Below the pieces are notes generated by a model. The model was not told where the DNA came from. It ran no database searches and saw nothing but the letters and a program-made list of their open reading frames with translations. This document shows, in pieces, positions 1 through 64,000 of a stretch of 64,000 bases of DNA. The stretch comes from Oscillospiraceae bacterium (GTDB taxonomy: Bacteria; Bacillota; Clostridia; Oscillospirales; Oscillospiraceae). The translations under genes were made by a program, and so were the position numbers. The number at the start of each line of letters is the position of its first letter. The first letter of the stretch is position 1. The stretch lies in assembly GCA_015067885.1 (NCBI GenBank), contig SVLO01000003.1, positions 1 through 64,000 on the forward strand. The letters are read 5' to 3'.

Positions 1-179
1 GACAAATCATCAAGAAGAAAAGAGAAGCTATTGGGTTGAGCCAGTATAAGCTGGCAAAACTAGTGGGGATTACACAATCTTTCGTTAATGAAATCGAAAG
101 CGGAAAAAAGAGTCCTTCCATCGAGGTCTTTTTTAGGATTTGCGAAGCACTGGACATTAAAGTATTTCCGGAAGAGTAA
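1..179 (+). CDS. XRE-family HTH regulator, 3' part only
   Basis: The open frame enters from the left edge of the window and ends with TAA at 177-179, so only the last 58 or so residues are visible. They form most of a helix-turn-helix of the Cro/C1 (XRE) type: the segment LSQYKLAKLVGITQSFVNEI contains the turn and recognition helix, followed by the usual E-x-G-x-x-x-P-S tail (ESGKKSPSIE) and a closing helix ending in DIKVFPEE. Proteins that stop right after this domain are normally small DNA-binding repressors. The target is not visible because the upstream gene and promoter lie outside the window. Confidence 0.75.
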   Translation, partial: QIIKKKREAIGLSQYKLAKLVGITQSFVNEIESGKKSPSIEVFFRICEALDIKVFPEE

Positions 180-767
180 GGAATGTTCCGCCTGCGGGCG
201 GGTGTCTTTTGTAACGCCACAAAAGACACGAAAAGGGCGCATAGAAACCCATGGTTTCTATGTACTTCCTTTTGGCAACCTCCGTGGGGTCACACCCACA
301 CGGTCGGCGGATACCTCTGACCGGTTCAGCGCCGATTAGGCTGCCGCACTTCGTGCTATCTGTAAACTCTTTCTGTCTATCGACCTCCCGCCGGCTTGCA
401 CAGCGGGAACGAAACACCCACCGCAGCAGGCGCGTTTGTGCGATAGGAGTAAAATCCGGTTGCTGCTTGGCAGGGCGGCAGCCTAAAGATGCAACGTGGT
501 GTCGTCATCGGTGCGCCGGACGCGAAGAATATCTGCCGCTTACGAGCCGCTCTTTATGGGGTCCGGGGTGCAGACAGTATGGGACGAGGGCGCTTGCGCC
601 AAGTCCCATTTGCTGGCAAACCCCGGCGGCGTTTTGGTTCCTTTGCCGCCGCGGGCAAAGGAACTCGCCCCGCAGGGCGAAACGCTCCTTAGCCGCCCGG
701 GGGCGGAACATCCCATCCCGCCCCGCAGGGCGAAATGCAATACCATGCTAAAACAGGAGGTGACTCC
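180..767. repeat. gene-free stretch with hairpins and short repeats
   Basis: No convincing gene lies here; the overlapping open frames lack ribosome binding sites and have compositionally odd products. It holds three perfect inverted repeats: 202-212 with 219-229 (11 bp, 6-nt loop), 240-249 with 253-262 (10 bp, 3-nt loop) and 637-647 with 654-664 (11 bp, 6-nt loop). A 17-bp direct repeat (CGCCCCGCAGGGCGAAA) occurs at 666-682 and 719-735. The pattern suggests decayed or dispersed intergenic repeat elements rather than a structured RNA, but a noncoding RNA cannot be excluded by eye. Confidence 0.5.
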
Positions 768-1409
768 ATGACCGAATACTATATCCCCTCCGGGCGCAGT
801 GAGGCCACGCTGGTGGAAAAGCGCTCGGAATTCATCGGCCGGGTATGGCCGGTGGAAACGGAGGAGCAGGCCCGTGAGATGATCGAGGCCGTTCGCAAAA
901 AGGAATACGACGCCCGGCACAACTGCTGGTGCTACATCATCCGGGACGGCGCGGTGCGCTACTCCGATGATGGGGAACCCCAGGGTACGGCAGGCCAGCC
1001 CATGCTGAACGTGTTTCAGCGGGAGGGCATCGTCAACGTGTGCTGCGTGGTGACCCGATACTTCGGCGGAATTTTGCTGGGGGCGGGCGGCCTTGTCCGG
1101 GCCTACACCCAAAGCGCCAAGGACGCGCTGGATGCCGCGGGGGTCAGCGTGGTGCGCCGCTGGGTGGCTATGGAGCTGCCCTGTACCTACGCCATGTTTG
1201 AGACTATGCGCCGGGAAGTGACCGACATGGGCGGCGTGGTGGAGAACGTGGACTACGGCGCCGACGTGGTGCTGTCCGTGCTGCTGCCCGAGGAGCGCGC
1301 GGAGGAATTTAAGGCCCGCATCGTGGACGTTTCCTCCGGCGAGATCCAGCCGCTGGTCAGCGGAGAGCAATTCAAGGCCGTCCCCTGGCGGGCGCCGGTG
1401 GAGGCATAA
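768..1409 (+). CDS. yigZ: YigZ/IMPACT-family protein
   Basis: A 213-residue protein of the YigZ (UPF0029/IMPACT) family. The start at 768 is chosen because AAACAGGAGG ends 7 bases upstream; an in-frame ATG at 735 has no such site. The N-terminal UPF0029 domain is clear, with DDGEPQGTAGQP at residues 68-79 and a glycine-rich TRYFGGILLGAGGLVRAY stretch near 96-113, which are the family signatures. The C-terminal part (about 140-210) has the ferredoxin-like DUF1949 fold by position. Eukaryotic IMPACT proteins bind ribosomes or GCN1; the bacterial role is not established. The gene stands alone with its own terminator. Confidence 0.85.
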   Translation: MTEYYIPSGRSEATLVEKRSEFIGRVWPVETEEQAREMIEAVRKKEYDARHNCWCYIIRDGAVRYSDDGEPQGTAGQPMLNVFQREGIVNVCCVVTRYFGGILLGAGGLVRAYTQSAKDALDAAGVSVVRRWVAMELPCTYAMFETMRREVTDMGGVVENVDYGADVVLSVLLPEERAEEFKARIVDVSSGEIQPLVSGEQFKAVPWRAPVEA

Positions 1410-1422
1410 GAGAAGAACGATG

Positions 1423-1452
1423 GGAGGCAGGCTTTCGGCCTGCCTCCTTTCT
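1423..1452 (+). terminator. rho-independent terminator after yigZ
   Basis: A perfect 10-bp stem (GGAGGCAGGC at 1423-1432 with GCCTGCCTCC at 1438-1447) with a 5-nt loop is followed by a short T-run. Confidence 0.75.
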
Positions 1453-1526
1453 GCGTTTTGGGCAAATATTCTTGCTAAAAAAGCGGGATTTCTTTCATAA
1501 AAGGTATATCCAAAAGGGCGGAATTG

Positions 1527-1535
1527 TGGTATGAT
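1527..1535 (+). promoter_or_regulatory. extended -10 promoter of the lipoprotein operon
   Basis: TGGTATGAT is an extended -10 element (TGn-TATGAT) about 64 bases before the lipoprotein start. No good -35 box is seen at the usual distance, as expected for extended -10 promoters. Confidence 0.45.
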
Positions 1536-1598
1536 ACACAATAGAAAAATATATTCCGTTTTTTACGAGGACGGACGGAGGAAAGGAGCGGTGGACAA

Positions 1599-2972
1599 AT
1601 GAAGAAAAGAGCGCTGTTGACGGCTGTGGTCATGGCTCTTTGCACGTTGCTGACGGGCTGCTTCCCCTGGTCGGCGGAGGACTCCTACCAGTTGCCCAAA
1701 CCGCCCCGGGATTACGAAAATCTGAACGCCGCCGTGAATAAGACCCGACGGGAACTGGCGGTGGAATTCTCCGCCACGGTGGAGGATGTACCTCCCTCTG
1801 CCGGTGACAACACCTCTGCCGTCCAGTTGCTGGATATGGACGACGACGGCGTGCAGGAAACGGCGGTGACCTTTTTCCGCGTGGTGGGCGCGCAGGAGCC
1901 GTTGCGCATTTGCTTTTTTACCCAGCAGCCGGACGAGAGCTACGCTCTGACCGGCGAGATCAAGGGCGAGGGGGACGGCATTTACGCCATCCACTACGCC
2001 GACGTTGACGGTATCCGCCACCCGGTGACAGACCGGGCCCGCAAAGAAGTGGTGGTCAGCTGGCAGTTGGGCAGTCAGGCCAATTATATGGGCATCTACG
2101 CGGTGGGTGACCAGGGCGGACAGATGCTGGCCGCGGCGGTCTATGACAGCTACGTTCTGACGGATATGGACCAAAACGGCCTGATGGAAGTGGCCATAGG
2201 CACCATGGACCGGACGACGAATACAGGAAAAGTGACCCTGTACGGCTGGAACACCGACGAGGACATTATGACCACGCAGGAGGTTCCCCTCAGCACCGGT
2301 GCAACGGCGATCCGCAATATGCGCTTTAACTTCGTCAAGGATTTTTCACCCGCGCTCTATGTGGTCAGCGACCTTGCCGACGGCAGCGCCGCGGTGGACC
2401 TTGTTGCGGTGAAGGGCGGCCAGCCCACCAATTTGACGCTGGATTCGGAAACCCTGGTCAGCCGCGAAAACAGCAACAACTACCGCAACCTGCCCCTGAG
2501 CGACGTAAATGGGGACAATGTTTTGGAACTGCACCGGCCGCGACAGCTGAATTCCTACGTCAATGTGGACGGCGCGTGGCTGGCCGATTGGGTCCAGTAT
2601 GATGCCCGGGGTCGGGCCAGCACCATCTGTACCACCTACCACTGTGAGGTGGATGGCTGGTATCTGGTCATTCCCGAGCATTGGCAAAACCGCCTGGTCA
2701 TCTACCGCAACGATACCGTCAGCGGACAGCGGACGGTGGTGTTCGCTCTGTGGCAGGGTGAGGATAAAGAACCCATGCCCTTTTTAAGTATTTACCGCCT
2801 GACCGGCGCCAGCCGCAGTCTGCGGGCCACCAGCGGTAATCGGTTCATTTTGGCGGAGGACAGCAACACCATCTATGCCGCCAGCTTTTACAGCACATGG
2901 AATTGCGGCCTGGACGAGAATGGCCTGCTGGAAAACTTCCGCCTGATCGTCAGCAGTTGGTCCGGTGAATGA
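1599..2972 (+). CDS. secreted lipoprotein of a two-component operon
   Basis: A 457-residue predicted lipoprotein: a short basic start, a hydrophobic segment and a lipobox LTGC (Cys21) mark it for signal peptidase II. GGAGGAAAGGAGCGG upstream supports the start. Three Asp-rich loops, DMDDDGVQE, DMDQNGLME and DVNGDNVLE, are spaced through the mature part and resemble the calcium-binding loops of FG-GAP/VCBS repeats, so an extracytoplasmic beta-propeller-like fold is a reasonable inference. It is followed after 16 bases by a response regulator and then by its histidine kinase, so it may feed an envelope signal to the kinase or be an output of it. No enzymatic motif was recognised and the substrate or ligand is unknown. 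Confidence 0.7.
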   Translation: MKKRALLTAVVMALCTLLTGCFPWSAEDSYQLPKPPRDYENLNAAVNKTRRELAVEFSATVEDVPPSAGDNTSAVQLLDMDDDGVQETAVTFFRVVGAQEPLRICFFTQQPDESYALTGEIKGEGDGIYAIHYADVDGIRHPVTDRARKEVVVSWQLGSQANYMGIYAVGDQGGQMLAAAVYDSYVLTDMDQNGLMEVAIGTMDRTTNTGKVTLYGWNTDEDIMTTQEVPLSTGATAIRNMRFNFVKDFSPALYVVSDLADGSAAVDLVAVKGGQPTNLTLDSETLVSRENSNNYRNLPLSDVNGDNVLELHRPRQLNSYVNVDGAWLADWVQYDARGRASTICTTYHCEVDGWYLVIPEHWQNRLVIYRNDTVSGQRTVVFALWQGEDKEPMPFLSIYRLTGASRSLRATSGNRFILAEDSNTIYAASFYSTWNCGLDENGLLENFRLIVSSWSGE

Positions 2973-2988
2973 GAAAGGAGCCTTTCGG

Positions 2989-3675
2989 ATGAAAAAGGTA
3001 CTTGTCCTTGAAGATGAAGAGAATATCCGCAGCTTTGTGGTCATCAACCTCAAGCGCGCCGGTTACGATACGGTGGAGGCGGCCAGCGGGGAGGAGGCCC
3101 TTGCCCAGCTGAAAAAGCACCCCAACATCGGTGTGGCGCTGCTGGATCTGATGCTGCCCGACATGGATGGGTTTGAGGTGTGTCGCCGTATCCGCAGCAC
3201 CAACAACAAGATCGGCATCATCATGCTCACCGCCCGCACCCAGGAGATGGACAAAGTCACCGGGCTTATGAGCGGTGCCGACGACTATGTGACCAAGCCC
3301 TTCTCCCCGGCGGAGCTGACCGCCCGGGTGGATGCCCTGTTCCGTCGCACCGGTGGCGAGCCTATCCCCGAACCCGGGGAGGTGTTTTGCCATCCCTTCC
3401 TGCTCAACACCCGCAACCGCACGCTGGAGAAGAACGGCCAGCGGGTCAAGCTGACTCAGGTGGAGTACGGCCTGGTCAAGCTGTTTATGGAAAACCCCGG
3501 CAAGGCCATGAGCCGGGAGGAGATTTTGGACGCCGTATGGGGCAAGGACTACTTTGGCGAGCTGAAAATCGTGGATGTCAACATCCGGCGTGTGCGTATT
3601 AAGATCGAGGACGACGCCCAAAACCCCGAATTTATTACCACCGTGTGGGGTTACGGGTACAAGTGGGGGGCCTGA
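2989..3675 (+). CDS. OmpR/PhoB-family response regulator
   Basis: A 228-residue two-component response regulator. The receiver domain (about 1-120) has the acidic pocket EDEE near residues 8-11, the phosphoacceptor Asp53 in LLDLMLPDMDG, and Lys103 in the VTKPFSP loop. The C-terminal winged-helix domain (about 130-228) shows the typical LTQVEYGLVKLF, SREEILDAVWG and TVWGYGYKW elements of DNA-binding OmpR regulators. AAGGAG at 2975-2980 supports the ATG at 2989 over an in-frame ATG at 2965 that lies inside the lipoprotein gene. It is the middle gene of lipoprotein-regulator-kinase, and phosphorylation by the next gene product is the natural expectation. Targets are not evident. Confidence 0.93.
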   Translation: MKKVLVLEDEENIRSFVVINLKRAGYDTVEAASGEEALAQLKKHPNIGVALLDLMLPDMDGFEVCRRIRSTNNKIGIIMLTARTQEMDKVTGLMSGADDYVTKPFSPAELTARVDALFRRTGGEPIPEPGEVFCHPFLLNTRNRTLEKNGQRVKLTQVEYGLVKLFMENPGKAMSREEILDAVWGKDYFGELKIVDVNIRRVRIKIEDDAQNPEFITTVWGYGYKWGA

Positions 3676-3713
3676 GGCTCCAAATCGAACCATAAAGAGA
3701 AGGAGGTGCGACC

Positions 3714-5141
3714 ATGAAAAAATTTACCGGGATGAAAAACAAAGCGAAGATCCGCGGAATTCGCCAGCGCTGGCTGGCAAACAGTATCAGCGTGGTGCTG
3801 GTCATGGTCGTGCTGGCGGTGGCGGCCTTTTCCGTGGCCATGGCCCGCTACTACTACGACGCCATGGAGGAGGGGTTGAAGGCCCGTGCCTCCAGTGCCG
3901 CCTCCTTTTTCCGCAACTATACCGAGGCGGAGTATCTCCGGGCCGCCAAGAGCTATGTGGACAACTTCAGCGAGAAGAATAAGCTGGAATTGCAGTTTCT
4001 TGAGCCGGATGGGTCCATTCTGTACTCCAGCTACGGCCTGACCACCGGCACCATGCCCGGCACGTCGGATATACGCGGCGCCTTTGAAAACACGGTGATG
4101 GACCAGTGGCAGGGGCGCGACCCCTCCACCGGGGAGCGGGTCATGGCGGTGACGGCGCCGGTGCTGTATCGCGGTAACCTGGTGGGCGGCGTGCGGCTGG
4201 TCACCTCCATGGCGCAGGTGGACCGACAGTTGTGGACCGCCGCGGGTGCTGTGGCGCTGATCGGCTTTGCTCTGCTGGCCATGCTGTATATCTCCAACCT
4301 CTATTTTGTCCGCTCCATCATCGAACCGCTGGCCGGCGTGACCGAAACCGCCCGCCGCATTGCTGACGGCAGCTACGGTATCCAAATGGAGAAAAGCTAC
4401 AACGACGAAATTGGTGAGCTGACCGACGCCATCAACGATATGTCGTTGAAGATACGCCAATCGGAAAAGGTGCAGACGGAGTTTATTTCCTCCGTTTCCC
4501 ACGAACTGCGCACCCCTCTGACCGCCATCAACGGCTGGGCGGAAACCATCATGAATGGGGAACTGCACGAGCCTGAGGACGTGCAAAAGGGCATGGGTAT
4601 CATCGTCAGTGAGGCCCGCCGCCTGACCAATATGGTGGAGGAGCTGCTGGAATTCTCCCGCATCTCCGATGGGCGCTTCACCCTGACGGTGGAGTCGCTG
4701 GACCTGAAGGCGGAGCTGGAGGATGCGGTGTACACCTACCGGGAGTTTTTCCGCCGGGACGGAATTCAACTGCATTACTTTGACTGCCCGGAGGAGAGTA
4801 TTCCCGTGTCCGGCGACCCGGAACGGCTGCGTCAGGTGTTCTGCAATCTGCTGGACAACGCCGCCAAACACGGCGGTGCCGGTAAACGCATTGACGTGAC
4901 CGTCCGCGTGGAAGAGGCGGCGGCCCGCATCTCCATCCGGGACTACGGCGCCGGCATCCCGGAGGAGGAACTTCCCTTCGTCAAAAATAAGTTCTACAAA
5001 GGCAGCTCCAAGGCCCGGGGCAGCGGCATCGGCCTTGCGGTGTGTGACGAGATCGTGGAGCGCCACGGTGGCAGCCTGACCCTGAGCAATGCGGAGGAGG
5101 GCGGCTGCGTGGCCGACATCTGGCTGCCGATTGGAACATAA
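3714..5141 (+). CDS. membrane sensor histidine kinase
   Basis: A 475-residue sensor kinase paired with the regulator just upstream. It has transmembrane helices at about 23-44 and 173-198 framing an extracytoplasmic sensor of roughly 125 residues, a HAMP linker (about 196-250), a HisKA dimerisation domain with the phospho-accepting His263 in VSHELRTPLT, and a C-terminal ATPase with an N-box (NLLDNAAKH), G1 (DYGAGIPEEE) and G2 (GSGIGLAV) motifs. The architecture is that of PhoR/ResE-type kinases without a PAS domain. GGAGGTGCGACC precedes the ATG. What it senses cannot be read from the sequence; the co-transcribed lipoprotein is a candidate accessory. Confidence 0.93.
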   Translation: MKKFTGMKNKAKIRGIRQRWLANSISVVLVMVVLAVAAFSVAMARYYYDAMEEGLKARASSAASFFRNYTEAEYLRAAKSYVDNFSEKNKLELQFLEPDGSILYSSYGLTTGTMPGTSDIRGAFENTVMDQWQGRDPSTGERVMAVTAPVLYRGNLVGGVRLVTSMAQVDRQLWTAAGAVALIGFALLAMLYISNLYFVRSIIEPLAGVTETARRIADGSYGIQMEKSYNDEIGELTDAINDMSLKIRQSEKVQTEFISSVSHELRTPLTAINGWAETIMNGELHEPEDVQKGMGIIVSEARRLTNMVEELLEFSRISDGRFTLTVESLDLKAELEDAVYTYREFFRRDGIQLHYFDCPEESIPVSGDPERLRQVFCNLLDNAAKHGGAGKRIDVTVRVEEAAARISIRDYGAGIPEEELPFVKNKFYKGSSKARGSGIGLAVCDEIVERHGGSLTLSNAEEGGCVADIWLPIGT

Positions 5142-5154
5142 GTTCGAAAAAGTG

Positions 5155-5183
5155 TTGCATTTTGTCAGCCGTGCTGATAGAAT
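5155..5183 (+). promoter_or_regulatory. sigma-A-type promoter for DUF1385-prmC
   Basis: TTGCAT (5155-5160) and TAGAAT (5178-5183) are 17 bases apart, about 40 bases before the DUF1385 start. Confidence 0.6.
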
Positions 5184-5222
5184 AAAAGTCGAAATAAGGC
5201 GCGCGGCGCCGAAGGAGTATCC

Positions 5223-6209
5223 ATGAGCAAACGCAAAAAAAAGGAAGCCTGCTGTTCCGGCGGGTTCAAGACCACCTGCGGCGGTCAGGCCCTGATTGAG
5301 GGCATTATGATGCGCGGCCCGAAGAAGCAGGCGGCGGTGGTCCGCCGCGCTGACGGCGAGCTGGAAATTAAAGAGCAGGAGCTGCACCCCCTGCGGGAGA
5401 AGTGTCCTGTTTGGGGCTGGCCCCTGGTGCGGGGCGTGGTGACTTTTTTGGACTCCATGGTCAACGGCGTGAAGATGCTGATGTGGTCGGCGGAGTTCTA
5501 CCCCGAGGAGGGCGACGGTCCCGCACAGGAGCCGTCCAAGTTTGAGAAATGGCTGGAAAAAAAGCTGGGCAGCGCCAAATTTACCTCCCTGCTCATCACC
5601 ATCGCGGTGATTTTAGGTATCGGCCTTTCCGTTGTGCTGTTCTTCCTGCTGCCCACCCTGCTGGGCGGGTTCGTAAAACTGTTCACCGACTCCATGCTGG
5701 TGCGCAACGTGGCGGAAAGCGTGCTGAAAATCGTGATATTCCTGGCCTATTTGGCCATTTGCTCCCGCACCAAGGACATCCACCGGGTGTTCCAGTACCA
5801 CGGCGCGGAGCATAAGGCCATCTTCTGCTATGAGCAGGGGCTGCCCCTGACGGTGGACAACGTCCGTACCCAGCCCCGGCGCCATCCCCGCTGCGGCACC
5901 AGTTTTCTGTTCGTGGTCATCATCGTGTCCATCCTTGTGTCCACCGTTGTGTTCTCCTTTTGGCAGGTGGACCACTTCCTGCTGCGCTTTGGGGCGCATT
6001 TGGTCATGCTGCCCCTCATCGTGGGCGTCAGTTACGAGTTTAACCGCTGGTGCGGTCGCCATGACAACGCCCTGACCCGGGTGCTGGTGGCCCCCGGCCT
6101 TTGGATGCAGGGCTTTACCACCTATGAGCCGGATGACAGTATGATCGAGGTGGCCATCCGGGCCCTGGAGCTGGTGCTGCCGGAGGAAAAGGGCAGCGAC
6201 GAGTGGTGA
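5223..6209 (+). CDS. DUF1385 membrane protein (YqhQ-like)
   Basis: A 328-residue polytopic membrane protein of the DUF1385 family (Bacillus YqhQ). The N-terminal cytoplasmic part carries the family hallmark GGQALIEGIMMRGPK, and the family motif RVFQYHGAEHKAIFCYE occurs after the second membrane helix pair. Hydrophobic helices are visible around LLITIAVILGIGLSVVLFF, SVLKIVIFLAYLAI, FLFVVIIVSILVSTVVFSF and LVMLPLIVGVSY. Function is unknown, though the gene very commonly sits before prmC and prfA in Clostridia, as it does here with prmC (25 bases downstream). GAAGGAG lies just before the ATG. Confidence 0.88.
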   Translation: MSKRKKKEACCSGGFKTTCGGQALIEGIMMRGPKKQAAVVRRADGELEIKEQELHPLREKCPVWGWPLVRGVVTFLDSMVNGVKMLMWSAEFYPEEGDGPAQEPSKFEKWLEKKLGSAKFTSLLITIAVILGIGLSVVLFFLLPTLLGGFVKLFTDSMLVRNVAESVLKIVIFLAYLAICSRTKDIHRVFQYHGAEHKAIFCYEQGLPLTVDNVRTQPRRHPRCGTSFLFVVIIVSILVSTVVFSFWQVDHFLLRFGAHLVMLPLIVGVSYEFNRWCGRHDNALTRVLVAPGLWMQGFTTYEPDDSMIEVAIRALELVLPEEKGSDEW

Positions 6210-6234
6210 ATTAGGAATTAGGAGTTGAGGTCCT

Positions 6235-7098
6235 ATGGCGACAACTTACAATAATCTGTATTTGGATACCCGCAACCGCCTGCGTAAGGCCGGCGTGACC
6301 CAGGCTCAGACCGAAGCGCGGGAGCTGGTGTGCTACGCTTCGGACAAGACCAAGGAGCAGTTGTTCCGGGATATGTCCCTGTACGCCTCCGCCGAGCTGG
6401 AGCGCCGGGTGGAGGAGCTGGTCAGCCGCCGCCTGGAGGGAGAGCCGGTGGCCTACATCGTGGGCGAGTGGGAATTCTACGGTTTGCCCCTGGACGTGTC
6501 CCGTGAGGTGCTGATCCCCCGGGACGATACCGAGGTGCTGGCCCGCCTTGCCATTGAAAAGACACAGGCGGCAGGGGAGGGGGCCCGGGTGCTGGACCTG
6601 TGCGCCGGTACCGGCTGTGTGGGCCTTGCCATCGCGGCCAACGCACCCCAGTGCCGTGTGGTGCTGGCCGATCTGTCCGAAAGCGCCCTGCGTCTGTGCA
6701 AGCAGAACGTGCGCCGCAACGGCCTGAACGCCCGGGTGACCTGCATGAGCGTCAACGCCATGGAGCAGCCCTCCTCCGTGCTGTGGGACTTTGACGTCAT
6801 CGCCTGCAACCCGCCCTACATCCCCTCCGCCGACATTGACGGTCTGGAGGACTCCGTTCGCCGGTATGAGCCGCGCATGGCCCTGGACGGCGGCGAGGAC
6901 GGCCTTGACTTCTATCGCTTTATCTCCGCCAAGTGGAAGTCCGCCCTGCGTCTGGGCGGCAGTCTGATCTTTGAAGTGGGTATCGGTCAGGCTGATCAGG
7001 TGGCGGAAATCATGGCGGAAAACGGTTTTGAGAATATCGTCATCACTCCGGATACCCGGGACATCCCCCGGGTGGTGCAGGGTACCATTGAGGGGTAA
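6235..7098 (+). CDS. prmC: peptide chain release factor N5-glutamine methyltransferase
   Basis: PrmC (HemK) methylates the glutamine of the GGQ motif in release factors RF1 and RF2 using S-adenosylmethionine. The 287-residue protein has the N-terminal helical substrate domain (about 1-80), the SAM-binding motif DLCAGTGCVGLA (121-132), and the catalytic NPPY at 192-195 that marks N5-glutamine methyltransferases. TAGGAGTTGAGG precedes the ATG. It is probably co-transcribed with the DUF1385 gene. The usual neighbour prfA is absent; recA follows instead, so the two gene blocks have been joined in this lineage. Confidence 0.93.
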   Translation: MATTYNNLYLDTRNRLRKAGVTQAQTEARELVCYASDKTKEQLFRDMSLYASAELERRVEELVSRRLEGEPVAYIVGEWEFYGLPLDVSREVLIPRDDTEVLARLAIEKTQAAGEGARVLDLCAGTGCVGLAIAANAPQCRVVLADLSESALRLCKQNVRRNGLNARVTCMSVNAMEQPSSVLWDFDVIACNPPYIPSADIDGLEDSVRRYEPRMALDGGEDGLDFYRFISAKWKSALRLGGSLIFEVGIGQADQVAEIMAENGFENIVITPDTRDIPRVVQGTIEG

Positions 7099-7178
7099 AA
7101 GTCCGTAATATAGGACAATAAAACGGCGATAATGTGAGTATAGAACACCGGCCCAGCCGGATGAAAGGATGAACGAGT

Positions 7179-8288
7179 ATGGCAACGAAGAAGCCTGCGG
7201 TGGAGAGCGCCGCACCCGCCTCCGACAAGAAGAAAGCATTGGAAACTGCCGTGGCGCAGATCGAGCGCACCTACGGTAAGGGTTCCATTATGCGCCTGGG
7301 CGAGAATGCCGATGTCATGGTGGATACCATTCCCACCGGTTCTTTGGCGCTGGATTTGGCGTTGGGCATCGGCGGCCTGCCCAAGGGCCGCATCATTGAA
7401 ATCTATGGGCCGGAGTCCTCCGGTAAGACCACCCTGGCCCTCCACGTGGTGGCCGAGGCTCAAAAGCGCGGCGGCGAGGTGGCCTTCATCGACGCCGAAC
7501 ACGCTCTGGACCCCACCTATGCCCGGGCCCTGGGCGTGGACATTGACTCCATGCTCATTGCTCAGCCCGACACCGGCGAACAGGGCCTTGAGATCTGCGA
7601 GGCGCTGGTCCGCTCCGGCGCCATCGACGTGGTGGTGGTGGACTCCGTGGCCGCTCTGACCCCCCGGGCCGAGATCGAGGGCGACATGGGCGACAGCCAC
7701 GTGGGCCTGCTGGCCCGCCTGATGAGTCAGGCACTGCGCAAGCTGGCCGGCTCCATCGCCAAGACCAACTGCATCGTTATTTTTATCAACCAGCTGCGTG
7801 AGAAGGTCGGCGTCATGTATGGCAACCCCGAGGTGACCACCGGTGGCCGCGCGCTGAAGTTCTATTCCTCCGTGCGTATCGACGTGCGGCGCATCGAGGC
7901 TATGAAGAATGGCTCCGAGGTCATCGGCAACCGCACCCGGGCCAAGATCGTGAAGAACAAGGTGGCGCCCCCCTTCCGCGAGGCGGAGTTCGATATCCTC
8001 TACGGCGAGGGCATCTCCAAGTGGGGCGAGCTGCTGGACATCGGCGTGAAGCTGGACCTGGTGCAGAAGTCCGGCTCCTGGTTTGCCATGGGCGAGTTGC
8101 GCCTGGGCCAGGGCCGCGACGCCGCCCGGGAGTTCCTGAAGGACAATCCCGAGCTGGCTGAGCAGTTGGAGGCGGATATCCGTGCCAACTCCTACAAGCT
8201 GCTGAGCAAGCAGGGTCAGGCCGCTGCCCGTGCCGCCGGCCGGGCGGTGGACATCTCTGCCGAGGACTTTGAGGATCGGGAAGACTGA
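7179..8288 (+). CDS. recA: recombinase RecA
   Basis: RecA forms filaments on single-stranded DNA and drives strand exchange and the LexA-cleaving SOS signal. This 369-residue copy has the N-terminal oligomerisation helix, the Walker A loop GPESSGKT (77-84), the Walker B region [12 protein letters not shown], the L1/L2 DNA-binding loops ([25 protein letters not shown]) and an acidic C-terminus ending EDFEDRED. Length and motifs are normal. GAAAGGATGAACG precedes the ATG. I looked for a Gram-positive LexA box in the 80-bp leader and saw none. recX follows after 2 bases. Confidence 0.98.
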
Positions 8289-8290
8289 CC

Positions 8291-8908
8291 GTGCGAATCG
8301 AGGAACTCAAGCCGTCCCAACGGGTCAAGGGCCGCTGGCTTGCCGTGCTGGAGGATGGAAGCATCCTGCGTGTGGGGGAGGGGGAGGTCATCGACTTCGC
8401 CCTCTGCTCCGGCAAGGAGCTGACCGAAGACGAGGCCGCCCGCCTGACCGCCGCCGCCCACAGGTCCGATCTGAAAAACAAGGCCCTGGACCTGCTGACC
8501 CGCAAACCCCAGTCCCGATGGGAACTGGAGCGCAAGCTGGGCGAGTGGGGCGCGGGGGAGGAGGAAACCGAGTCCATCTGTGCAAGGATGGAGGAGTTGG
8601 GCTTTCTCAACGATGGGTCCTACGCCCGGCAGGTGGTGTGCCACTACGCGGCCAAGGGTTACGGCGTGCGCAAGCTGCGGGACGAGCTGTACCGCCGGGG
8701 CGTACCCCGGGACCTGTGGGACCAGGCCCTTGCGGCGGCAGAGGCCCCCGCAGATGCCATAGATGCCTTTTTGCGGAAAAAGCTGGCAGGAAGGCAGCCT
8801 GACCGGGTGGAACTGAAAAAACTGTCCGACGCTTTGGCCCGCAGGGGCTACGGGTGGGAGGATATTCGCAGTGCCATCGGGCGCTTGGGCATTTACCCCG
8901 ACGAGTGA
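8291..8908 (+). CDS. recX: regulatory protein RecX
   Basis: RecX modulates RecA by capping or destabilising its filaments. This 205-residue protein starts with GTG two bases after the recA stop, so translation is probably coupled. It contains the three-helix tandem repeats typical of RecX: ALDLLTRKPQSRWELERKL, EELGFLNDGSYARQVV and GYGVRKLRDELYRRGVP, followed by DAFLRKKLAG and RRGYGWEDIRSAI. The N-terminal extension of about 60 residues before the first repeat is common in Clostridia. The recA-recX pairing supports the call. Confidence 0.92.
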   Translation: MRIEELKPSQRVKGRWLAVLEDGSILRVGEGEVIDFALCSGKELTEDEAARLTAAAHRSDLKNKALDLLTRKPQSRWELERKLGEWGAGEEETESICARMEELGFLNDGSYARQVVCHYAAKGYGVRKLRDELYRRGVPRDLWDQALAAAEAPADAIDAFLRKKLAGRQPDRVELKKLSDALARRGYGWEDIRSAIGRLGIYPDE

Positions 8909-8930
8909 ACTGCGACTTAGGAGCGATGTT

Positions 8931-10256
8931 ATGTCTTATACCATAGCCTTTATCTCTCTGGGCTGCGCCAAAAATCTGGTCAATACCGAGCAGATGATGG
9001 CCCTGTGCCGGGACGCCGGATTTGTTGTGACCGGCCAGCCGGAGGGGGCCGATGTGGCGGTGTTGAACACCTGCGGCTTCATTGACGCGGCCAAGAGCGA
9101 GGCCATTGAGAACATTTTGGAACTGGGCCAAATGAAAGAGGAAGGAAAGCTGGGCAAGCTGTTGGTTGCCGGCTGCCTGTCCCAGCGGTATCCCGAGGAC
9201 ATCCTGCGGGAGCTGCCCGAGGTGGACGGTTTGCTGGGAACCGGCAGCTACACCGACGTGGTCCACGCCATCCACAGCCTGATGGAGGGCGACCAGCCCA
9301 CCTTCTTTGGCGATATACATAGCACTTTGGACGACGGCCCGCGCATGGTGACCACACCGCCCTACACGGCCTATTTGAAAATTGCGGAGGGTTGCAGCAA
9401 CGGCTGCGCCTTCTGCATTATTCCAAAGCTGCGGGGGCGTTACCGCAGTCGCAGCATGGGGTCTGTTTTGGCTGAGGCAAAGGCCCTTGCCGAGTCCGGG
9501 GTTCGGGAACTGGTCGTCATTGCCCAGGACATCACCCGCTACGGTTGGGATAAGAAGGACGGCACCAGTCTTGCGGGACTTTTGAGGGAGCTGTGTAAGC
9601 TGCCTTTCCGGTGGATCCGCCTGCACTACCTCTATCCCGAGGCGGTGACGGACGAACTCATTGAAGTCATTGCCGCCGAGTCCAAGATTTTGCACTATTT
9701 GGACATCCCCATCCAGCACTGTAATGACCGCATCCTCAAGGCCATGAACCGTCGGGGGACCAAGGCGGAGATCGTGGAACTGCTGGACAAGCTGCGCCGG
9801 GCCATCCCCGACGTGGTCATCCGTACCTCACTGATATGCGGCCTGCCCGGGGAAACCCAGGAGGAATTTGAGGAGCTGTGCGAGTTTTTGACCGAGCAGC
9901 GCCTGCAGCGGGCGGGGGTGTTTCCTTTCTCGCCGGAGGAGGGGACCAGGGCTGCCCAACTGCCTGACCAGGTAGATGCCGACGTGGCCCTCCACCGCAC
10001 CGAGCTGCTGGTGGAGCTGCAATCGCGTATCATGGACGAGTATAACGAGCAGCGCCTTGGCACGGTGATGGAAGTGTTGTGCGAGGGCTTTGACGAGGAA
10101 GAGGGCTGCTACGTGGGCCGGACCTACGCCGACTCGATGGACATTGACGGCCACGTGTACTTTACCGCCGCGGGGCGGCTGCAGCCGGGTGAGTTTGTCC
10201 CGGTGCTGATCACCGGCACCCAGGACGGCGACCTGACCGGCGAGATTGACGAATAA
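8931..10256 (+). CDS. rimO: ribosomal protein S12 methylthiotransferase RimO
   Basis: RimO is a radical-SAM enzyme that adds a methylthio group to an aspartate of ribosomal protein S12. The 441-residue protein has the N-terminal UPF0004 domain with three cluster cysteines (Cys12, Cys48, Cys82), the radical-SAM CxxxCxxC motif (Cys155, Cys159, Cys162), and a C-terminal TRAM domain. SLGCAKNLVNTE at the N-terminus and the KLRGRYRSR stretch after the cluster favour RimO over the tRNA enzyme MiaB. The start at 8931 follows TTAGGAG; an in-frame ATG at 8871 lies inside recX. The pgsA neighbour downstream is a frequent arrangement. Confidence 0.95.
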   Translation: MSYTIAFISLGCAKNLVNTEQMMALCRDAGFVVTGQPEGADVAVLNTCGFIDAAKSEAIENILELGQMKEEGKLGKLLVAGCLSQRYPEDILRELPEVDGLLGTGSYTDVVHAIHSLMEGDQPTFFGDIHSTLDDGPRMVTTPPYTAYLKIAEGCSNGCAFCIIPKLRGRYRSRSMGSVLAEAKALAESGVRELVVIAQDITRYGWDKKDGTSLAGLLRELCKLPFRWIRLHYLYPEAVTDELIEVIAAESKILHYLDIPIQHCNDRILKAMNRRGTKAEIVELLDKLRRAIPDVVIRTSLICGLPGETQEEFEELCEFLTEQRLQRAGVFPFSPEEGTRAAQLPDQVDADVALHRTELLVELQSRIMDEYNEQRLGTVMEVLCEGFDEEEGCYVGRTYADSMDIDGHVYFTAAGRLQPGEFVPVLITGTQDGDLTGEIDE

Positions 10257-10269
10257 GGAGAACATGAAA

Positions 10270-10839
10270 ATGAATGCTGCAAACAAGCTGACCCTGCTGC
10301 GGGTGATCATGATCCCGGCCTTTTTGGTGGTGCTGTATTTGGACGTCCCCTATGCCAACTGGATCGCGCTGGCGATTTTTGCGCTGGCCAGCCTGACCGA
10401 TCTGCTGGACGGCTACATTGCCCGCCACTACGATCAGACCACGGACTTTGGTAAATTCATGGACCCCCTGGCGGACAAGTGCCTGGTGGTGGCGGCCTTG
10501 CTGTGGTTTGTGCAGGGACACGGAAGCAACCTGCAGATGCCTGCCTGGGCGCTGCTGATCGTGATCGTGCGTGAGTTTGCTGTTAGCGGTCTGCGTATGC
10601 AGGCGGCGGCGGGCGGCAAGGTCATTGCTGCCGGCAAGTCCGGGAAAATCAAGACGGCGTCCACAATGGCCTGTATCTGTCTGATGCTGGTGCTGCCTGA
10701 GCTGGAGGCAATCAGCTTCTTCGCCAATTGGGGTGTGCTGGTGTTTGACGTGTGCGTGTGGATCATCGTGGCTACCACGGTGTACTCCGGTGTGGAGTAT
10801 TTGATCGTCAACCGCAAGGTGTTCTCCGGCATGAAGTAA
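10270..10839 (+). CDS. pgsA: CDP-diacylglycerol-glycerol-3-phosphate phosphatidyltransferase
   Basis: PgsA makes phosphatidylglycerol phosphate, the committed step of anionic phospholipid synthesis, in the membrane. The protein has several membrane helices and the CDP-alcohol phosphotransferase signature (D-G-x2-A-R-x8-G-x3-D-x3-D) seen in LLDGYIARHYDQ followed by FGKFMDPLADK. Two start codons compete: 10264 and 10270. AAGGAG at 10255-10260 is only 3 bases from the first but 9 from the second, so 10270 (MNAANKLTLLR) is preferred; the product is then 189 residues. The gene directly follows rimO and ends before a strong bidirectional terminator. Confidence 0.93.
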   Translation: MNAANKLTLLRVIMIPAFLVVLYLDVPYANWIALAIFALASLTDLLDGYIARHYDQTTDFGKFMDPLADKCLVVAALLWFVQGHGSNLQMPAWALLIVIVREFAVSGLRMQAAAGGKVIAAGKSGKIKTASTMACICLMLVLPELEAISFFANWGVLVFDVCVWIIVATTVYSGVEYLIVNRKVFSGMK

Positions 10840-10845
10840 GTAAAT

Positions 10846-10880
10846 AAAAAATTCCCGGAGCATAGCTCCGGGAATTTTTT
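10846..10880. terminator. bidirectional terminator between pgsA and lysC
   Basis: A near-perfect hairpin (AAAAATTCCCGGAGC, loop ATA, matching arm) with A- and T-runs on both sides serves the converging pgsA and lysC genes. Confidence 0.9.
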
Positions 10881-10895
10881 ATTTGAATGGAAGAA

Positions 10896-12119
10896 TTAAG
10901 CCTCGGCAAACTCACCGAAGAAACGGTCGTGGATGGCCTGAACGGCACGCTCGGCGTCCCGCTCGTCCACCAGGACGGACACCTTGATCTCGCTGGTGGA
11001 GATCATATTGATGTTGATGCCGGCGGAGAACAGTGCCTCAAACATCTTGCAGGCCACGCCGGAGTTGTTGGCCATGCCGGCGCCCACGATGGAGATCTTG
11101 GCGATCTTGTCGCTGACCTCGATGGCGTCAAAGCCGATGACCTCCTGATTGGCGCGCATGACCGCCTCGGCCTTGGCCATGTCGTCCTGGGACACGGTGA
11201 AGCTGATGTCCTTGGACTCCTCACGGCCGATGGACTGCAGGATGATGTCCACATTGACCTTTTCCTTGGCCAGCAGGGAGAAGATTTTGAATGCCATACC
11301 GGGCTTGTCGGTCAGGCCCACCAGAGCCACGCGGGCAACATTGGTGTCCTTGGCGACACCGCTGACATGAGTTTTTTCCATAGTTTTCACAACCTCCTTG
11401 ACTTTTGTTCCGGGTTTGCCGCTGAAACTGGAGAGAACCTCCATGTTGACATTGTAGCGCTTTGCCATTTCCACCGAGCGGTTGTGGAGTACCTGAGCGC
11501 CGAGGCTGGCAAGCTCCAGCATCTCGTCGAAGGTGATCTCATCCAGCTTCTTGGCGCCCTTGACCTTGCGGGGGTCGGCGGTGTAAACGCCGTCCACGTC
11601 GGTGTAGATCTGGCACAGGTCCGCGTGGAGGGAGGCGGCCAGAGCCACGGCGGAGGTATCGGAACCGCCGCGGCCCAGGGTGGTGATGTCGTCGTACTTG
11701 TTCAGGCCCTGGAAGCCGGTGACCAGCACGATCTTTTTCTTGTCCAGCTCCTTGCGGATACGGTCGGCGCGCACGCGCTTGATGCGGGCGGCGCTGTAGT
11801 TGGAGTCGGTGGCCACGCCGGCCTGCCAGCCGGTCAGAGAGATGACGGGGAGGCCCATGCCCTCGATAGCCATGGCGCACAGGGCCACGGAGATCTGCTC
11901 GCCGGTGGTCAGCAGCATATCCATCTCACGCTTGGAGGGGTTGGGGTTGATCTCCTTCGCCTTCTCGATGAGGTCGTCGGTGGTATCGCCCTGGGCGGAG
12001 AGGACGACGACCACGTCGTTGCCCTGTTTGTAGGTTTCGGTGATGATGCGGGCCACGTTCATCACGCGGTCACGGTCGGCCACGGAGGAGCCGCCGAATT
12101 TCTGTACGATAAGAGCCAT
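10896..12119 (-). CDS. lysC: aspartate kinase
   Basis: Aspartokinase phosphorylates aspartate, the first step toward lysine, threonine and methionine. The 407-residue protein begins with the kinase signature MALIVQKFGGSSVAD, and the catalytic domain extends to about residue 245. Two ACT domains follow (LVGLTDKPGMAFKIFSLL and ISIVGAGMANNSGVACKMFEAL), which bind the feedback inhibitors. Length is that of the Bacillus LysC/DapG type. TAGGAGGT precedes the ATG. It is the third gene of an ACT protein-hom-lysC operon, so transcription is likely linked to threonine or methionine synthesis rather than to lysine alone. Confidence 0.96.
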   Translation of the reverse strand: MALIVQKFGGSSVADRDRVMNVARIITETYKQGNDVVVVLSAQGDTTDDLIEKAKEINPNPSKREMDMLLTTGEQISVALCAMAIEGMGLPVISLTGWQAGVATDSNYSAARIKRVRADRIRKELDKKKIVLVTGFQGLNKYDDITTLGRGGSDTSAVALAASLHADLCQIYTDVDGVYTADPRKVKGAKKLDEITFDEMLELASLGAQVLHNRSVEMAKRYNVNMEVLSSFSGKPGTKVKEVVKTMEKTHVSGVAKDTNVARVALVGLTDKPGMAFKIFSLLAKEKVNVDIILQSIGREESKDISFTVSQDDMAKAEAVMRANQEVIGFDAIEVSDKIAKISIVGAGMANNSGVACKMFEALFSAGININMISTSEIKVSVLVDERDAERAVQAIHDRFFGEFAEA

Positions 12120-12144
12120 ATTCGTTGTTACCTCCTAATCAATA

Positions 12145-13356
12145 TCAGCCCAGCACACGGATGGCGGACAGCACGTCCATACCGGCCAGCTTTCGGTTCA
12201 GGTCTTCCTGGGTCATGGTCTCGGTCAGGAAGGCCACCTCGCTGGCGGGGGCGCCGCCCCGGGCCAGGGGAGTAATGTCGCCCACGGCGGAGCGGGCGGC
12301 ATCCATGGTGCCGTTGGCGCGCACGTACCAGCGGAAGGTCAGACGATCGGGGGACTGGACCATGTCCGCATCCCCGGCGGCCCACTGATTACGCTTGGGG
12401 GCGGTGACGTCCTTGGCGATGTCCACCACGTCGCCCACTACGGCGCTGGCGGTGGGCAGCTTGCCGGCGCCACGACCATAGAACATCACGTCGCCCACGG
12501 CGTTGCCGGTGGCGGCGATGGCGTTGAACACGTCCTCCACGCCGGCCAAGGGGTTGTCGCTGCTGACCAGGTGGGGAGCCACGTAGGCGCACACCTTACC
12601 GCCGTCCATCTTCAGGGCGCGGCCCAGCAGCTTGATCTTATAGCCGCAGGAGTTGGCGTAGTCCACATCGGCCAGGGTGATGGCGGTAATACCCTGAGTG
12701 GGGACCCAATCGGGGTAGACGTGGCGGCCGAAGGCCAAAGCAGCCAAAATGCAGATTTTACGGCAGGCGTCGTGGCCCTCGATGTCGGCGGAGGGGTCAC
12801 GCTCGGCGTAGCCGTTGTCCTGGGCCTCCTTCAAGGCCTGCTCAAAGGACAGGCCGGCGCGAATCATGCGGGTGAGGATATAGTTGGTGGTGCCGTTGAG
12901 AATACCGCGCACCTCGCTCAGCTCGTTGCCGGCAAGGCAGTTGGTCAGGGGCCGCAGCACGGGGATGCCGCCGCCTACGCTGGCCTCGAACAGGTAACTG
13001 ACACCCTTCTCGGCGGCCAGCTGCAGCAGCTCGTAGCCGTGGGTGGCAACCAGCTCCTTATTGGAGGACACCACGCTCTTGCCCGCGTTCAGGGCCCGGC
13101 GGGTGAAATCCAGCGCCACGGTGGCACCGCCGATGGTTTCCACCACGATGTCCACCTCGGGGTCATTCTCAATGGTGGAAAAATCGTTTACAAAGCAGTC
13201 CTTATAAGGGCTGTCGGGGAACTGTCGCACATCAAGGATATACTTCAGCGCAACCTCACTGCCGGCACGCTGCCGGATCAGGTCACGGTTCATGGTCAGC
13301 ACATCGGCCACACCGGAGCCGACGGTGCCAAAACCAAGGATCGCAACATTTACCAT
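12145..13356 (-). CDS. hom: homoserine dehydrogenase
   Basis: Reduces aspartate semialdehyde to homoserine, the branch point to threonine and methionine. The 403-residue protein has the Rossmann NAD(P)-binding loop GFGTVGSG (8-15), the homoserine dehydrogenase catalytic domain (VSSNKELVATHG; GTTNYILTRM; SADIEGHDACRK with the catalytic lysine) and a C-terminal ACT-like domain with weaker conservation. The start at 13356 is supported by GAGGTGACTAAA just upstream; a longer frame reaching 13479 overlaps the preceding gene. lysC follows after 25 bases in the same operon. Confidence 0.96.
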   Translation of the reverse strand: MVNVAILGFGTVGSGVADVLTMNRDLIRQRAGSEVALKYILDVRQFPDSPYKDCFVNDFSTIENDPEVDIVVETIGGATVALDFTRRALNAGKSVVSSNKELVATHGYELLQLAAEKGVSYLFEASVGGGIPVLRPLTNCLAGNELSEVRGILNGTTNYILTRMIRAGLSFEQALKEAQDNGYAERDPSADIEGHDACRKICILAALAFGRHVYPDWVPTQGITAITLADVDYANSCGYKIKLLGRALKMDGGKVCAYVAPHLVSSDNPLAGVEDVFNAIAATGNAVGDVMFYGRGAGKLPTASAVVGDVVDIAKDVTAPKRNQWAAGDADMVQSPDRLTFRWYVRANGTMDAARSAVGDITPLARGGAPASEVAFLTETMTQEDLNRKLAGMDVLSAIRVLG

Positions 13357-13393
13357 TTTAGTCACCTCAACATTTATCTTTGGTTCAAGCAGG

Positions 13394-13834
13394 TCAACCT
13401 GCCAGGATCTCACATTTGATGACGGCGGGGAAGGCGCGTATGCTGTGCAGCAATTCGTCCAGTCCCACACCGGAGCCAACCAGCTCCGCCGAGGCGGTGA
13501 CCACCGCGCAGCCGTTGGCGGGAATACCCTGGTTGATAGTCAGGATGTTGCTGCCGCAGCCGGAAAATACGTTCAGCACTCCGGACAGCGCGCCCGGAAT
13601 ATCCCGCAGCAGGATGTGAAAGGTCACAATGCGCCCATGGAGCATATCCTGAAAAGGGCGGACCGTGTCCTTGTACTTATAGTATGCGCTGCGGCTGATA
13701 CCGACCGCGTGGACGGCGCCGTTGACCGTGGTCTCCTCACCGGTTTCCAGCAGGCGCTTGGCCTGGGCAACCTTGCGGAACACCTCGGGCATGGCGTCCG
13801 CCTCTACAATAAAATATTCCGGCTGGCTGCTCAT
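13394..13834 (-). CDS. ACT-domain protein, PheB/UPF0735-like
   Basis: A 146-residue protein with a short helix-turn-helix-like first half (VNGAVHAVGISRSAYYKYKD, residues about 37-56) and a C-terminal ACT domain (FHILLRDIPGALSGVLNVFS). This is the layout of the PheB/UPF0735 family found beside homoserine and prephenate genes in Firmicutes. A role as an amino-acid-sensing regulator of the hom-lysC genes behind it is an inference from the position at the head of the operon. The start at 13834 has GGAGGG upstream; the frame continues much further but into repetitive PBP DNA and is not used. Confidence 0.85.
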   Translation of the reverse strand: MSSQPEYFIVEADAMPEVFRKVAQAKRLLETGEETTVNGAVHAVGISRSAYYKYKDTVRPFQDMLHGRIVTFHILLRDIPGALSGVLNVFSGCGSNILTINQGIPANGCAVVTASAELVGSGVGLDELLHSIRAFPAVIKCEILAG

Positions 13835-13901
13835 GGCAACTCCCTCCAGTTCGGTTGCTCTTGTCCGCGTGTGACAGGCATTTGTTTTTCTGCTGTGGTA
13901 T

Positions 13902-13930
13902 ATTGTAGCACAGCCGGGCCACGGTTGCAA
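13902..13930 (-). promoter_or_regulatory. promoter of the ACT-hom-lysC operon
   Basis: On the minus strand TTGCAA and TACAAT are separated by exactly 17 bases, with a leader of about 60 bases before the first start codon. No attenuator or riboswitch-like structure was seen in the leader. Confidence 0.75.
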
Positions 13931-14003
13931 CCGGTCAAAGGAGGAATATGACGACAATTTTTCCGAAGATTGGCGCGGGTTTGTGGATGTTTTGCACAAG
14001 AGG

Positions 14004-14031
14004 ACGGACCGCCGGTTTCCCAGCGGTCCGT
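14004..14031 (-). terminator. possible terminator after the PBP gene
   Basis: A 9-bp stem (14004-14012 with 14023-14031) lies just after the PBP stop codon. The following T-run is poor, so termination is uncertain. Confidence 0.4.
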
Positions 14032-14039
14032 TGGAGAGG

Positions 14040-16685
14040 TCAATTGGTGGCAGGAATCGCCGGTTCGTCCGGGAGCGAAGCGTCCGGGTCGGAGGGCGTT
14101 CCCGGAGCGTCCGGGTCGGCCGGAGCGTCCGGGTCGGCCGGAGTGTCCGGGTCGGTCGGAGCGTCCGGGTCAACCGGGGCGTCCGGATCAGTGGGGGCGT
14201 CCGGGTCAACCGGGGTGTCCGGGCCGGTGCCGGGCCAATTGGGGTCATCCGGGTCGATCAGACCGGGTACATCGGGCTCCGGCACGACGGGGGCAATGGT
14301 GTGGACGGTGCAGGTACCCTGACCGCGCAGGTGTTGGACAGTGTATTTGGTGTCCGCGGCGGAAACAGAATTCAGCACCGCCTGGTCATAACCCAACTGA
14401 CTTCGGTCGTAATCCAGCAGGGAGATGGTGGACAGCCGCTCGTTCGGGCAGAAGGGGCCGGAAATGTGGTACAGGCCGGTGGGTTCGCCCGCGTCGTTCA
14501 GGATGGGACTGTCCAGGCAGACGGTGACGGTGGCGGCCCCACCGTGGCGGGTGCAATAGGTGGTGGGGGCGTCGTCCCGGAGGAGCGTCATTTGGCTGAC
14601 CCTGCTGCCACGGGCGTCGGCGCGGCAGGCGTCGGTGGGCAACAGGCCGCTGTCCAGGCAGTAGTCGGTGGTGACCAAATTGTTGATGGAGAAGAAGTTT
14701 TTGTCGGGAAGATTGCGATGCACACGACTCATGACCCGGCTGAAGGTGATGGCGGCGGGGTTCTTGCCGCTGCTGCGCACCCGCTCGGGGGACTCGTAAC
14801 CGGTCCAGACCACGGCGGTGTAATAGGGGGTGTAGCCGGCGAACCAGCGGTCGCGGTCACTGGTGGAGGAGCCGGTCTTGCCGGCCACGTGCATACCATC
14901 CACACGAGCCTCGTAGCCGGTACCGGAGTTGACTACATTTTGCAGCATGGTGTTCATATAATAGGCGGTGGAGTCCTTCAGAGCCACTTCGCTGACAGAC
15001 TTATTCTCCAGCAGGACCTTGCCCTCAGCATTCAGCACCTTGGTGTAGGTGCGGGAGGGGGTGTAGATGCCCTGGTTGGGGAAGGTGGCGAAAGCCTCGG
15101 CCATGTCGCGGGTGTTGACGCCCTCGGTCAGACCGCCCATGGACAAAGGCGCGCGGTCCAGGTCGGAGGAGAATTTTCCGTTGATTTCCACGCCCTCCAC
15201 CAGGTCGATTTTGAACCGCTGCTCCACAAAGTTGAAGCTCTGAGGCGGGGTGACCTGGTCACTGAGCAGGCGGAAGGCCACGGTGTTGGTGGAGTCGGTC
15301 AGACCCTGATAAACAGTGGTCAGACCGGCATAACGGGCGTTGCCGGAGTTGACGGGATATGGGCTGCCGCCCATCAGCTCGTAGGGATAATCGTCCACAA
15401 CGGAGATGGGGGTGGCAAGACCCATTTCCAACGCGGGGGCATAGACGGCCAGCGGCTTGAAGGAGGAGCCGGGCTGGCGGGAAGCGGCAGTAGCGTTGTT
15501 GCGCAGGCGGTTGCCCGTCTTTTCGCCCACCCGACCGGCCAGGGCCACCACGTCGCCGGTGGAGTTATCAATGACGGTGATGGCGGACTGCAGCTGCTGG
15601 CCGCTGCTGGAGGGCCAGGGGAAGTTATCGCGGTTTTGATAAACCTCCTCCACTGCGGCCTGCACCTCCGGGTCGATGCAGGTGTAGATGGACAGGCCGC
15701 CGGACAGTACCATCTCGTGGGCCACGCTGACCTCCACGCCCAGGGCCTCGGCCAGGTCGGCGGTGACGTCGGTAATGACCTGCTCCTCGTACCAGGAGTA
15801 GATGTCGGGGTTTGCGTCGTTGGTGGGGTTCTCCACGGTTTTGGAGGTGAACACCAGCTCCTGCGCCTTGGCCTGCTCGTACTCCTCTTTCGTCAGGTAC
15901 TCCTGCTCGTACATGGCCTTGAGTACCAGATTTTTGCGATGCAGATTGTTTTCGGGATTGGTATACGGGTCGTAGAGAGAGGGGTTGTTGGTAATGGAGA
16001 TCAAACTGGCGCACTCGGCTACCGTCAGCTCGTCCAAAGGCTTGCCGAAGTACATGTAGGAGGCGGTGTAAACGCCGTCGCAGCCGCGCCCCAAATAAAT
16101 GTAGTTCAAATACCATTCCATGGTGGTTTCCTTGGAATAGTTTTTGGTGAACTCAAGGGCCCGGAAGATCTCCACCACCTTGCGCTTGACTGTGGTGTCG
16201 TTATAGGTGGTGATGTTCTTGATCAGCTGCTGGGTAATGGTGGAGCCACCCTGAATGTCCTGGCCGGTGAACATATAGAACACGGCGGCGGCGGTGCGCT
16301 TCCAATCCACGCCGGAGTGGGTCCAAAAGCGCTGGTCCTCGATGGCGACGGTGGCGTTGACCAGGTCCTCGGGGATGTCGGCGTAATCGACCCAGATGCG
16401 GTTTTCGTCGCCGTGGAGGGTGCGCAGCTGATGGGCGTTGCCCTGATCGTCGGTGTAGTACAGCACGGAGTTCAGACCCGTGTGGAAATTGTTCAGATCC
16501 AGAGGGGTCAAGGGGATGATGACGGTCTTGATATACACGGCGGCAAAGCAGGCCAGCAACGCGGCGGTGGACACAAACACAAGCAGCAGTGAAACAAGGC
16601 TCAGCAACAGCTTGTTAGGGCCACGCCGTCTGCGGCGGGAGGAACCGCTGCCGGTACGGCGGGACGTGTTGGGAGTATCAGACAT
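14040..16685 (-). CDS. bifunctional class A penicillin-binding protein (PBP1A type)
   Basis: An 881-residue peptidoglycan synthase anchored by one N-terminal membrane helix (LLLSLVSLLLVFVSTAALLA) after an Arg-rich cytoplasmic tail. The glycosyltransferase (GT51) domain has the catalytic EDQRFWTHSG and the GGSTITQQLIKN motif; the transpeptidase domain has the active serine in GSSFKPLAV (SxxK), the STN triad (DSTNTV) and KTGSS. The start at 16685 follows GGAGG. The last 70 or so residues are a low-complexity Pro/Asp/Ala tail (repeats of PDAPVD/PDAPTD) encoded by a minisatellite, which may act as a flexible spacer in the wall. It has its own promoter and no operon partner. Confidence 0.95.
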   Translation of the reverse strand: MSDTPNTSRRTGSGSSRRRRRGPNKLLLSLVSLLLVFVSTAALLACFAAVYIKTVIIPLTPLDLNNFHTGLNSVLYYTDDQGNAHQLRTLHGDENRIWVDYADIPEDLVNATVAIEDQRFWTHSGVDWKRTAAAVFYMFTGQDIQGGSTITQQLIKNITTYNDTTVKRKVVEIFRALEFTKNYSKETTMEWYLNYIYLGRGCDGVYTASYMYFGKPLDELTVAECASLISITNNPSLYDPYTNPENNLHRKNLVLKAMYEQEYLTKEEYEQAKAQELVFTSKTVENPTNDANPDIYSWYEEQVITDVTADLAEALGVEVSVAHEMVLSGGLSIYTCIDPEVQAAVEEVYQNRDNFPWPSSSGQQLQSAITVIDNSTGDVVALAGRVGEKTGNRLRNNATAASRQPGSSFKPLAVYAPALEMGLATPISVVDDYPYELMGGSPYPVNSGNARYAGLTTVYQGLTDSTNTVAFRLLSDQVTPPQSFNFVEQRFKIDLVEGVEINGKFSSDLDRAPLSMGGLTEGVNTRDMAEAFATFPNQGIYTPSRTYTKVLNAEGKVLLENKSVSEVALKDSTAYYMNTMLQNVVNSGTGYEARVDGMHVAGKTGSSTSDRDRWFAGYTPYYTAVVWTGYESPERVRSSGKNPAAITFSRVMSRVHRNLPDKNFFSINNLVTTDYCLDSGLLPTDACRADARGSRVSQMTLLRDDAPTTYCTRHGGAATVTVCLDSPILNDAGEPTGLYHISGPFCPNERLSTISLLDYDRSQLGYDQAVLNSVSAADTKYTVQHLRGQGTCTVHTIAPVVPEPDVPGLIDPDDPNWPGTGPDTPVDPDAPTDPDAPVDPDAPTDPDTPADPDAPADPDAPGTPSDPDASLPDEPAIPATN
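14080..14230. repeat. minisatellite in the 3' end of the PBP gene
   Basis: About eight degenerate copies of an 18-base unit (consensus near GTCCGGGTCGGCCGGAGC on the plus strand) encode the Asp-Pro-rich tail of the penicillin-binding protein. Units differ by substitutions that keep the reading frame. Length variation between strains is likely. Confidence 0.8.
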
Positions 16686-16747
16686 GGAAAAACCTCCATT
16701 CATAAAACCCGCGCAGGGACGCGGGAGGTATGCGTACATACAGCACT

Positions 16748-16776
16748 ATTATACCAACTTTGGCAGCATTTGTCCA
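16748..16776 (-). promoter_or_regulatory. promoter of the PBP gene
   Basis: On the minus strand TGGACA and TATAAT are 17 bases apart, with a TG dinucleotide before the -10 box. Confidence 0.75.
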
Positions 16777-16824
16777 CCCCTGTGACAGACTGGAAGAAAG
16801 CGCAAAATTTGACAGGCCTTTCTC

Positions 16825-16853
16825 TTGCATTTTCACCATTCTCGGGGTAAAAT
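16825..16853 (+). promoter_or_regulatory. promoter of the DUF1292 gene
   Basis: TTGCAT and TAAAAT are separated by 17 bases, about 34 bases before the start codon. Confidence 0.65.
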
Positions 16854-16887
16854 ATAAATACCAATTCCAAACAGGAGGTACATACCC

Positions 16888-17199
16888 ATGAGCGAAGAGT
16901 TCGGCCCCGATTTTATCACCGTTACCGACGAGGACGGCAACGAATTTGAACTGGAGCATCTGGACACCCTTGAGTATAACGGCAACGTCTATATGGCCTT
17001 TTTCCCTGCCATCGAGGGGGAAGAGGGCGAAGACGGCGAGATCGTGGACGTGGACCTTGATGACGAGGAGTACGGCATGGTCATCATGAAGGTCGTTGAG
17101 GAAAACGGCGAAGAGCTGTTCTCCACCCTGGACAGCGAAGAGGAAGAGATGGAAGTATACGAGCGGTTTATGGAGCGCCTGTTCGCTGACGAGGAGTAA
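16888..17199 (+). CDS. DUF1292 domain protein
   Basis: A 103-residue, very acidic protein (long Glu/Asp runs, including EGEEGEDGE and EEEEMEVYE) matching the DUF1292 family common in Firmicutes. The core is a beta-rich segment FITVTDEDGNEFELEHLDTLEYNGNVYMAFFP followed by an acidic tail. AGGAGGT precedes the ATG. Function is unknown; family members are often next to alaS/yrzL/ruvX genes, and ruvX occurs 5 kb away here. No enzyme motif is present. A probable 6S RNA gene follows directly. Confidence 0.88.
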   Translation: MSEEFGPDFITVTDEDGNEFELEHLDTLEYNGNVYMAFFPAIEGEEGEDGEIVDVDLDDEEYGMVIMKVVEENGEELFSTLDSEEEEMEVYERFMERLFADEE

Positions 17200-17202
17200 A
17201 GA

Positions 17203-17447
17203 AAAAGGTTCCTGCTCGGTGCGTGATGAGTCCTTTTAAACCCACATTTATGAAACGGGATGCCCCCTCACGGCGTGGTTTGCAGGCCTCCCGACCCCCT
17301 TTGAGGTCAGTCGGACGTTGGAAGCAGAAAAGCGCAGTGGAGGCGACCCACCTGCCGATCGTGCAGGTTTTAATCGGATTCACACGGCCAGAGCGGGGCA
17401 GATACAGCAACCCCTGGAACCGCAGCATTTGCTGCGGTTTCTTTTTA
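17203..17447 (+). ncRNA. ssrS: probable 6S RNA
   Basis: This gene-free segment looks like a 6S RNA, the RNA that mimics an open promoter and sequesters sigma-A RNA polymerase. GGTTCC at 17207-17212 can pair with GGAACC at 17416-17421, extended by CCTGCTC with GAGCGGG and by CGTG with CACG, giving the long closing stem. The 3' side carries GGCGACCCACCTGCC with a small CACCTGC/GCAGGT hairpin, matching the arrangement beside the 6S central bubble. A clear intrinsic terminator ends it. A leader riboswitch for the following DUF378 gene is the main alternative. The call rests on recalled family features, not on a covariance search. Confidence 0.6.
17418..17447 (+). terminator. terminator of the probable 6S RNA
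   Basis: AACCGCAGC (17418-17426) pairs perfectly with GCTGCGGTT (17431-17439) around a 4-nt loop, followed by a T-rich tail. Confidence 0.9.
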
Positions 17448-17512
17448 TGCATAAACGAATCGTTCCCGGGCAACACTAACCGCAGATCACTGCAAAAGAG
17501 GAGGGAAATAAC

Positions 17513-17725
17513 GTGATCTTGGATAAAATTGCCCTGGCACTGCTGATCATCGGCGGTCTGAACTGGGGCCTGGTGGGCCTGTTTGGCTTTGATTTGGTGG
17601 CCTTCCTGCTGGGGGGTTCCGCCGCCCTGCTGGCCCGTGCAGTCTATACTCTGGTGGCCCTGTCGGCGGTGTGGTGTATCACCCTGTTGTTCCGCGACAG
17701 AAGCGTGAGCGAACACCACGCCTAA
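17513..17725 (+). CDS. DUF378 small membrane protein
   Basis: A 70-residue protein with two hydrophobic helices, matching the DUF378 family (B. subtilis YuzA type): IALALLIIGGLNWGLVGLFGFDLVAFL with the conserved GGLNWGLVG, then AVYTLVALSAVWCITLLF. It starts with GTG at 17513, preceded by AGAGGAGGG. Function is unknown; the family is of inner-membrane microproteins. It is monocistronic, bounded by terminators on both sides. Confidence 0.85.
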   Translation: MILDKIALALLIIGGLNWGLVGLFGFDLVAFLLGGSAALLARAVYTLVALSAVWCITLLFRDRSVSEHHA

Positions 17726-17736
17726 GGTCTGCTGTA

Positions 17737-17769
17737 TCCCGGTCCGTTGCTGCGGGCCGGGAATTTTTT
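17737..17769 (+). terminator. terminator after the DUF378 gene
   Basis: A 10-bp stem (17737-17746 with 17753-17762, one G-T pair) is followed by seven T. Confidence 0.9.
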
Positions 17770-17779
17770 TGCTTGGCTC

Positions 17780-17808
17780 TTGACAGGGGGACGAAAAAGG
17801 AATATGAT
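17780..17808 (+). promoter_or_regulatory. promoter of the copper operon
   Basis: TTGACA (17780-17785) and TATGAT (17803-17808) are 17 bases apart. The expected transcription start falls on the first bases of the operator dyad below. Confidence 0.85.
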
Positions 17809-17814
17809 AAAGAC

Positions 17815-17834
17815 ACCCCCCGGGGGAGGGGGGT
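17815..17834. promoter_or_regulatory. CsoR operator candidate
   Basis: ACCCCCC-N6-GGGGGGT is a perfect 7-bp dyad followed by ATA, resembling CsoR operators (GC-rich dyad flanked by A/T). It overlaps the transcription start of copA, and the downstream gene csoR encodes the matching repressor. Confidence 0.75.
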
Positions 17835-17878
17835 ATAAGAGATATGAGATATTAAAATATAAGACAGGGGGAGGAACA

Positions 17879-20398
17879 TTGAAACAGACCTTTCGCGTTA
17901 CCGGAATGACTTGTTCGGCCTGTGTTGCCCATGTGGAGCGGGCGGCGTCCGGAGTGGATGGAGTCCGTCGGGTCGAGGTCAGCCTGCTGACCAACCGCAT
18001 GACGGCGGAATTCGACGAGGACCGCGTCACGGCCGGGCAGATCGCCGCGGCGGTTGCCGCGGCGGGGTACGCCGCCGCGCCGGTGGGGGATAACGAACCC
18101 AAGCGCCCTGTGCAGGGACAGGAGGAGGCACAATTGAAACGGCGCGTTCTGCGCTCCGTGGTATTTTTGCTTCCGCTGATGTATGTGGCCATGGGACACA
18201 TGGTGGGACTGCCTCTGCCCGGCTGGCTGTTGGGGCAGGAAAACGCGGTGATCTTTGGCCTGACCCAACTGCTGCTGACGTTGCCCATTCTGTACATCAA
18301 CCGCAGATGCTATCAGGTGGGCGTCAAGTCCGCGCTGCGGCGGCAGCCCAATATGGACAGTCTGGTTTCCCTTGGCTCGGGAGCGGCTGTGGTGTACGGT
18401 ATTTTTGCCATTTATCAAATGGCTTACGGACTGGGACATGGGGATTTGGAGCGGGTGGCCCGCTATCATGCGGACCTGTATTTTGAGGCCGCCGGCATGA
18501 TTTTGACGCTGGTGACACTGGGTAAGCTGATGGAACACCGCTCCAAAGGCAGAACGGCGGACGCCATTACCCGCTTGATCGAGTTGACTCCGCGCACTGC
18601 CCACGTCCTGCGGGACGGGCAGGAGGTTGAGGTGCCTGTGGAGCAGGTGCGGGTGGGGGACCGTGTGATGGTCCGACCCGGACAGAGCGTGCCTGTGGAC
18701 GGCGTGATCGTGGACGGCGCCTCCGCTGTGGATGAGTCCGCCCTGACCGGGGAGAGCCTGCCTGTGGATAAAACGGTGGGCGACAAGGTGGCGGCGGCCA
18801 CCATCAACCGTTCCGGCGCCTTTGTACTGGAAGCCACCCGGGTGGGAGAGAACACCACCCTTGCCCAAATGATCCGCCTGGTGGAGGAGGCCTCTGCTTC
18901 CAAAGCGCCCATTGCCCGCCTGGCCGACCGGGTGGCCGGAGTGTTCGTACCCGTGGTCTTTACCATTGCTGTGGTGACGGCGGCGGTGTGGCTGTTGGCC
19001 ACCGGTGGTCAGGTGACCGCCGCCCTGACCGCAGGCGTGGCGGTGCTGGTCATCTCCTGCCCATGCGCGCTGGGCCTTGCCACCCCCGTGGCCATTATGG
19101 TGGCCACCGGTGAGGGCGCGAAAAACGGTATTTTGATCCGTTCCGCCCGGGCGTTGGAAGAGTTGTGCAAGGTGGACACGGTGGTGCTGGACAAAACAGG
19201 CACCCTGACCATGGGGAAACCGGTAGTCACCGATGTGATCTGTGCCGATGGGGTCGAGCGCGAAGAACTGCTTGAGATCGCTGCCGGGCTGGAGAGCGCC
19301 TCGGAGCATCCCCTGGCTGCCGCAGTGGTTGATTTTGTCCGGGAACAGGGCGTGAAAGCTGAACAGCTAAAAGACTTTACAGCCGTTCATGGCAAAGGCG
19401 TACACGGCCGTTTAGGTGGTGAGACTTGTGTGGGCGGCAACCGGGTGATGCTGGATGAATTCCGTGTGGACGGACAGACGCTTTACCCTCAGGGACAGCG
19501 CCTTGCCGACCTGGGGAAAACCCCGCTGTACTTCGCCCGCGGCGGGAAGCTGCTGGGGCTGATCGCCGTGGCAGACGTACCCAAGCCCACCAGCGCCCGG
19601 GCGGTGGCGGCATTCCGGGAGCTTGGGCTGGACGTGGTGATGCTGACCGGCGACAACGAGCGCACGGCAAAGGCCATTGCACATCAGTTGGGCATTGAGC
19701 AGGTGCGCGCCCAGGTGTTGCCCGAAGATAAGCGCGCAGTGGTGGCCCAACTGCAGGCCGAGGGGAAAAAGGTGGCCATGGTGGGGGATGGCGTCAACGA
19801 CGCTCCCGCTTTGGTGGCCGCCGACGTGGGAATGGCGATCGGCGCGGGAACGGACGTGGCCATCGACAGCGCGGACGTCGTGCTGATGAAGTCTGACCTG
19901 CTGGATGCTGCGGCGGCGGTGGAGCTGTCCCGGGCCACCATGGCCAAGGTGCGGCTGAATCTGTTTTGGGCCTTTTTCTACAACGTGATCGGAATTCCCC
20001 TTGCCGCCGGCGTGTTTTATCCCGTGCTGGGCTGGCAGCTCAGCCCCATGTTTGGCTCCGCCGCTATGAGCCTGAGCTCCGTGTGCGTGGTGTCCAACGC
20101 CCTGCGGCTGCGGAAGTTCAAAAGCCGCTTTCAGCATGAAACCTGCGGGTGCTGCCCGTCGGAACACAAAAAGGAGGACGTGAAGAAGATGAAAAAAGTG
20201 ATGACCATTGAGGGTATGATGTGCAGCCACTGCACCGGTCGGGTGCAGCAGGTGCTGTCCGCGCTGGAGGGAGTGGAGGCCGTGGAAATGAGTCTGGAGA
20301 ACAAGACTGCCACGGTGACCCTGGCTGCCGGCCTGGCGGAGCGGAGCCTTGTTGACGCGGTGACCGCCGCAGGCTATCGGGTGGTGAGCGTGGAATGA
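17879..20398 (+). CDS. copA: copper-exporting P1B-type ATPase with a C-terminal CopZ-like domain
   Basis: An 839-residue copper pump. It has an N-terminal heavy-metal domain with GMTCSAC (Cys12, Cys15), an actuator domain with TGES, the ion-binding CPC in the membrane helix [15 protein letters not shown], the phosphorylation site DKTGTLT, and the ATP-binding MLTGDN and [10 protein letters not shown] motifs. CPC with these helices indicates Cu(I) specificity. Residues about 771-839 add a second heavy-metal domain (GMMCSHC) at the C-terminus, an unusual place for it, after a Cys-rich [10 protein letters not shown] linker. The TTG start at 17879 follows GGGGGAGG. Repression by CsoR is expected from the operator and from csoR overlapping the stop codon by 4 bases. 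Confidence 0.95.
20189..20398 (+). CDS. possible nested CopZ-type copper chaperone made from an internal start
   Basis: Inside copA and in its frame, AAGGAGG (20171-20177) lies 11 bases before an ATG at 20189. Initiation there would give a 69-residue protein, [20 protein letters not shown] onward, which is exactly a CopZ-like chaperone with Cys12 and Cys15 and the normal length of about 69. The AG-rich stretch could be coincidence because it encodes KKEDVKK. If used, the operon makes both a pump and a free chaperone from one gene. This is an inference; it may also be only the C-terminal domain of the pump. Confidence 0.45.
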
Positions 20399-20658
20399 AA
20401 GCGGACCGTGCGCAGTTGGAACTGCTGCTGAAAACCGCCCGGGGACAGATCGATGGTATTTTGAAAATGGTGGATGAGGACCGGTACTGCCTGGAGATCT
20501 CCACCCAGATCAGTGCCGCCGCCTCCCTGCTGAAAAAGGCCAACCGCACCGTGCTGCGCTCCCACATGGACCACTGTGTACGTCAGGCGGTGGCCGACGG
20601 CACGGTGGACACCAAGCTGGATGAGCTGACGCTGCTGCTGGACAAACTGACCGACTAA
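20395..20658 (+). CDS. csoR: copper-sensing repressor CsoR
   Basis: An 87-residue all-helical repressor of the CsoR/RcnR/FrmR family (DUF156). The Cu(I) ligand triad is present with the correct spacing: Cys32, His57 and Cys61 match Cys36, His61 and Cys65 of M. tuberculosis CsoR. The N-terminal residue expected of nickel/cobalt sensors (RcnR) or formaldehyde sensors (FrmR) is not seen. The ATG overlaps the copA stop by 4 bases, so translation is coupled. It presumably binds the dyad at 17815-17834 and releases it when copper-loaded. Confidence 0.93.
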
Positions 20659-20664
20659 GAACAT

Positions 20665-20711
20665 AAATCGCCGCTCTTTGGGAAAGACTAGACCCAAAGG
20701 CGGCGATTTTT
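20665..20711 (+). terminator. terminator of the copper operon
   Basis: AATCGCCG and CTTTGGG pair with CCCAAAG and CGGCGATT around a 10-nt loop, followed by a T-run. The next gene begins immediately after it. Confidence 0.85.
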
Positions 20712-20712
20712 C

Positions 20713-21066
20713 ATGAAAAAATGGTGGCGATATATGCTGGCAGGCGGATTGGCGGGGGTGGCCAACGGATTGTTCGGTGGAGGCGGCGGTTCTGTGCTGG
20801 TCCCCCTTTTGGTGGGTCTGTGCGCAATGGAGCGCCGGCGGGCCTTTGCCACCTCCGTGGCGGTGATTTTGCCTCTGTGCGCCCTGTCCGTGGTGGTATA
20901 TCTGCTGCGGGGCGGCCTTGACCTGCGTGCGGCGTGGCCCTATCTGGCGGGAGGGACCGTCGGCGGCTGGCTGGGCGGCCGGCTGTTCCGGGGCGTGCGG
21001 GTGGACTGGCTGCGGCGGGGATTTGGCCTGCTGCTGATATTTGGGGGAGTGAGGTGTCTGATGTGA
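20713..21066 (+). CDS. TSUP/TauE-SafE permease, N-terminal half-size protein
   Basis: A 117-residue hydrophobic protein corresponding to the first half of a TauE/SafE (TSUP) anion exporter. The repeat-1 motif GLFGGGGGSVLVPLL is visible near residues 18-32, followed by helices ATSVAVILPLCALSVVVYLL and WPYLAGGTVGGWLGGRLF. TSUP carriers are normally about 250 residues with two such repeats; here each repeat is a separate gene. The ATG sits in the T-tail of the copper-operon terminator and has no obvious ribosome binding site, so 20713 is provisional and an ATG at 20734 is possible. Likely substrates for the family are sulfite, sulfonates or thiosulfate. Confidence 0.75.
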   Translation: MKKWWRYMLAGGLAGVANGLFGGGGGSVLVPLLVGLCAMERRRAFATSVAVILPLCALSVVVYLLRGGLDLRAAWPYLAGGTVGGWLGGRLFRGVRVDWLRRGFGLLLIFGGVRCLM

Positions 21067-21434
21067 GTGGATGGCTGCCCGCTGTGCTGGCGGGGTTTGC
21101 CACGGGGATCTTATCCGGCTTTGGCGTTGGGGGTGGCACCCTGCTGCTGGTCTACATGACGGCGGTGGCGGGACTGGACCAGCATTTGGCCCAGGGCATC
21201 AACCTGCTCTACTTTCTGCCGGCGGCTCTATGCGCCCTGCCCACCCATGTGAAAAACGGCTATATCGAAAAAAAGGCCCTGCTGCCCGCTGTCGGCACGG
21301 GTCTTGTCTGCGCGGGGCTTGCGGCCTGGGCGGCTACAGCCATGGAGACCGCCATCCTGCACAAGTGCTTTGGCGGCTTTTTGATTTTGGTAGGGCTGTG
21401 GGAGCTGTTCAAAAAGGAAAAAGCGGACCGCTGA
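21054..21434 (+). CDS. TSUP/TauE-SafE permease, C-terminal half-size protein
   Basis: A 126-residue membrane protein representing the second TSUP repeat. It has the partner motif GFGVGGGTLLLVYM and helices NLLYFLPAALCALPTHVKNG and VGTGLVCAGLAAWAAT, ending in a basic cytoplasmic tail. GTG at 21054 is chosen (GGGGGAGTGAG upstream); it overlaps the first half by 13 bases in another frame, so the two halves are translated separately and probably assemble. The two together have the length of one normal TSUP carrier. Confidence 0.72.
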   Translation: MSDVSGWLPAVLAGFATGILSGFGVGGGTLLLVYMTAVAGLDQHLAQGINLLYFLPAALCALPTHVKNGYIEKKALLPAVGTGLVCAGLAAWAATAMETAILHKCFGGFLILVGLWELFKKEKADR

Positions 21435-21448
21435 ACGGTCCGCTTTGC
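21421..21448 (+). terminator. terminator after the TSUP pair
   Basis: AAGCGGACC (21421-21429) pairs with GGTCCGCTT (21437-21445); the stop codon of the second TSUP gene lies in the loop. The T-run is short, and the hairpin may also serve the converging gene. Confidence 0.7.
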
Positions 21449-21458
21449 TCGTTTGAAA

Positions 21459-22274
21459 TTACAGAAAAATCTTGCTCTCGGCGGGGCGGGCGTACATCGC
21501 CTCCAGCTCCCGCTTGTGGTAGAGGTAGCCCTCGTCGTCGTAATACTTGGCGCCGGTTGGGCAGCCCTTGACGCAGGCGCAGCACTTGATGCAGGTGCCG
21601 GGGATGGAGGATGGGTCGGCGGGGTCGATGGAACCCATGGTGCAGATGCGGGCGCAAAGACCGCAGTTGACGCATTTGGCCGGGTCGGTCTTGGGCTTGA
21701 CCTTAAGGATGTTGATGGGGTTGCCCGCCCGGTCCCGGGGGGTGTAGTAGGGGCCGATGGGGTCGTTGCCGTCCACGGGGGCGGACAGGGCGATTTGGCC
21801 GGACAGTGCCTTTTCCGCGGCGGCCCGCCCCAGCGTATCGGCAAGGGCGAGGTCACGGCTGTCGGGACGGCCCGCGCCCAACGTGGTGGAAAAGGAGTGT
21901 TCCCCCACGAAGGCACCCGCGGCAATGGGGGAGAGTTCGTTGGCCTGCGTGAGTTGAACCAGTTCCATCAGGCCGTCGTCAAAATTGCGATTGCCGAAGG
22001 TGACCACAGGCACGCACAGGGCGCCGTTGCCGGCGATGTGTCCGGTGAGGAAGGGCAGCAGCTTGTTGGGTACCCGTCCGGCGTAGACCGGGGTGCCAAG
22101 GATGACCAGGTCGCCCGGGGAGAAACGGAGCGCCTGCTCCCGGGAAGCGGGCAGGCTGAAGTCGAAGTCCGCCCGGGGGCAGCCAAGTGCCTGGGCGGCG
22201 GCGTCTGCCACACGGCAGGTAACGGACTTGGTGTTGCCGGTGCCGGTGAAATACACGGCCCAAACGGTATTCAT
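21459..22274 (-). CDS. EFR1-type flavodoxin/ferredoxin fusion protein
   Basis: A 271-residue fusion of a flavodoxin-like domain and a bacterial ferredoxin. FTGTGNTKSV at residues 9-18 is the FMN-phosphate loop. Near the C-terminus two [4Fe-4S] motifs follow, CVNCGLCARIC and CIKCCACVKGC, each ending in the usual Cys-Pro or Cys-Thr turn. This is the EFR1 family common in gut Clostridia. It likely moves electrons between a ferredoxin pool and an unknown partner. It lies 14 bases behind ruvX and is probably co-transcribed with it, although no functional link is apparent. Confidence 0.88.
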   Translation of the reverse strand: MNTVWAVYFTGTGNTKSVTCRVADAAAQALGCPRADFDFSLPASREQALRFSPGDLVILGTPVYAGRVPNKLLPFLTGHIAGNGALCVPVVTFGNRNFDDGLMELVQLTQANELSPIAAGAFVGEHSFSTTLGAGRPDSRDLALADTLGRAAAEKALSGQIALSAPVDGNDPIGPYYTPRDRAGNPINILKVKPKTDPAKCVNCGLCARICTMGSIDPADPSSIPGTCIKCCACVKGCPTGAKYYDDEGYLYHKRELEAMYARPAESKIFL

Positions 22275-22287
22275 AGTGTGTCCCTCC

Positions 22288-22710
22288 TCAACCGCGCTGG
22301 CGGCGCAGAAAATCCAAATAGCCTTCCAAAATCAGGCTGGCGGCTACGGCATCCACAGTCTTTTTGCGCTTCTTGGCGTTTTTGCCCGCATCGGCCAAAA
22401 TTCGGTGGGCGTCCACGGTGGTGCGCCGCTCGTCCCACAGCACGGGGGTCAGGCCGGTGGCCTGGGCCACCCGGGCGGCAAAGTCACGATAGAGCTGAGC
22501 CCGCGGTCCTTCGGTGCCGTCCATGTTGCGGGGGAAACCCATGACCAGCCGGTCAGCCTTGTACTGCTGCACCAAACGGGACAGCTCATCCAGCACCACA
22601 TCGTCCCTGCGGCTGTGGATGGTGGTGACGGTGCCGGTCAAAAAGCCGGTGGGGTCGGAGATGGCAACGCCGGTATGGGCGTCGCCGTAATCGATAGCCA
22701 TAACGACCAT
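22288..22710 (-). CDS. ruvX: RuvX/YqgF Holliday-junction resolvase-like protein
   Basis: A 140-residue YqgF-family protein with an RNase H-like fold. The N-terminus MAIDYGDAHTGVAISDPTG carries the first catalytic Asp and the glycine turn; the second acidic motif lies in VLWDERRTTVDAH and the third in VDAVAASLILEGYL. YqgF/RuvX has been implicated in pre-16S rRNA processing and in junction resolution. The start at 22710 (MVVMAIDYG) follows CAGGAGGG; a longer frame to 22773 overlaps the promoter. A second ATG at 22701 is possible. Confidence 0.93.
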   Translation of the reverse strand: MVVMAIDYGDAHTGVAISDPTGFLTGTVTTIHSRRDDVVLDELSRLVQQYKADRLVMGFPRNMDGTEGPRAQLYRDFAARVAQATGLTPVLWDERRTTVDAHRILADAGKNAKKRKKTVDAVAASLILEGYLDFLRRQRG

Positions 22711-22744
22711 GGCGGTCCCTCCTGAAAACAAATCCTTGAAAGGA

Positions 22745-22773
22745 ATTATATAATGTTTTTTCGCCCGGCGCAA
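22745..22773 (-). promoter_or_regulatory. promoter of ruvX
   Basis: On the minus strand TTGCGC and TATAAT are separated by 17 bases, about 35 bases before the ruvX start. Confidence 0.6.
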
Positions 22774-22799
22774 GGGGGCGGAGTTTTTGTTTTTTTCTG

Positions 22800-22828
22800 T
22801 TGCAAAAGATGGGATTTTCTGTTAAAAT
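22800..22828 (+). promoter_or_regulatory. promoter of the 259-residue membrane protein
   Basis: TTGCAA and TAAAAT are 17 bases apart. It lies back-to-back with the ruvX promoter. Confidence 0.65.
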
Positions 22829-22890
22829 ATAGAACAGCGAAATCTTTGACACGAAGCGGTCTGTTCCGCTTCGGATAAGGGGTATGATTT

Positions 22891-23670
22891 ATGAGTAGTA
22901 AGAAAAAGGCCGCCGCCCTCAAACAGCAGGAGGATACCGCGCTGTCCCGTGCCTTGATTTGGTTTGCGGCGGCTATGGTGATAGAGTTTTTGCTTTTGCT
23001 GGTCAACAACGTTTTCACAAGAGGTATTCCAAGCTGGGACTTTGCAAATAGCCTGTTCAAGGCTCTGCCCATCATCGCCGGCGTTTGTTTGGTGTGTGCC
23101 GTTTTGACCGGTATCTGGTGCCGGAAGCGTACCGTCGCAAAGAAGGAACTGTTCTTCCTGCCCCTGGTGCTTTCCGCGGTGCTTGCCTTGCTGGGTGTCA
23201 GTGCCGTGCTGCTGTACGTGGCCCCCACTTCGGCGGACCTGTTGCGGGTGGTCGTCCCCGCCCTGGGCGTGTTGGCCCTGGCATACTACCTCTACCAAAA
23301 GGAGTTCTTCCTGTCCGCGCTGTGTTCCGGCGTGAGCCTGCTGGGCCTGTGGATGGTCAAGCGGGGCAGCACGCAGATGCCGTTTGTGATCGACCTGTAT
23401 ATTGTGGTCGGCGCTGTGGCGCTGCTGGCTGTGCTGGCGCTGGCAGTCCTTTTGAAGAAGAAGGACGGCGTGCTGACCATCAAGGGCAAGCGGCTGGTGC
23501 TGTTTGCCAAGCAGACCAATTACGTGCCGGTGTTCCTGTCCTGCGTGCTGGGTGTGCTGGCGCTGTGCGCGTGTTTGGTGCTGGGCGAGTTGGCGGCGTT
23601 CTATCTGCTGTTTGTTCTGCTGGCCTGGTTGTTGCTGCTGCTGGTGTACTACACTGTCAAGTTGATGTGA
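22891..23670 (+). CDS. polytopic membrane protein of unknown function
   Basis: A 259-residue protein, mostly hydrophobic, with about eight predicted membrane helices after a short charged start (MSSKKKAAALKQQEDTAL). Helices include ALIWFAAAMVIEFLLLLV, LPIIAGVCLVCAVLTGIW, LPLVLSAVLALLGVSAVLL, VVVPALGVLALAYYLYQ and a final pair ending VYYTVKLM. A charged loop KKKDGVLTIKGKRLVLF separates the last helices. No transporter or enzyme motif was recognised. AAGGGG lies upstream of the ATG. It is monocistronic, with its own promoter and a strong terminator. Confidence 0.7.
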   Translation: MSSKKKAAALKQQEDTALSRALIWFAAAMVIEFLLLLVNNVFTRGIPSWDFANSLFKALPIIAGVCLVCAVLTGIWCRKRTVAKKELFFLPLVLSAVLALLGVSAVLLYVAPTSADLLRVVVPALGVLALAYYLYQKEFFLSALCSGVSLLGLWMVKRGSTQMPFVIDLYIVVGAVALLAVLALAVLLKKKDGVLTIKGKRLVLFAKQTNYVPVFLSCVLGVLALCACLVLGELAAFYLLFVLLAWLLLLLVYYTVKLM

Positions 23671-23680
23671 TTTGAAGTTG

Positions 23681-23719
23681 AAAAGCGGCGGGTCCCTTGA
23701 AAGGGACCCGCCGCTTTTT
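23681..23719. terminator. bidirectional terminator between membrane protein and patatin genes
   Basis: A 17-bp perfect stem (AAAGCGGCGGGTCCCTT and its complement) with a tiny loop and T-runs on both strands. Confidence 0.9.
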
Positions 23720-23729
23720 GATTCCTGTA

Positions 23730-24584
23730 TTACTGGATCACATTTCGTTTGGTCAGGCGCTGCGCCACCTTGTTCAGCCCCTTGACCACCACGTCGCTGG
23801 TCAATCGCAACTGGCTGTTGGGCCGCAAGGAGTTCAGTGTTTCAATTTGCGTGTGTACGGCCTCAACGTTTTCGATGCCGGAGGAAAATACGAAATCCAG
23901 CACACTCTTTGCCCGCTTGTAGCCGGCGTGGATCATGGCCTCGGTCTCCTCCTGGGACAGCCAAAGGGATTTTTTCAACAGGCGGTTGCAGTCGCCAAAG
24001 GTGATTTTGATGACCTTGCCATCGAAATGGGAGGACTCAAAGGTGTAATCGAATTCGTCAAAATAGATGCAAATGATGTAGTCCAGATCGTGCTTGAGCA
24101 GCGGATAGACCGGGATGTTGTCGATCACGGCGCCGTCGTAAAAATATTTGTTGCCGATCAAAACCGGTTTGCAGATGGGGAACACGGCGACGGCGGCGTT
24201 CAGATAATCCTCCACATCGGCGGGGTCCTTGCCGGATATGTCGATGTAGAAGTTCTGCCGTTTCTTCAGATGGAACAGGGGGATGTACAGCCGCTGGCAG
24301 GACACGGGGCGCTTTGACAGGACGGAAATGCTCTCCTTCAAATAGTTGTTTTTGAATACGCTTGAAATAAATACCGAGTCGCGCTCCGGACACATACCGG
24401 TCCACAAGTCGGTCGCACTGGGCAAATTTCCGGAGGCGAACGCATAGGAGTTCAGCACACCCACCGAGGCGGAGCTGATATATTTAATATCTTCCGGGTG
24501 GAAGTATTCCGATACAGCCCGCAGGGCGCCAAGCTCGTAAGCACCCTTTGCCATGCCGCCGGAGAGAACAAGTCCAACATTCAT
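23730..24584 (-). CDS. patatin-like phospholipase family protein
   Basis: A 284-residue patatin-like lipase, expected to hydrolyse acyl esters of phospholipids. The oxyanion loop GLVLSGGMAKGAYELGAL (residues 4-21) is at the N-terminus, with Lys in place of the usual Arg. The nucleophile-elbow region reads SSASVGVLNSYAFASG: the serine is present, but the first Gly of G-x-S-x-G is Ser. The second dyad residue is the Asp of DGAVIDNIP. The start at 24584 (MNVGLVLSGG) fits the promoter, whereas an ATG at 24653 would be upstream of the transcript. The ribosome binding site is weak. Activity is likely but not certain given the altered elbow. Confidence 0.85.
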   Translation of the reverse strand: MNVGLVLSGGMAKGAYELGALRAVSEYFHPEDIKYISSASVGVLNSYAFASGNLPSATDLWTGMCPERDSVFISSVFKNNYLKESISVLSKRPVSCQRLYIPLFHLKKRQNFYIDISGKDPADVEDYLNAAVAVFPICKPVLIGNKYFYDGAVIDNIPVYPLLKHDLDYIICIYFDEFDYTFESSHFDGKVIKITFGDCNRLLKKSLWLSQEETEAMIHAGYKRAKSVLDFVFSSGIENVEAVHTQIETLNSLRPNSQLRLTSDVVVKGLNKVAQRLTKRNVIQ

Positions 24585-24653
24585 AGAAGCAACAACCAAC
24601 CTGTGAATATAAATAGAATAGTCGTGGTTCGACAAAAGCCTACAATACACCAC

Positions 24654-24682
24654 ATCATACCATGAAGTTGCTCTGAACGCAA
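24654..24682 (-). promoter_or_regulatory. promoter of the patatin gene
   Basis: On the minus strand TTGCGT and TATGAT (with TGG before it) are 17 bases apart. Confidence 0.6.
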
Positions 24683-24713
24683 GGAATTCTTTGCGCGGGA
24701 TGAGGCGATGAGT

Positions 24714-25415
24714 TCATCGCGGCGGGCAGGGGGGAGTGTTCATGGCCTGCTCCAGCTTTTGCAGGGCCTTCTTTTCAATGCGGGAAATGTAACTGCGTGA
24801 AATGCCGCAGCGGTGGGCCACCTCCCGCTGGGTGAGGGGTTCCTTGCCGCCCAGGCCGTAGCGCAGGACGATGATGCGGGCCTCCCGGTCGGTCAGGCAG
24901 GTTTTGACACAGCGGCGGATCCGGGCGCAGGCGTCTTTGGTGTCCAGGTCGTCCAGCATGGTGTCGTCCACGCTGATCACGTCCATCAGGGACAGGGAGC
25001 CGTCCCCGCCGGTGTCCAACGTGTCGGACAGGGACACTTCGCCCTGGAGTTTGCGCTGGGTGCGGAAATGCATGAGAATTTCGTTCTCGATACAACGGCT
25101 GCAGTAGGTGGACAGCTTTACCTTTTTGTCCGGTTTGAAGCTGGAAACGCCCTTGATCAAACCGATGGTGCCGATGGAGATCAGGTCGTCCTGGTCGCCG
25201 GATTGGGAGTAGTATTTTTTGACGATGTGGGCCACCAAACGCAGGTTGCGCTCGATGAGGACGTTGCGGGCCTCCGGGTCGCCTGCGGCCAGGCGCTGCA
25301 GATATACGGCCTCCTCCTCGGGTTTCAGTGGCTTGGGAAAGGTGCCGCTGCCCCCGGATAGCCGCAGGGTAAAAAACAGGCTGTTGCTCAGCAGGTACAT
25401 CAGCGCGGAAATCAT
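24714..25415 (-). CDS. sigK: sporulation sigma factor SigK
   Basis: Sigma-K directs late mother-cell transcription in sporulation. The 233-residue protein closely follows the B. subtilis pattern: ARNVLIERNLRLVAHIVKKY (region 2.1), DDLISIGTIGLIKGVSSF (2.2-2.4), STYCSRCIENEILMHFR, and a region 4 helix-turn-helix TQREVAHRCGISRSYISRIEKKAL. The N-terminus MISALMYLLSNSLFFTLRLS is hydrophobic, like the pro-sequence removed on activation of pro-sigma-K. The start at 25415 is 5 bases from GAGGTGG. The gene is continuous: no skin-type element interrupts it. Confidence 0.95.
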   Translation of the reverse strand: MISALMYLLSNSLFFTLRLSGGSGTFPKPLKPEEEAVYLQRLAAGDPEARNVLIERNLRLVAHIVKKYYSQSGDQDDLISIGTIGLIKGVSSFKPDKKVKLSTYCSRCIENEILMHFRTQRKLQGEVSLSDTLDTGGDGSLSLMDVISVDDTMLDDLDTKDACARIRRCVKTCLTDREARIIVLRYGLGGKEPLTQREVAHRCGISRSYISRIEKKALQKLEQAMNTPPCPPR

Positions 25416-25469
25416 ATAAACCACCTCGTGATACTCTATTTCGCCCCGGCAAGTCCCTATGCCCCATGG

Positions 25470-25498
25470 TTGACTTTTGCGGCGGAATCATGTATCAT
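25470..25498 (+). promoter_or_regulatory. promoter of tRNA-Leu
   Basis: TTGACT and TATCAT are 17 bases apart, ending 23 bases before the tRNA. Confidence 0.75.
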
Positions 25499-25521
25499 GC
25501 GGGGAGATGAAGTTCATATCC

Positions 25522-25606
25522 GCGGGCATGATGGAATTGGCAGACATGCGAGATTTAGGTTCTCGTGCAGCAATGCGTTGGGGTTCAAGTCCCCATGCCC
25601 GCACCA
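25522..25606 (+). tRNA. tRNA-Leu (anticodon UAG)
   Basis: An 85-nt class II tRNA including an encoded CCA. The acceptor stem GCGGGCA (25522-25528) pairs with TGCCCGC (25596-25602), followed by the discriminator A and CCA. The anticodon stem CGAGA/TCTCG encloses a 7-nt loop TTTAGGT with anticodon UAG, which decodes CUA and CUN leucine codons. A long variable arm and the T-loop GGTTCAAGT are present, as expected for tRNA-Leu. Confidence 0.97.
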
Positions 25607-25641
25607 AAAGCCGGCTCCCTTTTGGGTGCCGGCTTTTTCGT
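25607..25641 (+). terminator. terminator after tRNA-Leu
   Basis: AAAGCCGGC pairs with GCCGGCTTT followed by TT, directly after the tRNA CCA end. Confidence 0.9.
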
Positions 25642-25721
25642 GTGGATGGGAATCCGGACTTGATTGCCCGCCCGTTCGGGTGCGTTGTGTGAGGCCTTAC
25701 GGGGCATGGGTGATGTAATGA

Positions 25722-25750
25722 TTGCAAAGAGTAGAACACCGTGATATAAT
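25722..25750 (+). promoter_or_regulatory. promoter of the 1352-residue protein gene
   Basis: TTGCAA and TATAAT are separated by 17 bases; the leader is about 100 bases long. Confidence 0.7.
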
Positions 25751-25854
25751 CAGACAGGTGAGTTTTGATATGTCTTGATAGCTGCATCCGGAGATTGGCA
25801 CGCGGAGAAAAATAGTGGCATACAGTTTGCTGCTATCAGAAAAGGAGAGTCGCA

Positions 25855-28800
25855 ATGAGCAATTTTACTATTTTTAACGAAACGATTTCTTTCCCGGATT
25901 CTGCAGACAGATACTACATGGTGAGGCGGGATTGCAGAAAGGCCATGCAGGAGGCGGAAACGGATTTCGCCAATTTTTATCGCTCGGCGGGCAATATTCG
26001 TACTGTGCTGGAACGATATGCGGACGAGGTTGAAACCATTTTAAGGCGTAGAGCGTTGGACGTGCTGCATAAAAAGTTGCCGGAAATTGGTATTTACGAT
26101 GTTACGGCGAAGGCATTTGAACGGTCTTGTTTGAATGTGGATGAAGCGAACGAAGCCTTTGATGCGGTCGTAGATGCGTACAATGAAATTGAAGAGGAAC
26201 TGGCCATTGAAAAGGCATACCGCGAAGAGCGCAAAGAGTCCCGCGGCCAATGGGTAGGCGGCGGCTTTGGCTTGGGCGGAGCAATTAAGGGTGCCATGAC
26301 CGCCGGTGCGTTGAATGCGGCCAGCGGATTAGGGCACAGCTTGGTTAATGCAATGGGCAATGCCGGCTCCGAGCGAGCCGCGGCAAGCGCCAAGGATCGC
26401 ATGTACATCAGCGACGAAACATACAAGAAACTTTGCCTTGGCGTCAAATTCTCTGTCTGGGATATTTACACCGAATATATGCAGTTGGTAAACACGTATT
26501 TTAAGGATGCGGACGACCTGTACTTTACCAACGACTCTTTTGACGAAGAACGTGCAGAGGCACTTTTTGAAAATGCCAAAGCCATCCCTGAAAAGAGAGA
26601 AGAATTGTTGGCCCAAGCGCTGAGCCAGTGTCCCTACTATGCGCAAGCGCTTACCTACATTTTTGAGCAGTATCCCGATGAACGCAAACAGGTTTCCTCG
26701 ATTGCGAACGCTTATTGCATCGACATTTCTGAGTGCCGCGAACTCGTAATCCAGGAGTTGTATGCAAAAGAGGAAGAGAACGACGAGGCGTCGTTGCTGG
26801 CGGTAAGAACGGATATCTTGGCGGCTATGGAGACGTACGGAATAAAGTCCAGCAAGACGCTGGATGCCCTGGATGAGCGCTATATGCAGTTGGTATTTGA
26901 ACGGCATTATGAGACGGCACTACCCGGAGAAAGAGACCGGGCGGTGGCGTTGCTTCGGGATTTCGATACCCAAAAGAGCAAGAAGGAAGCGTTTGTAAAG
27001 AAACATCTGATTTGGGAACTGCGCAAGGTCTGCCATGTGGCGTTTGAAGAAAAGAAAGTGCCAGAACTGATAAAACGCGAGTATTGCGCGTTGCGAAAGG
27101 CCGGAGCTTCGGAAGAAAGAATCGGAGATGTTTTGGATGAAATGCTGACGATTCTTGACTATAAGGGGGCAAAAGGGTTTGCTTCCGACGAGAAGAAAGA
27201 AGACGTTTTTTGGGCGCTGTGTGATGTAGAGGCCTACAAACAGGTGGCGAATAAAAAAGCCGTTGCAAGAAAGGAAGAGGTGCTGGCCAAGATTATCGAG
27301 CGCATCGAAAGCGCGGACAGGATTCATGGTCTTGCGAATTCTCACTTGGAATGCAAGCGGGGAGAGGCGAATCGCAATGCGGGGAAGTTGAAATTCATAG
27401 ATTTGGAGCCCGGCGAATATGTGCTGATTGCCTACAGGGAGTCGCCGGGGGCGAATGACTGTAAACGCGGGTTTGCGATGACAGATAGAAGATTTGTCAG
27501 CAAAGGCGATGAGAGCGCACACCTTCGGGTGGGGAGCCAACCTACGTTCAAAGAAGGCGGCTTTTTTTCCGGTGGTGACATTACTGCTACAGCCGGAGGT
27601 AGAACCTATGATATCAGCGCGGAACATGTGAAGAGTAAAGATGCCCTTGCCAAGTGTTTGGAGGAGATCTTCAAGGAACTGATGCCTATCTACAAAGATT
27701 TGAAGGCAGTTGACAGTGAATGGGAAGAAGAGCAGAAAAAGCAACTGGCATGCTGTATCCGAGACAACGAGTTCTTGGTGCGGTGCTTCGATATGCAGAA
27801 AAAGGCAGAGAAAATTTTTGCTGATGAGGAAGCGGTAGCGAATGCGCTAAAGGTGCGGCAGATTGACCAGCTTATGAAAACGGTCAAGAGTACGGAGCCA
27901 AACTCCATTGCCGAGATTTGGGTGCAGTTGTGTACCAGCGAGTATGAGCCGGAGTTATATCAGTTCAGGCTGGAAGAACTGTTCGGGTATTTGTGTGGAA
28001 TTGTCCAAAAAGCAAACGTTGAGCAGCTTGGACAGTTGGAAATCGCAAGAGAAACTATATCCCAGTACAGCACTGCGGAGATGATGGAAGAACTGAAGTC
28101 CGCTATGGAAGCGAGAAGAGAGGAAGCGGAGCGGCTGCACATAATGGAACAAATTGACCAAATTATGAGTGCGGTTGTGAGTGTGAATCCCCATTCTGTT
28201 GCCGAGGTTTGGATGCAGTTGTGTGCCAGTGAGTACGAGCCGGCACTGTATGAAACCAAGTTGGATGAACTGTTTGGGTATTTGCAGAGAATTGCAGAAA
28301 CAGCAAATTTGGGGCAGTTTGAACAGCTGGAAGCGGCGAGAGAAAAAATATCCCGGTGCGGTGGCGCGGAGAAAATGCAAGAACTCAAGTCCGTTATGGA
28401 CGACAGGAGAGAAGAGGCGAAGCGACAGTATGCAGCCGAATTGGAATGGTATGCTGATGCTTGTGCCAAATTAGGCGAGTATAAGCTTGCGGATGTTAGT
28501 GCCCTGCGTAAAGGACTCCAAACGTGCGGATTAAGTGAGGAGGATATTGCGCCTTTTGCCGCGCAGATAGAAGCGCGGTATAGCGATCTCTATTACGAAG
28601 AGTTGATCGAAAAATGCACGAAGGAATCGCTTGTCGGGATGGGGAAAAAGGCGCGTGCGGAGTTGCAGACGGAACTGGAAGCGTATATTGGCGGCAAGGA
28701 AGATGCGCAGCAATATGCGGATCGAGTGAGAAATATTCGGGAACTCACCGAGAAACATAAAAGAGCGGTGAATGATGCGAGGGACCAAGCGCTTTCAGAG

Positions 28801-29913
28801 TTGATGGCGGCTGCAGCCGCAGCGGCTGAAATTATACGGGCAAAGCTTTATGATAAGCCGGAAATTTATATTTTCGGTGAGGAGCACTTGACCAAGGAAA
28901 AGCAGAATGATAAATTCAGCCGTTTTTATGAGGAGGGGGGCGAAAGACAGCTCTTTGGCGTTTACAGATTGAACGGAGGAGCGAAGATTCCGACCCTCAG
29001 CATAACCAATCTTAATGTTTATGTTGGTGGACGTACTTGGGAAGGCGTGCAGAAAAAAGTTGCGGTAGAATCGATTGTTCAAGTAAAGCCCGTAAAGATG
29101 TTTGGTGGCATTTCGCTTGTTACCGCCACGGAAACTATTGATGTGAAAACGGAGTTGCCCTATGAAGGCAAGGTTCAGTTGGCCGATGTGATTTCGGAAA
29201 TCGTCAAGTGTGTTGTTGCCGGCAAACAACGACTGCAGGTGCCACTGGCCGAAGCGGAAGCTACCTACAACAGGGACTTGGCGATACTTTTTGGTGAGCC
29301 GGTACCGGAAGAACAACCCGCCGCACCGGTAATGCAGCCTGCCGCGCCGGAAGCGCAGCCTGCCGAGCCGGTAGCACAGCCTGTTGCTCAACCGAGCCAG
29401 CTCACGCAAGCTGGAGTGAGTCAAGAACAGGTGGTTTCGGAAGCCCTTGAACTGCTGAACAGACCGTTTTGTGAGCTTGACCCTGCGCAGGTATCCAATG
29501 CGGTGAGGGCACTTATCGTTAAGCACAACGTGGTTGGTTATTTCGGCTGCGGGGGAGAAACGTTTGGGCGTAAATTCCCCAAAGCGGCTGCGGCTTACGC
29601 ACCGATCAAGGATGATGAAATCGCCCTGGTAATTGAGGATCAGACGATTTTCGGCAGTGCAAAGGAAGGCTTCGTGCTGACGGACAAGAACATCTACATC
29701 AATATGTCTCGGTGCAAAAACACGGTTGTGCCTCTGGTTAACGCGACAGGGGCCTATTGTAGAAGGGGCGGAGGTCTGACGGATGTAATCGTTTCCATGC
29801 AGGGAGGCGATTGGCGCGTTTCTTACCGCTCCAGCGATGCGGAAGGTCAGGCCTGTGCCGCATTCCTGACGGAACTCATTGCCTGGCTGAATGGCGGGGC
29901 AAATAAACCCTGA
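25855..29913 (+). CDS. very large uncharacterised multi-domain protein
   Basis: A 1352-residue protein I do not recognise. After an N-terminal helical region (1-125) comes a Gly/Ala-rich, mildly hydrophobic segment (GGGFGLGGAIKGAMTAGALN and onward, about 132-175), reminiscent of glycine-zipper membrane-inserting stretches. A long charged helical region follows. Three beta-rich modules resemble bacterial PH-like domains: around 520-600 (GEYVLIAYRES, GFAMTDRRFVSKG), 1020-1120 (FGVYRLNGG, LSITNLNVYVGG) and the C-terminus (EGFVLTDKNIYIN). Between them two copies of a unit of about 95 residues (SIAEIWVQLCTSEYEPELY and SVAEVWMQLCASEYEPALY) are in tandem. A Pro/Ala/Gln linker precedes the last module. 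Codon use is more AT-rich than in neighbours, suggesting transfer. It is monocistronic, with GGAGAG before the ATG. Confidence 0.8.
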   Translation: MSNFTIFNETISFPDSADRYYMVRRDCRKAMQEAETDFANFYRSAGNIRTVLERYADEVETILRRRALDVLHKKLPEIGIYDVTAKAFERSCLNVDEANEAFDAVVDAYNEIEEELAIEKAYREERKESRGQWVGGGFGLGGAIKGAMTAGALNAASGLGHSLVNAMGNAGSERAAASAKDRMYISDETYKKLCLGVKFSVWDIYTEYMQLVNTYFKDADDLYFTNDSFDEERAEALFENAKAIPEKREELLAQALSQCPYYAQALTYIFEQYPDERKQVSSIANAYCIDISECRELVIQELYAKEEENDEASLLAVRTDILAAMETYGIKSSKTLDALDERYMQLVFERHYETALPGERDRAVALLRDFDTQKSKKEAFVKKHLIWELRKVCHVAFEEKKVPELIKREYCALRKAGASEERIGDVLDEMLTILDYKGAKGFASDEKKEDVFWALCDVEAYKQVANKKAVARKEEVLAKIIERIESADRIHGLANSHLECKRGEANRNAGKLKFIDLEPGEYVLIAYRESPGANDCKRGFAMTDRRFVSKGDESAHLRVGSQPTFKEGGFFSGGDITATAGGRTYDISAEHVKSKDALAKCLEEIFKELMPIYKDLKAVDSEWEEEQKKQLACCIRDNEFLVRCFDMQKKAEKIFADEEAVANALKVRQIDQLMKTVKSTEPNSIAEIWVQLCTSEYEPELYQFRLEELFGYLCGIVQKANVEQLGQLEIARETISQYSTAEMMEELKSAMEARREEAERLHIMEQIDQIMSAVVSVNPHSVAEVWMQLCASEYEPALYETKLDELFGYLQRIAETANLGQFEQLEAAREKISRCGGAEKMQELKSVMDDRREEAKRQYAAELEWYADACAKLGEYKLADVSALRKGLQTCGLSEEDIAPFAAQIEARYSDLYYEELIEKCTKESLVGMGKKARAELQTELEAYIGGKEDAQQYADRVRNIRELTEKHKRAVNDARDQALSELMAAAAAAAEIIRAKLYDKPEIYIFGEEHLTKEKQNDKFSRFYEEGGERQLFGVYRLNGGAKIPTLSITNLNVYVGGRTWEGVQKKVAVESIVQVKPVKMFGGISLVTATETIDVKTELPYEGKVQLADVISEIVKCVVAGKQRLQVPLAEAEATYNRDLAILFGEPVPEEQPAAPVMQPAAPEAQPAEPVAQPVAQPSQLTQAGVSQEQVVSEALELLNRPFCELDPAQVSNAVRALIVKHNVVGYFGCGGETFGRKFPKAAAAYAPIKDDEIALVIEDQTIFGSAKEGFVLTDKNIYINMSRCKNTVVPLVNATGAYCRRGGGLTDVIVSMQGGDWRVSYRSSDAEGQACAAFLTELIAWLNGGANKP
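27880..28440 (+). repeat. in-frame tandem duplication of about 280 bp
   Basis: Inside the large gene two adjacent, diverged copies of a unit of about 280 bases encode matching helical modules. Each contains IDQ(L/I)M, a W-(V/M)-QLC-(T/A)-SEYEP motif, a (E/D)ELFGYL motif and an (E/Q)ELKS motif in the same order. Confidence 0.75.
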
Positions 29914-29969
29914 TGGGACCGACCAAAAAACACCTGGCATAGCGTTACGCTATTTCCTACACGGTTGCA

Positions 29970-30009
29970 AAAACAGCCGCCGCCCGTTGCAACGGGCGGC
30001 GGCTGTTTT
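29970..30009. terminator. bidirectional terminator
   Basis: A perfect 19-bp stem (AAAACAGCCGCCGCCCGTT, loop GC, complement) lies between the converging large gene and the glycosylase gene. Confidence 0.92.
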
Positions 30010-30012
30010 ACG

Positions 30013-30588
30013 TCAATAGGTATGGTCGCAGACCTCTCTTATCTTGGCTTGCAGGGTTTTCAGATCATCGAAGGTCTCCGGCTTGCGGCGGGGGTCCCGC
30101 AGCAGGGCGGCGGGGTGGAACAGGGCCATCATCAGGGTGCCGTTTTTCTCAAACCACTGGCCATGCTCCTGGGTGATTTTGAAATCCTCCTTGATGATGC
30201 GCATGGCGGAGATACGGCCCAGGCACACGATGATTTTGGGTTTCAGAAGGGCCACCTGATTGCGCAGCCAGTCCATGCAGGCGTCCTGCTCGGTGTTCAG
30301 GGGATCGCGGTTTTTGGGCGGGCGGCACTTGACCATGTTGGCGATGTAGATGTTCTTTGTGCGGCTCAGGTCGATGATCTCCAGCATCTCGTCCAGCAGC
30401 TTGCCGGCCCGGCCCACAAAGGGCTGGCCCTGCAGATCCTCGTTCTCGCCGGGACCCTCACCGATAAACAGCACCTCGGCGTCCCGGGGACCCACCCCGA
30501 AGACCACGTTGGTCCGCTCCTCGCACAGGGGGCATTTGCGGCAGGACATACACTGATGCTCCAACTCGTCCCAATTCAGCATGGACAT
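30013..30588 (-). CDS. type-4/5 uracil-DNA glycosylase
   Basis: A 191-residue iron-sulfur uracil-DNA glycosylase, which removes uracil from DNA at the start of base-excision repair. Motif [21 protein letters not shown] and the late FHPAALLR motif are those of family 4. Cluster cysteines are visible as Cys13 and Cys16 near the N-terminus (in CMSCRKC) and as the pair in [11 protein letters not shown] and QDACMDWL. The start at 30588 is 6 bases after GGAGGA; a GTG two codons upstream overlaps the site. It stands alone with its own promoter. Confidence 0.93.
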
Positions 30589-30615
30589 ACACACTCCTCC
30601 AAAGGCGTTTTTTAC

Positions 30616-30644
30616 AGTATAGCACGATTTGAAGCGGCGGAAAA
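30616..30644 (-). promoter_or_regulatory. promoter of the uracil-DNA glycosylase gene
   Basis: On the minus strand TATACT has a poor -35 match (TTTTCC) at 17 bases. Confidence 0.45.
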
Positions 30645-30674
30645 GGAAAAAATGAGCCGGGAGTCAAATTATGC

Positions 30675-30704
30675 TGGACAAAGACGAGGGAGAGGGCATA
30701 TTAT
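30675..30704 (+). promoter_or_regulatory. promoter of the LTA-synthase-like gene
   Basis: TGGACA and TATTAT are 18 bases apart, ending 38 bases before the chosen start codon. Confidence 0.55.
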
Positions 30705-30742
30705 ATATATACTTGACTGAGAAAGAAAGGGCTGTGACTGCC

Positions 30743-32815
30743 ATGAAAAGATGGAAGGAATGGAAAGGACTTGAGGAACTCAAGGAGCTTTGGCGCCCCG
30801 CGGGACTGTTCGTCGGCGCCATCCTTTGGCTGGAGCTGATTTGGCGCGCGTTTTATGTGGAGCGGTTCTTTGACAGAGGGCTTTTGTACATTGTGCTGTT
30901 CAGCCTGCCTGCGGCACTGGTGTGCGCGTTCATCAGCAGCCTTTGGGGGAAGAAAGGCAATCGCATTGCCGCCGGTGTGCTGCTGGGACTGCTTACGCTT
31001 TGGTATGCGACACAGGCGGTTTACAACACCATTTTCCACAGTATGCTGGTGACCAAATCCTTCGGCATGGCGGGACAGGTGTTCAGCAACTACTGGCGGG
31101 AGACGCTGGTGGGCATCGGTAAGACGCTGCCGGTCATTTTGCTGCTGGTGCTGCCCCTTGCGGTCCTGTGGTTCCTGCGGGAGCGTCTGATCCCCACCTC
31201 ACGGATGAATACGCGGGCGCTGGTGCTGGCTGCCGGGGGCGCGGTGGTGTTCCAATTGCTGGGCGTTGCCTGCATCGGGTTGCCCTCCGGCGAGACCATG
31301 ACCACCCGTGAGCTGTATCGACAGAGTTTTCTGCCCGACGTGGCTGTGGCCCGCTTCGGCGTGCTGACCACCCTGCGTCTGGACATTCAGCAGAGCCTGT
31401 TCGGGCTGGAAGAACCCGACGACGACACGCTGCTGCCCGACCAATCGGTGGATGTTTCTCAGGCGGGGGACGGCTCTCAAAACACGGAGACCACCTACGG
31501 TCCCAATGTGCTGAACATCGATTTCGACGCGCTTATGGCAGGGGAGACGGATAAGACCGTGCAGAATATGCACCAGTACTTCTCCACCCGCCAGCCCACC
31601 ATGAAGAACGAGTACACCGGTATGTTTGAGGGGAAAAATCTCATCCTGCTGACCGGCGAGGCGTTTTGGATCGGCGCCGTCCACCCGGAGTACACCCCCA
31701 CCCTTTACAAGCTGGCCAACGAGGGATTTGTGTTTGAAAACTTCTACAATCCCCTGTGGTGGTACTCCACCATTGACGGCGAATATGCCCACTGCACGGG
31801 GCTGATCCCCTCCAATCAGGTGAACTCCTCCTTCAAGTACAGCGGCAAAAACCAGGTGTCCATATACTTCAATATGGGCAATATGTTTGGCACGGCCGGT
31901 TATCCCGTTACTGCCTATCATAACCACACCTACACCTACTACGGCCGCGACCTGTCCCACCCCAATCTGGGCTACGATTACTACGGCATCGGCAATGGGC
32001 TGGATGTAGCCACCACCTGGCCTGAGTCCGACCTGGAGATGATGGAAAAGACCATCCCCCAGGCGCTGGCAGGGGAAAAGCCTTTCCACAACTATTACAT
32101 GACTGTCAGCGGCCACATGAACTATAACTTCCAGGGAAATGCCATGTCCAAAAAGCATAAGGAGGCTCTGGATGCCTCCGGCCTGAGTGAGCCGGCCCGG
32201 GCCTACCTGGCCTGCCACATCGAGTTGGACCAGGCGCTGGCCTACGTGCTGGAGCAGCTGGAGGCGGCGGGGGAACTGGAGAACACCGTGATCTGTATGT
32301 CCGGTGACCACTATCCCTACGGCCTGGACGGCACCGGCGCCATTGACGAGCTGACCGCCCCCGGGACCGAGGCGGATCTGATCGAGAAGTACCACTCTAC
32401 TTTGATTTTGTGGTCCGGCGACATGACCGAGCCGGTGGTGGTGGAAAAGCCCTGCTCCAGCATTGACGTGGTACCCACGCTGCTCAATCTGTTCGGCATG
32501 GATTACGACTCCCGCCTGATCATCGGCCGGGACATTCTGTCCGACTCGCCGGGTCTGGTTACGACCAATAAAAAATGCTTTGTTACCGACCTGGGCCGGT
32601 ACTACTCCAACACGGACACCTTTATTCCCAACGAGGGGGCCACGGTGCCGGAGGGCTATGTGCAGGACACGTATAAAGAGGTCCAGCGTATGTTCACCTA
32701 TTCCGAGCGTATTCTGTTCAACGATTATTACCGCAAGCTGGGTCTGAACCCCGGCACCCCGCCCCCTGTAGCGGAGGCGGAGCCGGTACAGACGGAACAG
32801 ACGGAGGCAAGCTAA
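30743..32815 (+). CDS. LTA synthase family protein (membrane sulfatase fold)
   Basis: A 690-residue membrane enzyme of the lipoteichoic acid synthase family, which polymerises or transfers glycerol-phosphate from phosphatidylglycerol on the outer face of the membrane. Five N-terminal helices are followed by a sulfatase-type catalytic domain from about residue 270. Motifs: GKNLILLTGEAFWIGA with the metal-binding acid, the nucleophile Thr in YSTIDGEYAHC, and CMSGDHYPYG (metal site). The C-terminus is Glu/Pro-rich. The start at 30743 fits the promoter; the frame continues upstream to 30671 but would lie inside it. No glycosyltransferase or wall-polymer genes are adjacent. Confidence 0.9.
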   Translation: MKRWKEWKGLEELKELWRPAGLFVGAILWLELIWRAFYVERFFDRGLLYIVLFSLPAALVCAFISSLWGKKGNRIAAGVLLGLLTLWYATQAVYNTIFHSMLVTKSFGMAGQVFSNYWRETLVGIGKTLPVILLLVLPLAVLWFLRERLIPTSRMNTRALVLAAGGAVVFQLLGVACIGLPSGETMTTRELYRQSFLPDVAVARFGVLTTLRLDIQQSLFGLEEPDDDTLLPDQSVDVSQAGDGSQNTETTYGPNVLNIDFDALMAGETDKTVQNMHQYFSTRQPTMKNEYTGMFEGKNLILLTGEAFWIGAVHPEYTPTLYKLANEGFVFENFYNPLWWYSTIDGEYAHCTGLIPSNQVNSSFKYSGKNQVSIYFNMGNMFGTAGYPVTAYHNHTYTYYGRDLSHPNLGYDYYGIGNGLDVATTWPESDLEMMEKTIPQALAGEKPFHNYYMTVSGHMNYNFQGNAMSKKHKEALDASGLSEPARAYLACHIELDQALAYVLEQLEAAGELENTVICMSGDHYPYGLDGTGAIDELTAPGTEADLIEKYHSTLILWSGDMTEPVVVEKPCSSIDVVPTLLNLFGMDYDSRLIIGRDILSDSPGLVTTNKKCFVTDLGRYYSNTDTFIPNEGATVPEGYVQDTYKEVQRMFTYSERILFNDYYRKLGLNPGTPPPVAEAEPVQTEQTEAS

Positions 32816-32836
32816 ATCTGCCGCTGTTTTATGCCC

Positions 32837-32865
32837 TTGACAAACGGTTGGGGGTACAATATAAT
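32837..32865 (+). promoter_or_regulatory. consensus promoter of the valS leader
   Basis: TTGACA and TATAAT are separated by 17 bases, a perfect sigma-A promoter, 7 bases before the T-box leader. Confidence 0.92.
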
Positions 32866-32871
32866 AGATGG

Positions 32872-33131
32872 GTAAAAGGCTTGGAAGGGAAGTAGTACAC
32901 ATCGGTTTGGTCTGCAGAGAGGTGCCGGGTGGTGAAAGGCATCGTCCGATGGTGTGGAAGTCGTCCCGGAGCTGCGTTTCCGAATGTAGGGCGGGATGCC
33001 ACATCCTGCCGCAAGTAGGTTGCGCCGTCTGCCCGCGTTAAGGGAAATGAGTGTCCCTTGCAAAAGGGAAATTCAGGTGGTACCGCGGTTTATTCAAATC
33101 GCCCTGAGCAAATTGCTTGGGGCGATTTTTG
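32872..33131 (+). promoter_or_regulatory. T-box leader, valine-specific
   Basis: A T-box that reads the charging state of tRNA-Val and controls valS by antitermination. Stem I elements are visible: GAAGTAGTA, the GCAGAGAG bulge motif and the GGTGGTGAAAGGC apical loop. The specifier GTC (32960-32962) sits in the expected context TGGAA-GTC-G. The T-box core GGTGGTACCGCGG (33076-33088) is present, and the terminator hairpin at about 33096-33131 ends in a T-run. Uncharged tRNA-Val(GAC) should pair at both places and prevent termination. Confidence 0.95.
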
Positions 33132-33154
33132 TTGCCCCGAAAGGAGAAATTACC

Positions 33155-35782
33155 ATGAAAGAACTGCCCAAGGTTTACGAACCCCAAGAGGTAGAGTCCC
33201 GCATCTACGACTCGTGGGAGAAAAACGGCTGCTTCCGGGCCGCGCGCGACCCGCAGAAGAAGCCTTTCACCATCGTCATGCCGCCCCCCAACGTCACCGG
33301 TCAGCTGCACATGGGTCACGCCATGGACTGCACCCTGCAGGATATTCTGATCCGTTTCAAGCGTATGCAGGGCTACGCCGCCCTGTGGGTACCCGGCACC
33401 GACCACGCCGGCATCGCCACCCAAATCAAGGTGGAGGAGGCCCTGCGCAATGAGGAGGGCCTGACCCGCTACGACCTGGGCCGTGAGAAGTTCCTGGACC
33501 GGGTGTGGGACTGGAAGAATAAGTACGGCGACCGTATCGTGGCCCAGCAGAAGAAGATGGGCGCCTCCTGCGATTGGGAGCGTTCCCGCTTCACCATGGA
33601 TGAGGGCTGCTCCAAGGCTGTGCGCGAGGTGTTTGTGTCCCTGTATGAAAAGGGCCTGATCTACAAGGGCAGCCGCATCATCAACTGGTGTCCCAACTGC
33701 GTCACCGCTCTGTCCGACGCCGAGGTGGAGTATCAGGACAAGCCCGGCCACATGTGGCACATGCGCTACCCCCTGACCGACGGCAGCGGCTACCTGGTAG
33801 TGGCCACCACCCGCCCCGAGACCATGATGGGCGACACCGGCGTGGCCGTCCACCCCGAGGACGAGCGCTACAAGCACCTGGTGGGCAAGACCGTTACCCT
33901 GCCCCTGATGGACCGTCCCATCCCCATCGTGGCCGACGAGTACGTGGAGATGGACTTCGGTACCGGCTGTGTGAAGATGACCCCCGCCCACGACCCCAAC
34001 GACTTCGAGGTGGGCCTGCGCCACAATTTGGAGACCATCCGTGTGCTGGACGACAACGGCGTGGTCAACGCCAACGGCGGCAAGTACGAGGGCATGGACC
34101 GCTACGAGGCCCGCAAGGCCGTGGTGGCCGACCTGGAGGCCCTTGGCCTGATGGAGAAGATCGAGGATTACTCCCACAACGTGGGTACCTGCTACCGCTG
34201 CCACAAGGACGTGGAACCCATCATCTCCGCCCAGTGGTTCGTGAAGATGGAACCCCTGGCCAAGGAGGCTCTGCGTGTGGTCAACGAGGGGGAGACCCGA
34301 TTCGTTCCCGATCGCTTCGCCAAGACCTATACCAACTGGATGGAAAACGTCCGTGACTGGTGTATCTCCCGCCAGCTTTGGTGGGGCCATCAGATCCCCG
34401 TGTGGTACTGTGCCGACTGCGGCAAGATGACCGTCAGCCGGGAGGATGCCACCCAGTGCGCCCACTGCGGCAGCAAGAACATTGAGCGGGATCCCGACGT
34501 GCTGGATACCTGGTTCTCCTCCGCTCTGTGGCCCTTCTCCACCCTGGGCTGGCCCAACGCCGACAGCGAGGATCTGAAGTACTTCTATCCCACCGACGTG
34601 CTGGTCACCGGCTACGACATCATTTTCTTCTGGGTGGCCCGCATGATCTTCTCCGCCTGTGAGCATACCAAGCTGCCCCCCTTCCACACCGTGTTCATCC
34701 ACGGCCTGGTCCGGGACGACAAGGGCCGCAAGATGTCCAAGTCCCTGGGCAACGGCATCGACCCCCTGGAGATCGCCGAGACCTACGGCGCCGACGCCCT
34801 GCGATTCAACCTGGTCACCGGCAACAGCCCTGGCAACGATATGCGCTTCTACACCGAGCGGTGCGAGGCCATGCGCAACTTCGCCAACAAGATCTGGAAC
34901 GCCAGCCGCTTCCTGATGATGAACCTGACCATCGACAAGTGCGAGCTGCCCGACAAGCTGGAGCTGGAGGATAAGTGGATCCTGTCCAAGCTCAACAGCC
35001 TCATTCCCGATGTGACGGAGAACATGGACCGCTACGAGCTGGGCGTGGCCGCCCAGAAGGTGTACGACTTCATTTGGGACAGCTACTGCGACTGGTACAT
35101 CGAGCTGACCAAGTCCCGCCTGCAGGGGGAGGACGCCGACAGTAAGACCCGGGCCCAGCAGGTGCTGTGCTACGTGCTGGCCGAGATTTTGAAGCTGCTG
35201 CACCCCTTCATGCCCTTCATTACCGAAGAGATCTGGCAGGCGCTGCCCCACGAGGGTGACTTCCTCATGCTGCAGAAGTGGCCCGAGTACCGCGAAGACC
35301 TGGCCTTTGCCGCCGAGGAAAAGGCCCTGGAGCAGGTCATGGATGCCATCCGTGCCATCCGTACCCGCCGGGCCGAGATGAATGTGCCTCCCTCCAAGAA
35401 GGCCCAACTCACCGTTGCCACCGCCCAGCAGGACGTGTTCACCGCCGGCATCCCCTTCCTCAAGCGCCTGGGCTACGCCAGCGAGGTGACTATCGTGGCC
35501 GCCGACAACGCCCCCGACGCCGCCGGTCAGGTGGTCGTCGTGACCCCCGCCGCCCAGCTCTTCATCCCCATGGGTGAGCTGGTGGATTTGGAGAAGGAGA
35601 AGGCCCGCATCGAGAAGGAACTGAAGAAGAATTCCGACGAGCTGACCAAGCTCAACGCCAAGCTGTCTAACCCCGGCTTTGTCAATAAGGCTCCCGCCAA
35701 CGTGGTGAACGCCGAGAAGGAGCGCGCCGCTACCCTGGCCGAGCTGGTTGCCAAGCTGGAGGAGCAGTTGAAGACTATGTAA
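33155..35782 (+). CDS. valS: valyl-tRNA synthetase
   Basis: ValRS charges tRNA-Val and edits mis-charged threonine. The 875-residue class I enzyme has the HIGH-type motif as [14 protein letters not shown] as RKMSKSLGN, the CP1 editing domain ([31 protein letters not shown]), paired zinc-like cysteines (CADCGK and CAHCGS), an anticodon-binding helical domain and a C-terminal coiled coil ([18 protein letters not shown]). AAAGGAG precedes the ATG at 33155; the frame upstream belongs to the T-box leader. Regulation is by the T-box. Confidence 0.97.
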
Positions 35783-35788
35783 GCGCAA

Positions 35789-35824
35789 CATTCCCTTTAC
35801 GTACCAAGGTGCGTAAAGGGAATG
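35789..35824. repeat. long inverted repeat after valS
   Basis: CATTCCCTTTACG (35789-35801) and its exact complement (35812-35824) flank a 10-nt spacer that can pair further. No T-run follows, so it is either a weak terminator of valS or an operator for the DtxR-like regulator 28 bases downstream. Confidence 0.6.
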
Positions 35825-35851
35825 TCCATTACAGAAAAATGAGGTGAGTTT

Positions 35852-36217
35852 GTGCATCTGCATCAATCCGGTGAAGACTATTTAGAGGCCATTTTGATCC
35901 TGCAGCAGGAAAAGGGGACTGTGCGCTCCATTGATGTGGCGCAGAAGCTGGGCTTTTCCAAGCCCTCGGTCAGCCGGGCCATGGCCATCCTGCGTACCGA
36001 CGGGTACATTGAGATGGAACGTTCCGGCGCCATCACCCTGACCCCGCGGGGGGAGCAGGTGGCCCGCACCATGTATGAGCGGCACGATCTGCTGACCAAC
36101 TGGCTGACCAGTCTTGGGGTGTCCCCCTGGGTGGCGGCCAACGACGCCTGCCGCATGGAGCATGCTTTGAGCGAGGAAACCTTCAACTGCCTGAAAAAAC
36201 ACATGGGCGTTGAGTAA
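35852..36217 (+). CDS. DtxR/MntR-type metal-dependent regulator
   Basis: A 121-residue regulator beginning with GTG (GAGGTGAG upstream). The N-terminal winged helix (SGEDYLEAILILQQEKGTVR, then VAQKLGFSKPSVSRAMAIL) matches DtxR/MntR repressors, and the dimerisation/metal-binding half follows, with H (MYERHDLL), CRMEHALS and an ending LKKHMGVE. The metal ligand set Glu/Cys-His-His is recognisable as CRMEH. It lacks the SH3-like third domain, so it is of the short MntR type. Manganese or iron uptake genes are not adjacent; its targets are unknown. Confidence 0.85.
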   Translation: MHLHQSGEDYLEAILILQQEKGTVRSIDVAQKLGFSKPSVSRAMAILRTDGYIEMERSGAITLTPRGEQVARTMYERHDLLTNWLTSLGVSPWVAANDACRMEHALSEETFNCLKKHMGVE

Positions 36218-36237
36218 CGGAAAGGAGAAAGGCAAAT

Positions 36238-37065
36238 ATGGACGTTACACAGATGATTACCGATGCCGGTACGGCCTTTGCGAGCATTTCCTTTGACATT
36301 TCCATACCGGCGATCCTGCGGGTGCTGTTTACCGTGCTTGTTTGCGTGGTCGCGGTCAAGGTCCTTGGCAGCGTGATCGCAAAGATGCTGGGCAAAGGCC
36401 ACCTGGACGGTGCGTTGCAGGGCTTTTTGAAGACCGCGCTGCGAGTGGTACTGTACTTTGTGGCGGGGCTGGTGATCTTGAGCAGCCTGGGCGTGGACGT
36501 GACCAGTCTGATCGCGCTGCTGAGTGTTGCCGGCCTGGCGGTGTCTTTGGCGCTGCAGAATACCCTGGCCAATCTGGCCAGCGGAATTCAACTGCTGGTC
36601 AGTAAGCCCTTTTCCGCCGGCGATTATGTGGAGGTCGGAGCCAACGGCGGTACGGTGAAGGCGGTGGGGCTTGCCTATACCACCCTTGTCACCCCGGATA
36701 ACAAGGTCGTTCACATCCCCAACAGTGACGTGGCGGCGGCCCGCATTACCAACTATAATGGGAACACCACCCGACGCATGGAAATTAAGGTGAGTGCCTC
36801 CTATAATTCCGACATTGAAACCGTCAAGGGGACTATCCGTGCGCTGATCGACGCTGACAGCCGAATTCACGGTGACCCGGCCCCCTTCGTTCGGGTGTCC
36901 AACTATGGTTCCAGCAGCATTGAGTACACCATCCGAGTGTGGTGTAATACCGGCGACTATTGGGACGTCTACTTTGACATGATGGACAACCTCAAGCCTG
37001 CTTTCGACGCGGCCGGTGTGGAGATGACCTACGACCACATCAACGTACACATGGTACAGAAATAA
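36238..37065 (+). CDS. mscS: small-conductance mechanosensitive channel (MscS family)
   Basis: A 275-residue MscS-like channel, a turgor-release valve in the cytoplasmic membrane. Two helices precede the pore-lining TM3, LIALLSVAGLAVSLALQNTLANLASGI, which has the typical small-residue packing and the A-L-Q-N-x-L-x-N-x-x-S-G pattern. The beta domain (FSAGDYVEVGANGGTVKAVGLAYTTL) and the C-terminal alpha/beta domain are complete. GGAAAGGAGAAAGG precedes the ATG. It is probably co-transcribed with the small regulator 20 bases upstream. Confidence 0.93.
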   Translation: MDVTQMITDAGTAFASISFDISIPAILRVLFTVLVCVVAVKVLGSVIAKMLGKGHLDGALQGFLKTALRVVLYFVAGLVILSSLGVDVTSLIALLSVAGLAVSLALQNTLANLASGIQLLVSKPFSAGDYVEVGANGGTVKAVGLAYTTLVTPDNKVVHIPNSDVAAARITNYNGNTTRRMEIKVSASYNSDIETVKGTIRALIDADSRIHGDPAPFVRVSNYGSSSIEYTIRVWCNTGDYWDVYFDMMDNLKPAFDAAGVEMTYDHINVHMVQK

Positions 37066-37070
37066 CCGAT

Positions 37071-37120
37071 GCAATAACAAAGGGTCCCGGAGCAAATGCT
37101 CCGGGACCCTTTGTTATTGC
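37071..37120. terminator. bidirectional terminator between mscS and the DUF4830-like gene
   Basis: A perfect 23-bp stem (37071-37093 with 37098-37120), loop AAAT. The stop codon of the converging gene lies inside it. Confidence 0.93.
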
Positions 37121-37596
37121 GTGGGCATGGCAAGACCGTGAAGCAGGCCGTCCAGCTTGGAGGAGAGTACCTCGCCCCCCACCACGGTGTTCTTGTAGAT
37201 CAGCAGATTGACCTGTACGTCCTGCTGACCGGTGGGATAGTTGAAAATCTGATAGGTGTACCGCTTGAGCCGTTTGCCCGCAAGGCGTGTAAGGTCAAAA
37301 CCCTGTTCAGCCTGCAAGGACAAATAATCCTGATAGCTTTCGTCGAATTCGTCGGGGACCAGCAGCTCTTCCACGGCGGTTGGCTCGTCAACCACCTGCC
37401 AGCCGTAGGCGGATAAAAACCGAATTCGGTCCTCGTTGGTTTTGATGCCCTTGAGGCTGACAACGTTGGTTTCCGGACCCAAGGCGGGCTGCCCCGGAGC
37501 GGAACTGAGCAAAAGGGCGCAGCACAGCAGGCCCGCAGCCGCCGCACCCCACAGGGCCAGCTTGCGGCGGGATAGTTTGGCGGTAACGATCAACAA
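37114..37596 (-). CDS. DUF4830-like membrane-anchored protein
   Basis: A 160-residue protein with an N-terminal signal anchor (LALWGAAAAGLLCCALLLSS) and an extracytoplasmic domain. The segment IKTNEDRIRFLSAYGWQVVDEP and the later YQDYLSLQAEQGFDLTRLAGKRLKRYTYQI match the DUF4830 pattern seen in Clostridia. Function is unknown. The start is a TTG at 37596, 9 bases from AAGGAG; an ATG closer to that site is in a different frame. It is monocistronic. Confidence 0.7.
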   Translation of the reverse strand: MLIVTAKLSRRKLALWGAAAAGLLCCALLLSSAPGQPALGPETNVVSLKGIKTNEDRIRFLSAYGWQVVDEPTAVEELLVPDEFDESYQDYLSLQAEQGFDLTRLAGKRLKRYTYQIFNYPTGQQDVQVNLLIYKNTVVGGEVLSSKLDGLLHGLAMPTQ

Positions 37597-37693
37597 AGCG
37601 CATTTCTCCTTCCTCGTGGCGTACTGCTAAAGACTATGTTCAAAACGGGACGGATATGATACAATGTGCAAAAAGAGGAAAGGGGAGGCGGAT

Positions 37694-38413
37694 ATGGAAC
37701 GACTGGACAAGCTGCTGGCCTCCACGGGACGGTGGAGCCGCAGCCAGGTGAAAGAGCTGGTGCGGCAGGGCCGGGTGCGCGTGGACGGCCGGGTGGCCGC
37801 CAGGCCGGAGGAGAAGTGCGCCCCGGAGCAGGAACTGACGGTGGACGGGGAACCTGTCTGCCTGCAGAAATTTGTGTATATCATGATGAACAAGCCGGAC
37901 GGCTGGCTGTCCGCTACGGAGGACAAGCGGCAGCAGACGGTACTGGACCTGCTGGACAAGCCGCTGCAGCGCCGGGGCCTGTTTCCGGTGGGGCGGCTGG
38001 ATAAGGACACCACGGGCCTTTTACTGCTGACCGACGACGGGGAACTGGCACATCGGCTGCTGGCACCCAAAAGTCATGTGGATAAGGTGTATCTGGCTCG
38101 GGTGGACGGCTGTGTGAATGAGGACGACGTCAAGGCCTTTCAAGAGGGAATGGTGCTGGAGGATGGGCTGGAGTGTCTGCCTGCGGGCCTGGAACCGCTG
38201 GAGGATGGCAGCCGGTGCCTTGTGACCCTGCGGGAGGGTAAGTTTCACCAGGTCAAGCGGATGCTGGCCGCCCGGGGCAAGCCGGTGCTGGCGCTCAGGC
38301 GCCTTTCCATGGGGCCGCTGCAGTTGGATCGCAGTTTGCCCGAAGGAGGCTGGAGGCCGCTGACCGAGGGCGAGTTGCAAGCGCTGCGCGAGGCGGTTCC
38401 GGCCAAAGTTTGA
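37694..38413 (+). CDS. 16S rRNA pseudouridine synthase RsuA family
   Basis: A 239-residue pseudouridine synthase of the RsuA/RluB/E/F family. The N-terminal S4 RNA-binding domain (MERLDKLLASTGRWSRSQVK to about 60) is followed by the catalytic domain with the active Asp in FPVGRLDKDTTGLLLLTDDG, plus KFHQVKRMLAA near the end. The length and the S4 domain favour RsuA, which modifies U516 of 16S rRNA, but RluB-type specificity cannot be excluded. GGGGAGGCGG precedes the ATG at 37694; an in-frame ATG at 37664 is less likely. It stands alone. Confidence 0.85.
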   Translation: MERLDKLLASTGRWSRSQVKELVRQGRVRVDGRVAARPEEKCAPEQELTVDGEPVCLQKFVYIMMNKPDGWLSATEDKRQQTVLDLLDKPLQRRGLFPVGRLDKDTTGLLLLTDDGELAHRLLAPKSHVDKVYLARVDGCVNEDDVKAFQEGMVLEDGLECLPAGLEPLEDGSRCLVTLREGKFHQVKRMLAARGKPVLALRRLSMGPLQLDRSLPEGGWRPLTEGELQALREAVPAKV

Positions 38414-38452
38414 CCGGTTTCGGCATTTTTCACAAAAAAACCAAAAAAACAC

Positions 38453-38482
38453 TTGCCAAGCGGGGTACAAAGCCTTTATAAT
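38453..38482 (+). promoter_or_regulatory. promoter of the CdaR/PucR-like gene
   Basis: TTGCCA and TATAAT are 18 bases apart, 33 bases before the start codon. Confidence 0.75.
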
Positions 38483-38515
38483 ATGACCTATACTGAAAAA
38501 ACGGAGGGGTTTGGC

Positions 38516-39610
38516 ATGGCCAACAGAATTTTTCAGAGCCTCATTCTCCAAATGAAGGAAAACGTAGACCGCACCGTAGGCGTGATCGATGCGGACGGTG
38601 TTGTCGTGGCCTGCAGTGAGCTGGCCCTGATGGGCGAGCAGTGGTCCGGCGCGGTGGAGGCCGTGTTGGGCGCAGGGGAGGCCGGCCTGGGTTATTTCCA
38701 GGGGAAGAGCTTCCGCCCCCTGGCCGGTCCCGGCACCCAGTTTGAGTATGCGGTGTTTGTGCAGGGTGAGGATGCCATGGCGGCCTCTTTGTGTGCTATG
38801 GCGGCCGTTGCCATCAACAGTGCCAAGACCTATTACGAGGAGAAGCATGACCGGGCTGCGTTCATCAAAAATATCATCTCCGACAATATCATGATGGGCG
38901 ACATCTATACCCGGGCCAAGGAACTGCGCCTGACGGCCGAGGCGCCCCGCGCAGCCTTCCTGATTCGTCAGATTACGACCGCCGACCCCGGTATTATTGA
39001 TTTTCTGTACACGCTGTTCCCTGACCGGGCCACGGATTTTGTCCTGTCCCTGAACGAAACCGATGTGGTGCTGATCAAGCAGTTGAGCGAAAACGCCGAC
39101 AGCAAGGACCTGCACAAAATCGCCAAGCAGGTGTCCGACGCTGTCAGCCAGGAGCTGAACGTCAAGGTGGTCATCGGTATCGGTACCATCGTGGGTCACA
39201 TCCGTGATTTGGGCCGCGCCTTTAAGGAGGCCGGTGTTGCCATCGACGTGGGCAAGGTGTTTGAAACCGAAAAGGGCATCATCAACTACGAAAATCTGGG
39301 TATTGGCCGTCTGATCTACCAGTTGCCCACCACCCTGTGTCAGATGTTCCTGCAGGAGGTGTTCAAGAAGAACCCCATTGACGCCCTGGACGCCGAGACC
39401 CTGCTGACCATCAACAAGTTCTTTGAGAACAACCTGAACGTATCCGAGACTGCCCGGCGCCTGTTCGTCCACCGCAACACCCTGGTCTACCGGCTGGAGA
39501 AAATCAAAAAGCTCACCGGCCTGGACCTGCGTGAGTTTGACGACGCCATCACCTTCAAGGTGGCGCTGATGGTCAAAAAGTACCTCATTTCCCGCGGGAT
39601 CGAGTCCTGA
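38516..39610 (+). CDS. CdaR/PucR-type transcriptional regulator
   Basis: A 364-residue regulator with an N-terminal sugar-acid-receptor-like sensor (about 1-130, VGVIDADGVVVACSEL and a predicted helix AASLCAMAAVAINSA), a middle GGDEF-like linker region (VVIGIGTIVGHIRDLGRAF) and a C-terminal PucR-type helix-turn-helix NKFFENNLNVSETARRLFVH-RNTLVYRLEKI. This is the CdaR/SdaR layout, where the sensor binds organic acids. GGAGGGG precedes ATG 38516. No sugar-acid catabolic genes are adjacent, so it may act on distant genes. Confidence 0.82.
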   Translation: MANRIFQSLILQMKENVDRTVGVIDADGVVVACSELALMGEQWSGAVEAVLGAGEAGLGYFQGKSFRPLAGPGTQFEYAVFVQGEDAMAASLCAMAAVAINSAKTYYEEKHDRAAFIKNIISDNIMMGDIYTRAKELRLTAEAPRAAFLIRQITTADPGIIDFLYTLFPDRATDFVLSLNETDVVLIKQLSENADSKDLHKIAKQVSDAVSQELNVKVVIGIGTIVGHIRDLGRAFKEAGVAIDVGKVFETEKGIINYENLGIGRLIYQLPTTLCQMFLQEVFKKNPIDALDAETLLTINKFFENNLNVSETARRLFVHRNTLVYRLEKIKKLTGLDLREFDDAITFKVALMVKKYLISRGIES

Positions 39611-39619
39611 ATATAAGTT

Positions 39620-39652
39620 AATTGCCGCCTGCATTTGCGGGCGGCAATTTTT
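39620..39652 (+). terminator. terminator after the CdaR-like gene
   Basis: AATTGCCGCCTGC pairs with GCGGGCGGCAATT (one G-T pair), followed by six T. Confidence 0.92.
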
Positions 39653-39686
39653 TATAAAAAGGGGGTTGCAAAGAGCAAGGACAAGA

Positions 39687-39723
39687 GTTACAATAAAATT
39701 ACAAAAGTTACAAAACAATTACA
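39687..39723 (-). promoter_or_regulatory. two consecutive WalR-type boxes upstream of ftsE
   Basis: On the minus strand four half-sites read TGTAAT, TGTAAC, TGTAAT and TGTAAC. The spacings are 5, 3 and 5 bases, so there are two full matches to the WalR consensus TGTWAH-N5-TGTWAH. They lie about 165-200 bases before ftsE. WalRK controls wall hydrolases in low-GC Gram-positives, and the operon downstream ends in a hydrolase, so the site fits. Confidence 0.6.
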
Positions 39724-39886
39724 AGATGCGGGCAAAAAAACGGCCCGGATTTTCGGGGAGCGGGCCGAGGATTTACGAAAAATGTCATTTACATAATACG
39801 GGCAATATGATAAACTGAGATAGTGCGTGGGGTGCGGTGTGATACAGGCTGCACCTACAGAAAAGAATGGTTGAGTGAGGCAGAGT

Positions 39887-40567
39887 ATGGTTCGTTTAAT
39901 TGACATCTACAAGGAATACGACAACGGCACCGAGGCGCTGCGCGGCGTGAACCTGCGCATTGACGACGGCGAGTTTGTCTTTTTGGTGGGGCCGTCCGGT
40001 TCCGGCAAATCCACCATTATCAAGCTCATTACCAGCGAGGTATATCCCACCTCCGGTACGATGATGGTCAACGGCTTTCGCCCGGACAATATGCGAGAGA
40101 GTCAGATCCCTCTCATGCGCCGCACGTTGGGCGTCATTTTTCAGGATTTCCGCCTGATCGAGAAAAAGACCGTGTGGGAGAACCTGTCCTTTGTCATGCG
40201 GGCGGTGGGTGTATCCGGACGGGAGGTGCGTCGGCGCATCCCCTACATACTGAAACTGGTCGGGTTAGAGGGGAAGGAGGACCACTTCCCCGATGAGCTG
40301 TCCGGCGGCGAACAGCAGCGTGTCGCCATTGCCCGGGCGCTGGTCAACAATCCCAGGATGATCATTGCCGACGAGCCTACCGGCAATCTGGACCCCCAGC
40401 GGTCCCGTGAGATCATGGATCTGCTCAACCGCATCAACGAGTTGGGCACTACCGTGCTGGTGGTTACCCATGAGCGGGATCTGGTAGACAGGTTCGGAAA
40501 GCGTGTGGTGGCCATCGAGGATGGAAAAATCATCAGTGATGAAACGGGTGGGTACTACAATGGCTAA
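39887..40567 (+). CDS. ftsE: cell-division ABC transporter ATP-binding protein FtsE
   Basis: FtsE pairs with FtsX to transmit ATP hydrolysis to a periplasmic or wall-side hydrolase at the division site. The 226-residue protein has Walker [10 protein letters not shown], the signature [15 protein letters not shown], Walker [13 protein letters not shown] and the switch histidine in VVTHERDLV. The start at 39887 lies behind a modest GAGGCAGAG site. Four-gene order ftsE-ftsX-small peptide-M23 hydrolase is as in many Clostridia. ftsX overlaps the last 8 bases. Confidence 0.95.
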
Positions 40568-41465
40568 AGAAAAGAAGACTGTCAGACGGATCAACGCCGG
40601 CTATTACTTCAGCGAGGGCTTTCACAACGTGTTCAGCCACGGCCTGATGTCCTTTGCCGCTGTGTGCATGATCGTGGCCTGCCTGCTGATCATGGGGATG
40701 TTCTCCCTTGTTGCGATCAATATGGAAAATCTGCTGGGTGAGCTGGAGCGGGAAAATGAGTTTATCGCCTACATTGATGAAACCTACACCCGGGAGCAGG
40801 CTCAGGCCATGAAGTCGCAACTGACGGCCATCGAGAATGTGGCCGACGTCACCTTCGTCACCAAGGAGGAGGCGCGGGAGAACTATCTGCAGGGCCGGGA
40901 AGAGGTAGAACTGCTGCAGGAGCTGCCTGCCACCGTGTTCCGTGACCGGTACCGCATTCACGTTTCCGACCTTGAGCGGATCTCCGGAACGGTGGATTCG
41001 GTCAAGCGGGTGACCGGCGTGGCCAAGGTCACTGTAGCGCTGGAGATCGCCCAGGGCTTTGTGTTGGCGCGCAATATCGCCGCGGGCGTGGCTATGGTGC
41101 TGATTGCCATGCTGATGATCATTTCTCTGTTTATCATTGCAAATACCATTAAACTGGCCACCTTCTACCGCCGGGAGGAGATCGCCATTATGAAGATGTG
41201 CGGTGCCACCAACGGCTTTATTCGCTGGCCCTTTGTGTACGAGGGTATGCTGCTGGGTCTGACCGGCGCGGTGATCGCGTTTTTCATGCAGTGGGGCGTG
41301 TACCAGCTGGTGTGCAGTATGATCCCGGATAGCGGCATGGGCGTGTTCAACATCATTCCCTATACCGATATGGCACTGCACATTTTCTGTATATTCCTGC
41401 TGTCCGGATTTGTGATCGGTGTGGGCGGCTCCATGGTTGCCATTCGTAAATTCCTGCAGGTGTAA
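40560..41465 (+). CDS. ftsX: cell-division membrane protein FtsX
   Basis: A 301-residue FtsX: four membrane helices (GLMSFAAVCMIVACLLIMGM; VAMVLIAMLMIISLFIIAN; GMLLGLTGAVIAFFMQWGVY; LHIFCIFLLSGFVIGVG) with a large outer loop of about 120 residues (ENEFIAYIDETYTREQAQAM onward), the part that binds hydrolase activators. The coupling loop REEIAIMKMCGATNGFIRWPF that touches FtsE is present. The ATG at 40560 overlaps the end of ftsE, indicating translational coupling. Confidence 0.95.
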   Translation: MAKEKKTVRRINAGYYFSEGFHNVFSHGLMSFAAVCMIVACLLIMGMFSLVAINMENLLGELERENEFIAYIDETYTREQAQAMKSQLTAIENVADVTFVTKEEARENYLQGREEVELLQELPATVFRDRYRIHVSDLERISGTVDSVKRVTGVAKVTVALEIAQGFVLARNIAAGVAMVLIAMLMIISLFIIANTIKLATFYRREEIAIMKMCGATNGFIRWPFVYEGMLLGLTGAVIAFFMQWGVYQLVCSMIPDSGMGVFNIIPYTDMALHIFCIFLLSGFVIGVGGSMVAIRKFLQV

Positions 41466-41478
41466 GGAGTTTTGACCT

Positions 41479-41580
41479 ATGAACAGAAGACGAAAAATCT
41501 TCATGTCTGTCATGGCGGGGCTGATGGCGCTGCTGCTTCTGCTGCCGCTGGTGCTGGGCGCGCTGGAAGCGATGTTGTGA
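41479..41580 (+). CDS. 33-residue hydrophobic peptide between ftsX and the hydrolase
   Basis: A small gene with AAGGAG well placed (11 bases upstream). The peptide begins MNRRRKIFMSVMAGLMALLL and continues LLPLVLGALEAML, a basic N-terminus followed by a single membrane helix, so it should sit in the membrane with the N-terminus inside. It lies 13 bases after ftsX and 10 before the hydrolase gene, filling the gap with a translation signal of its own. No family was recognised. It may be a small regulator of the FtsEX complex. Confidence 0.6.
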   Translation: MNRRRKIFMSVMAGLMALLLLLPLVLGALEAML

Positions 41581-41590
41581 GGGCTTGGAT

Positions 41591-42790
41591 ATGAAGAAAT
41601 GGTTGATACGAGTGCTGGCGGTGGTGCTGGCGGCGGTGGTGCTACTGCCCACTCCGGCTGTGACCCCCGTGGTGCAGGCGGTCACTCAGGCGGAAATTGA
41701 CAGCCTGAAAGAGGATGCCAGCAACCTGGAAGCAAAGAAGAAAGAGCTGGAAAAGCAGCTCAAGGCCATCGCTGCCGATAAGAGTAAGGCCATGCAGCAG
41801 AAAAATCTGCTGGAGGACCAGATCGACGTACTCCAGTCGGAGATTTCCGTCGCCAACAAACAGATCGCCAAGTACGACGAGCTGATCGGCTCGTTGGAAA
41901 ATCAGCTGGAGAGCAACCGGCAGGAGGAGGCGCGGCTATACGAGCTTTTGTGCCGGTGCGTGCGCTACATGGAGGAAGAGGGAAATACCGGCTACTGGAG
42001 CGTGCTGTTCCGGGCAACCAGCTTTTCCGACCTGCTGGACCGCTTTATTATGGTCAATGAAATTGTGGAGTATAACGAGGCGGTGCTGAATGATCTGGCC
42101 GCCACCCGGGAGCAGATCAAGCAGGACAAATCCGCGGTGGAGGTAGCCCGGTCCGAGCAGCAGGCGGTCAAGGACAAGCTGGTTGAAGCCCGCAAGGAGA
42201 TCGAGGCGAGCGAGGCCGAGGTGGATAAGCTCCTCCGGCAGATCAACCAGCAGGAGGATAAAATCGAACATTCGATGAAGGAGCTGGAGGCCCAGGCCAA
42301 GGCTATGGATGCCGAGATCGCCCGCAAGGAGCGGGAGCTGGCCGCCAGCGGCACCAAGATCACCAGCGAAAGCGGATATCTGTGGCCGCTGACGAACTAC
42401 AAAAACCTGTCGTCGCTCTTTGCGGGACGAAAGGACCCCTTTACCGGCAGACCTGCCACCCACAGTGGCATCGACGTGCCGGCGCCTAAGGGGACCCCTG
42501 TGCTGGCGGCCAAAAGCGGTGTGGTCATTACCTCCGGCTATAACTCCGGTGGTTACGGAAACTACGTGGTCATCAGCCACGGCAACGGCAACACGACCCT
42601 CTACGCCCATCTGTCTGCCCGTTCGGTGAAAGAGGGCGATACCGTCAAGCAAGGACAGGTGGTGGGCAAGGTGGGATCCACCGGCCGTTCCACCGGTAAC
42701 CATCTGCATTATGAAATTCGCGTAAATAACGTGCGAATTGACCCGGTGACCAAGTACAGCGGCCTGACCTATAAGGGGAAGAAGCTGTAA
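41591..42790 (+). CDS. EnvC/CwlO-like coiled-coil M23 peptidase
   Basis: A 399-residue secreted protein: a signal peptide (VLAVVLAAVVLLPTPAVT), a long coiled coil (about 30-250, repeated heptads such as KKKELEKQLKAIAADKSKAM), then an M23 (LytM) peptidase domain with zinc-ligand motifs HSGIDVPAPKGTPV, the HGNGNTTLYAHLS segment and NHLHYEIR. The H-x-H and second His ligands appear intact, so it could be an active endopeptidase rather than a mere activator. Position behind ftsEX matches the EnvC/PcsB class that FtsEX switches on. The start at 41591 follows GAGGG. Confidence 0.92.
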   Translation: MKKWLIRVLAVVLAAVVLLPTPAVTPVVQAVTQAEIDSLKEDASNLEAKKKELEKQLKAIAADKSKAMQQKNLLEDQIDVLQSEISVANKQIAKYDELIGSLENQLESNRQEEARLYELLCRCVRYMEEEGNTGYWSVLFRATSFSDLLDRFIMVNEIVEYNEAVLNDLAATREQIKQDKSAVEVARSEQQAVKDKLVEARKEIEASEAEVDKLLRQINQQEDKIEHSMKELEAQAKAMDAEIARKERELAASGTKITSESGYLWPLTNYKNLSSLFAGRKDPFTGRPATHSGIDVPAPKGTPVLAAKSGVVITSGYNSGGYGNYVVISHGNGNTTLYAHLSARSVKEGDTVKQGQVVGKVGSTGRSTGNHLHYEIRVNNVRIDPVTKYSGLTYKGKKL

Positions 42791-42818
42791 GGGGAAATGC
42801 CCTGTCACACGTTGTCCC

Positions 42819-42855
42819 AACGGGCCGCGGACCGAGAGGTCCGCGGCCCGTTTTA
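42819..42855 (+). terminator. terminator of the ftsEX operon
   Basis: ACGGGCCGCGGACC pairs with GGTCCGCGGCCCGT around GAGA, followed by TTT. Confidence 0.92.
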
Positions 42856-42915
42856 CTTGTGGGAATGGAATTGGGGATCCATCCATATCCTTAAGACGGA
42901 AAGGGAGGGAGTAAC

Positions 42916-43581
42916 GTGCTGGGAGTATTTTGTCTGCGTGGGGGTCATGGGACGCGCCCGGAACCTATCCGGGTCGCCGGAATGGGCGTGTTGTGCGCGT
43001 ATGTAACACCGGGTGGGCCGCGGGAGGGGCGGCGGCTGGCCCGGGCGGAAAAGCGTTTGCGCCGGGCGGGCGTCAGCCGGATTTTACCATGCAGGGGGAG
43101 CGGGCCGGATTGTTCCCTGCCGGCAGTGGGGACGCTGCCTCTGTGCCGGGCCATGGCGGACCGGCTGGTTATGAGCGCGCTGGCGCGCAGGGCCATCTTG
43201 CCCCAACAGGCAACTGTGGTGCTGCGTGGGGAATACCCGGATGGTGACCTGGCCGAGGCGGCCTACCGTCTTTGCCCCCGGGTGCGGCAGGTAGTCATTG
43301 AAACCGTGCGGGGCGGAGAGGAACTGCAGCACAGGCTGTACCGGGAGTTTGGCGCAAGCGTGGACCCCGCGGCGGCAGAGGAAAGCGTCCTTCGGGTGCG
43401 TTTTAGCGGCTCTCCGGCGGGAGAGGGGGTGCGGTTGTGTACGCAGAGCGACGTTGCCGACGTGCGTTTGGAGGCGCCGGGGGTGGAACTGCCTGATTTT
43501 TTGGAACCCGCACCCGCGCTGTGCGCCCTTTGGCAGGCAGGGCGGCTGTCTTTGGAGCAGGTGCGGGTACAAAACACGTAG
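42916..43581 (+). CDS. protein of unknown function
   Basis: A 221-residue protein starting with GTG at 42916 (GGAGGG 5 bases upstream). It is Arg- and Ala-rich with a high GC content. The middle shows an alternation of hydrophobic strands and helices (AVGTLPLCRAMADRLVMSAL; QQATVVLRGEYPDGDLAEAAYRLCPRV; VRQVVIETVRGGEELQHRLYREFG), consistent with an alpha/beta fold. No motif of a known family was recognised. It sits between the ftsEX terminator and the greA promoter, and likely uses a promoter not visible by eye. Confidence 0.6.
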   Translation: MLGVFCLRGGHGTRPEPIRVAGMGVLCAYVTPGGPREGRRLARAEKRLRRAGVSRILPCRGSGPDCSLPAVGTLPLCRAMADRLVMSALARRAILPQQATVVLRGEYPDGDLAEAAYRLCPRVRQVVIETVRGGEELQHRLYREFGASVDPAAAEESVLRVRFSGSPAGEGVRLCTQSDVADVRLEAPGVELPDFLEPAPALCALWQAGRLSLEQVRVQNT

Positions 43582-43597
43582 CGGGAAATAATTTCCC

Positions 43598-43626
43598 TTG
43601 ACATCCGTCTTGTGGGGTACTATAAT
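43598..43626 (+). promoter_or_regulatory. consensus promoter of greA-lysS
   Basis: TTGACA and TATAAT are separated by 17 bases, about 96 bases before greA. Confidence 0.92.
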
Positions 43627-43721
43627 CTAACAGAATGTGTCCGTGTACCTATTTCTTTATTATATTTGTATGACTGATTTGCGGTAAGCGCCGCAGTCAG
43701 CAGGAAAGGTGTGCAAAACAA

Positions 43722-44192
43722 ATGGCCAAGCAGTATAAGCTCAGCGCCGAGCGGCTCCAGCAGTTGCAGGAGGAGATGACCTACCTGAAAACCGTCCGGG
43801 AGAAAGAGGTGGCCGAGCTGATCAAAGAGGCTCGCTCCTTTGGTGATCTGTCCGAGAACAGCGAGTATGACGAGGCCAAGAATGAGCAGGGCAAACTCTA
43901 CTCCCGCATCGCCCAACTGGAAGAGATCCTGTCCAACTACATTGTCATCGATGAGCAGGCGGAGGGTGATCACGTCCGTCTTGGCTGCACCGTGGTGGTG
44001 CTGGACAAGGAGTTTGACGAGGAAACCACCTACAAAATCGTCGGCTCTCAGGAGGCGGACCCCATGAACGGCATGATCTCCGAGGACTCCCCCTTTGGCA
44101 AGGCTCTGCTTGGCAAGGTGGCCGGGGACGAGGTCGTGGTGGAGGCTCCCGGCGGCGCCGTGGAGTACAAGATCGTCAGCGTAAGCAAGTAA
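43722..44192 (+). CDS. greA: transcription elongation factor GreA
   Basis: GreA stimulates RNA polymerase to cleave backtracked transcripts. The 156-residue protein has the N-terminal coiled coil with the acidic tip (SFGDLSENSEYDEAKNEQ, the conserved D/E pair) and the C-terminal FKBP-like domain (DPMNGMISEDSPFGKALLGK). AGGAAAGG is upstream of the ATG. Gene order greA-lysS is typical of Clostridia, and a perfect promoter precedes it. Confidence 0.96.
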   Translation: MAKQYKLSAERLQQLQEEMTYLKTVREKEVAELIKEARSFGDLSENSEYDEAKNEQGKLYSRIAQLEEILSNYIVIDEQAEGDHVRLGCTVVVLDKEFDEETTYKIVGSQEADPMNGMISEDSPFGKALLGKVAGDEVVVEAPGGAVEYKIVSVSK

Positions 44193-44222
44193 CCCGCTTT
44201 TTTAGAGATAGGAGATTTTACT

Positions 44223-45731
44223 ATGGCTGAACAGATGAACAACAACCAGCAGCCCCAGGAGGAGAACCTGAGCCAACTGCTTCAAATTCGCCGCGACAAG
44301 CTCAAGGAATTGCAGGAGAGCGGCAACGACCCCTTCCAGATCACCAAGTACGAGGTCAACAACGACTCCGCCAACATCAAGGCCAACTTCGATGCCCTGG
44401 AGGGTACCTCCGTATCCATCGCCGGACGCCTGATGAGCAAGCGCGGCATGGGCAAGGTGTCCTTCTGCGACCTGCAGGACAAGTCCGGCCGCATCCAGCT
44501 CTACGCCCGCAAGGACGAGATGGACGAGGCGGAGTACGACCGCTTCAAGAAGTACGACATCGGTGACATCGTGGGTGTCGTGGGCGAGGTGTTCCGCACC
44601 CAGCGGGGCGAGATGTCTGTCCGCGTGCAGAAGGTGACCCTGCTGAGCAAGAACCTGCTGCCCCTGCCCGAGAAGTTCCACGGCCTGACCAGCACCGAGC
44701 TGCGTTTCCGTCAGCGCTACGTGGACCTGATGGTCAACCCTGAGGTCAAGCGCAACTTCGTTATCCGCTCCCAGTTCATCAAGTTCATGCGCAACTATTT
44801 GGATAATATGGAGTACATTGAGGTGGAGACTCCCGTGCTGAACACCATCGCCGGTGGCGCCTCTGCCCGTCCCTTCATTACCCACCACAACACGCTGGAC
44901 ATTGATATGTATATGCGCATCGCCACCGAGCTGCCCCTGAAGCGGCTCATTGTGGGCGGCATGGACCGGGTGTATGAGATCGGCCGCATCTTCCGTAACG
45001 AGGGTATGGACCCCAAGCACAACCCCGAGTTCACCACCGTGGAGCTGTATCAGGCCTACGCCGATTTCCACGATATGATGGACATTGCCGAGGGTATCAT
45101 CTCCGGCGCCGCCAAGGAGATTTTGGGTACCTATGAAGTGGAGTGGATGGGCGAGAAGATCGACCTGACCCCCGGTTGGCGCCGCCTGACCATGGTGGAT
45201 GCCGTCAAGGAGTACGCCGGCGTTGACTTCGGTGCCATCACCGACGACGCCGAGGCTGTGGCCGCCGCCAACGCCATTGGCGTGGAGCTGGCCGACGCCG
45301 CCGAGAAGACCTGGGGCAACGCCCTGTACGCCACCTTCGACCAGCGTGTGGAGGAGAAACTGATCCAGCCCACCTTCATCACCATGTATCCCGTGGAGGT
45401 CAGCCCCCTGACCAAGCGCAGCCCCGCCGATCCCCGCCTGACCGAGCGGTTTGAGCTGTTCGTCTGCCACAGCGAGCTGGCCAACGCCTACTCCGAGCTG
45501 AACGACCCCATCGACCAGCGGGAGCGGTTCCAAAAGCAGGTGGAGCAGCGCGAGCGCGGCGACGACGAGACCGAGATGATGGACGACGATTTCCTCACCG
45601 CCCTGGAGTACGGTATGCCTCCCACGGGCGGCATGGGTATGGGCATTGACCGCTGCGTCATGCTGCTGACCGGCCAGGATACCATCCGTGAGGTCATTCT
45701 GTTCCCCACGATGAAACCCCTCGCAGAGTAA
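44223..45731 (+). CDS. lysS: lysyl-tRNA synthetase (class II)
   Basis: A 502-residue class II LysRS with an N-terminal OB-fold anticodon-binding domain (SIAGRLMSKRGMGKVSFCDL) and the catalytic domain: motif 1 (FIKFMRNYLDNMEYIEVETP), motif 2 (FRNEGMDPKHNPEFTT) and motif 3 (GMGMGIDRCVMLL). The gene is complete, but its last codons are not original: an integrated element sits just behind ATGAAACCCCT and supplies the ending LAE. A matching fragment reading PTMKPLD-stop occurs at 48407-48431, the likely old 3' end. Its native terminator is now 2.7 kb away. Confidence 0.96.
   Translation: MAEQMNNNQQPQEENLSQLLQIRRDKLKELQESGNDPFQITKYEVNNDSANIKANFDALEGTSVSIAGRLMSKRGMGKVSFCDLQDKSGRIQLYARKDEMDEAEYDRFKKYDIGDIVGVVGEVFRTQRGEMSVRVQKVTLLSKNLLPLPEKFHGLTSTELRFRQRYVDLMVNPEVKRNFVIRSQFIKFMRNYLDNMEYIEVETPVLNTIAGGASARPFITHHNTLDIDMYMRIATELPLKRLIVGGMDRVYEIGRIFRNEGMDPKHNPEFTTVELYQAYADFHDMMDIAEGIISGAAKEILGTYEVEWMGEKIDLTPGWRRLTMVDAVKEYAGVDFGAITDDAEAVAAANAIGVELADAAEKTWGNALYATFDQRVEEKLIQPTFITMYPVEVSPLTKRSPADPRLTERFELFVCHSELANAYSELNDPIDQRERFQKQVEQRERGDDETEMMDDDFLTALEYGMPPTGGMGMGIDRCVMLLTGQDTIREVILFPTMKPLAE
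45704..45721 (+). repeat. left attachment-like repeat at the lysS 3' end
   Basis: The 18-bp sequence CCCCACGATGAAACCCCT, ending 10 bases before the lysS stop codon, recurs with two mismatches at 48407-48424. Confidence 0.75.
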
Positions 45732-45803
45732 AAACCCACAAAAATCAGGTTTTGACAGCGTTTGCGGCGTTTTGTTAATCCAAAAATGAAACACGTCAGA
45801 GGG

Positions 45804-45873
45804 TTTACGACAAATTTACGACAAATGAATTTTTGAACTCTTCTTGAACCTTACGACAAACCGTTGTCGTAAA
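45804..45873. repeat. left arm-type repeat cluster
   Basis: TTTACGACAAA occurs in perfect tandem at 45804-45814 and 45815-45825. TTACGACAAA recurs at 45851-45860, and its complement TTGTCGTAAA is at 45864-45873. Confidence 0.8.
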
Positions 45874-45948
45874 CCTATAGGTTTTCATTAAAAGTTTTTG
45901 AAGTAGATTTCTGTTCAAGAGTATATCAATAATGTTCTACCGATATTC

Positions 45949-45976
45949 GACACTGCGGGACTTGTCCTGCAGTGTC
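45949..45976. promoter_or_regulatory. dyad operator of the HTH-NTPase-CYTH gene
   Basis: A 13-bp dyad (GACACTGCGGGAC around TT, one G-T pair) overlaps the -35 box of the promoter below, which suggests autoregulation by the HTH domain encoded next. A hairpin terminator is the alternative. Confidence 0.5.
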
Positions 45977-45990
45977 TTTCGATTTATAAT
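45962..45990 (+). promoter_or_regulatory. promoter of the island cargo genes
   Basis: TTGTCC and TATAAT are 17 bases apart, 29 bases before the start codon. Confidence 0.7.
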
Positions 45991-46018
45991 AAGATTGTAA
46001 GAAAGAGGGTGATAACTC

Positions 46019-47323
46019 ATGAACGATTACTCTTTTGGGAATAAGATCCTGGAGTTGAGAACGCAGCATAATCTTTCCCAGACTGAGTTGGCTGAAATGG
46101 TTGGCGTGACCAACAAGGCTGTTTCAAAATGGGAAACAGGAAAGTCGAAACCAACAACTAATGTAATCAGAAAACTGGCAGCGCTTTTCAAAATTGATAT
46201 TAACAAGCTCCTGTCAATGAGAGATGAGGAAAGGAAGATGGAAATTTCAAAGATTGTCATAACCGGCGGTCCTTGCGCAGGCAAGTCCACCGCTATGAGC
46301 TGGGTACAAAACGCATTTACACAGATGGGATATACTGTCCTGTTTGTACCTGAGACTGCTACTGAGCTTATTACAGGCGGCGTTGCACCGTGGACGTGCG
46401 GGACGAATGCAGAGTATCAAAAATGTCAGTTAAAGCTGCAGATTGAAAAGGAAAATATCTTTGAGCAGGCAGCTCGTACTATGGCGGTTGATAAAGTTCT
46501 TATCGTTTGTGATCGTGGCACACTTGATAACAAGGCATATATGGATGACATTGAATTCGCAGAAGCAATACAGTTTATCGGCTCCAATGAAGTAGAGCTT
46601 CGTGACAACTATGATGCGGTGTTCCATCTGGTTACTGCGGCGAAAGGTGCTGAAGAGTTTTATACGACAGCAAACAACGCGGCCAGAACAGAAACCGTTG
46701 AGGAAGCAGCTGCACTTGATGACAAACTAATTTCGGCTTGGACCGGTCATCCTCATCTACGCGTAATTGATAACACCTCCACCTTTGAAGATAAGATGAA
46801 AAAACTGGTTGCAGAGATTGCATCTTTCTTAGGAGAACCCGAACCGTATGAAATTGAACGTAAATATCTGATTGAATATCCGGATATCAAATGGCTTGAG
46901 AGCAATCCTTCCTGCCAACGCATAGAGATTATACAGACATATCTTAACAGTGCTGCCGGCGAGGAAGTTCGCGTTCGTCAGCGCGGTGTAGATGGAAACT
47001 ATATCTATTTCCAAACTATCAAGAGAAAAGTATCTGATGTGAAACGCGTTGAAATTGAGAGACGCCTATCGCAAGCAGAATACTTGAAGCTCTTGATGGA
47101 GGCCGATACAACTAAGAAACAGATTCGCAAGACAAGATACTGCCTTACATATGAGAATCAGTATTTTGAGATTGATGTATATCCGTTCTGGACAGACAAG
47201 GCTATCGCAGAAATCGAACTTAGCGACGAAAATGCTGAGATTGTATTTCCTAAGCAAATCAAAGTTATTAAAGAAGTTACCGATGATGATTCGTTTAAAA
47301 ATGCATCGTTAGCCAATATCTAA
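46019..47323 (+). CDS. HTH regulator fused to an AAA_28-type NTPase and a CYTH domain
   Basis: A 434-residue three-part protein. Residues about 6-62 are an XRE helix-turn-helix (LSQTELAEMVGVTNKAVSKWE). From about 76 follows a P-loop NTPase of the AAA_28 type, with Walker A GGPCAGKST and the Asp of LIVCDRGTLDNKAYMDD. From about residue 278 a CYTH-type triphosphate-binding domain begins (EIERKYLIEYPDI, then EEVRVRQRG, YFQTIKRK and EIERRLS with paired charged residues on strands). The NTPase-CYTH half resembles TTD14-like proteins; the HTH plus AAA_28 part recalls NadR. A regulator-kinase for an imported metabolite is an inference. AAAGAGGGTG precedes the ATG. Base composition is far more AT-rich than in the flanks. 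Confidence 0.82.
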   Translation: MNDYSFGNKILELRTQHNLSQTELAEMVGVTNKAVSKWETGKSKPTTNVIRKLAALFKIDINKLLSMRDEERKMEISKIVITGGPCAGKSTAMSWVQNAFTQMGYTVLFVPETATELITGGVAPWTCGTNAEYQKCQLKLQIEKENIFEQAARTMAVDKVLIVCDRGTLDNKAYMDDIEFAEAIQFIGSNEVELRDNYDAVFHLVTAAKGAEEFYTTANNAARTETVEEAAALDDKLISAWTGHPHLRVIDNTSTFEDKMKKLVAEIASFLGEPEPYEIERKYLIEYPDIKWLESNPSCQRIEIIQTYLNSAAGEEVRVRQRGVDGNYIYFQTIKRKVSDVKRVEIERRLSQAEYLKLLMEADTTKKQIRKTRYCLTYENQYFEIDVYPFWTDKAIAEIELSDENAEIVFPKQIKVIKEVTDDDSFKNASLANI

Positions 47324-47342
47324 GTAGAGAGAGGCGAGCAAA

Positions 47343-47882
47343 ATGAATCAATCCACCAAAAAAATCTGTATCACTGCGATGGGAATTTCGCTATTTGTTG
47401 TTCTATCTCTTTGCTTGCAGGTTCCAGTATTTGAAAATTACTATCTATGTTTAGGGTACGTTGTAATGACTGTTTTCTGTTATTATATGGGACCGATTAG
47501 TGGTATGGCTGTTGGTGGCTTTGGCGTTGTTTTGTATTGTCTGCTTACAAGTGGGTTGCGTGGTATGCCTGGATGGGCAATTGGGAACCTTGTCATTGGA
47601 CTTATTGTTGGTTTAACCTGCAGGATAACATTAAGAATGAAAAATCAATGGTTAAGACATTTGATTATAGGGTTTTCTATCTTAGTATCAGTTGCCATAG
47701 CGATGCTTGGAATTAAATCTCTTGTTGAGGCTGTGATATATGCACAGCCAATGGTCCTTAGGATAATTAAAAACACATATGCATTTGTGGCGGATGTAGT
47801 TGTAATGATGGTTAGTTTGCCGATATGTGTGAGTCTTAAGTCGGTATTACATAAAACATTTGGTGACGCGATTGCTAAATAA
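47343..47882 (+). CDS. ECF-transporter S-component-like membrane protein
   Basis: A 179-residue protein with five to six membrane helices, 19 bases behind the NTPase gene and so probably in one operon. The segment GPISGMAVGGFGVVLYCLLTS, GMPGWAIGNLVIGLIVGLTC and short basic loops are typical of substrate-binding (S) components of ECF vitamin transporters, which use a shared energising module encoded elsewhere. The substrate is not identified. GAGAGGCG precedes the ATG. Family assignment is by pattern only. Confidence 0.65.
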   Translation: MNQSTKKICITAMGISLFVVLSLCLQVPVFENYYLCLGYVVMTVFCYYMGPISGMAVGGFGVVLYCLLTSGLRGMPGWAIGNLVIGLIVGLTCRITLRMKNQWLRHLIIGFSILVSVAIAMLGIKSLVEAVIYAQPMVLRIIKNTYAFVADVVVMMVSLPICVSLKSVLHKTFGDAIAK

Positions 47883-47935
47883 AAGACACGCCTAAATTAA
47901 AAGATATAGATTCAAATACAAAGGAGAACGATTAT

Positions 47936-48058
47936 ATGGAACAATTCGTAAAGATGCCATATGAACGCTTGGAAACAAAAAAAGAACGTCAAATGCAGTT
48001 ATATGTTATTATGCAGAATGCAATCAACGAGATGCATAACAACGGTAATGCTGTCTGA
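47936..48058 (+). CDS. small 40-residue protein of the island
   Basis: A short gene with AAGGAG 9 bases before the ATG. The product starts MEQFVKMPYERLETKKERQM and is charged and helical, ending in NEMHNNGNAV. The next reading frame overlaps it by 11 bases and looks like the natural continuation, so this may be the first half of a gene broken by a frameshift near 48050. No family was recognised. Confidence 0.5.
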   Translation: MEQFVKMPYERLETKKERQMQLYVIMQNAINEMHNNGNAV

Positions 48059-48221
48059 GGGCAAAGTTGTTTATGGCGAGAAACCTGAAATAAATAAAAA
48101 CGAGCATGAGAATAGCGCTCCTGTAAATGCGACTCAAAACAATTCTGCCACCCCAAAAACCGCCACACAAACACCGAAAAAGAAACTTGGATTTTTTGCG
48201 AAAATCTTTAAAAAAGATTAA
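48048..48221 (+). CDS. 57-residue reading frame, possibly the shifted second half
   Basis: It begins MLSEGKVVYGEKPEINKNEH, has a Pro/Thr/Asn-rich middle and ends with a basic amphipathic tail (KKKLGFFAKIFKKD), a plausible membrane-surface anchor. It has no ribosome binding site of its own and overlaps the preceding small gene, so translation would need coupling or a frameshift. It may belong with that gene as one protein of about 95 residues. Confidence 0.4.
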   Translation: MLSEGKVVYGEKPEINKNEHENSAPVNATQNNSATPKTATQTPKKKLGFFAKIFKKD

Positions 48222-48267
48222 ATTGGCTAGGATATTCATCGTTGGACAAAGAAAACACCCTCGTTTT

Positions 48268-48292
48268 TTTACGACGTTTCTTACGACAAACC
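48268..48292. repeat. right arm-type repeats
   Basis: TTTACGAC and TTACGACAAACC repeat the unit seen at the left end of the island, here 115-140 bases inside the right attachment-like site. Confidence 0.7.
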
Positions 48293-48406
48293 AAATAAAG
48301 TTATGACAGTCTGTGTAAGGTTATGTACTTTAATGAAAACGGTTTGGATTAACGAAGTCAGGGAATGAGAGGTTAAATCAATGTATAACACACGCTCAGT
48401 GGAAAT

Positions 48407-48431
48407 CCCCACCATGAAGCCCCTGGACTAA
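48407..48431 (+). pseudogene. displaced 3' end of lysS (attR-like site)
   Basis: CCCCACCATGAAGCCCCT at 48407-48424 continues GGACTAA, reading PTMKPLD and a stop. The intact lysS ends FPTMKPLAE, so this is best read as the old C-terminus pushed aside by integration. Confidence 0.7.
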
Positions 48432-48445
48432 CTGACAAAAATGAA

Positions 48446-48482
48446 AACCGGGTCTGCACCTCTGTGCGGACCCGGTTCTTTT
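48446..48482. terminator. probable original lysS terminator
   Basis: AACCGGGTCTGCAC pairs with GTGCGGACCCGGTT (one G-T pair) around CTCT, then CTTTT. It follows the lysS fragment by 15 bases, as a native terminator would, and may now serve the converging zinc-ribbon gene. Confidence 0.85.
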
Positions 48483-48485
48483 GTG

Positions 48486-49004
48486 TCAATCTGTGGTGTT
48501 GTATGCTTTCATTGTGCTGCCACACTGGGGACAGGGACCATCGTAGGGACCCAACTGTCCGCAGTTGCCGCACCAGTAGGGAATGTCCTTTGAGGGGAAC
48601 CCACATTGGGGGCAGGGGTAATAGGAAATAGGAGTGTGGCAGTTTTGGCAATGGAGCTTGGGAGTGGGGGCGGTCGCCTCCTTTTTTACAGTCGCCGGCT
48701 TGGGTACGGGGGGAGCGCTTGGCACGCTGTGGCTGGGGGCAACACTTTGCTGTGGCTGGTGCTGCTTCCGTGTGAGTTCGGCAACGATGATATCGCTGTT
48801 TTCCACTAACTGACCGAAGGCGTACAAAAGCCAAACGGACACCCAGGCGACAAAGAAACCACCCACGATCACAAGAAGACCGGCAAGGACCATATCCTCG
48901 TCAATGGCCATGAGAGAAATGCCGGTGATGATTGCGGCGATTGTATCGATAATAAATGCTGCCGTCGCCAGACCTTTGATTTTTCCGCCAATGTTGTTAA
49001 ACAT
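48486..49004 (-). CDS. membrane protein with C-terminal zinc ribbons
   Basis: A 172-residue protein. MFNNIGGKIKGLATAAFIID starts an N-terminal module of two membrane helices (about 1-70) that is clearly related to the protein encoded at 51405-51794. A Pro-rich linker follows, then three CxxC pairs forming zinc ribbons (CQNCHTPISYYPCPQCG, CGNCGQLGPYDGPCPQCG). GGAGAGGGG precedes ATG 49004. Function is unknown; the ribbons suggest protein-protein interaction or a sensory role at the membrane. Confidence 0.72.
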   Translation of the reverse strand: MFNNIGGKIKGLATAAFIIDTIAAIITGISLMAIDEDMVLAGLLVIVGGFFVAWVSVWLLYAFGQLVENSDIIVAELTRKQHQPQQSVAPSHSVPSAPPVPKPATVKKEATAPTPKLHCQNCHTPISYYPCPQCGFPSKDIPYWCGNCGQLGPYDGPCPQCGSTMKAYNTTD

Positions 49005-49038
49005 AGATGACCCCTCTCCTTTAGTCGAAGTTGGTATT

Positions 49039-49066
49039 ATTATAGCACAAAATAGGAGAAGTGCAA
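49039..49066 (-). promoter_or_regulatory. promoter of the zinc-ribbon membrane protein
   Basis: On the minus strand TTGCAC and TATAAT are 16 bases apart. Confidence 0.6.
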
Positions 49067-49136
49067 GAGAAAGGGGGGCGGGGAAATCGCAGGGGAGTGA
49101 CAAGGGAACTGCAACACAAAAAAAGAACACAAATCA

Positions 49137-49165
49137 TTGCCAAAAATCAAAATTTATAGTAGAAT
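49137..49165 (+). promoter_or_regulatory. promoter of the radical-SAM/SPASM gene
   Basis: TTGCCA and TAGAAT are 17 bases apart. Confidence 0.6.
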
Positions 49166-49214
49166 AACGATTAGTATTGAGTAATTTCGCACCATTTGTA
49201 AGGAGGACGTAGGC

Positions 49215-50582
49215 ATGAAAGTGATTTCGCCGGTCAACGAGGGTGTTTTGACAATTTTGAAACGCTTTTTGAAGACGGAGTTCCGCGGTCGGTTGTCTAA
49301 ATATTGTGTTGCGGAGAAGACGGAGGACGGCGTGCTGCTGTTCAACCTGATGACCCGGGAGATGGTGCTGCTGAGCGAGGAGGAGTACAGCCGGGTCACG
49401 CAGTTGGACTATCTGCGCCAGCGCTGGTTCGTGGTTCCCGAGGGGCTGGACGAGCAGGAGTGTATGGATTTCGTCCGACTGGTTTTGCGGGCTCGGGACA
49501 AGGAAAAAGACATCATTACGGGCTACACGATCTTTACCACCACCGATTGCAATGCCCGCTGTTTCTACTGTTTCGAGCTGGGCCGCTCCCGAGTTCCCAT
49601 GAGTGCGGAAGTTGCGCAAAAGGCGGCGGATTACATCGTGGACCACTGCCAGGGCAAAAAAGTGCGCATGACCTGGTTCGGTGGAGAACCATTGATGAAT
49701 CCGGAAGCCATCGACATTATTTGTGATACATTGCATCAGGCGAAGGTTGAATTTACGTCCTTCATGTATACAAACGGGTATCTTTTCAACGATGCCATGG
49801 TAGAAAAGGCTGTTACCAGATGGAATTTGAAGCGGCTGCAGATCACGCTGGACGGCACGGAGAGCGTGTACAACCATGTAAAGGCGTATATATATCGTGA
49901 GGGCAATCCTTATCAAATCGTGCAGGACAACATTCGGCGCCTGGTGGATCGGTCGATTAAGGTCATCATCCGGCTGAACATGGATATGCACAACGCACAG
50001 GATCTGCTGGCTTTGGTGGATGAAATGTCACAGCGCTTTGCGGGGCAAAAGAATTTGAGCATCTACGCCTATCATCTGTTCAAGGAAGGAACGACCAACG
50101 CGGAACTGCACACAGATGAAGAGTGGAGAGAACGAGTACAGGCCATGCATAAGCTGCGTGAACGGCTCGAGGCCGGCGGATTGATGCGGCCCAGCGAGAT
50201 CTCGCAGAAGATAAGGTTAAACTTCTGCAAGGTCGATGCGGGGAAGGATATCACGATTTTGCCCGATGGAAGCATCGGCCTGTGCGACCATTTTAGCGAA
50301 TCGGAATTCATTGGCCATATTGACCGAGAAGGGCTCGATGCCGAAACCATGGCCCGTTGGCGCCGGCCGGCAGCGGAAATTCCGGAATGTGCGGATTGTT
50401 TCTATTATCCGGAATGTTTCCGACTGGAAAATTGTACAAGCAGCAGCCGGTGCTATCCCATGTATCGCCAAATGAAACAGGAAACAACGGTGCAGAAGAT
50501 GCACAACACGTATCAAAAGTGGCTGAAAGCGGGCGGACAACTGTCCCAGCAGGACACGGATGATTTGGCGGAGGAATGCTGA
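49215..50582 (+). CDS. radical-SAM/SPASM peptide-modifying enzyme, orphan
   Basis: A 455-residue radical-SAM enzyme. An N-terminal region of about 110 residues (peptide-binding-like) precedes the [4Fe-4S] motif CNARCFYCFE (CxxxCxxC) and WFGGEPLMNPEAI. The C-terminal SPASM region carries the extra cluster cysteines (FCKVDAGKDITILPDGSIGLC, CADCFYYPEC, CTSSSRC). Such enzymes usually mature ribosomally made peptides or protein side chains, yet no short precursor-like gene lies within 1 kb on either side, so the substrate is unknown. AGGAGG precedes the ATG. It is monocistronic, between two paralogous membrane genes. Confidence 0.88.
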   Translation: MKVISPVNEGVLTILKRFLKTEFRGRLSKYCVAEKTEDGVLLFNLMTREMVLLSEEEYSRVTQLDYLRQRWFVVPEGLDEQECMDFVRLVLRARDKEKDIITGYTIFTTTDCNARCFYCFELGRSRVPMSAEVAQKAADYIVDHCQGKKVRMTWFGGEPLMNPEAIDIICDTLHQAKVEFTSFMYTNGYLFNDAMVEKAVTRWNLKRLQITLDGTESVYNHVKAYIYREGNPYQIVQDNIRRLVDRSIKVIIRLNMDMHNAQDLLALVDEMSQRFAGQKNLSIYAYHLFKEGTTNAELHTDEEWRERVQAMHKLRERLEAGGLMRPSEISQKIRLNFCKVDAGKDITILPDGSIGLCDHFSESEFIGHIDREGLDAETMARWRRPAAEIPECADCFYYPECFRLENCTSSSRCYPMYRQMKQETTVQKMHNTYQKWLKAGGQLSQQDTDDLAEEC

Positions 50583-50589
50583 GAATAAG

Positions 50590-50625
50590 AAAAAACCCTG
50601 TAACCGATCGGTTACAGGGTTTTTT
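50590..50625. terminator. bidirectional terminator after the radical-SAM gene
   Basis: AAAACCCTGTAACC pairs with GGTTACAGGGTTTT around GATC, with A- and T-runs outside. Confidence 0.93.
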
Positions 50626-50633
50626 GCATAGCG

Positions 50634-51392
50634 TCAGAGGTTACGGATGATTTCGGCGCGCTGAGCCTGATACTCCTCGGCGGAAATCTCCTCCCGGCAG
50701 CGGCGCTCGTACAGGAGGGTCAGCGCCTGTTCCGGGGTGAGGGCGGGGGCGGACTTTTTGGCCATGTTCAGACCCAAAATGAGCATGGCAACGTAGAGCA
50801 GAGAAGAACCCCAAATGTTAAGCAGGCGGAAGATCAGGTACATGAGATACTGAATATCATCCGGAAAATAACGCAGCCAATCCCACGCTTGAAGGCAAAA
50901 ATAGTAAAAATAGGTACATTGGGAAAGGAAACCGAATACCACAGCAAGGATGATAAACACCTTCTTGGTGGAGCGGATACAGGCAAAGATGCCGGCCAAA
51001 ATCGCAAAGATCACAAACAGCAAATCGATGAGATAAAAGACGGTGTTCAGTATGTCGAAATATTCATAGCGGATGCTGTCGATGAAGTACTCAATACAAC
51101 CAAAGAGGGGGATCACCGAGGCCAGCACAAAGGGGACGATAACCAGGCCCGCCGCCTTACCGTTGCGGTAGAACACAAGGGCGAACAGGAAGAGGGCGCC
51201 GCAAGCAAGCGGCTCAATCAAGCGAGCGGTAAACCACAAAACATCGTATACGGAGAAGGAAAACTGGGGAATGATTCTGATAGCGTAAAACAAAAAGCTC
51301 AACGACAACAGGGCCCAGGCCACGATGGACAGGATGATCAGAAGGACGCGGCCCTTGGGGGCGGATTGGTTAGACAAAGTCAGTTGTTCCAT
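50634..51392 (-). CDS. membrane protein with a C-terminal SHOCT domain
   Basis: A 252-residue protein with six or seven membrane helices (VLLIILSIVAWALLSLSFLF; FTARLIEPLACGALFLFALV; LVIVPFVLASVIPLFG; VFIILAVVFGFLSQC and others) and a short C-terminal SHOCT module (LTPEQALTLLYERRCREEISAEEYQAQRAEII), a helix pair often found on membrane or phage proteins. The start at 51392 has GAGGTG upstream. It is the second gene behind the paralogue of the zinc-ribbon protein, so the pair forms an operon of unknown function. Confidence 0.72.
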   Translation of the reverse strand: MEQLTLSNQSAPKGRVLLIILSIVAWALLSLSFLFYAIRIIPQFSFSVYDVLWFTARLIEPLACGALFLFALVFYRNGKAAGLVIVPFVLASVIPLFGCIEYFIDSIRYEYFDILNTVFYLIDLLFVIFAILAGIFACIRSTKKVFIILAVVFGFLSQCTYFYYFCLQAWDWLRYFPDDIQYLMYLIFRLLNIWGSSLLYVAMLILGLNMAKKSAPALTPEQALTLLYERRCREEISAEEYQAQRAEIIRNL

Positions 51393-51404
51393 AATTGTCA
51401 CCTC

Positions 51405-51794
51405 TTATTTACAGTTGGAGATAGCCTGCTGATACTCGTCCTCCGAGATCAGACCCTGAGCGTGGAGGTTTTCAATGCGCTGGATCCGTTCGGAGGGAAC
51501 CTGCTGCTGGATGGGTTGCTGCACAGGTGCCTGGGGCTGGATGGGAGCGGACTGTTCGCCTCGGGTGTTTTTCTCAATGGCGGTGAGCTTGTCAATGATT
51601 TCGCCAAAGCCGTACATGAACCAGGAGGAGATCCAGGCCACCACCGGGCCGGCAACCAGCACCAAAAAGCCGGACGGAATCAGAAATTCGTCCACAGCCA
51701 TCATGCTGATGCCGGTGATAACCGCTGCCGCGGTCTCGATGATGAAGATGATGAGCGCCAATACTTTGATTTTCTTTCCGATATTGCGGAACAT
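51405..51794 (-). CDS. small membrane protein with a SHOCT domain
   Basis: A 129-residue protein with two N-terminal membrane helices (ALIIFIIETAAAVITGISMM; LVLVAGPVVAWISSWFMYGF) clearly related to the zinc-ribbon protein at 48486-49004 (shared ITGIS-M-A-DE and AW-S-W pattern). A Gln/Pro-rich linker leads to a SHOCT tail (RIQRIENLHAQGLISEDEYQQAI). GAGGGGGT precedes the ATG. The same membrane module is thus carried once with zinc ribbons and once with SHOCT. Confidence 0.75.
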   Translation of the reverse strand: MFRNIGKKIKVLALIIFIIETAAAVITGISMMAVDEFLIPSGFLVLVAGPVVAWISSWFMYGFGEIIDKLTAIEKNTRGEQSAPIQPQAPVQQPIQQQVPSERIQRIENLHAQGLISEDEYQQAISNCK

Positions 51795-51850
51795 AGCAAT
51801 ACCCCCTCAAAAGATATATCACCCCAGTATTGCCATACCGGTGTATTGAC

Positions 51851-51879
51851 AGCATACCACAAAAGGGGCTGTATTTCAA
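51851..51879 (-). promoter_or_regulatory. promoter of the SHOCT operon
   Basis: On the minus strand TTGAAA and TATGCT (extended by TGG) are 17 bases apart. A 14-base match to this -10 region occurs in front of the DUF805 gene at 62.7 kb. Confidence 0.6.
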
Positions 51880-51974
51880 CAAATATCTGCTGTTTTCAAG
51901 ACGGAAGGGGGAAACGAAAGCCTGCGTATCGTGGCCGATACACAGGCTTTTTCACATGATGCAGAAAAAAGTTC

Positions 51975-52001
51975 TTGACAATCGGAATTCTATTTTATAA
52001 T
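51975..52001 (+). promoter_or_regulatory. promoter of the TrmH-family gene
   Basis: TTGACA is followed by TATAAT after only 15 bases; with a 17-base spacing the -10 would be TAATGT. Either reading is possible. Confidence 0.5.
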
Positions 52002-52067
52002 GTATAAGCACAGTTTTTCTTAACCGGGCGGATCAGACGCGCCCGGCGCCGGAAAGGGGGGACACCT

Positions 52068-52823
52068 GTGGAACAGATTACCAGCCGGAAAAACCCATTG
52101 ATCAGCCATGTCCGAAAGCTGCTTGCCGAGCGTACCTACCGCCGACAGAGCGGTGAGTTTGTGGGGGACGGCATCAAGCTGCTTGCCGAGGCGGTGCGTT
52201 GGAGCGCCCCCTTGACGTGCGTGGTCTGTACGGCGGACGTTGACCTGCCCACACTGCCGGACGGCGTGCGTGTGGTGGAGGTGCCTCGGGACGTGATGGA
52301 GTCCATCTCACCCATGAAGGCGCCGCAGGGGGCCCTGTTCCTGTGCCGTATGCCCGAACTGGCTGCGCCGGAAACCCTTGGGGGCAGCCATTGGCTGGTG
52401 CTGGACGGTTTGCAGGACCCGGGCAACGTGGGTACCATTTGGCGTACCGCCGACGCCCTGGGTGCGGACGGCCTTTTGCTGACAGAGGACTGCGCTGACC
52501 CCTGGAACCACAAGACGGTGCGGGCCACCATGGGTGCCTGTTTCCGCCTGCCGGTCTACCAAGTGGAAAGGCAGGCCTTGCCCGCTCTTTTGAAGCGGTC
52601 GGACCTGCCCCTGTACGCAACGGCGTTGCGTGAGGATACCATTGATTTGCGTGACGCGGACCTGACCCGTGCCGCCGTGGTCATCGGCAGCGAGGGGCGG
52701 GGAGCGTCGGAAGAACTGCTGGCTGCCAGCCGTAAAACGCTGAAAATTCCTATGCGCCAGCGGTGCGAGTCCCTGAACGCGGCGGCGGCGGCCACCGTGG
52801 TGCTGTGGGAGATGGCCCGTTAA
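52068..52823 (+). CDS. TrmH-family RNA 2'-O-methyltransferase
   Basis: A 251-residue SpoU/TrmH methyltransferase, which methylates a ribose 2'-OH of rRNA or tRNA. An N-terminal substrate-binding domain (about 1-95) is followed by the knotted SPOUT domain with motif 1 LDGLQDPGNVGTIWRTADALG, motif 2 AAVVIGSEGRGASEELL and motif 3 IPMRQRCESLNAAAAATVVLWE. The size and the extra N-terminal domain suit RlmB-like or TsnR-like rRNA enzymes; the exact target is not readable. It starts with GTG (AAGGGGGG upstream). Its stop codon overlaps that of the converging MFS gene by 3 bases. Confidence 0.88.
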   Translation: MEQITSRKNPLISHVRKLLAERTYRRQSGEFVGDGIKLLAEAVRWSAPLTCVVCTADVDLPTLPDGVRVVEVPRDVMESISPMKAPQGALFLCRMPELAAPETLGGSHWLVLDGLQDPGNVGTIWRTADALGADGLLLTEDCADPWNHKTVRATMGACFRLPVYQVERQALPALLKRSDLPLYATALREDTIDLRDADLTRAAVVIGSEGRGASEELLAASRKTLKIPMRQRCESLNAAAAATVVLWEMAR

Positions 52824-54064
52824 CCAGGGCGCTTGCCGATGTCCAGGTGGTGGTACAGCCACTGCAGAAGGACGATACACACCACGGCGATGACGGTGAA
52901 CAGAATGAAGGCGGGCATATAGCTGCCGCCCATGTGGTCGGCCAAAATGCCGGGTACGTAGCTGAAAATCAATGCGCCGACATTGTAGGTGATGGAAAAC
53001 ACCTGTACCGCTTTGGCGTAGCCTTCACTTCCGTACAGGTCGGAACCCCACTGATAGGTGGCCACGGAGCCGAGAGGGATGCCGAAGCCGTACAAAAGCA
53101 GACCCACGAACAGCAGCGGTATATTGTGGCTGGGAGAGAAAAGCAAAAGGACCAGGCCGGCAAGGAACACGCCGCCAAGGATATAGTTGCCCAGGCGTCC
53201 GCCCACCAGGTCGTACATCTCGGCCCCCAAAATTTTGCCGATGATCATGAACAGACCCACGGCGGAAACGGCGGTGGCCACCAGCATCTCGTCGTACTTC
53301 AGTTCGCTTAACAGCAGAGAAATGTTGTTAACACCCACACCCACGGGAACCGCGATCAGGAATACCACGGTCAGGATGATGGCGTTGTGGAAGGCGTTGG
53401 TATAGGGTGGATGCTCCGGCTCACGCACCGGCTTATCTTTGGCTTTTGCCGGGGCCTTGCGGTGATAAGGCTGCATGGAGCATTCCTCCGGCGTGTTGCG
53501 CAGCAGCAGGAAGATTACCACGGTCAGAGCCAGACACAACAGACTCATGAACAGGAAACCGCCGGTCAGGTTCCACTGCTTCATAATTGCGGTCAGAATG
53601 GGCGGGGCCACCAGCATGGCGGCGCCGCTGGCGGCGGAGGAGATACCCATGGCCAGCGATAAGTCGGTTTCGAACCAGCGCACGAACAAAGCGGCCACCG
53701 GAACTACGCCGGCAAAGGAATAGCCCAGGCCCATCAAAGCGGTGCAGCCGATGCAGACCCAAAAGTTGGGGGCAAAGGCCAAGCCGAGATAGCCAACGGT
53801 GAGGCAAAGACCGCCAAGGGCAATCAGCCGCCGGGGACCCAGCCGGTCACACAGGCGATTGACAACAGCCAGGCTGACCAAAATAAAAATCTGACGTGTG
53901 GTAGTGAGCAAGCCGGTCTGCGTATTAGTGAACTGGCGCTCTGCGATAACATTCGGGTAAAAAAAGGAAACCATATTGCCGCACAGACCGAAGGCGGCAA
54001 AGATGGCCAGCGTGCCGCCCAGGCAAATGGCCCAGGCGTAGTGCGGTCGCTTGAATTTGAGCAT
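52820..54064 (-). CDS. MFS transporter, OFA (oxalate/formate antiporter) type
   Basis: A 414-residue major-facilitator carrier with twelve membrane helices and a central cytoplasmic loop rich in charged residues (RKAPAKAKDKPVREPEHPPY). The first helices and the loop after helix 2 (NRLCDRLGPRRLIALGG) carry the MFS D-x-x-G-x-R-R signature, and the general pattern matches the OxlT/OFA subfamily of organic-acid antiporters. The substrate cannot be told. ATG 54064 follows AGGGGG and lies behind a good promoter; no partner gene is adjacent. Confidence 0.85.
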   Translation of the reverse strand: MLKFKRPHYAWAICLGGTLAIFAAFGLCGNMVSFFYPNVIAERQFTNTQTGLLTTTRQIFILVSLAVVNRLCDRLGPRRLIALGGLCLTVGYLGLAFAPNFWVCIGCTALMGLGYSFAGVVPVAALFVRWFETDLSLAMGISSAASGAAMLVAPPILTAIMKQWNLTGGFLFMSLLCLALTVVIFLLLRNTPEECSMQPYHRKAPAKAKDKPVREPEHPPYTNAFHNAIILTVVFLIAVPVGVGVNNISLLLSELKYDEMLVATAVSAVGLFMIIGKILGAEMYDLVGGRLGNYILGGVFLAGLVLLLFSPSHNIPLLFVGLLLYGFGIPLGSVATYQWGSDLYGSEGYAKAVQVFSITYNVGALIFSYVPGILADHMGGSYMPAFILFTVIAVVCIVLLQWLYHHLDIGKRPG

Positions 54065-54087
54065 AGAAACGCCCCCTATCACTTGAG

Positions 54088-54115
54088 AGTGTACACATTT
54101 TTACAGGATTGTCAA
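54088..54115 (-). promoter_or_regulatory. promoter of the MFS gene
   Basis: On the minus strand TTGACA and TACACT are 16 bases apart. Confidence 0.55.
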
Positions 54116-54188
54116 TGGATTTTTTTGATAAAGAAATATGTAAGTTTTGAAGGACGGCCCAATAGCAGACAGAGAGAAGGTGCATGGG

Positions 54189-55397
54189 ATGGCCGCGTTG
54201 AAATACTGGCTTTGGCTGACCACCCGCAAGGGGCTGGGAAATCAGGGTGTGGCCCAGGTGCTGGAGCGCTTCGGCGCACCGGAGCGGGCCTACTTTGCCG
54301 ACCCGGATGAATACGGCCTGTTTCCGCCCAACATGGCAAAGGCCCTGAGTGACCGGTCCATGGATTCCGTGCAGCGCATTATGGGCGACTGCGATCGGCT
54401 TGGTGTACGTATTATGACACGGCAGGATGCGGACTATCCCTCCCGGCTGCGACAGCTGGAGGATGCACCCTACGTGCTGTACCTCAAGGGGAATTTGCCC
54501 GATTTTGACGAAGAAGCGGCCATCGGCGTGGTAGGTACCCGCAGTGCCACCGAATACGGCAAGTCCGTAGCCGGACGGCTGGGCCTTGAGCTGGCCCGGG
54601 GCGGCGCTGTGGTGGTATCCGGCACCGCGGCAGGCATCGATACCTGCGCCGTGCGCGGCGCGCTGCAGGGCGGGGGAACTCCCGTGTGCGTGCTGGGCGG
54701 CGGCATTGACGTGCCTTATCCAAAGGGCAATCGCTTTTTGTATGAGGACGTGGCGGCGGCCGGTCTGCTGATCAGCGAGTACCCGCCGGGTACGGAAAAC
54801 CTCGGCCCCCATTTTCCGGTCCGCAACCGCATCATCAGCGGCCTGTCCTTAGGCGTCGTGGTGGTGGAGGCCGGTGAGTTCGGCAGCGGCGCGGTCATTA
54901 CCGCCAATCTTGCCCTGGACCAGGGCAGAGATGTGTTTGCCGTTCCGGGCAACGTGGATGCCAGGGAGAGTCGCGGCTGCAACCGGCTGATCCAGCAGGG
55001 GGCCAAACCCGTGTTGGGTGCGGAGGATATCCTGTGTGAATACCGCAGTCGCTATCCGGTCAAGCTGTCCCAAAAGACCGCCTTCCGGGAGGAGGAAGCG
55101 GCCCAACGCCTGCAGACGGTGGAGCCACCGGCTGCTTCGGCCAAATCGGCGGCTGCCGTACAGACGGCGCAGCCCAGCGCCAAACCCTGCCGCAGTGCCA
55201 AGGGGTTGACCGATGACGAGCTGACATTGCTCCGCGCCCTTGGGGACAAGAGTCTGCAGGCGGACGAACTGGTGGAGCTGACACAGATCCCGGCCCGGCG
55301 CGTGCAGTCCGCCCTGACCATGCTGCAGATCGCCGGCTGGGTGGAAGAACGGCCCGGCAAGCGTTTTTTCGCCCTTGCACAATTGATTGAAGAATGA
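54189..55397 (+). CDS. dprA: DNA-processing protein DprA
   Basis: DprA (Smf) protects incoming single-stranded DNA and loads RecA in transformation and repair. The 402-residue protein has an N-terminal SAM-like helical domain (about 1-75), the Rossmann-like DprA core with VGTRSATEYGKSVAGRL, SGTAAGIDTCAVRGAL, FPVRNRIISGLS and a positively charged pocket, and a C-terminal winged-helix (DJL)-like domain (LTDDELTLLRALGDKSLQADELVELTQI). GAGAAGG lies 8 bases before ATG 54189. It is followed by topA in the common dprA-topA arrangement. Confidence 0.93.
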   Translation: MAALKYWLWLTTRKGLGNQGVAQVLERFGAPERAYFADPDEYGLFPPNMAKALSDRSMDSVQRIMGDCDRLGVRIMTRQDADYPSRLRQLEDAPYVLYLKGNLPDFDEEAAIGVVGTRSATEYGKSVAGRLGLELARGGAVVVSGTAAGIDTCAVRGALQGGGTPVCVLGGGIDVPYPKGNRFLYEDVAAAGLLISEYPPGTENLGPHFPVRNRIISGLSLGVVVVEAGEFGSGAVITANLALDQGRDVFAVPGNVDARESRGCNRLIQQGAKPVLGAEDILCEYRSRYPVKLSQKTAFREEEAAQRLQTVEPPAASAKSAAAVQTAQPSAKPCRSAKGLTDDELTLLRALGDKSLQADELVELTQIPARRVQSALTMLQIAGWVEERPGKRFFALAQLIEE

Positions 55398-55430
55398 AAC
55401 GCCGCGCCTGCGGCGATTGGAGGATAAACA

Positions 55431-57662
55431 ATGGCAAAGAAGAATTTGGTAATCGTGGAGTCCCCCTCCAAGGCAAAAACCATCGGAAAATATCTCGGTC
55501 CCGACTACGAGGTAAAGGCCTCCATGGGCCACGTCCGTGACTTGCCCAAAAGCAAGCTGGGTGTGGATATTGAGGCGGGTTTTGTGCCTGACTACCAGCC
55601 CATCAAGGGCAAAGAGGACACCATTAAGGACCTGAAGAAGGCGGCCAAGGCCAGCGAGAAAGTGTTTCTTGCCACCGACCCTGACCGCGAAGGTGAGGCG
55701 ATCTCCTGGCATTTGAAGGAGCTGCTGGACATTCCCGACAGCAAGGTGTGCCGTGTGACCTTTAACGAGATCACCCAGCGCGTGGTCACCGAGGCCATTG
55801 CCGCCCCCCGCACGCTGGATACCGACCTGGTGGACGCCCAGCAGGCCCGGCGTGTGCTGGACCGCATCGTGGGCTATCAGTTGTCCCCGCTACTGTGGAA
55901 GAAAATTCGCAGGGGTCTGTCCGCCGGCCGCGTGCAATCCGTTGCCACCCGCCTTGTGGTGGAGCGGGAGGAGGAGATCTCCAACTTCCAAAGTCAGGAA
56001 TTCTGGACGCTGGAGGCCGACCTGGGCCGTATTGCCCCCAATCTGGGCGCCTTCAAGGCGAAATTCCACGGCAAGGGACAAAAGAAGCTGGAGCTGACCA
56101 CCGAGCAGCAGGCGGACGAGATCGTGGCCGCCGTGCAGGGTAAGGCGTTTACCGTATCCGGTGTCAAGCGGCAGGAGAAGAACCGCCAGCCGGCCCCGCC
56201 CTTTACCACCTCCACCCTGCAGCAGGAGGCGTCCCGCAAGCTGGGCATGACCCCCGCCCGCACCATGTCCATTGCCCAGCAGTTGTATGAAGGTGTGGAC
56301 ATCGATGGGCAGGGTACCGTGGGTTTGATCACCTATATGCGTACCGACTCGCTGCGCCTGTCCGATGATGCCCTGGCCCAGGCCAAGGACTTTATCCGCA
56401 GCCGCTACGGCGCCGAGTACTACCCCCGCACCACCCGCCGTTTTCAGACCAAGGCCGGCGCCCAGGACGCCCATGAGGCCATCCGTCCCTCCGACGTGAC
56501 CCTGGACCCCGAGAGTATACGCAAGAGCCTGACCGGTGAGCAGTATCGCCTGTACAGGCTGATTTGGAGCCGTTTCCTGGCCTGTCAGATGGCCAACGCG
56601 GTCTATGACAGCGTTTCCATTGAGGTGGAGGCGGCGGGCTACAGCTTCCACGCCAGCCATTCCGCTGTGAAGTTCAGCGGCTTTACAGCTGTTTACGAGG
56701 AAGGGAAAGACGAGGATGAGGATGCGCCCCAGTCCCCGCTGCCCGACCTGAAGGAGGGGGAGCAGGTCCGGCTGAACGACATGAAGAAGAGCCAGCACTT
56801 TACCCAGCCCCCCGCCCGCTATACCGAGGCTACCCTGATCCGCGCTCTGGAGGAAAAGGGGATTGGACGCCCCTCCACCTACGCGCCCACCATCTCCAAC
56901 ATCATCAGCCGCGTCTATGTCATCAAGGTGGGCAAGAGCCTGCGCTCCACCCCTGTGGGCGAGGCGGTCACCCGCTGGATGAATCGCAACTTCGGCAACA
57001 TCATGGACTATGAGTTCACCGCCAAAATGGAGGAGCTGCTGGACACGGTGGAGAGCGGTTCCTGTCAGTGGCAGGAGCTGATGAGTAATTTCTATGCGGA
57101 GTTTGCCCCGCTGCTGGCTTTGGCCGAGGGGAGTGAGCGGGAGATGATTTCCCCCTGGCACTCCGGCGAGGTTTGTCCCGCCTGCGGCAAGGAGTTGCTG
57201 ATCAAAATCGGCAAGTTCGGCCTGTTCCTGGCCTGCTCCGGATTCCCCACGTGCAACTTCACCATGCCCATGATCGAGGAGATGCCCGGAAAGTGCCACC
57301 TGTGCGGCGGCCGCCTGGTCAAGCGCACCGGTGTGGGTAAGGACTCCGGAAAGCAGTTTACCTACTACTGCTGCGAGCATTACAACAGTAAAGTGACCAG
57401 CAAGGCCTGCTCCATGACCACTTTCGACGTGCCGGTGAAGGACAACTGCCCTGTCTGCGGCCGCACCATGTTCAAAAAAGCGGGCCGCGGCGCCAAAAAG
57501 CCCTTCTGCATCCACGAAGATTGCAGCAACTTCACCCCCGAGGAAAAGCGGGGCGGCTGGAAAAAACCGGCCGAGGGCGAGAGCAAGAAGTCTGCCGGCA
57601 AGAAGACCGCCCCGAAGAAAACAGCGGCAAAGAAGACCACCGCAAAGAAAAAGGCCAACTAA
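55431..57662 (+). CDS. topA: DNA topoisomerase I
   Basis: Type IA topoisomerase that relaxes negative supercoils. The 743-residue enzyme has the Toprim domain (VIVESPSKAKTIGKYLG; the acidic triad in ATDPDREGEAI), the catalytic Tyr in GLITYMRTDSLRLS, and a C-terminal region with zinc ribbons (CPACGKELLIK... SGFPTC; CHLCGGRL; CPVCGRTMF). A lysine/alanine-rich tail (KKTAPKKTAAKKTTAKKK) follows, which probably binds DNA nonspecifically. GGAGGATAAAC precedes the ATG. It follows dprA by 33 bases. Confidence 0.97.
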   Translation: MAKKNLVIVESPSKAKTIGKYLGPDYEVKASMGHVRDLPKSKLGVDIEAGFVPDYQPIKGKEDTIKDLKKAAKASEKVFLATDPDREGEAISWHLKELLDIPDSKVCRVTFNEITQRVVTEAIAAPRTLDTDLVDAQQARRVLDRIVGYQLSPLLWKKIRRGLSAGRVQSVATRLVVEREEEISNFQSQEFWTLEADLGRIAPNLGAFKAKFHGKGQKKLELTTEQQADEIVAAVQGKAFTVSGVKRQEKNRQPAPPFTTSTLQQEASRKLGMTPARTMSIAQQLYEGVDIDGQGTVGLITYMRTDSLRLSDDALAQAKDFIRSRYGAEYYPRTTRRFQTKAGAQDAHEAIRPSDVTLDPESIRKSLTGEQYRLYRLIWSRFLACQMANAVYDSVSIEVEAAGYSFHASHSAVKFSGFTAVYEEGKDEDEDAPQSPLPDLKEGEQVRLNDMKKSQHFTQPPARYTEATLIRALEEKGIGRPSTYAPTISNIISRVYVIKVGKSLRSTPVGEAVTRWMNRNFGNIMDYEFTAKMEELLDTVESGSCQWQELMSNFYAEFAPLLALAEGSEREMISPWHSGEVCPACGKELLIKIGKFGLFLACSGFPTCNFTMPMIEEMPGKCHLCGGRLVKRTGVGKDSGKQFTYYCCEHYNSKVTSKACSMTTFDVPVKDNCPVCGRTMFKKAGRGAKKPFCIHEDCSNFTPEEKRGGWKKPAEGESKKSAGKKTAPKKTAAKKTTAKKKAN

Positions 57663-57921
57663 GGCCGCAGCAGACCGTTCAGCTCCCGGGAAAGGGAGAG
57701 GGCGGCACGGAACAGGACTTCCTGTTCCGTGCTTGCTGCAGGTTTAACTCGTCCGGCAGGTTGTCCAAGGCCTGTGTACCCGCGTTGTCAAGCCGGGCCC
57801 GCAGATGTTGTTCCTGCAGGTCGGCACAGCGGACGAAATCCTCGTACTCCGGGTCCTCGGCCAAGGACCCCATACGCCGGGCGAGTGTGAATTGGTATAG
57901 AGCAAGCATTAAATCGGTCAT
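57659..57921 (-). pseudogene. small DUF6809-like gene with a frameshift
   Basis: The first frame from ATG 57921 reads MTDLMLALYQFTLARRMGSL and stays sensible to DELNLQ, then runs out of frame. One base later the shifted frame reads EQEVLFRAALSLSRELNGLL and ends RP-stop, overlapping the topA stop by 3 bases. Joined, they form an 87-residue helical protein resembling the DUF6809-type small proteins of this bacterial group. The 263-bp span is one base short of a multiple of three, so a single-base deletion near 57735 (or a sequence error) is indicated. Function is unknown. Confidence 0.6.
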
Positions 57922-57939
57922 AGTAAAACCCCTGTTCTC

Positions 57940-57965
57940 GATGTTGTCCCAAACGGGACAACATC
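57940..57965. promoter_or_regulatory. palindromic operator of the HTH regulator
   Basis: GATGTTGTCCC-N4-GGGACAACATC is a perfect 11-bp dyad. It overlaps a promoter-like pair (TTGTCC at 57944 and TTATAA at 57967, 17 bases apart) between the divergent small genes, so it is most likely the repressor's own site. Confidence 0.75.
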
Positions 57966-58009
57966 GTTATAACTGGCCCATTCGGGCCTGTTAAGAGAAA
58001 TGAGAGAAA

Positions 58010-58219
58010 ATGTTGAAATTGTCAGAACGTCTGTTGGCTTTGCGGAACGAAAAGGGCCTGAAGCAAGAAGAGGCTGCAAGGGAAATGGGGGTTGCGTATC
58101 GCTCGTACCGCCGCCATGAGGTGGGGGAGCGTGAACCTGATGCTTCGACTTTGGTTTTGATGGCAGATTTTTCTGACATTACCGTAGACTATTTGGTAGG
58201 CCGTACTGACGAGAGATAA
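58010..58219 (+). CDS. XRE-family HTH regulator
   Basis: A 69-residue DNA-binding protein that is little more than a Cro/C1-type helix-turn-helix: LKLSERLLALRNEKGLKQEE, EAAREMGVAYRSYRRHEVGE and a dimerisation tail VDYLVGRTDER. It is not followed by a second domain. The translation signal is weak (GAGAGAAA). The palindrome 45 bases upstream is the expected autoregulatory operator, and the divergent small gene on the other side may be a co-regulated target. Confidence 0.85.
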   Translation: MLKLSERLLALRNEKGLKQEEAAREMGVAYRSYRRHEVGEREPDASTLVLMADFSDITVDYLVGRTDER

Positions 58220-58227
58220 GCAGTAGG

Positions 58228-58261
58228 GCTTGGCGTAGGGGACGCCGCCCCCTACGCAAGC
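58228..58261. repeat. hairpin before trmFO
   Basis: GCTTG-GCGTAGGGG and CCCCTACGC-AAGC form a 13-bp stem with a bulge around a 7-nt loop; there is no T-run. It lies between the HTH gene and trmFO and may be a dispersed intergenic repeat. Confidence 0.5.
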
Positions 58262-58276
58262 ACTGAGGTGAAAAAT

Positions 58277-59602
58277 ATGCAACCTGTTACTGTCATTGGC
58301 GCCGGTCTTGCGGGGTGCGAGGCGGCGTGGCAACTGGCCATACGGGGTATCCCCGTCCGGCTGCACGAAATGAAACCGAATAAAATGACACCGGCCCACC
58401 ACAGCACGGACTTTGCCGAGCTGGTCTGTTCCAACTCCCTGCGCTCCGACCAGTTGGAAAACGCCGTGGGCCTGTTGAAAGAAGAACTGCGCCGCAGCGG
58501 TTCGCTGATCATCGCCTGTGCCGACGAGACCCGGGTGCAGGCCGGCGGCGCCCTGGCGGTGGACCGGGAGGGTTTTTCCGCCGCCGTCACCCGGCGCATT
58601 AAAGAACATCCCCTCATCACCGTGGTGGAGGGGGAGGTGACGGACATCCCCGCCGAGGGTCAGGTCATCATCGCCACCGGTCCCCTGACCTCGGAGGCGC
58701 TGTCCGACGCCATTGCGGGCCTGTTCCCGGAGAACAAATACCTCAACTTCTACGACGCAGCCGCGCCCCTGGTCAGCTTTGACAGCGTTGACATGGACAG
58801 CGCGTGGTTTGCCTCCCGCTACGACCGGGGGACCCCGGACTACATCAACTGCCCCATGACGGAGCAGGAGTACGACGCGTTTTGGACGGAGCTGATCTCC
58901 GCCCAGGAGGCGGAGGTCCACGGCTTTGAGGACGCCGGGGTGTTTGAGGGCTGTATGCCGGTGGAGGTCATGGCCCGCCGGGGTCGGCAGACCCTGTGCT
59001 ACGGCCCGTTGAAGCCGGTTGGGCTGAAAGACCCCAAGACGGATAAGGAACCCTTTGCCGTGGTGCAGCTGCGCCGGGACAACGCCCAGGGTTCCATCTA
59101 CAACATCGTAGGGTTCCAAACTCACCTGAAATGGCCGGAGCAAAAGCGGGTGTTCTCCATGATCCCCGCCCTGAAAAACGCCCAGTTTGTGCGCTACGGT
59201 GTCATGCACCGCAACACGTTTTTGGACTCGCCCCGGCTGCTGGACCGCTACTATCGGGTCCGGGGGAACGAGCGTATCTGCTTTGCCGGTCAGATCACCG
59301 GTGTGGAGGGGTACGTGGAGTCCACGGCCTCCGGCTTCGTGGCGGCGGTGGAGCTGGCCCACCGACTGCTGGATTGCCCGGCGGTGGATTTTCCCCAGCA
59401 GACGGCCATGGGCGCGTTGGCTCTGTACATCAGCGACACAAGTGTGGTACAATTTCAACCGATGAACATTAACTTTGGCCTGATTCCTCCTTTGGGGTAT
59501 CGGGTCAAGGGCAAGCGAAACAAGAATGCGGAGCTGTCTGCCCGGGCGCTGGAGGCGCTGGCCGGACTGGACCTGAACGCCGCAGTGAAAGGAGAGGCTT
59601 GA
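58277..59602 (+). CDS. trmFO: folate-dependent tRNA m5U54 methyltransferase TrmFO
   Basis: TrmFO uses 5,10-methylenetetrahydrofolate and FAD to make ribothymidine at U54 of tRNAs. The 441-residue flavoprotein has the dinucleotide-binding GAGLAGCEAAWQL at the N-terminus, the LVCSNSLRSDQLENAVGLLK element characteristic of GidA/TrmFO proteins, and the catalytic Cys region (NCPMTEQEYDAFW) plus the C-terminal GQITGVEGYVES. The size separates it from the larger MnmG. GAGGTG is 9 bases before the ATG. Position downstream of topA and before plsX is usual. Confidence 0.94.
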   Translation: MQPVTVIGAGLAGCEAAWQLAIRGIPVRLHEMKPNKMTPAHHSTDFAELVCSNSLRSDQLENAVGLLKEELRRSGSLIIACADETRVQAGGALAVDREGFSAAVTRRIKEHPLITVVEGEVTDIPAEGQVIIATGPLTSEALSDAIAGLFPENKYLNFYDAAAPLVSFDSVDMDSAWFASRYDRGTPDYINCPMTEQEYDAFWTELISAQEAEVHGFEDAGVFEGCMPVEVMARRGRQTLCYGPLKPVGLKDPKTDKEPFAVVQLRRDNAQGSIYNIVGFQTHLKWPEQKRVFSMIPALKNAQFVRYGVMHRNTFLDSPRLLDRYYRVRGNERICFAGQITGVEGYVESTASGFVAAVELAHRLLDCPAVDFPQQTAMGALALYISDTSVVQFQPMNINFGLIPPLGYRVKGKRNKNAELSARALEALAGLDLNAAVKGEA

Positions 59603-59604
59603 TC

Positions 59605-60639
59605 ATGAGAATTATCGTTGACGCCATGGGTGGCGACAATGCCCCCAAGGCCCCCGTGTTGGGTGCGCTGCAGGCGCACAAAGAGTATGGGGTGAATATT
59701 ACGCTTGTGGGTCGGGGTGAGGACATCCTGTCCGTGATGAAGGAAAACGGCGTGGACCGCCTGCCCGAGGGTGTGGAGATCGCCCACGCCAGCGAGGTGG
59801 TGGAGATTTGCGACAACCCCGCCAACGCCTTCCGGGAGAAGAAGGACTCCTCCCTGACCGTGGGCCTGACCATGTTGAAAAACGGAGAGGGCGATGCCTT
59901 CGTCAGTGCCGGCTCCACCGGTGCCATCCTGTCCGCGGCCACCCTGCTGGTCAAGCGCATCCGGGGTATCCGCCGTGCGGCCCTGGCCCCTGTGATCCCC
60001 ACGGGCAACGGCGGCGCGGTGCTGATCGACTGCGGTGCCAACGCCGAGTGCAGTCCGGAGTATCTGCTGCAGTTTGCCTACATGGGCGCCTACTACGCCG
60101 AAACGGCCCTCAAGCGGCCGGAACCCCGAGTGGGCCTTTTGAACATCGGCACCGAACCCAGCAAGGGTACCGACCTGCAGCGGGAGACCTACGCCCGCCT
60201 GGAGCAGGCGGCCAAGGAGGGGCGCGTCAACTTTGTGGGCAATGTGGAGGCCCACGGAGCTGTGGAGGGCCAGGTGGACGTCATCGTGACCGACGGCTAC
60301 TCCGGCAATATTTTCCTCAAGACCATCGAGGGGTCGGCCAAGGTACTGATGAAGAAGATCAAGGGCGTGTTCATGAAGAACCTGCTGACCAAGCTGGCGG
60401 CCCTGGCCGTCAAGGGCGGCGTGAGCGAGCTGAAAAAGATGATGAGTGCTGACGAGGTGGGCGGTACCGCCCTGCTGGGCATCTCCAAGACGGTCATCAA
60501 GGCTCACGGCTCCTCCAACGACTACGCCATCAAGAATGCGGTCCGACAGGCCATGCAGATGGTCAAGTCCGGCATCGTGGAGAGTATCGAGGAGAATATC
60601 GATTATATGCGTGTGGGCGCCACGGAGGAAAAAGCCTGA
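59605..60639 (+). CDS. plsX: phosphate acyltransferase PlsX
   Basis: PlsX makes acyl-phosphate from acyl-ACP, the first step of glycerolipid synthesis in most Gram-positives. The 344-residue peripheral membrane enzyme starts MRIIVDAMGGDNAPKAPV, and has the GSTGAILSAATLL, LLNIGTEPSKGTDLQ and ANVEAHG-type motifs of the family (here GNVEAHGAVEGQVDVIVTDGY). GGAGAGG precedes ATG 59605. acpP follows in the next transcription unit, providing its substrate carrier. Confidence 0.95.
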   Translation: MRIIVDAMGGDNAPKAPVLGALQAHKEYGVNITLVGRGEDILSVMKENGVDRLPEGVEIAHASEVVEICDNPANAFREKKDSSLTVGLTMLKNGEGDAFVSAGSTGAILSAATLLVKRIRGIRRAALAPVIPTGNGGAVLIDCGANAECSPEYLLQFAYMGAYYAETALKRPEPRVGLLNIGTEPSKGTDLQRETYARLEQAAKEGRVNFVGNVEAHGAVEGQVDVIVTDGYSGNIFLKTIEGSAKVLMKKIKGVFMKNLLTKLAALAVKGGVSELKKMMSADEVGGTALLGISKTVIKAHGSSNDYAIKNAVRQAMQMVKSGIVESIEENIDYMRVGATEEKA

Positions 60640-60656
60640 TTTTTTCCGGAAACCTA

Positions 60657-60685
60657 TTGACAGAACGGGAAAATATGCCTATATT
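60657..60685 (+). promoter_or_regulatory. promoter of acpP
   Basis: TTGACA and TATATT are separated by 17 bases, about 36 bases before acpP. Confidence 0.8.
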
Positions 60686-60702
60686 AGGTGAGTAAAAACC
60701 TA
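60685..60702. promoter_or_regulatory. possible fatty-acid regulator operator
   Basis: TAGGT-N8-ACCTA is a short perfect dyad just downstream of the -10 box, where a FapR-type repressor would act. The match to known FapR sites is partial. Confidence 0.35.
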
Positions 60703-60721
60703 CTTAAGGAGTTTGAGTAAC

Positions 60722-60958
60722 ATGATTTTTAAGCAGCTGTGTGAAATGTTGGCCGAGCAGTTCGGTGTGGATATCGATACCATCACCATGGAGACCACCT
60801 TTGAGGAGGATCTGCGTGCCGATTCTCTGGATCTGGTGGACCTGTCCATGGCACTGGAAGAGGTGTTCGGTGTGGACGAGCTGACCGAAGACGACATCTC
60901 CGGTATCACCACCGTGGGCGACCTGGTCCACTTCCTGCAGGGCCGTCTGGATAGCTGA
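60722..60958 (+). CDS. acpP: acyl carrier protein
   Basis: A 78-residue acyl carrier protein for fatty-acid synthesis. Ser35 in LRADSLDLVDL is the phosphopantetheine attachment site, and the acidic helix II following it (DLSMALEEVFG) binds the enzymes. The start at 60722 follows AAGGAG (AACTTAAGGAG region). Length and charge are normal. It has its own promoter and terminator between plsX and rnc. Confidence 0.95.
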   Translation: MIFKQLCEMLAEQFGVDIDTITMETTFEEDLRADSLDLVDLSMALEEVFGVDELTEDDISGITTVGDLVHFLQGRLDS

Positions 60959-60965
60959 GAATAAG

Positions 60966-60996
60966 AGAAAGCTCCGTCATTGACGGAGCTTTCTTT
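60966..60996 (+). terminator. terminator after acpP
   Basis: GAAAGCTCCGTCA pairs with TGACGGAGCTTTC around T, with a T-run beyond. Confidence 0.85.
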
Positions 60997-61015
60997 TCTG
61001 AAATGAGGTTGCGCG

Positions 61016-61684
61016 ATGAAAACCTTGGAAGCAAAGCTGGAATACACCTTTCAGGACATCTCCCTGCTGGAGCATGCCCTGACCCACAGCTCCTACGCCA
61101 ATGAGAGCCGTGGCCGCTGCACCAGTAACGAGCGGCTGGAATTTTTGGGCGACTCCGTGCTGGGCATGGTGGTGGCCGACCATCTGTTCCGCGCCTGCGG
61201 CGATATGCCGGAGGGGGACCTGACCCGAATCCGTGCCGCCCTGGTCCGGGAGGAGAATTTGGTGGAGGTGGCCCGCCAGCTGGACCTGGGGTCCTATCTG
61301 CGCCTTGGCAGGGGGGAGGAGCTGTGCGGCGGCCGCCAGCGGCCCTCTATCCAGGCCGACGCGGTGGAGGCGGTGCTGGCCGCGGTCTATTTGGACGGCG
61401 GTATCGGCAGCGCGCGGAAAATCATCCACCGCTTTATTTTGGACAACGCCGTGCTGGAGACCAAAACCCAGGACTACAAAACCGCCCTGCAGGAGCTGGT
61501 GCAGCGCCAGCCGGGCAGCGAGATCATCTATGAACTGGTCAGCGAAAGCGGACCCGACCACTGCCGTGTGTTCGTGATGGAGGTATCTGTCAACGGACAG
61601 GTTACCGGTCGGGGCGAGGGCCACAGCAAGAAAGCCGCCGAACAGATGGCTGCCAAAGCGGCCATGGAAGAATGGAGCAAATAA
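61016..61684 (+). CDS. rnc: ribonuclease III
   Basis: RNase III cuts double-stranded RNA in rRNA maturation and RNA decay. The 222-residue protein has the catalytic domain with ERLEFLGDSVLGMVVADHLF, the later acidic residues in ADAVEAVLAAVYLDGG and a C-terminal double-stranded-RNA-binding domain (KTALQELVQRQPGSEIIYEL; GEGHSKKAAEQMAAKAAM). GAGGTTGCGCG precedes the ATG. It likely reads through from acpP or uses a promoter not seen; order plsX-acpP-rnc is conserved in Firmicutes. Confidence 0.96.
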   Translation: MKTLEAKLEYTFQDISLLEHALTHSSYANESRGRCTSNERLEFLGDSVLGMVVADHLFRACGDMPEGDLTRIRAALVREENLVEVARQLDLGSYLRLGRGEELCGGRQRPSIQADAVEAVLAAVYLDGGIGSARKIIHRFILDNAVLETKTQDYKTALQELVQRQPGSEIIYELVSESGPDHCRVFVMEVSVNGQVTGRGEGHSKKAAEQMAAKAAMEEWSK

Positions 61685-61723
61685 AAAATATGCCGTCCGC
61701 AAAGCGGGCGGCATATTTTTTTT
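61684..61723. terminator. bidirectional terminator after rnc
   Basis: AATATGCCGTCCGC pairs with GCGGGCGGCATATT (one G-T pair) around AAA, with A- and T-runs on both sides. Confidence 0.92.
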
Positions 61724-61741
61724 GTTGCGATCGGAATGGGA

Positions 61742-62632
61742 TCAATACATGGGTCGGGGACCGGGACCCCACTTGTTGTCGCCGTCGCTCTCCTGGAAGG
61801 CGAGGATGAGGTTGTAAATGGGAATCAAAGCGAAGGCCCAACACTTGCCCACGTCATGCATTCTGCGGATACACAGGGCTATGCCGGGGATCAAAAGGGC
61901 GAGGGAAATGAGCCAGCCGATATAAGGGATCCAACTCAGCACGCTACTGATCAGGCTGTTGAACAGATAGACCCACCAGTACTCACTGCGGGAGGCACGT
62001 CCTTTGAAGTTGACGTAGTTCTTAAAGAACAGGCCGATGGCCTTACCAAAGCCGACGTAACCGTTATGCGGGGCGCCGTAGGCGGAACTCTGGGTCTGAT
62101 AACCCTGCTGGTACATGGGCTGCTGATAGGTGGGGCGCTGGACAGGGGCGTGGTAGGCGGGAGCCTGCACCGGCTGCTGCTGCACAGGGGTCTGATAGGT
62201 GGGCTGCTGCACCGGCTGCTGTACGGGGGCCTGGTAGGTGGGCTGCTGCACCGGCTGCTGCACGGGAGCCTGGTAGACAGGCTGCTGCACCGGCGGCTCC
62301 GCTACCGGAGCGGGCGCGGGAACAGGCTCTGGCTCAGGCTGGGGAGCCGGTGCGGGGGTGGGGTGGAACGCGCTGACCGTTCGGTCGAAATAATCCTCAT
62401 CCTGAGCGGGAGCGGCAGGCTGGGCAACAGGCTCGGGGATGGGGGCCGCAGGCTGGGGAGCGGGGGTGGGATGGAAGGCGCTGACCGTCCGGTCAAAGTA
62501 GTCCTCATCCTGTGCGGGGGTGGCAACGGGCGCAGGTTCGGGCGCGGGAGTGGCAACGATCTGCTTTGCCCCGCAGCGAGTGCAGAAGAGGGAACCCTCT
62601 GCCAGCTGGTTGCCGCATTGGTTACAGAACAT
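61742..62632 (-). CDS. zinc-ribbon/DUF805 membrane protein with a Pro/Gln repeat linker
   Basis: A 296-residue protein. It begins with a zinc ribbon (MFCNQCGNQLAEGSLFCTRCG), then a low-complexity linker with a duplicated 18-residue unit (AQDEDYFDRTVSAFHPTP) and several QQPTYQAPVQQPV repeats, followed by a C-terminal DUF805 membrane domain (FKGRASRSEYWWVYLF; IPYIGWLISLALLIPGIALCIRRMHDVGKC). GGAGGT precedes ATG 62632; the frame continues upstream but lacks a site. DUF805 proteins are of unknown function, and the combination with a zinc ribbon is common in Clostridia. Confidence 0.88.
   Translation of the reverse strand: MFCNQCGNQLAEGSLFCTRCGAKQIVATPAPEPAPVATPAQDEDYFDRTVSAFHPTPAPQPAAPIPEPVAQPAAPAQDEDYFDRTVSAFHPTPAPAPQPEPEPVPAPAPVAEPPVQQPVYQAPVQQPVQQPTYQAPVQQPVQQPTYQTPVQQQPVQAPAYHAPVQRPTYQQPMYQQGYQTQSSAYGAPHNGYVGFGKAIGLFFKNYVNFKGRASRSEYWWVYLFNSLISSVLSWIPYIGWLISLALLIPGIALCIRRMHDVGKCWAFALIPIYNLILAFQESDGDNKWGPGPRPMY
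62160..62300. repeat. tandem repeat coding for the Pro/Gln linker
   Basis: Four to five diverged copies of a unit of about 36 bases (core GTAGGTGGGCTGCTGCACC on the plus strand) encode the PVQQPTYQ repeats of the DUF805 protein. Confidence 0.65.
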
Positions 62633-62736
62633 AATGATACCTCCGAAGTGTGATAGTGGGCGCTGTGTGCGCCAACACCCGGACCGCGTCCGCAAACCAA
62701 GATGACTCAAGGGATATAGTCCGGGAAGATACGATA

Positions 62737-62765
62737 AGCATACCACAAAATCGAGGGTATGTCTA
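62737..62765 (-). promoter_or_regulatory. promoter of the DUF805 gene
   Basis: On the minus strand TAGACA and TATGCT (extended by TGG) are 17 bases apart. The TTTTGTGGTATGCT stretch is identical to that in front of the SHOCT operon. Confidence 0.6.
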
Positions 62766-62817
62766 TACACATATTCATACAAATGGTATTTTCTTGTCGC
62801 TTTTTATGGAACGTGAA

Positions 62818-62853
62818 AAGGGACCCACAGACCGAATTGCCGGCCTGTGGGTC
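62818..62853 (-). terminator. terminator of the acyl-CoA synthetase-like gene
   Basis: GACCCACAG and CTGTGGGTC (62822-62830 with 62845-62853) form a stem; on the minus strand the tail CCTTTTC follows. Confidence 0.6.
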
Positions 62854-62872
62854 TGTGGATGTGTGAAGGGGA

Positions 62873-64000
62873 TTATTGATCGGCCGGACCCGCGGTGTCG
62901 GCGCCGTCGCCCACAAGGCCAAGTTCCCGGGCGGCGTCCTGCCGCATCTTGTACTTCAAAATCTTGCCGGCGGCATTCATGGGGAAGCTGTCCACATATT
63001 TGATGTACTTGGGGACCTTGTGCCGGGCCATGCTGGCCTTGATGTAGTTCAGCATCTCGTCCACGGTGAGGGTGTTGCCCTCTTTCAGGATGATGCAGGC
63101 CATGATCTCCTCGCCGTATTTCTTGTCCGGCACGCCGATGACCTGCACGTCCTTCACGGCGGGGTGGGTGTAGATAAACTCCTCGATCTCCTTGGGGTAG
63201 ATGTTCTCGCCCCCTCGGATGATCATGTCCTTCAGGCGGCCGGTGATGCGGTAGTTGCCGTTTTCATCCTTGCAGGCAAGGTCGCCGGAGTGGAGCCAGC
63301 CCTCGGCGTCCACGGTGTCCCGGGTGGCCTGGGGCATTTTGTAGTAGCCCTTCATGGTGTTGTAACCCTTGGAGCAGAACTCGCCGTTGACGCCGTCGGC
63401 TACCTCCAGCCCGGTCTCGGGGTCCACGATCTTACAGCGCACGTGGGGGAAGGCGTAACCGACGGTGTCGGTGCGCAGATAGAGGTCGTCCGTCCAGGTA
63501 CTCATAGTGGAGCCGGGGGAGGACTCGGTCTGGCCGTACACGCTGACGATGCCGGTCATGTTCATCTCGTCGGGCTGGGCGGCCCGGCGCATCAGTTCCG
63601 GGGGGCAGCCCGCGCCGGCCATGATGCCCGTGCGCATGTGGGAGAAGTCCGTGCTGCGGTAGTCGGGGTGGTTGAACATGGCGATGAACATGGTGGGTAC
63701 GCCGTTGAAGCAGGTGATGCGTTCCTGATTGATACAGGCCAAAGACTGCTTGGCGGAGAAGTAGGGCAGGGGGCAGATTGTGGCGCCGTGGGTCATGGAG
63801 GAGGTCATGGACAGTACCATGCCGAAGCAGTGGAACATAGGCACCTGGATCATCATGCGGTCGGCGGTGGACAGGCCCATGCGGTCACCGATGCACTTGC
63901 CGTTGTTGACCACGTTGTAGTGGGTGAGCATAACGCCCTTGGGGAAGCCGGTGGTGCCGGAGGTATACTGCATATTGCACACGTCGTCGGGGCGGACGGC
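62873..64000 (-). CDS. AMP-dependent acyl-CoA synthetase/ligase, C-terminal part
   Basis: The gene enters from the right edge, so only about the last 375 residues are seen. They start at the P-loop YTSGTTGFPKGVMLTHYN and contain the adenylation motifs YGQTESSPGS, GEFCSKGYNTMKGYY, HSGDLACKDENGNYRITGRLKD and the final catalytic Lys in AAGKILKYKMRQ. These mark the ANL family of adenylating enzymes (acyl-CoA synthetases, such as FadD-type or medium-chain forms). The substrate pocket residues cannot be judged. The last residues are Gly/Ala-rich. Confidence 0.9.
   Translation of the reverse strand, partial: AVRPDDVCNMQYTSGTTGFPKGVMLTHYNVVNNGKCIGDRMGLSTADRMMIQVPMFHCFGMVLSMTSSMTHGATICPLPYFSAKQSLACINQERITCFNGVPTMFIAMFNHPDYRSTDFSHMRTGIMAGAGCPPELMRRAAQPDEMNMTGIVSVYGQTESSPGSTMSTWTDDLYLRTDTVGYAFPHVRCKIVDPETGLEVADGVNGEFCSKGYNTMKGYYKMPQATRDTVDAEGWLHSGDLACKDENGNYRITGRLKDMIIRGGENIYPKEIEEFIYTHPAVKDVQVIGVPDKKYGEEIMACIILKEGNTLTVDEMLNYIKASMARHKVPKYIKYVDSFPMNAAGKILKYKMRQDAARELGLVGDGADTAGPADQ

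Follow-up and report, generated by a model that had tools for sequence, protein, structure and literature searches.

A probable cis-mobilisable element, without an integrase of its own, at the 3' end of lysS

In the 64-kb stretch of DNA analysed here (the window), the gene for lysine--tRNA ligase (lysS) is followed by approximately 2.7 kb of DNA (45722-48406) standing between two near-copies of one 18-bp sequence, which raises the question of whether this segment was inserted at the 3' end of lysS and how it could have moved with the genes that it carries. The first-pass annotation had proposed an integration into the lysS 3' end, in which an 18-bp near-copy (16 of 18 positions) runs into the alternative ending GGACTAA, a strong terminator lies behind it and the inserted DNA restores the reading frame as LAE. 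The features of the locus agree with this account, with the two copies starting at 45704 and 48407:

44223-45731, forward strand: lysS (lysine--tRNA ligase; Pfam and NCBIfam matches), host gene and attachment site
45704-45721, forward strand: attL core CCCCACGATGAAACCCCT, matching 48407-48424 at 16 of 18 positions
48407-48424, forward strand: attR core CCCCACCATGAAGCCCCT, differing from the left copy at 2 of 18 positions
48425-48431, forward strand: displaced native lysS end GGACTAA, an ending of the type found in relatives
48446-48477, forward strand: native lysS terminator hairpin, -26.6 kcal/mol in a 45-nt fold

The lysS gene of the window ends ...PTMKPLAE-stop, its final codons (LAE-stop) being encoded by the insert, and the nearest relatives finish PLD-stop, which supports the restored frame. 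The terminator behind the right copy has arms of 14 nt (48446-48459 and 48464-48477) that are 93% complementary. No further match to the left core was found at up to 4 mismatches on either strand of the whole window, and the calculated chance expectation for a match with up to 2 mismatches is 0.0027 per window (both strands) or 0.00006 per 3 kb. The G+C content is 39.5% in 45732-48407 as against 60.8% in lysS and 57.7% in the window, and GC3 of the insert genes is 0.42, 0.33 and 0.38 as against 0.87 for lysS. Judged by this composition, the insert is foreign, AT-rich DNA with a foreign third-position composition.

Empty sites occur in relatives. The search for lysS took in 60 genomes, of which 36 belong to the same genus, besides our own; the gene was found in all 60, only partially in some, and 29 loci from other genomes were fetched, 28 of the same genus (L003-L030) and one (L031) of another family. 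In the closest relatives, G024 and G033, lysS is 94-95% identical in the aligned part and reads PTMKPLD-stop followed by the terminator, which is the empty site that the first-pass annotation had anticipated, and the core does extend into the lysS 3' ends of relatives, as that annotation had also expected. If sites count as empty where lysS has the short form, where a hairpin (-20 kcal/mol or lower in a 45-nt fold) begins within 45 nt of the stop and where arms are missing, 14 of the 28 same-genus loci qualify. Five others carry TTACGACA arms and three carry TTTACACCAG arms, and the remaining six belong to none of these groups (L010, which meets a contig end; L008 and L028, which have a long-form lysS; L011, L013 and L021). 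Gene order was compared at nine loci, three of which (G024, G020 and G010) have directly behind lysS, at a distance of about 0.1-2.2 kb, those genes that the window shows past 52 kb. These genes had no match in L125, L126, L127, L128 or L131, and L003 stops at a contig end; none of the nine loci matched the window genes of 48.5-51.4 kb at the threshold used.

Both ends of the insert carry short repeated motifs, which the first-pass annotation had taken for arm-type sites clustered inside both ends:

45722-45879, forward strand: left arm region, with the lysS end encoded by the element and arm sites
48232-48406, forward strand: right arm region, with TTACGACG at 48269, TTACGACA at 48281 and GATTAAC at -60

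The motif TTACGACAAA occurs four times in the 64-kb window, and all four occurrences (45805, 45816, 45851 and 48281) lie inside the insert. The left arm region holds GTTAATCC at +70, TTACGAC at +101, +112 and +147 (45805, 45816 and 45851) and an inverted arm copy at +162 (45866), and the right arms TTACGACG and TTACGACA stand -138 and -126 from the core. The clustering was thus confirmed at 45805, 45816, 45851, 48269 and 48281. The inverted pair is likewise present, but it measures 12 bp (45802-45813 and 45864-45875) and not the 11 bp given earlier.

Between the arm regions lie three main open reading frames:

46019-47323, forward strand: cargo 1, a 434-aa protein with an XRE-type HTH, an AAA_28 P-loop and a CYTH domain (PF01381, PF13521, PF01928)
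47343-47882, forward strand: cargo 2, a 179-aa ECF-transporter S component of a riboflavin/folate-type family (PF07155)
47961-48221, forward strand: cargo 3, an 86-aa ORF with no Pfam or other family match

The earlier statement that no recombinase is encoded holds for these three frames, among which Pfam detects no recombinase or integrase; nor is there a relaxase, coupling protein or VirB4 among the three proteins by Pfam and NCBIfam. A MobT match in the cargo reaches 17.5 bits against a cut-off of 600 and lies in the HTH part. For cargo 2, PF07155 scores above its cut-off and the NCBIfam scores fall under theirs.

The first-pass annotation had suggested a search for recombinase-bearing relatives with the same arms, and such relatives were found at lysS. 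The left-arm pattern TTACGACANNTTTACGACAAA occurs at 18 places, spread over 16 of the 394 order genomes (the reversed pattern, used as a control, gave none among the matches listed for these genomes) and in 3 of 391 genomes of the class, our own included, the other two (G698 and G531) having it likewise beside lysS. In 15 of the 16 order genomes, our own included, it lies on the lysS contig (up to 20 kb examined), either close behind the lysS end (12 genomes, our own included) or behind an extra core (G417, G046 and G124); the exception, G069, has three left-arm matches and no lysS nearby. The pattern also occurs in ten viral contigs, five of which (L174, L176, L178, L179 and L180) show, in series, an integrase, right arms and either a lysS core or an end resembling that of lysS. 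L177 has an integrase and arms, and L175, L181, L182 and L183 do not fit the series; no lysS core was found in L175, L177, L181, L182 or L183. Going by these matches, lysS is not the only setting of the left-arm motif.

The ends themselves can be aligned. Left ends match that of the window at 171/175 positions in L036, 160/181 in G412, 157/182 in G145 and 148/180 in G218; in 13 of the 14 left ends the three direct left arms keep their places to within 1 base, the fecal record being the one without them, and the inverted left arm is exact in 11 of 14. Right ends (48225-48425) match at 168/204 in G218, 159/208 in G145, 149/209 in G215 and 146/206 in G342, where 50 shuffles of the G218 end gave a mean identity of 0.55 and a maximum of 0.59. 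The right arm at -126 is found within 1 base in all 11 right ends, and that at -138 (within 1) is exact in 8 of 11. The right-end pattern was found at seven places in 6 of the 394 order genomes, all six among the 16 with left arms (control: none among the matches listed). Three of the seven right ends stand behind a full-length integrase match (G215, G218 and G342), one behind a truncated integrase and one behind only a C-terminal remnant read by eye (both in G145), and two occur without an integrase (G000 and G049). No match was found in the plasmid collection. Two candidate sets were set aside. One is the right-end pattern in three viral contigs, where nothing more was found than a core-like match in L186, with 4 mismatches and on the wrong side, and a single arm-like match in L187. 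The other is a count of scars: short pieces of the left arm region stand in G145, G412, G256 and G218, but a right end 15.7 kb away marks the piece in G145 as the left end of a larger element.

The order of parts is common to the window and to the integrase-bearing lysS elements, which have the integrase at their right end, and the attL core sequence also adjoins these elements. The clearest case is G215, where a single contig holds lysS and the left arms as well as integrase and right end, in an element of 41.7 kb from lysS core to right core. Ten of its ORFs were scanned; a TraG-P-loop/AAA_10 ATPase, which we take to be VirB4-like, a CHAP protein, a sortase, a SpaA protein and a ParB-like protein were among them, whereas a relaxase was not seen in these ten. 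In G218 and G342, integrase and lysS are on separate contigs. In G145, lysS, left arms, truncated integrase and right end share one contig, and two elements stand there in tandem: the first has a 279-aa integrase without the N-terminal part and the second, by eye, only the last integrase codons before the right end. Loss of the integrase in this manner offers one possible route to an element such as that of the window. A 'Bacteriophage sp.' fecal record (MT835475.1) matches the right end of the window (84% over 187 nt); it contains a lysS end as well as a right end, its integrase match is short (residues 150-422), and no TTACGAC was found in its first 320 nt. Ten of the 394 order genomes have an integrase at least 58% identical to the one in L174, partial in two cases, and five of these ten genomes are without the left-arm pattern; from the viral contigs, the best 80 of at least 334 integrase relatives were kept. 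Our own genome has four matches to the tyrosine-recombinase family, and its best match to the L174 integrase is 31% identical, so that no partner integrase is visible in the 87% complete assembly.

Most of the module recurs in a distant host. In L036 (genome G060), a cattle-caecum Clostridia MAG, 2030 of 2163 nt (94%) are identical to the window, left end included, and the 434-aa protein is 99% identical at the amino acid level, as against merely 58% for lysS. This identity and the kept arm positions indicate that at least a recent ancestor moved. The lysS of L036 lies approximately 3.6 kb upstream of the locus start, apparently on the same contig, to judge from a length of 32,796, and lysS-type cores are found at 9686, 12054 and 14125, with the module between cores and the third core 2.1 kb further on. 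The neighbour in front of the module has a tyrosine integrase (7797-9113), one small ORF and a gene of MobV-like type, the last scoring 75 bits against a family cut-off of 100, and neighbour and module thus form an accreted (tandem) arrangement. The arms of this neighbour differ (TTTACCCC, as read by eye), so that integrases of different arm type seem, by this comparison, to share the lysS site. The two copies diverge behind the S-component gene, and the right end of L036 is of another type (120/215 to that of the window, near the shuffled level), so that L036 has a rebuilt copy, which the same integrase might be unable to cut.

Taken as a whole, the insert is probably best called a cis-mobilisable element (CIME), att-flanked DNA with the ends of integrase-bearing relatives and with cargo in place of integrase and transfer genes. 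The first-pass annotation had leaned the same way, and its reading is supported: the segment stands between an attL and an attR such as site-specific integrative elements have, and no functional integrase or recombination genes and no conjugation or mobilisation genes were found among its three frames, in keeping with the definition as worded in the published CIME descriptions (PMC5704250, PMC7563491). The insert has neither the integrase nor the relaxase that an IME or ICE would have of its own, and no packaging or capsid-hijacking genes of a phage satellite. A candidate partner of the Tn916 arm-binding type is the G218 integrase, which has PF02920 (the Tn916 arm-binding domain) and PF00589 and is the sole integrase scanned for PF02920. 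Ends homologous to those of integrase-bearing elements and the integrase-remnant intermediate in G145 would suit an origin by deletion from an ICE or IME, though a satellite lineage would suit them as well. Several observations count against the CIME reading: the attL/attR mismatch at 2 of 18 positions, the lack of a close integrase in the 87% complete assembly, the different right end in L036, the separate contigs of integrase and lysS in G218 and G342, the lack of a relaxase among the ten G215 proteins scanned, the left-arm matches away from lysS, and the five of ten genomes that have a close integrase and no left-arm pattern. From these comparisons we infer that the insert may have arisen by deletion and that it would be excised and transferred with the aid of a helper. 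A relative with a matching integrase would enter the cell and insert beside the insert at the shared lysS core; the insert would then leave together with this helper and be transferred, or be excised alone by the helper integrase; and in the recipient it would re-enter the lysS 3' end, its own last codons restoring the frame.

A fossil of the same origin, fixed and immobile, would be compatible with a CIME origin and would account for an insert with neither integrase nor relaxase, for a genome without a close integrase and for the two core mismatches. A fossil is nevertheless unlikely, since no arm position has been lost and a distant host has the module at 94% identity.

The lysS 3' end of these Clostridia might instead be a shared cassette-like docking site, used by a non-autonomous, integrase-less family that has standard ends and interchangeable cargo and that integrases in trans would keep up as a lineage, a rather doubtful reading. 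Several cargoes do stand behind the same left end: G049 has a 1.4-kb integrase-less element with both ends kept and one DUF4932 gene, G190, in which no right end was recognised, a restriction enzyme of the MmeI type together with a HEPN protein of the ApeA type, and G312 a leucine-rich-repeat protein with the right core present and no right arms seen. The cargo types at such a site would be the kinase-CYTH protein with the transporter, DUF4932 and perhaps the MmeI-type enzyme with the ApeA-type HEPN gene, and left and right ends would have been exchanged between arm types by recombination.

That the insert belongs to a dedicated satellite lineage which uses the integrases of lysS elements in trans, and is not one of several independent decay products, appears improbable. 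Two integrase-less elements with both ends and differing cargo (those of the window and G049) and the nearly unchanged recurrence of the window module, except for its right end, in another genome would suit such a lineage. However, the examples number only two, plain decay is seen in G145, and the right end of the window is closer to that of G218 than to that of G049 (144/209), so that no separate lineage of ends is visible. RecA-independent recombination between short repeats, as proposed for the E. coli microcin H47 island, for which the cited accounts report excision in spite of the missing recombinase (PMC5426353, PMC3191183), is very unlikely here, as it leaves unexplained both the arm sites at fixed distances and the same-site insertion in many hosts. 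That there was no insertion at all, only ordinary variation of the lysS end and downstream genes with a chance 18-bp match, could appeal to the longer C-terminus in 2 of 28 lysS genes of the genus (L008 and L028) but has a negligible chance against the empty sites, the base composition, the chance expectation and the relatives of both ends.

The CIME reading places the insert in a known kind of element. As set out in descriptions of streptococcal CIMEs (PMC5704250, PMC7563491), these elements, in their classical form of 1.2-13 kb with cargo, are likewise att-flanked, occupy the 3' ends of housekeeping genes and are devoid of genes for integration or transfer. The same descriptions deal with accretion and with where a decayed element comes to lie: in tandems with ICEs or IMEs it is the one more distant from the target, an arrangement seen also in L036 and G145. 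Unlike the present case, their targets are rpmG, rpsI, fda, rplL and tRNA-Lys, and hosts and cargo are different. A survey of S. salivarius deems CIMEs very prevalent, and its method, as described, could not detect lone CIMEs such as the window copy (PMC7563491). The target is also familiar, lysS being a known ICE site in streptococci (PMC4701971) and that of an enterococcal vanD ICE with the 13-bp repeat TTCCC[g/a/c]AC[a/g]ATGA, which the left copy of the window, TTCCCCACGATGA, fits (PMC10765050). These ICEs are much larger and conjugative, and are likened to the insert by target and repeat (PMC4701971, PMC10765050). The microcin H47 island resembles the insert in being small, repeat-flanked and without a recombinase; its published accounts report no responsible recombinase as found, whereas the insert has arm sites and candidate integrases (PMC3191183, PMC5426353). 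Likenesses are also seen in G215, G218, G342, G145 and MT835475.1, which share core, right end and arm spacing, and all but MT835475.1 also the left end; they differ in that the first three encode an integrase, G215 with a conjugation-type ATPase in addition, and the last two a short one.

No report of CIMEs in this group was among the results listed by a limited, loosely worded literature search. The kind of element is already known, and what is new is the member, the host group and the candidate partner integrases. A lone CIME could be recognised, integrase-bearing relatives whose arm sites keep matching distances were found, and most of the module recurs in two hosts that are far apart. At the right end, GATTAAC at -60 and arms at -138 and -126 make up a signature that offers a route to further integrase-less hitch-hikers, linked to the gene that is the vanD ICE target in enterococci (PMC10765050).

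The cargo may be read in some detail. In a scan of named genomes, the best 80 of 110 loci with homologues of the 434-aa protein were retained; among these the P-loop is intact in all 78 that cover it and ExExK is kept in 72 of 80. The AAA_28 family includes the NadR kinase domain, and we infer that the 434-aa protein may be a regulator-kinase trapping or modifying an imported vitamin-like compound. No defence role is claimed for the 434-aa protein, all its PADLOC matches peaking in residues 4-76 (one extending to 103), which is the HTH region, and a phage satellite was likewise set aside, Pfam, PADLOC and NCBIfam giving no packaging, capsid-hijacking or other phage family among the three proteins. 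Solved structures related to the 434-aa protein cover the CYTH part (2fbl, 3typ) and also the HTH part, and 13 of the 80 retained loci have an S-component gene on the same strand at a distance of up to 1 kb.

The gene for the 434-aa protein, which joins an XRE-type helix-turn-helix to an AAA_28 kinase-like P-loop and a CYTH domain and is the main cargo of the lysS insert, is not peculiar to that insert. In three Anaerostipes loci (L067, L068 and L070) homologues lie close to lysS 3' ends, and in a further locus (L044) a homologue lies downstream of an integrase and a lysS-type core, so that lysS is a recurrent location for this gene, in several contexts. Other genes are found at such sites as well, and these features are as follows.

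L068 and L070: homologue of the 434-aa protein, some 0.9 kb downstream of the lysS extension
L067: homologue of the 434-aa protein, 2.4 kb downstream of the lysS extension
L171 (genome G190), 1374-6622: restriction-modification enzyme of the MmeI type with a HEPN protein of the ApeA type, both internal to a left end of the window-insert family
L172 (genome G124), 10352-10990: small module between two lysS-type cores, whose encoded protein has a match to the ADP-ribosyltransferase exoenzyme family

The pair of proteins in L171 is likely defence cargo. The match of the L172 protein to its family scored 39.7 bits (cut-off 23.4).

Integrase decay is seen in genome G145, where two elements lie in tandem at lysS. 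The first encodes an integrase of 279 aa without its N-terminal part, and in the second (L320, 427-15629), which has a right end, the integrase is, as read by eye, reduced to its last codons. Similarly, in the fecal record MT835475.1, deposited as unverified Bacteriophage sp., the integrase match starts only at residue 150. This short integrase and a right end of the window-insert family lie 19.8 kb beyond the lysS end that is also present, and the record is probably an integrative element within host DNA.

Five same-genus genomes (L009, L018, L024, L026 and L029) carry a pair of the left-arm motif TTACGACA, spaced by 11 nt, about 95-110 nt 3' of the lysS stop. Three of these genomes were read further (L117-L119), and their first 700 nt showed no evident cargo. 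The five loci may represent micro-CIMEs or left ends. The arm motif is not confined to lysS, as on a viral contig (L182) TTACGACA arms adjoin a more distantly related integrase, beside what we take to be a tmRNA gene.

Other repeats also occur shortly 3' of lysS. Tandem repeats of TTTACACCAG, the first two spaced by 11 nt, are present in three same-genus genomes (L012, L014 and L022; G031, G027 and G008, respectively), and a TTGACAACAA tandem repeat is present in one genome of another family (L031, G053). Both are perhaps arm sites for other lysS integrases.
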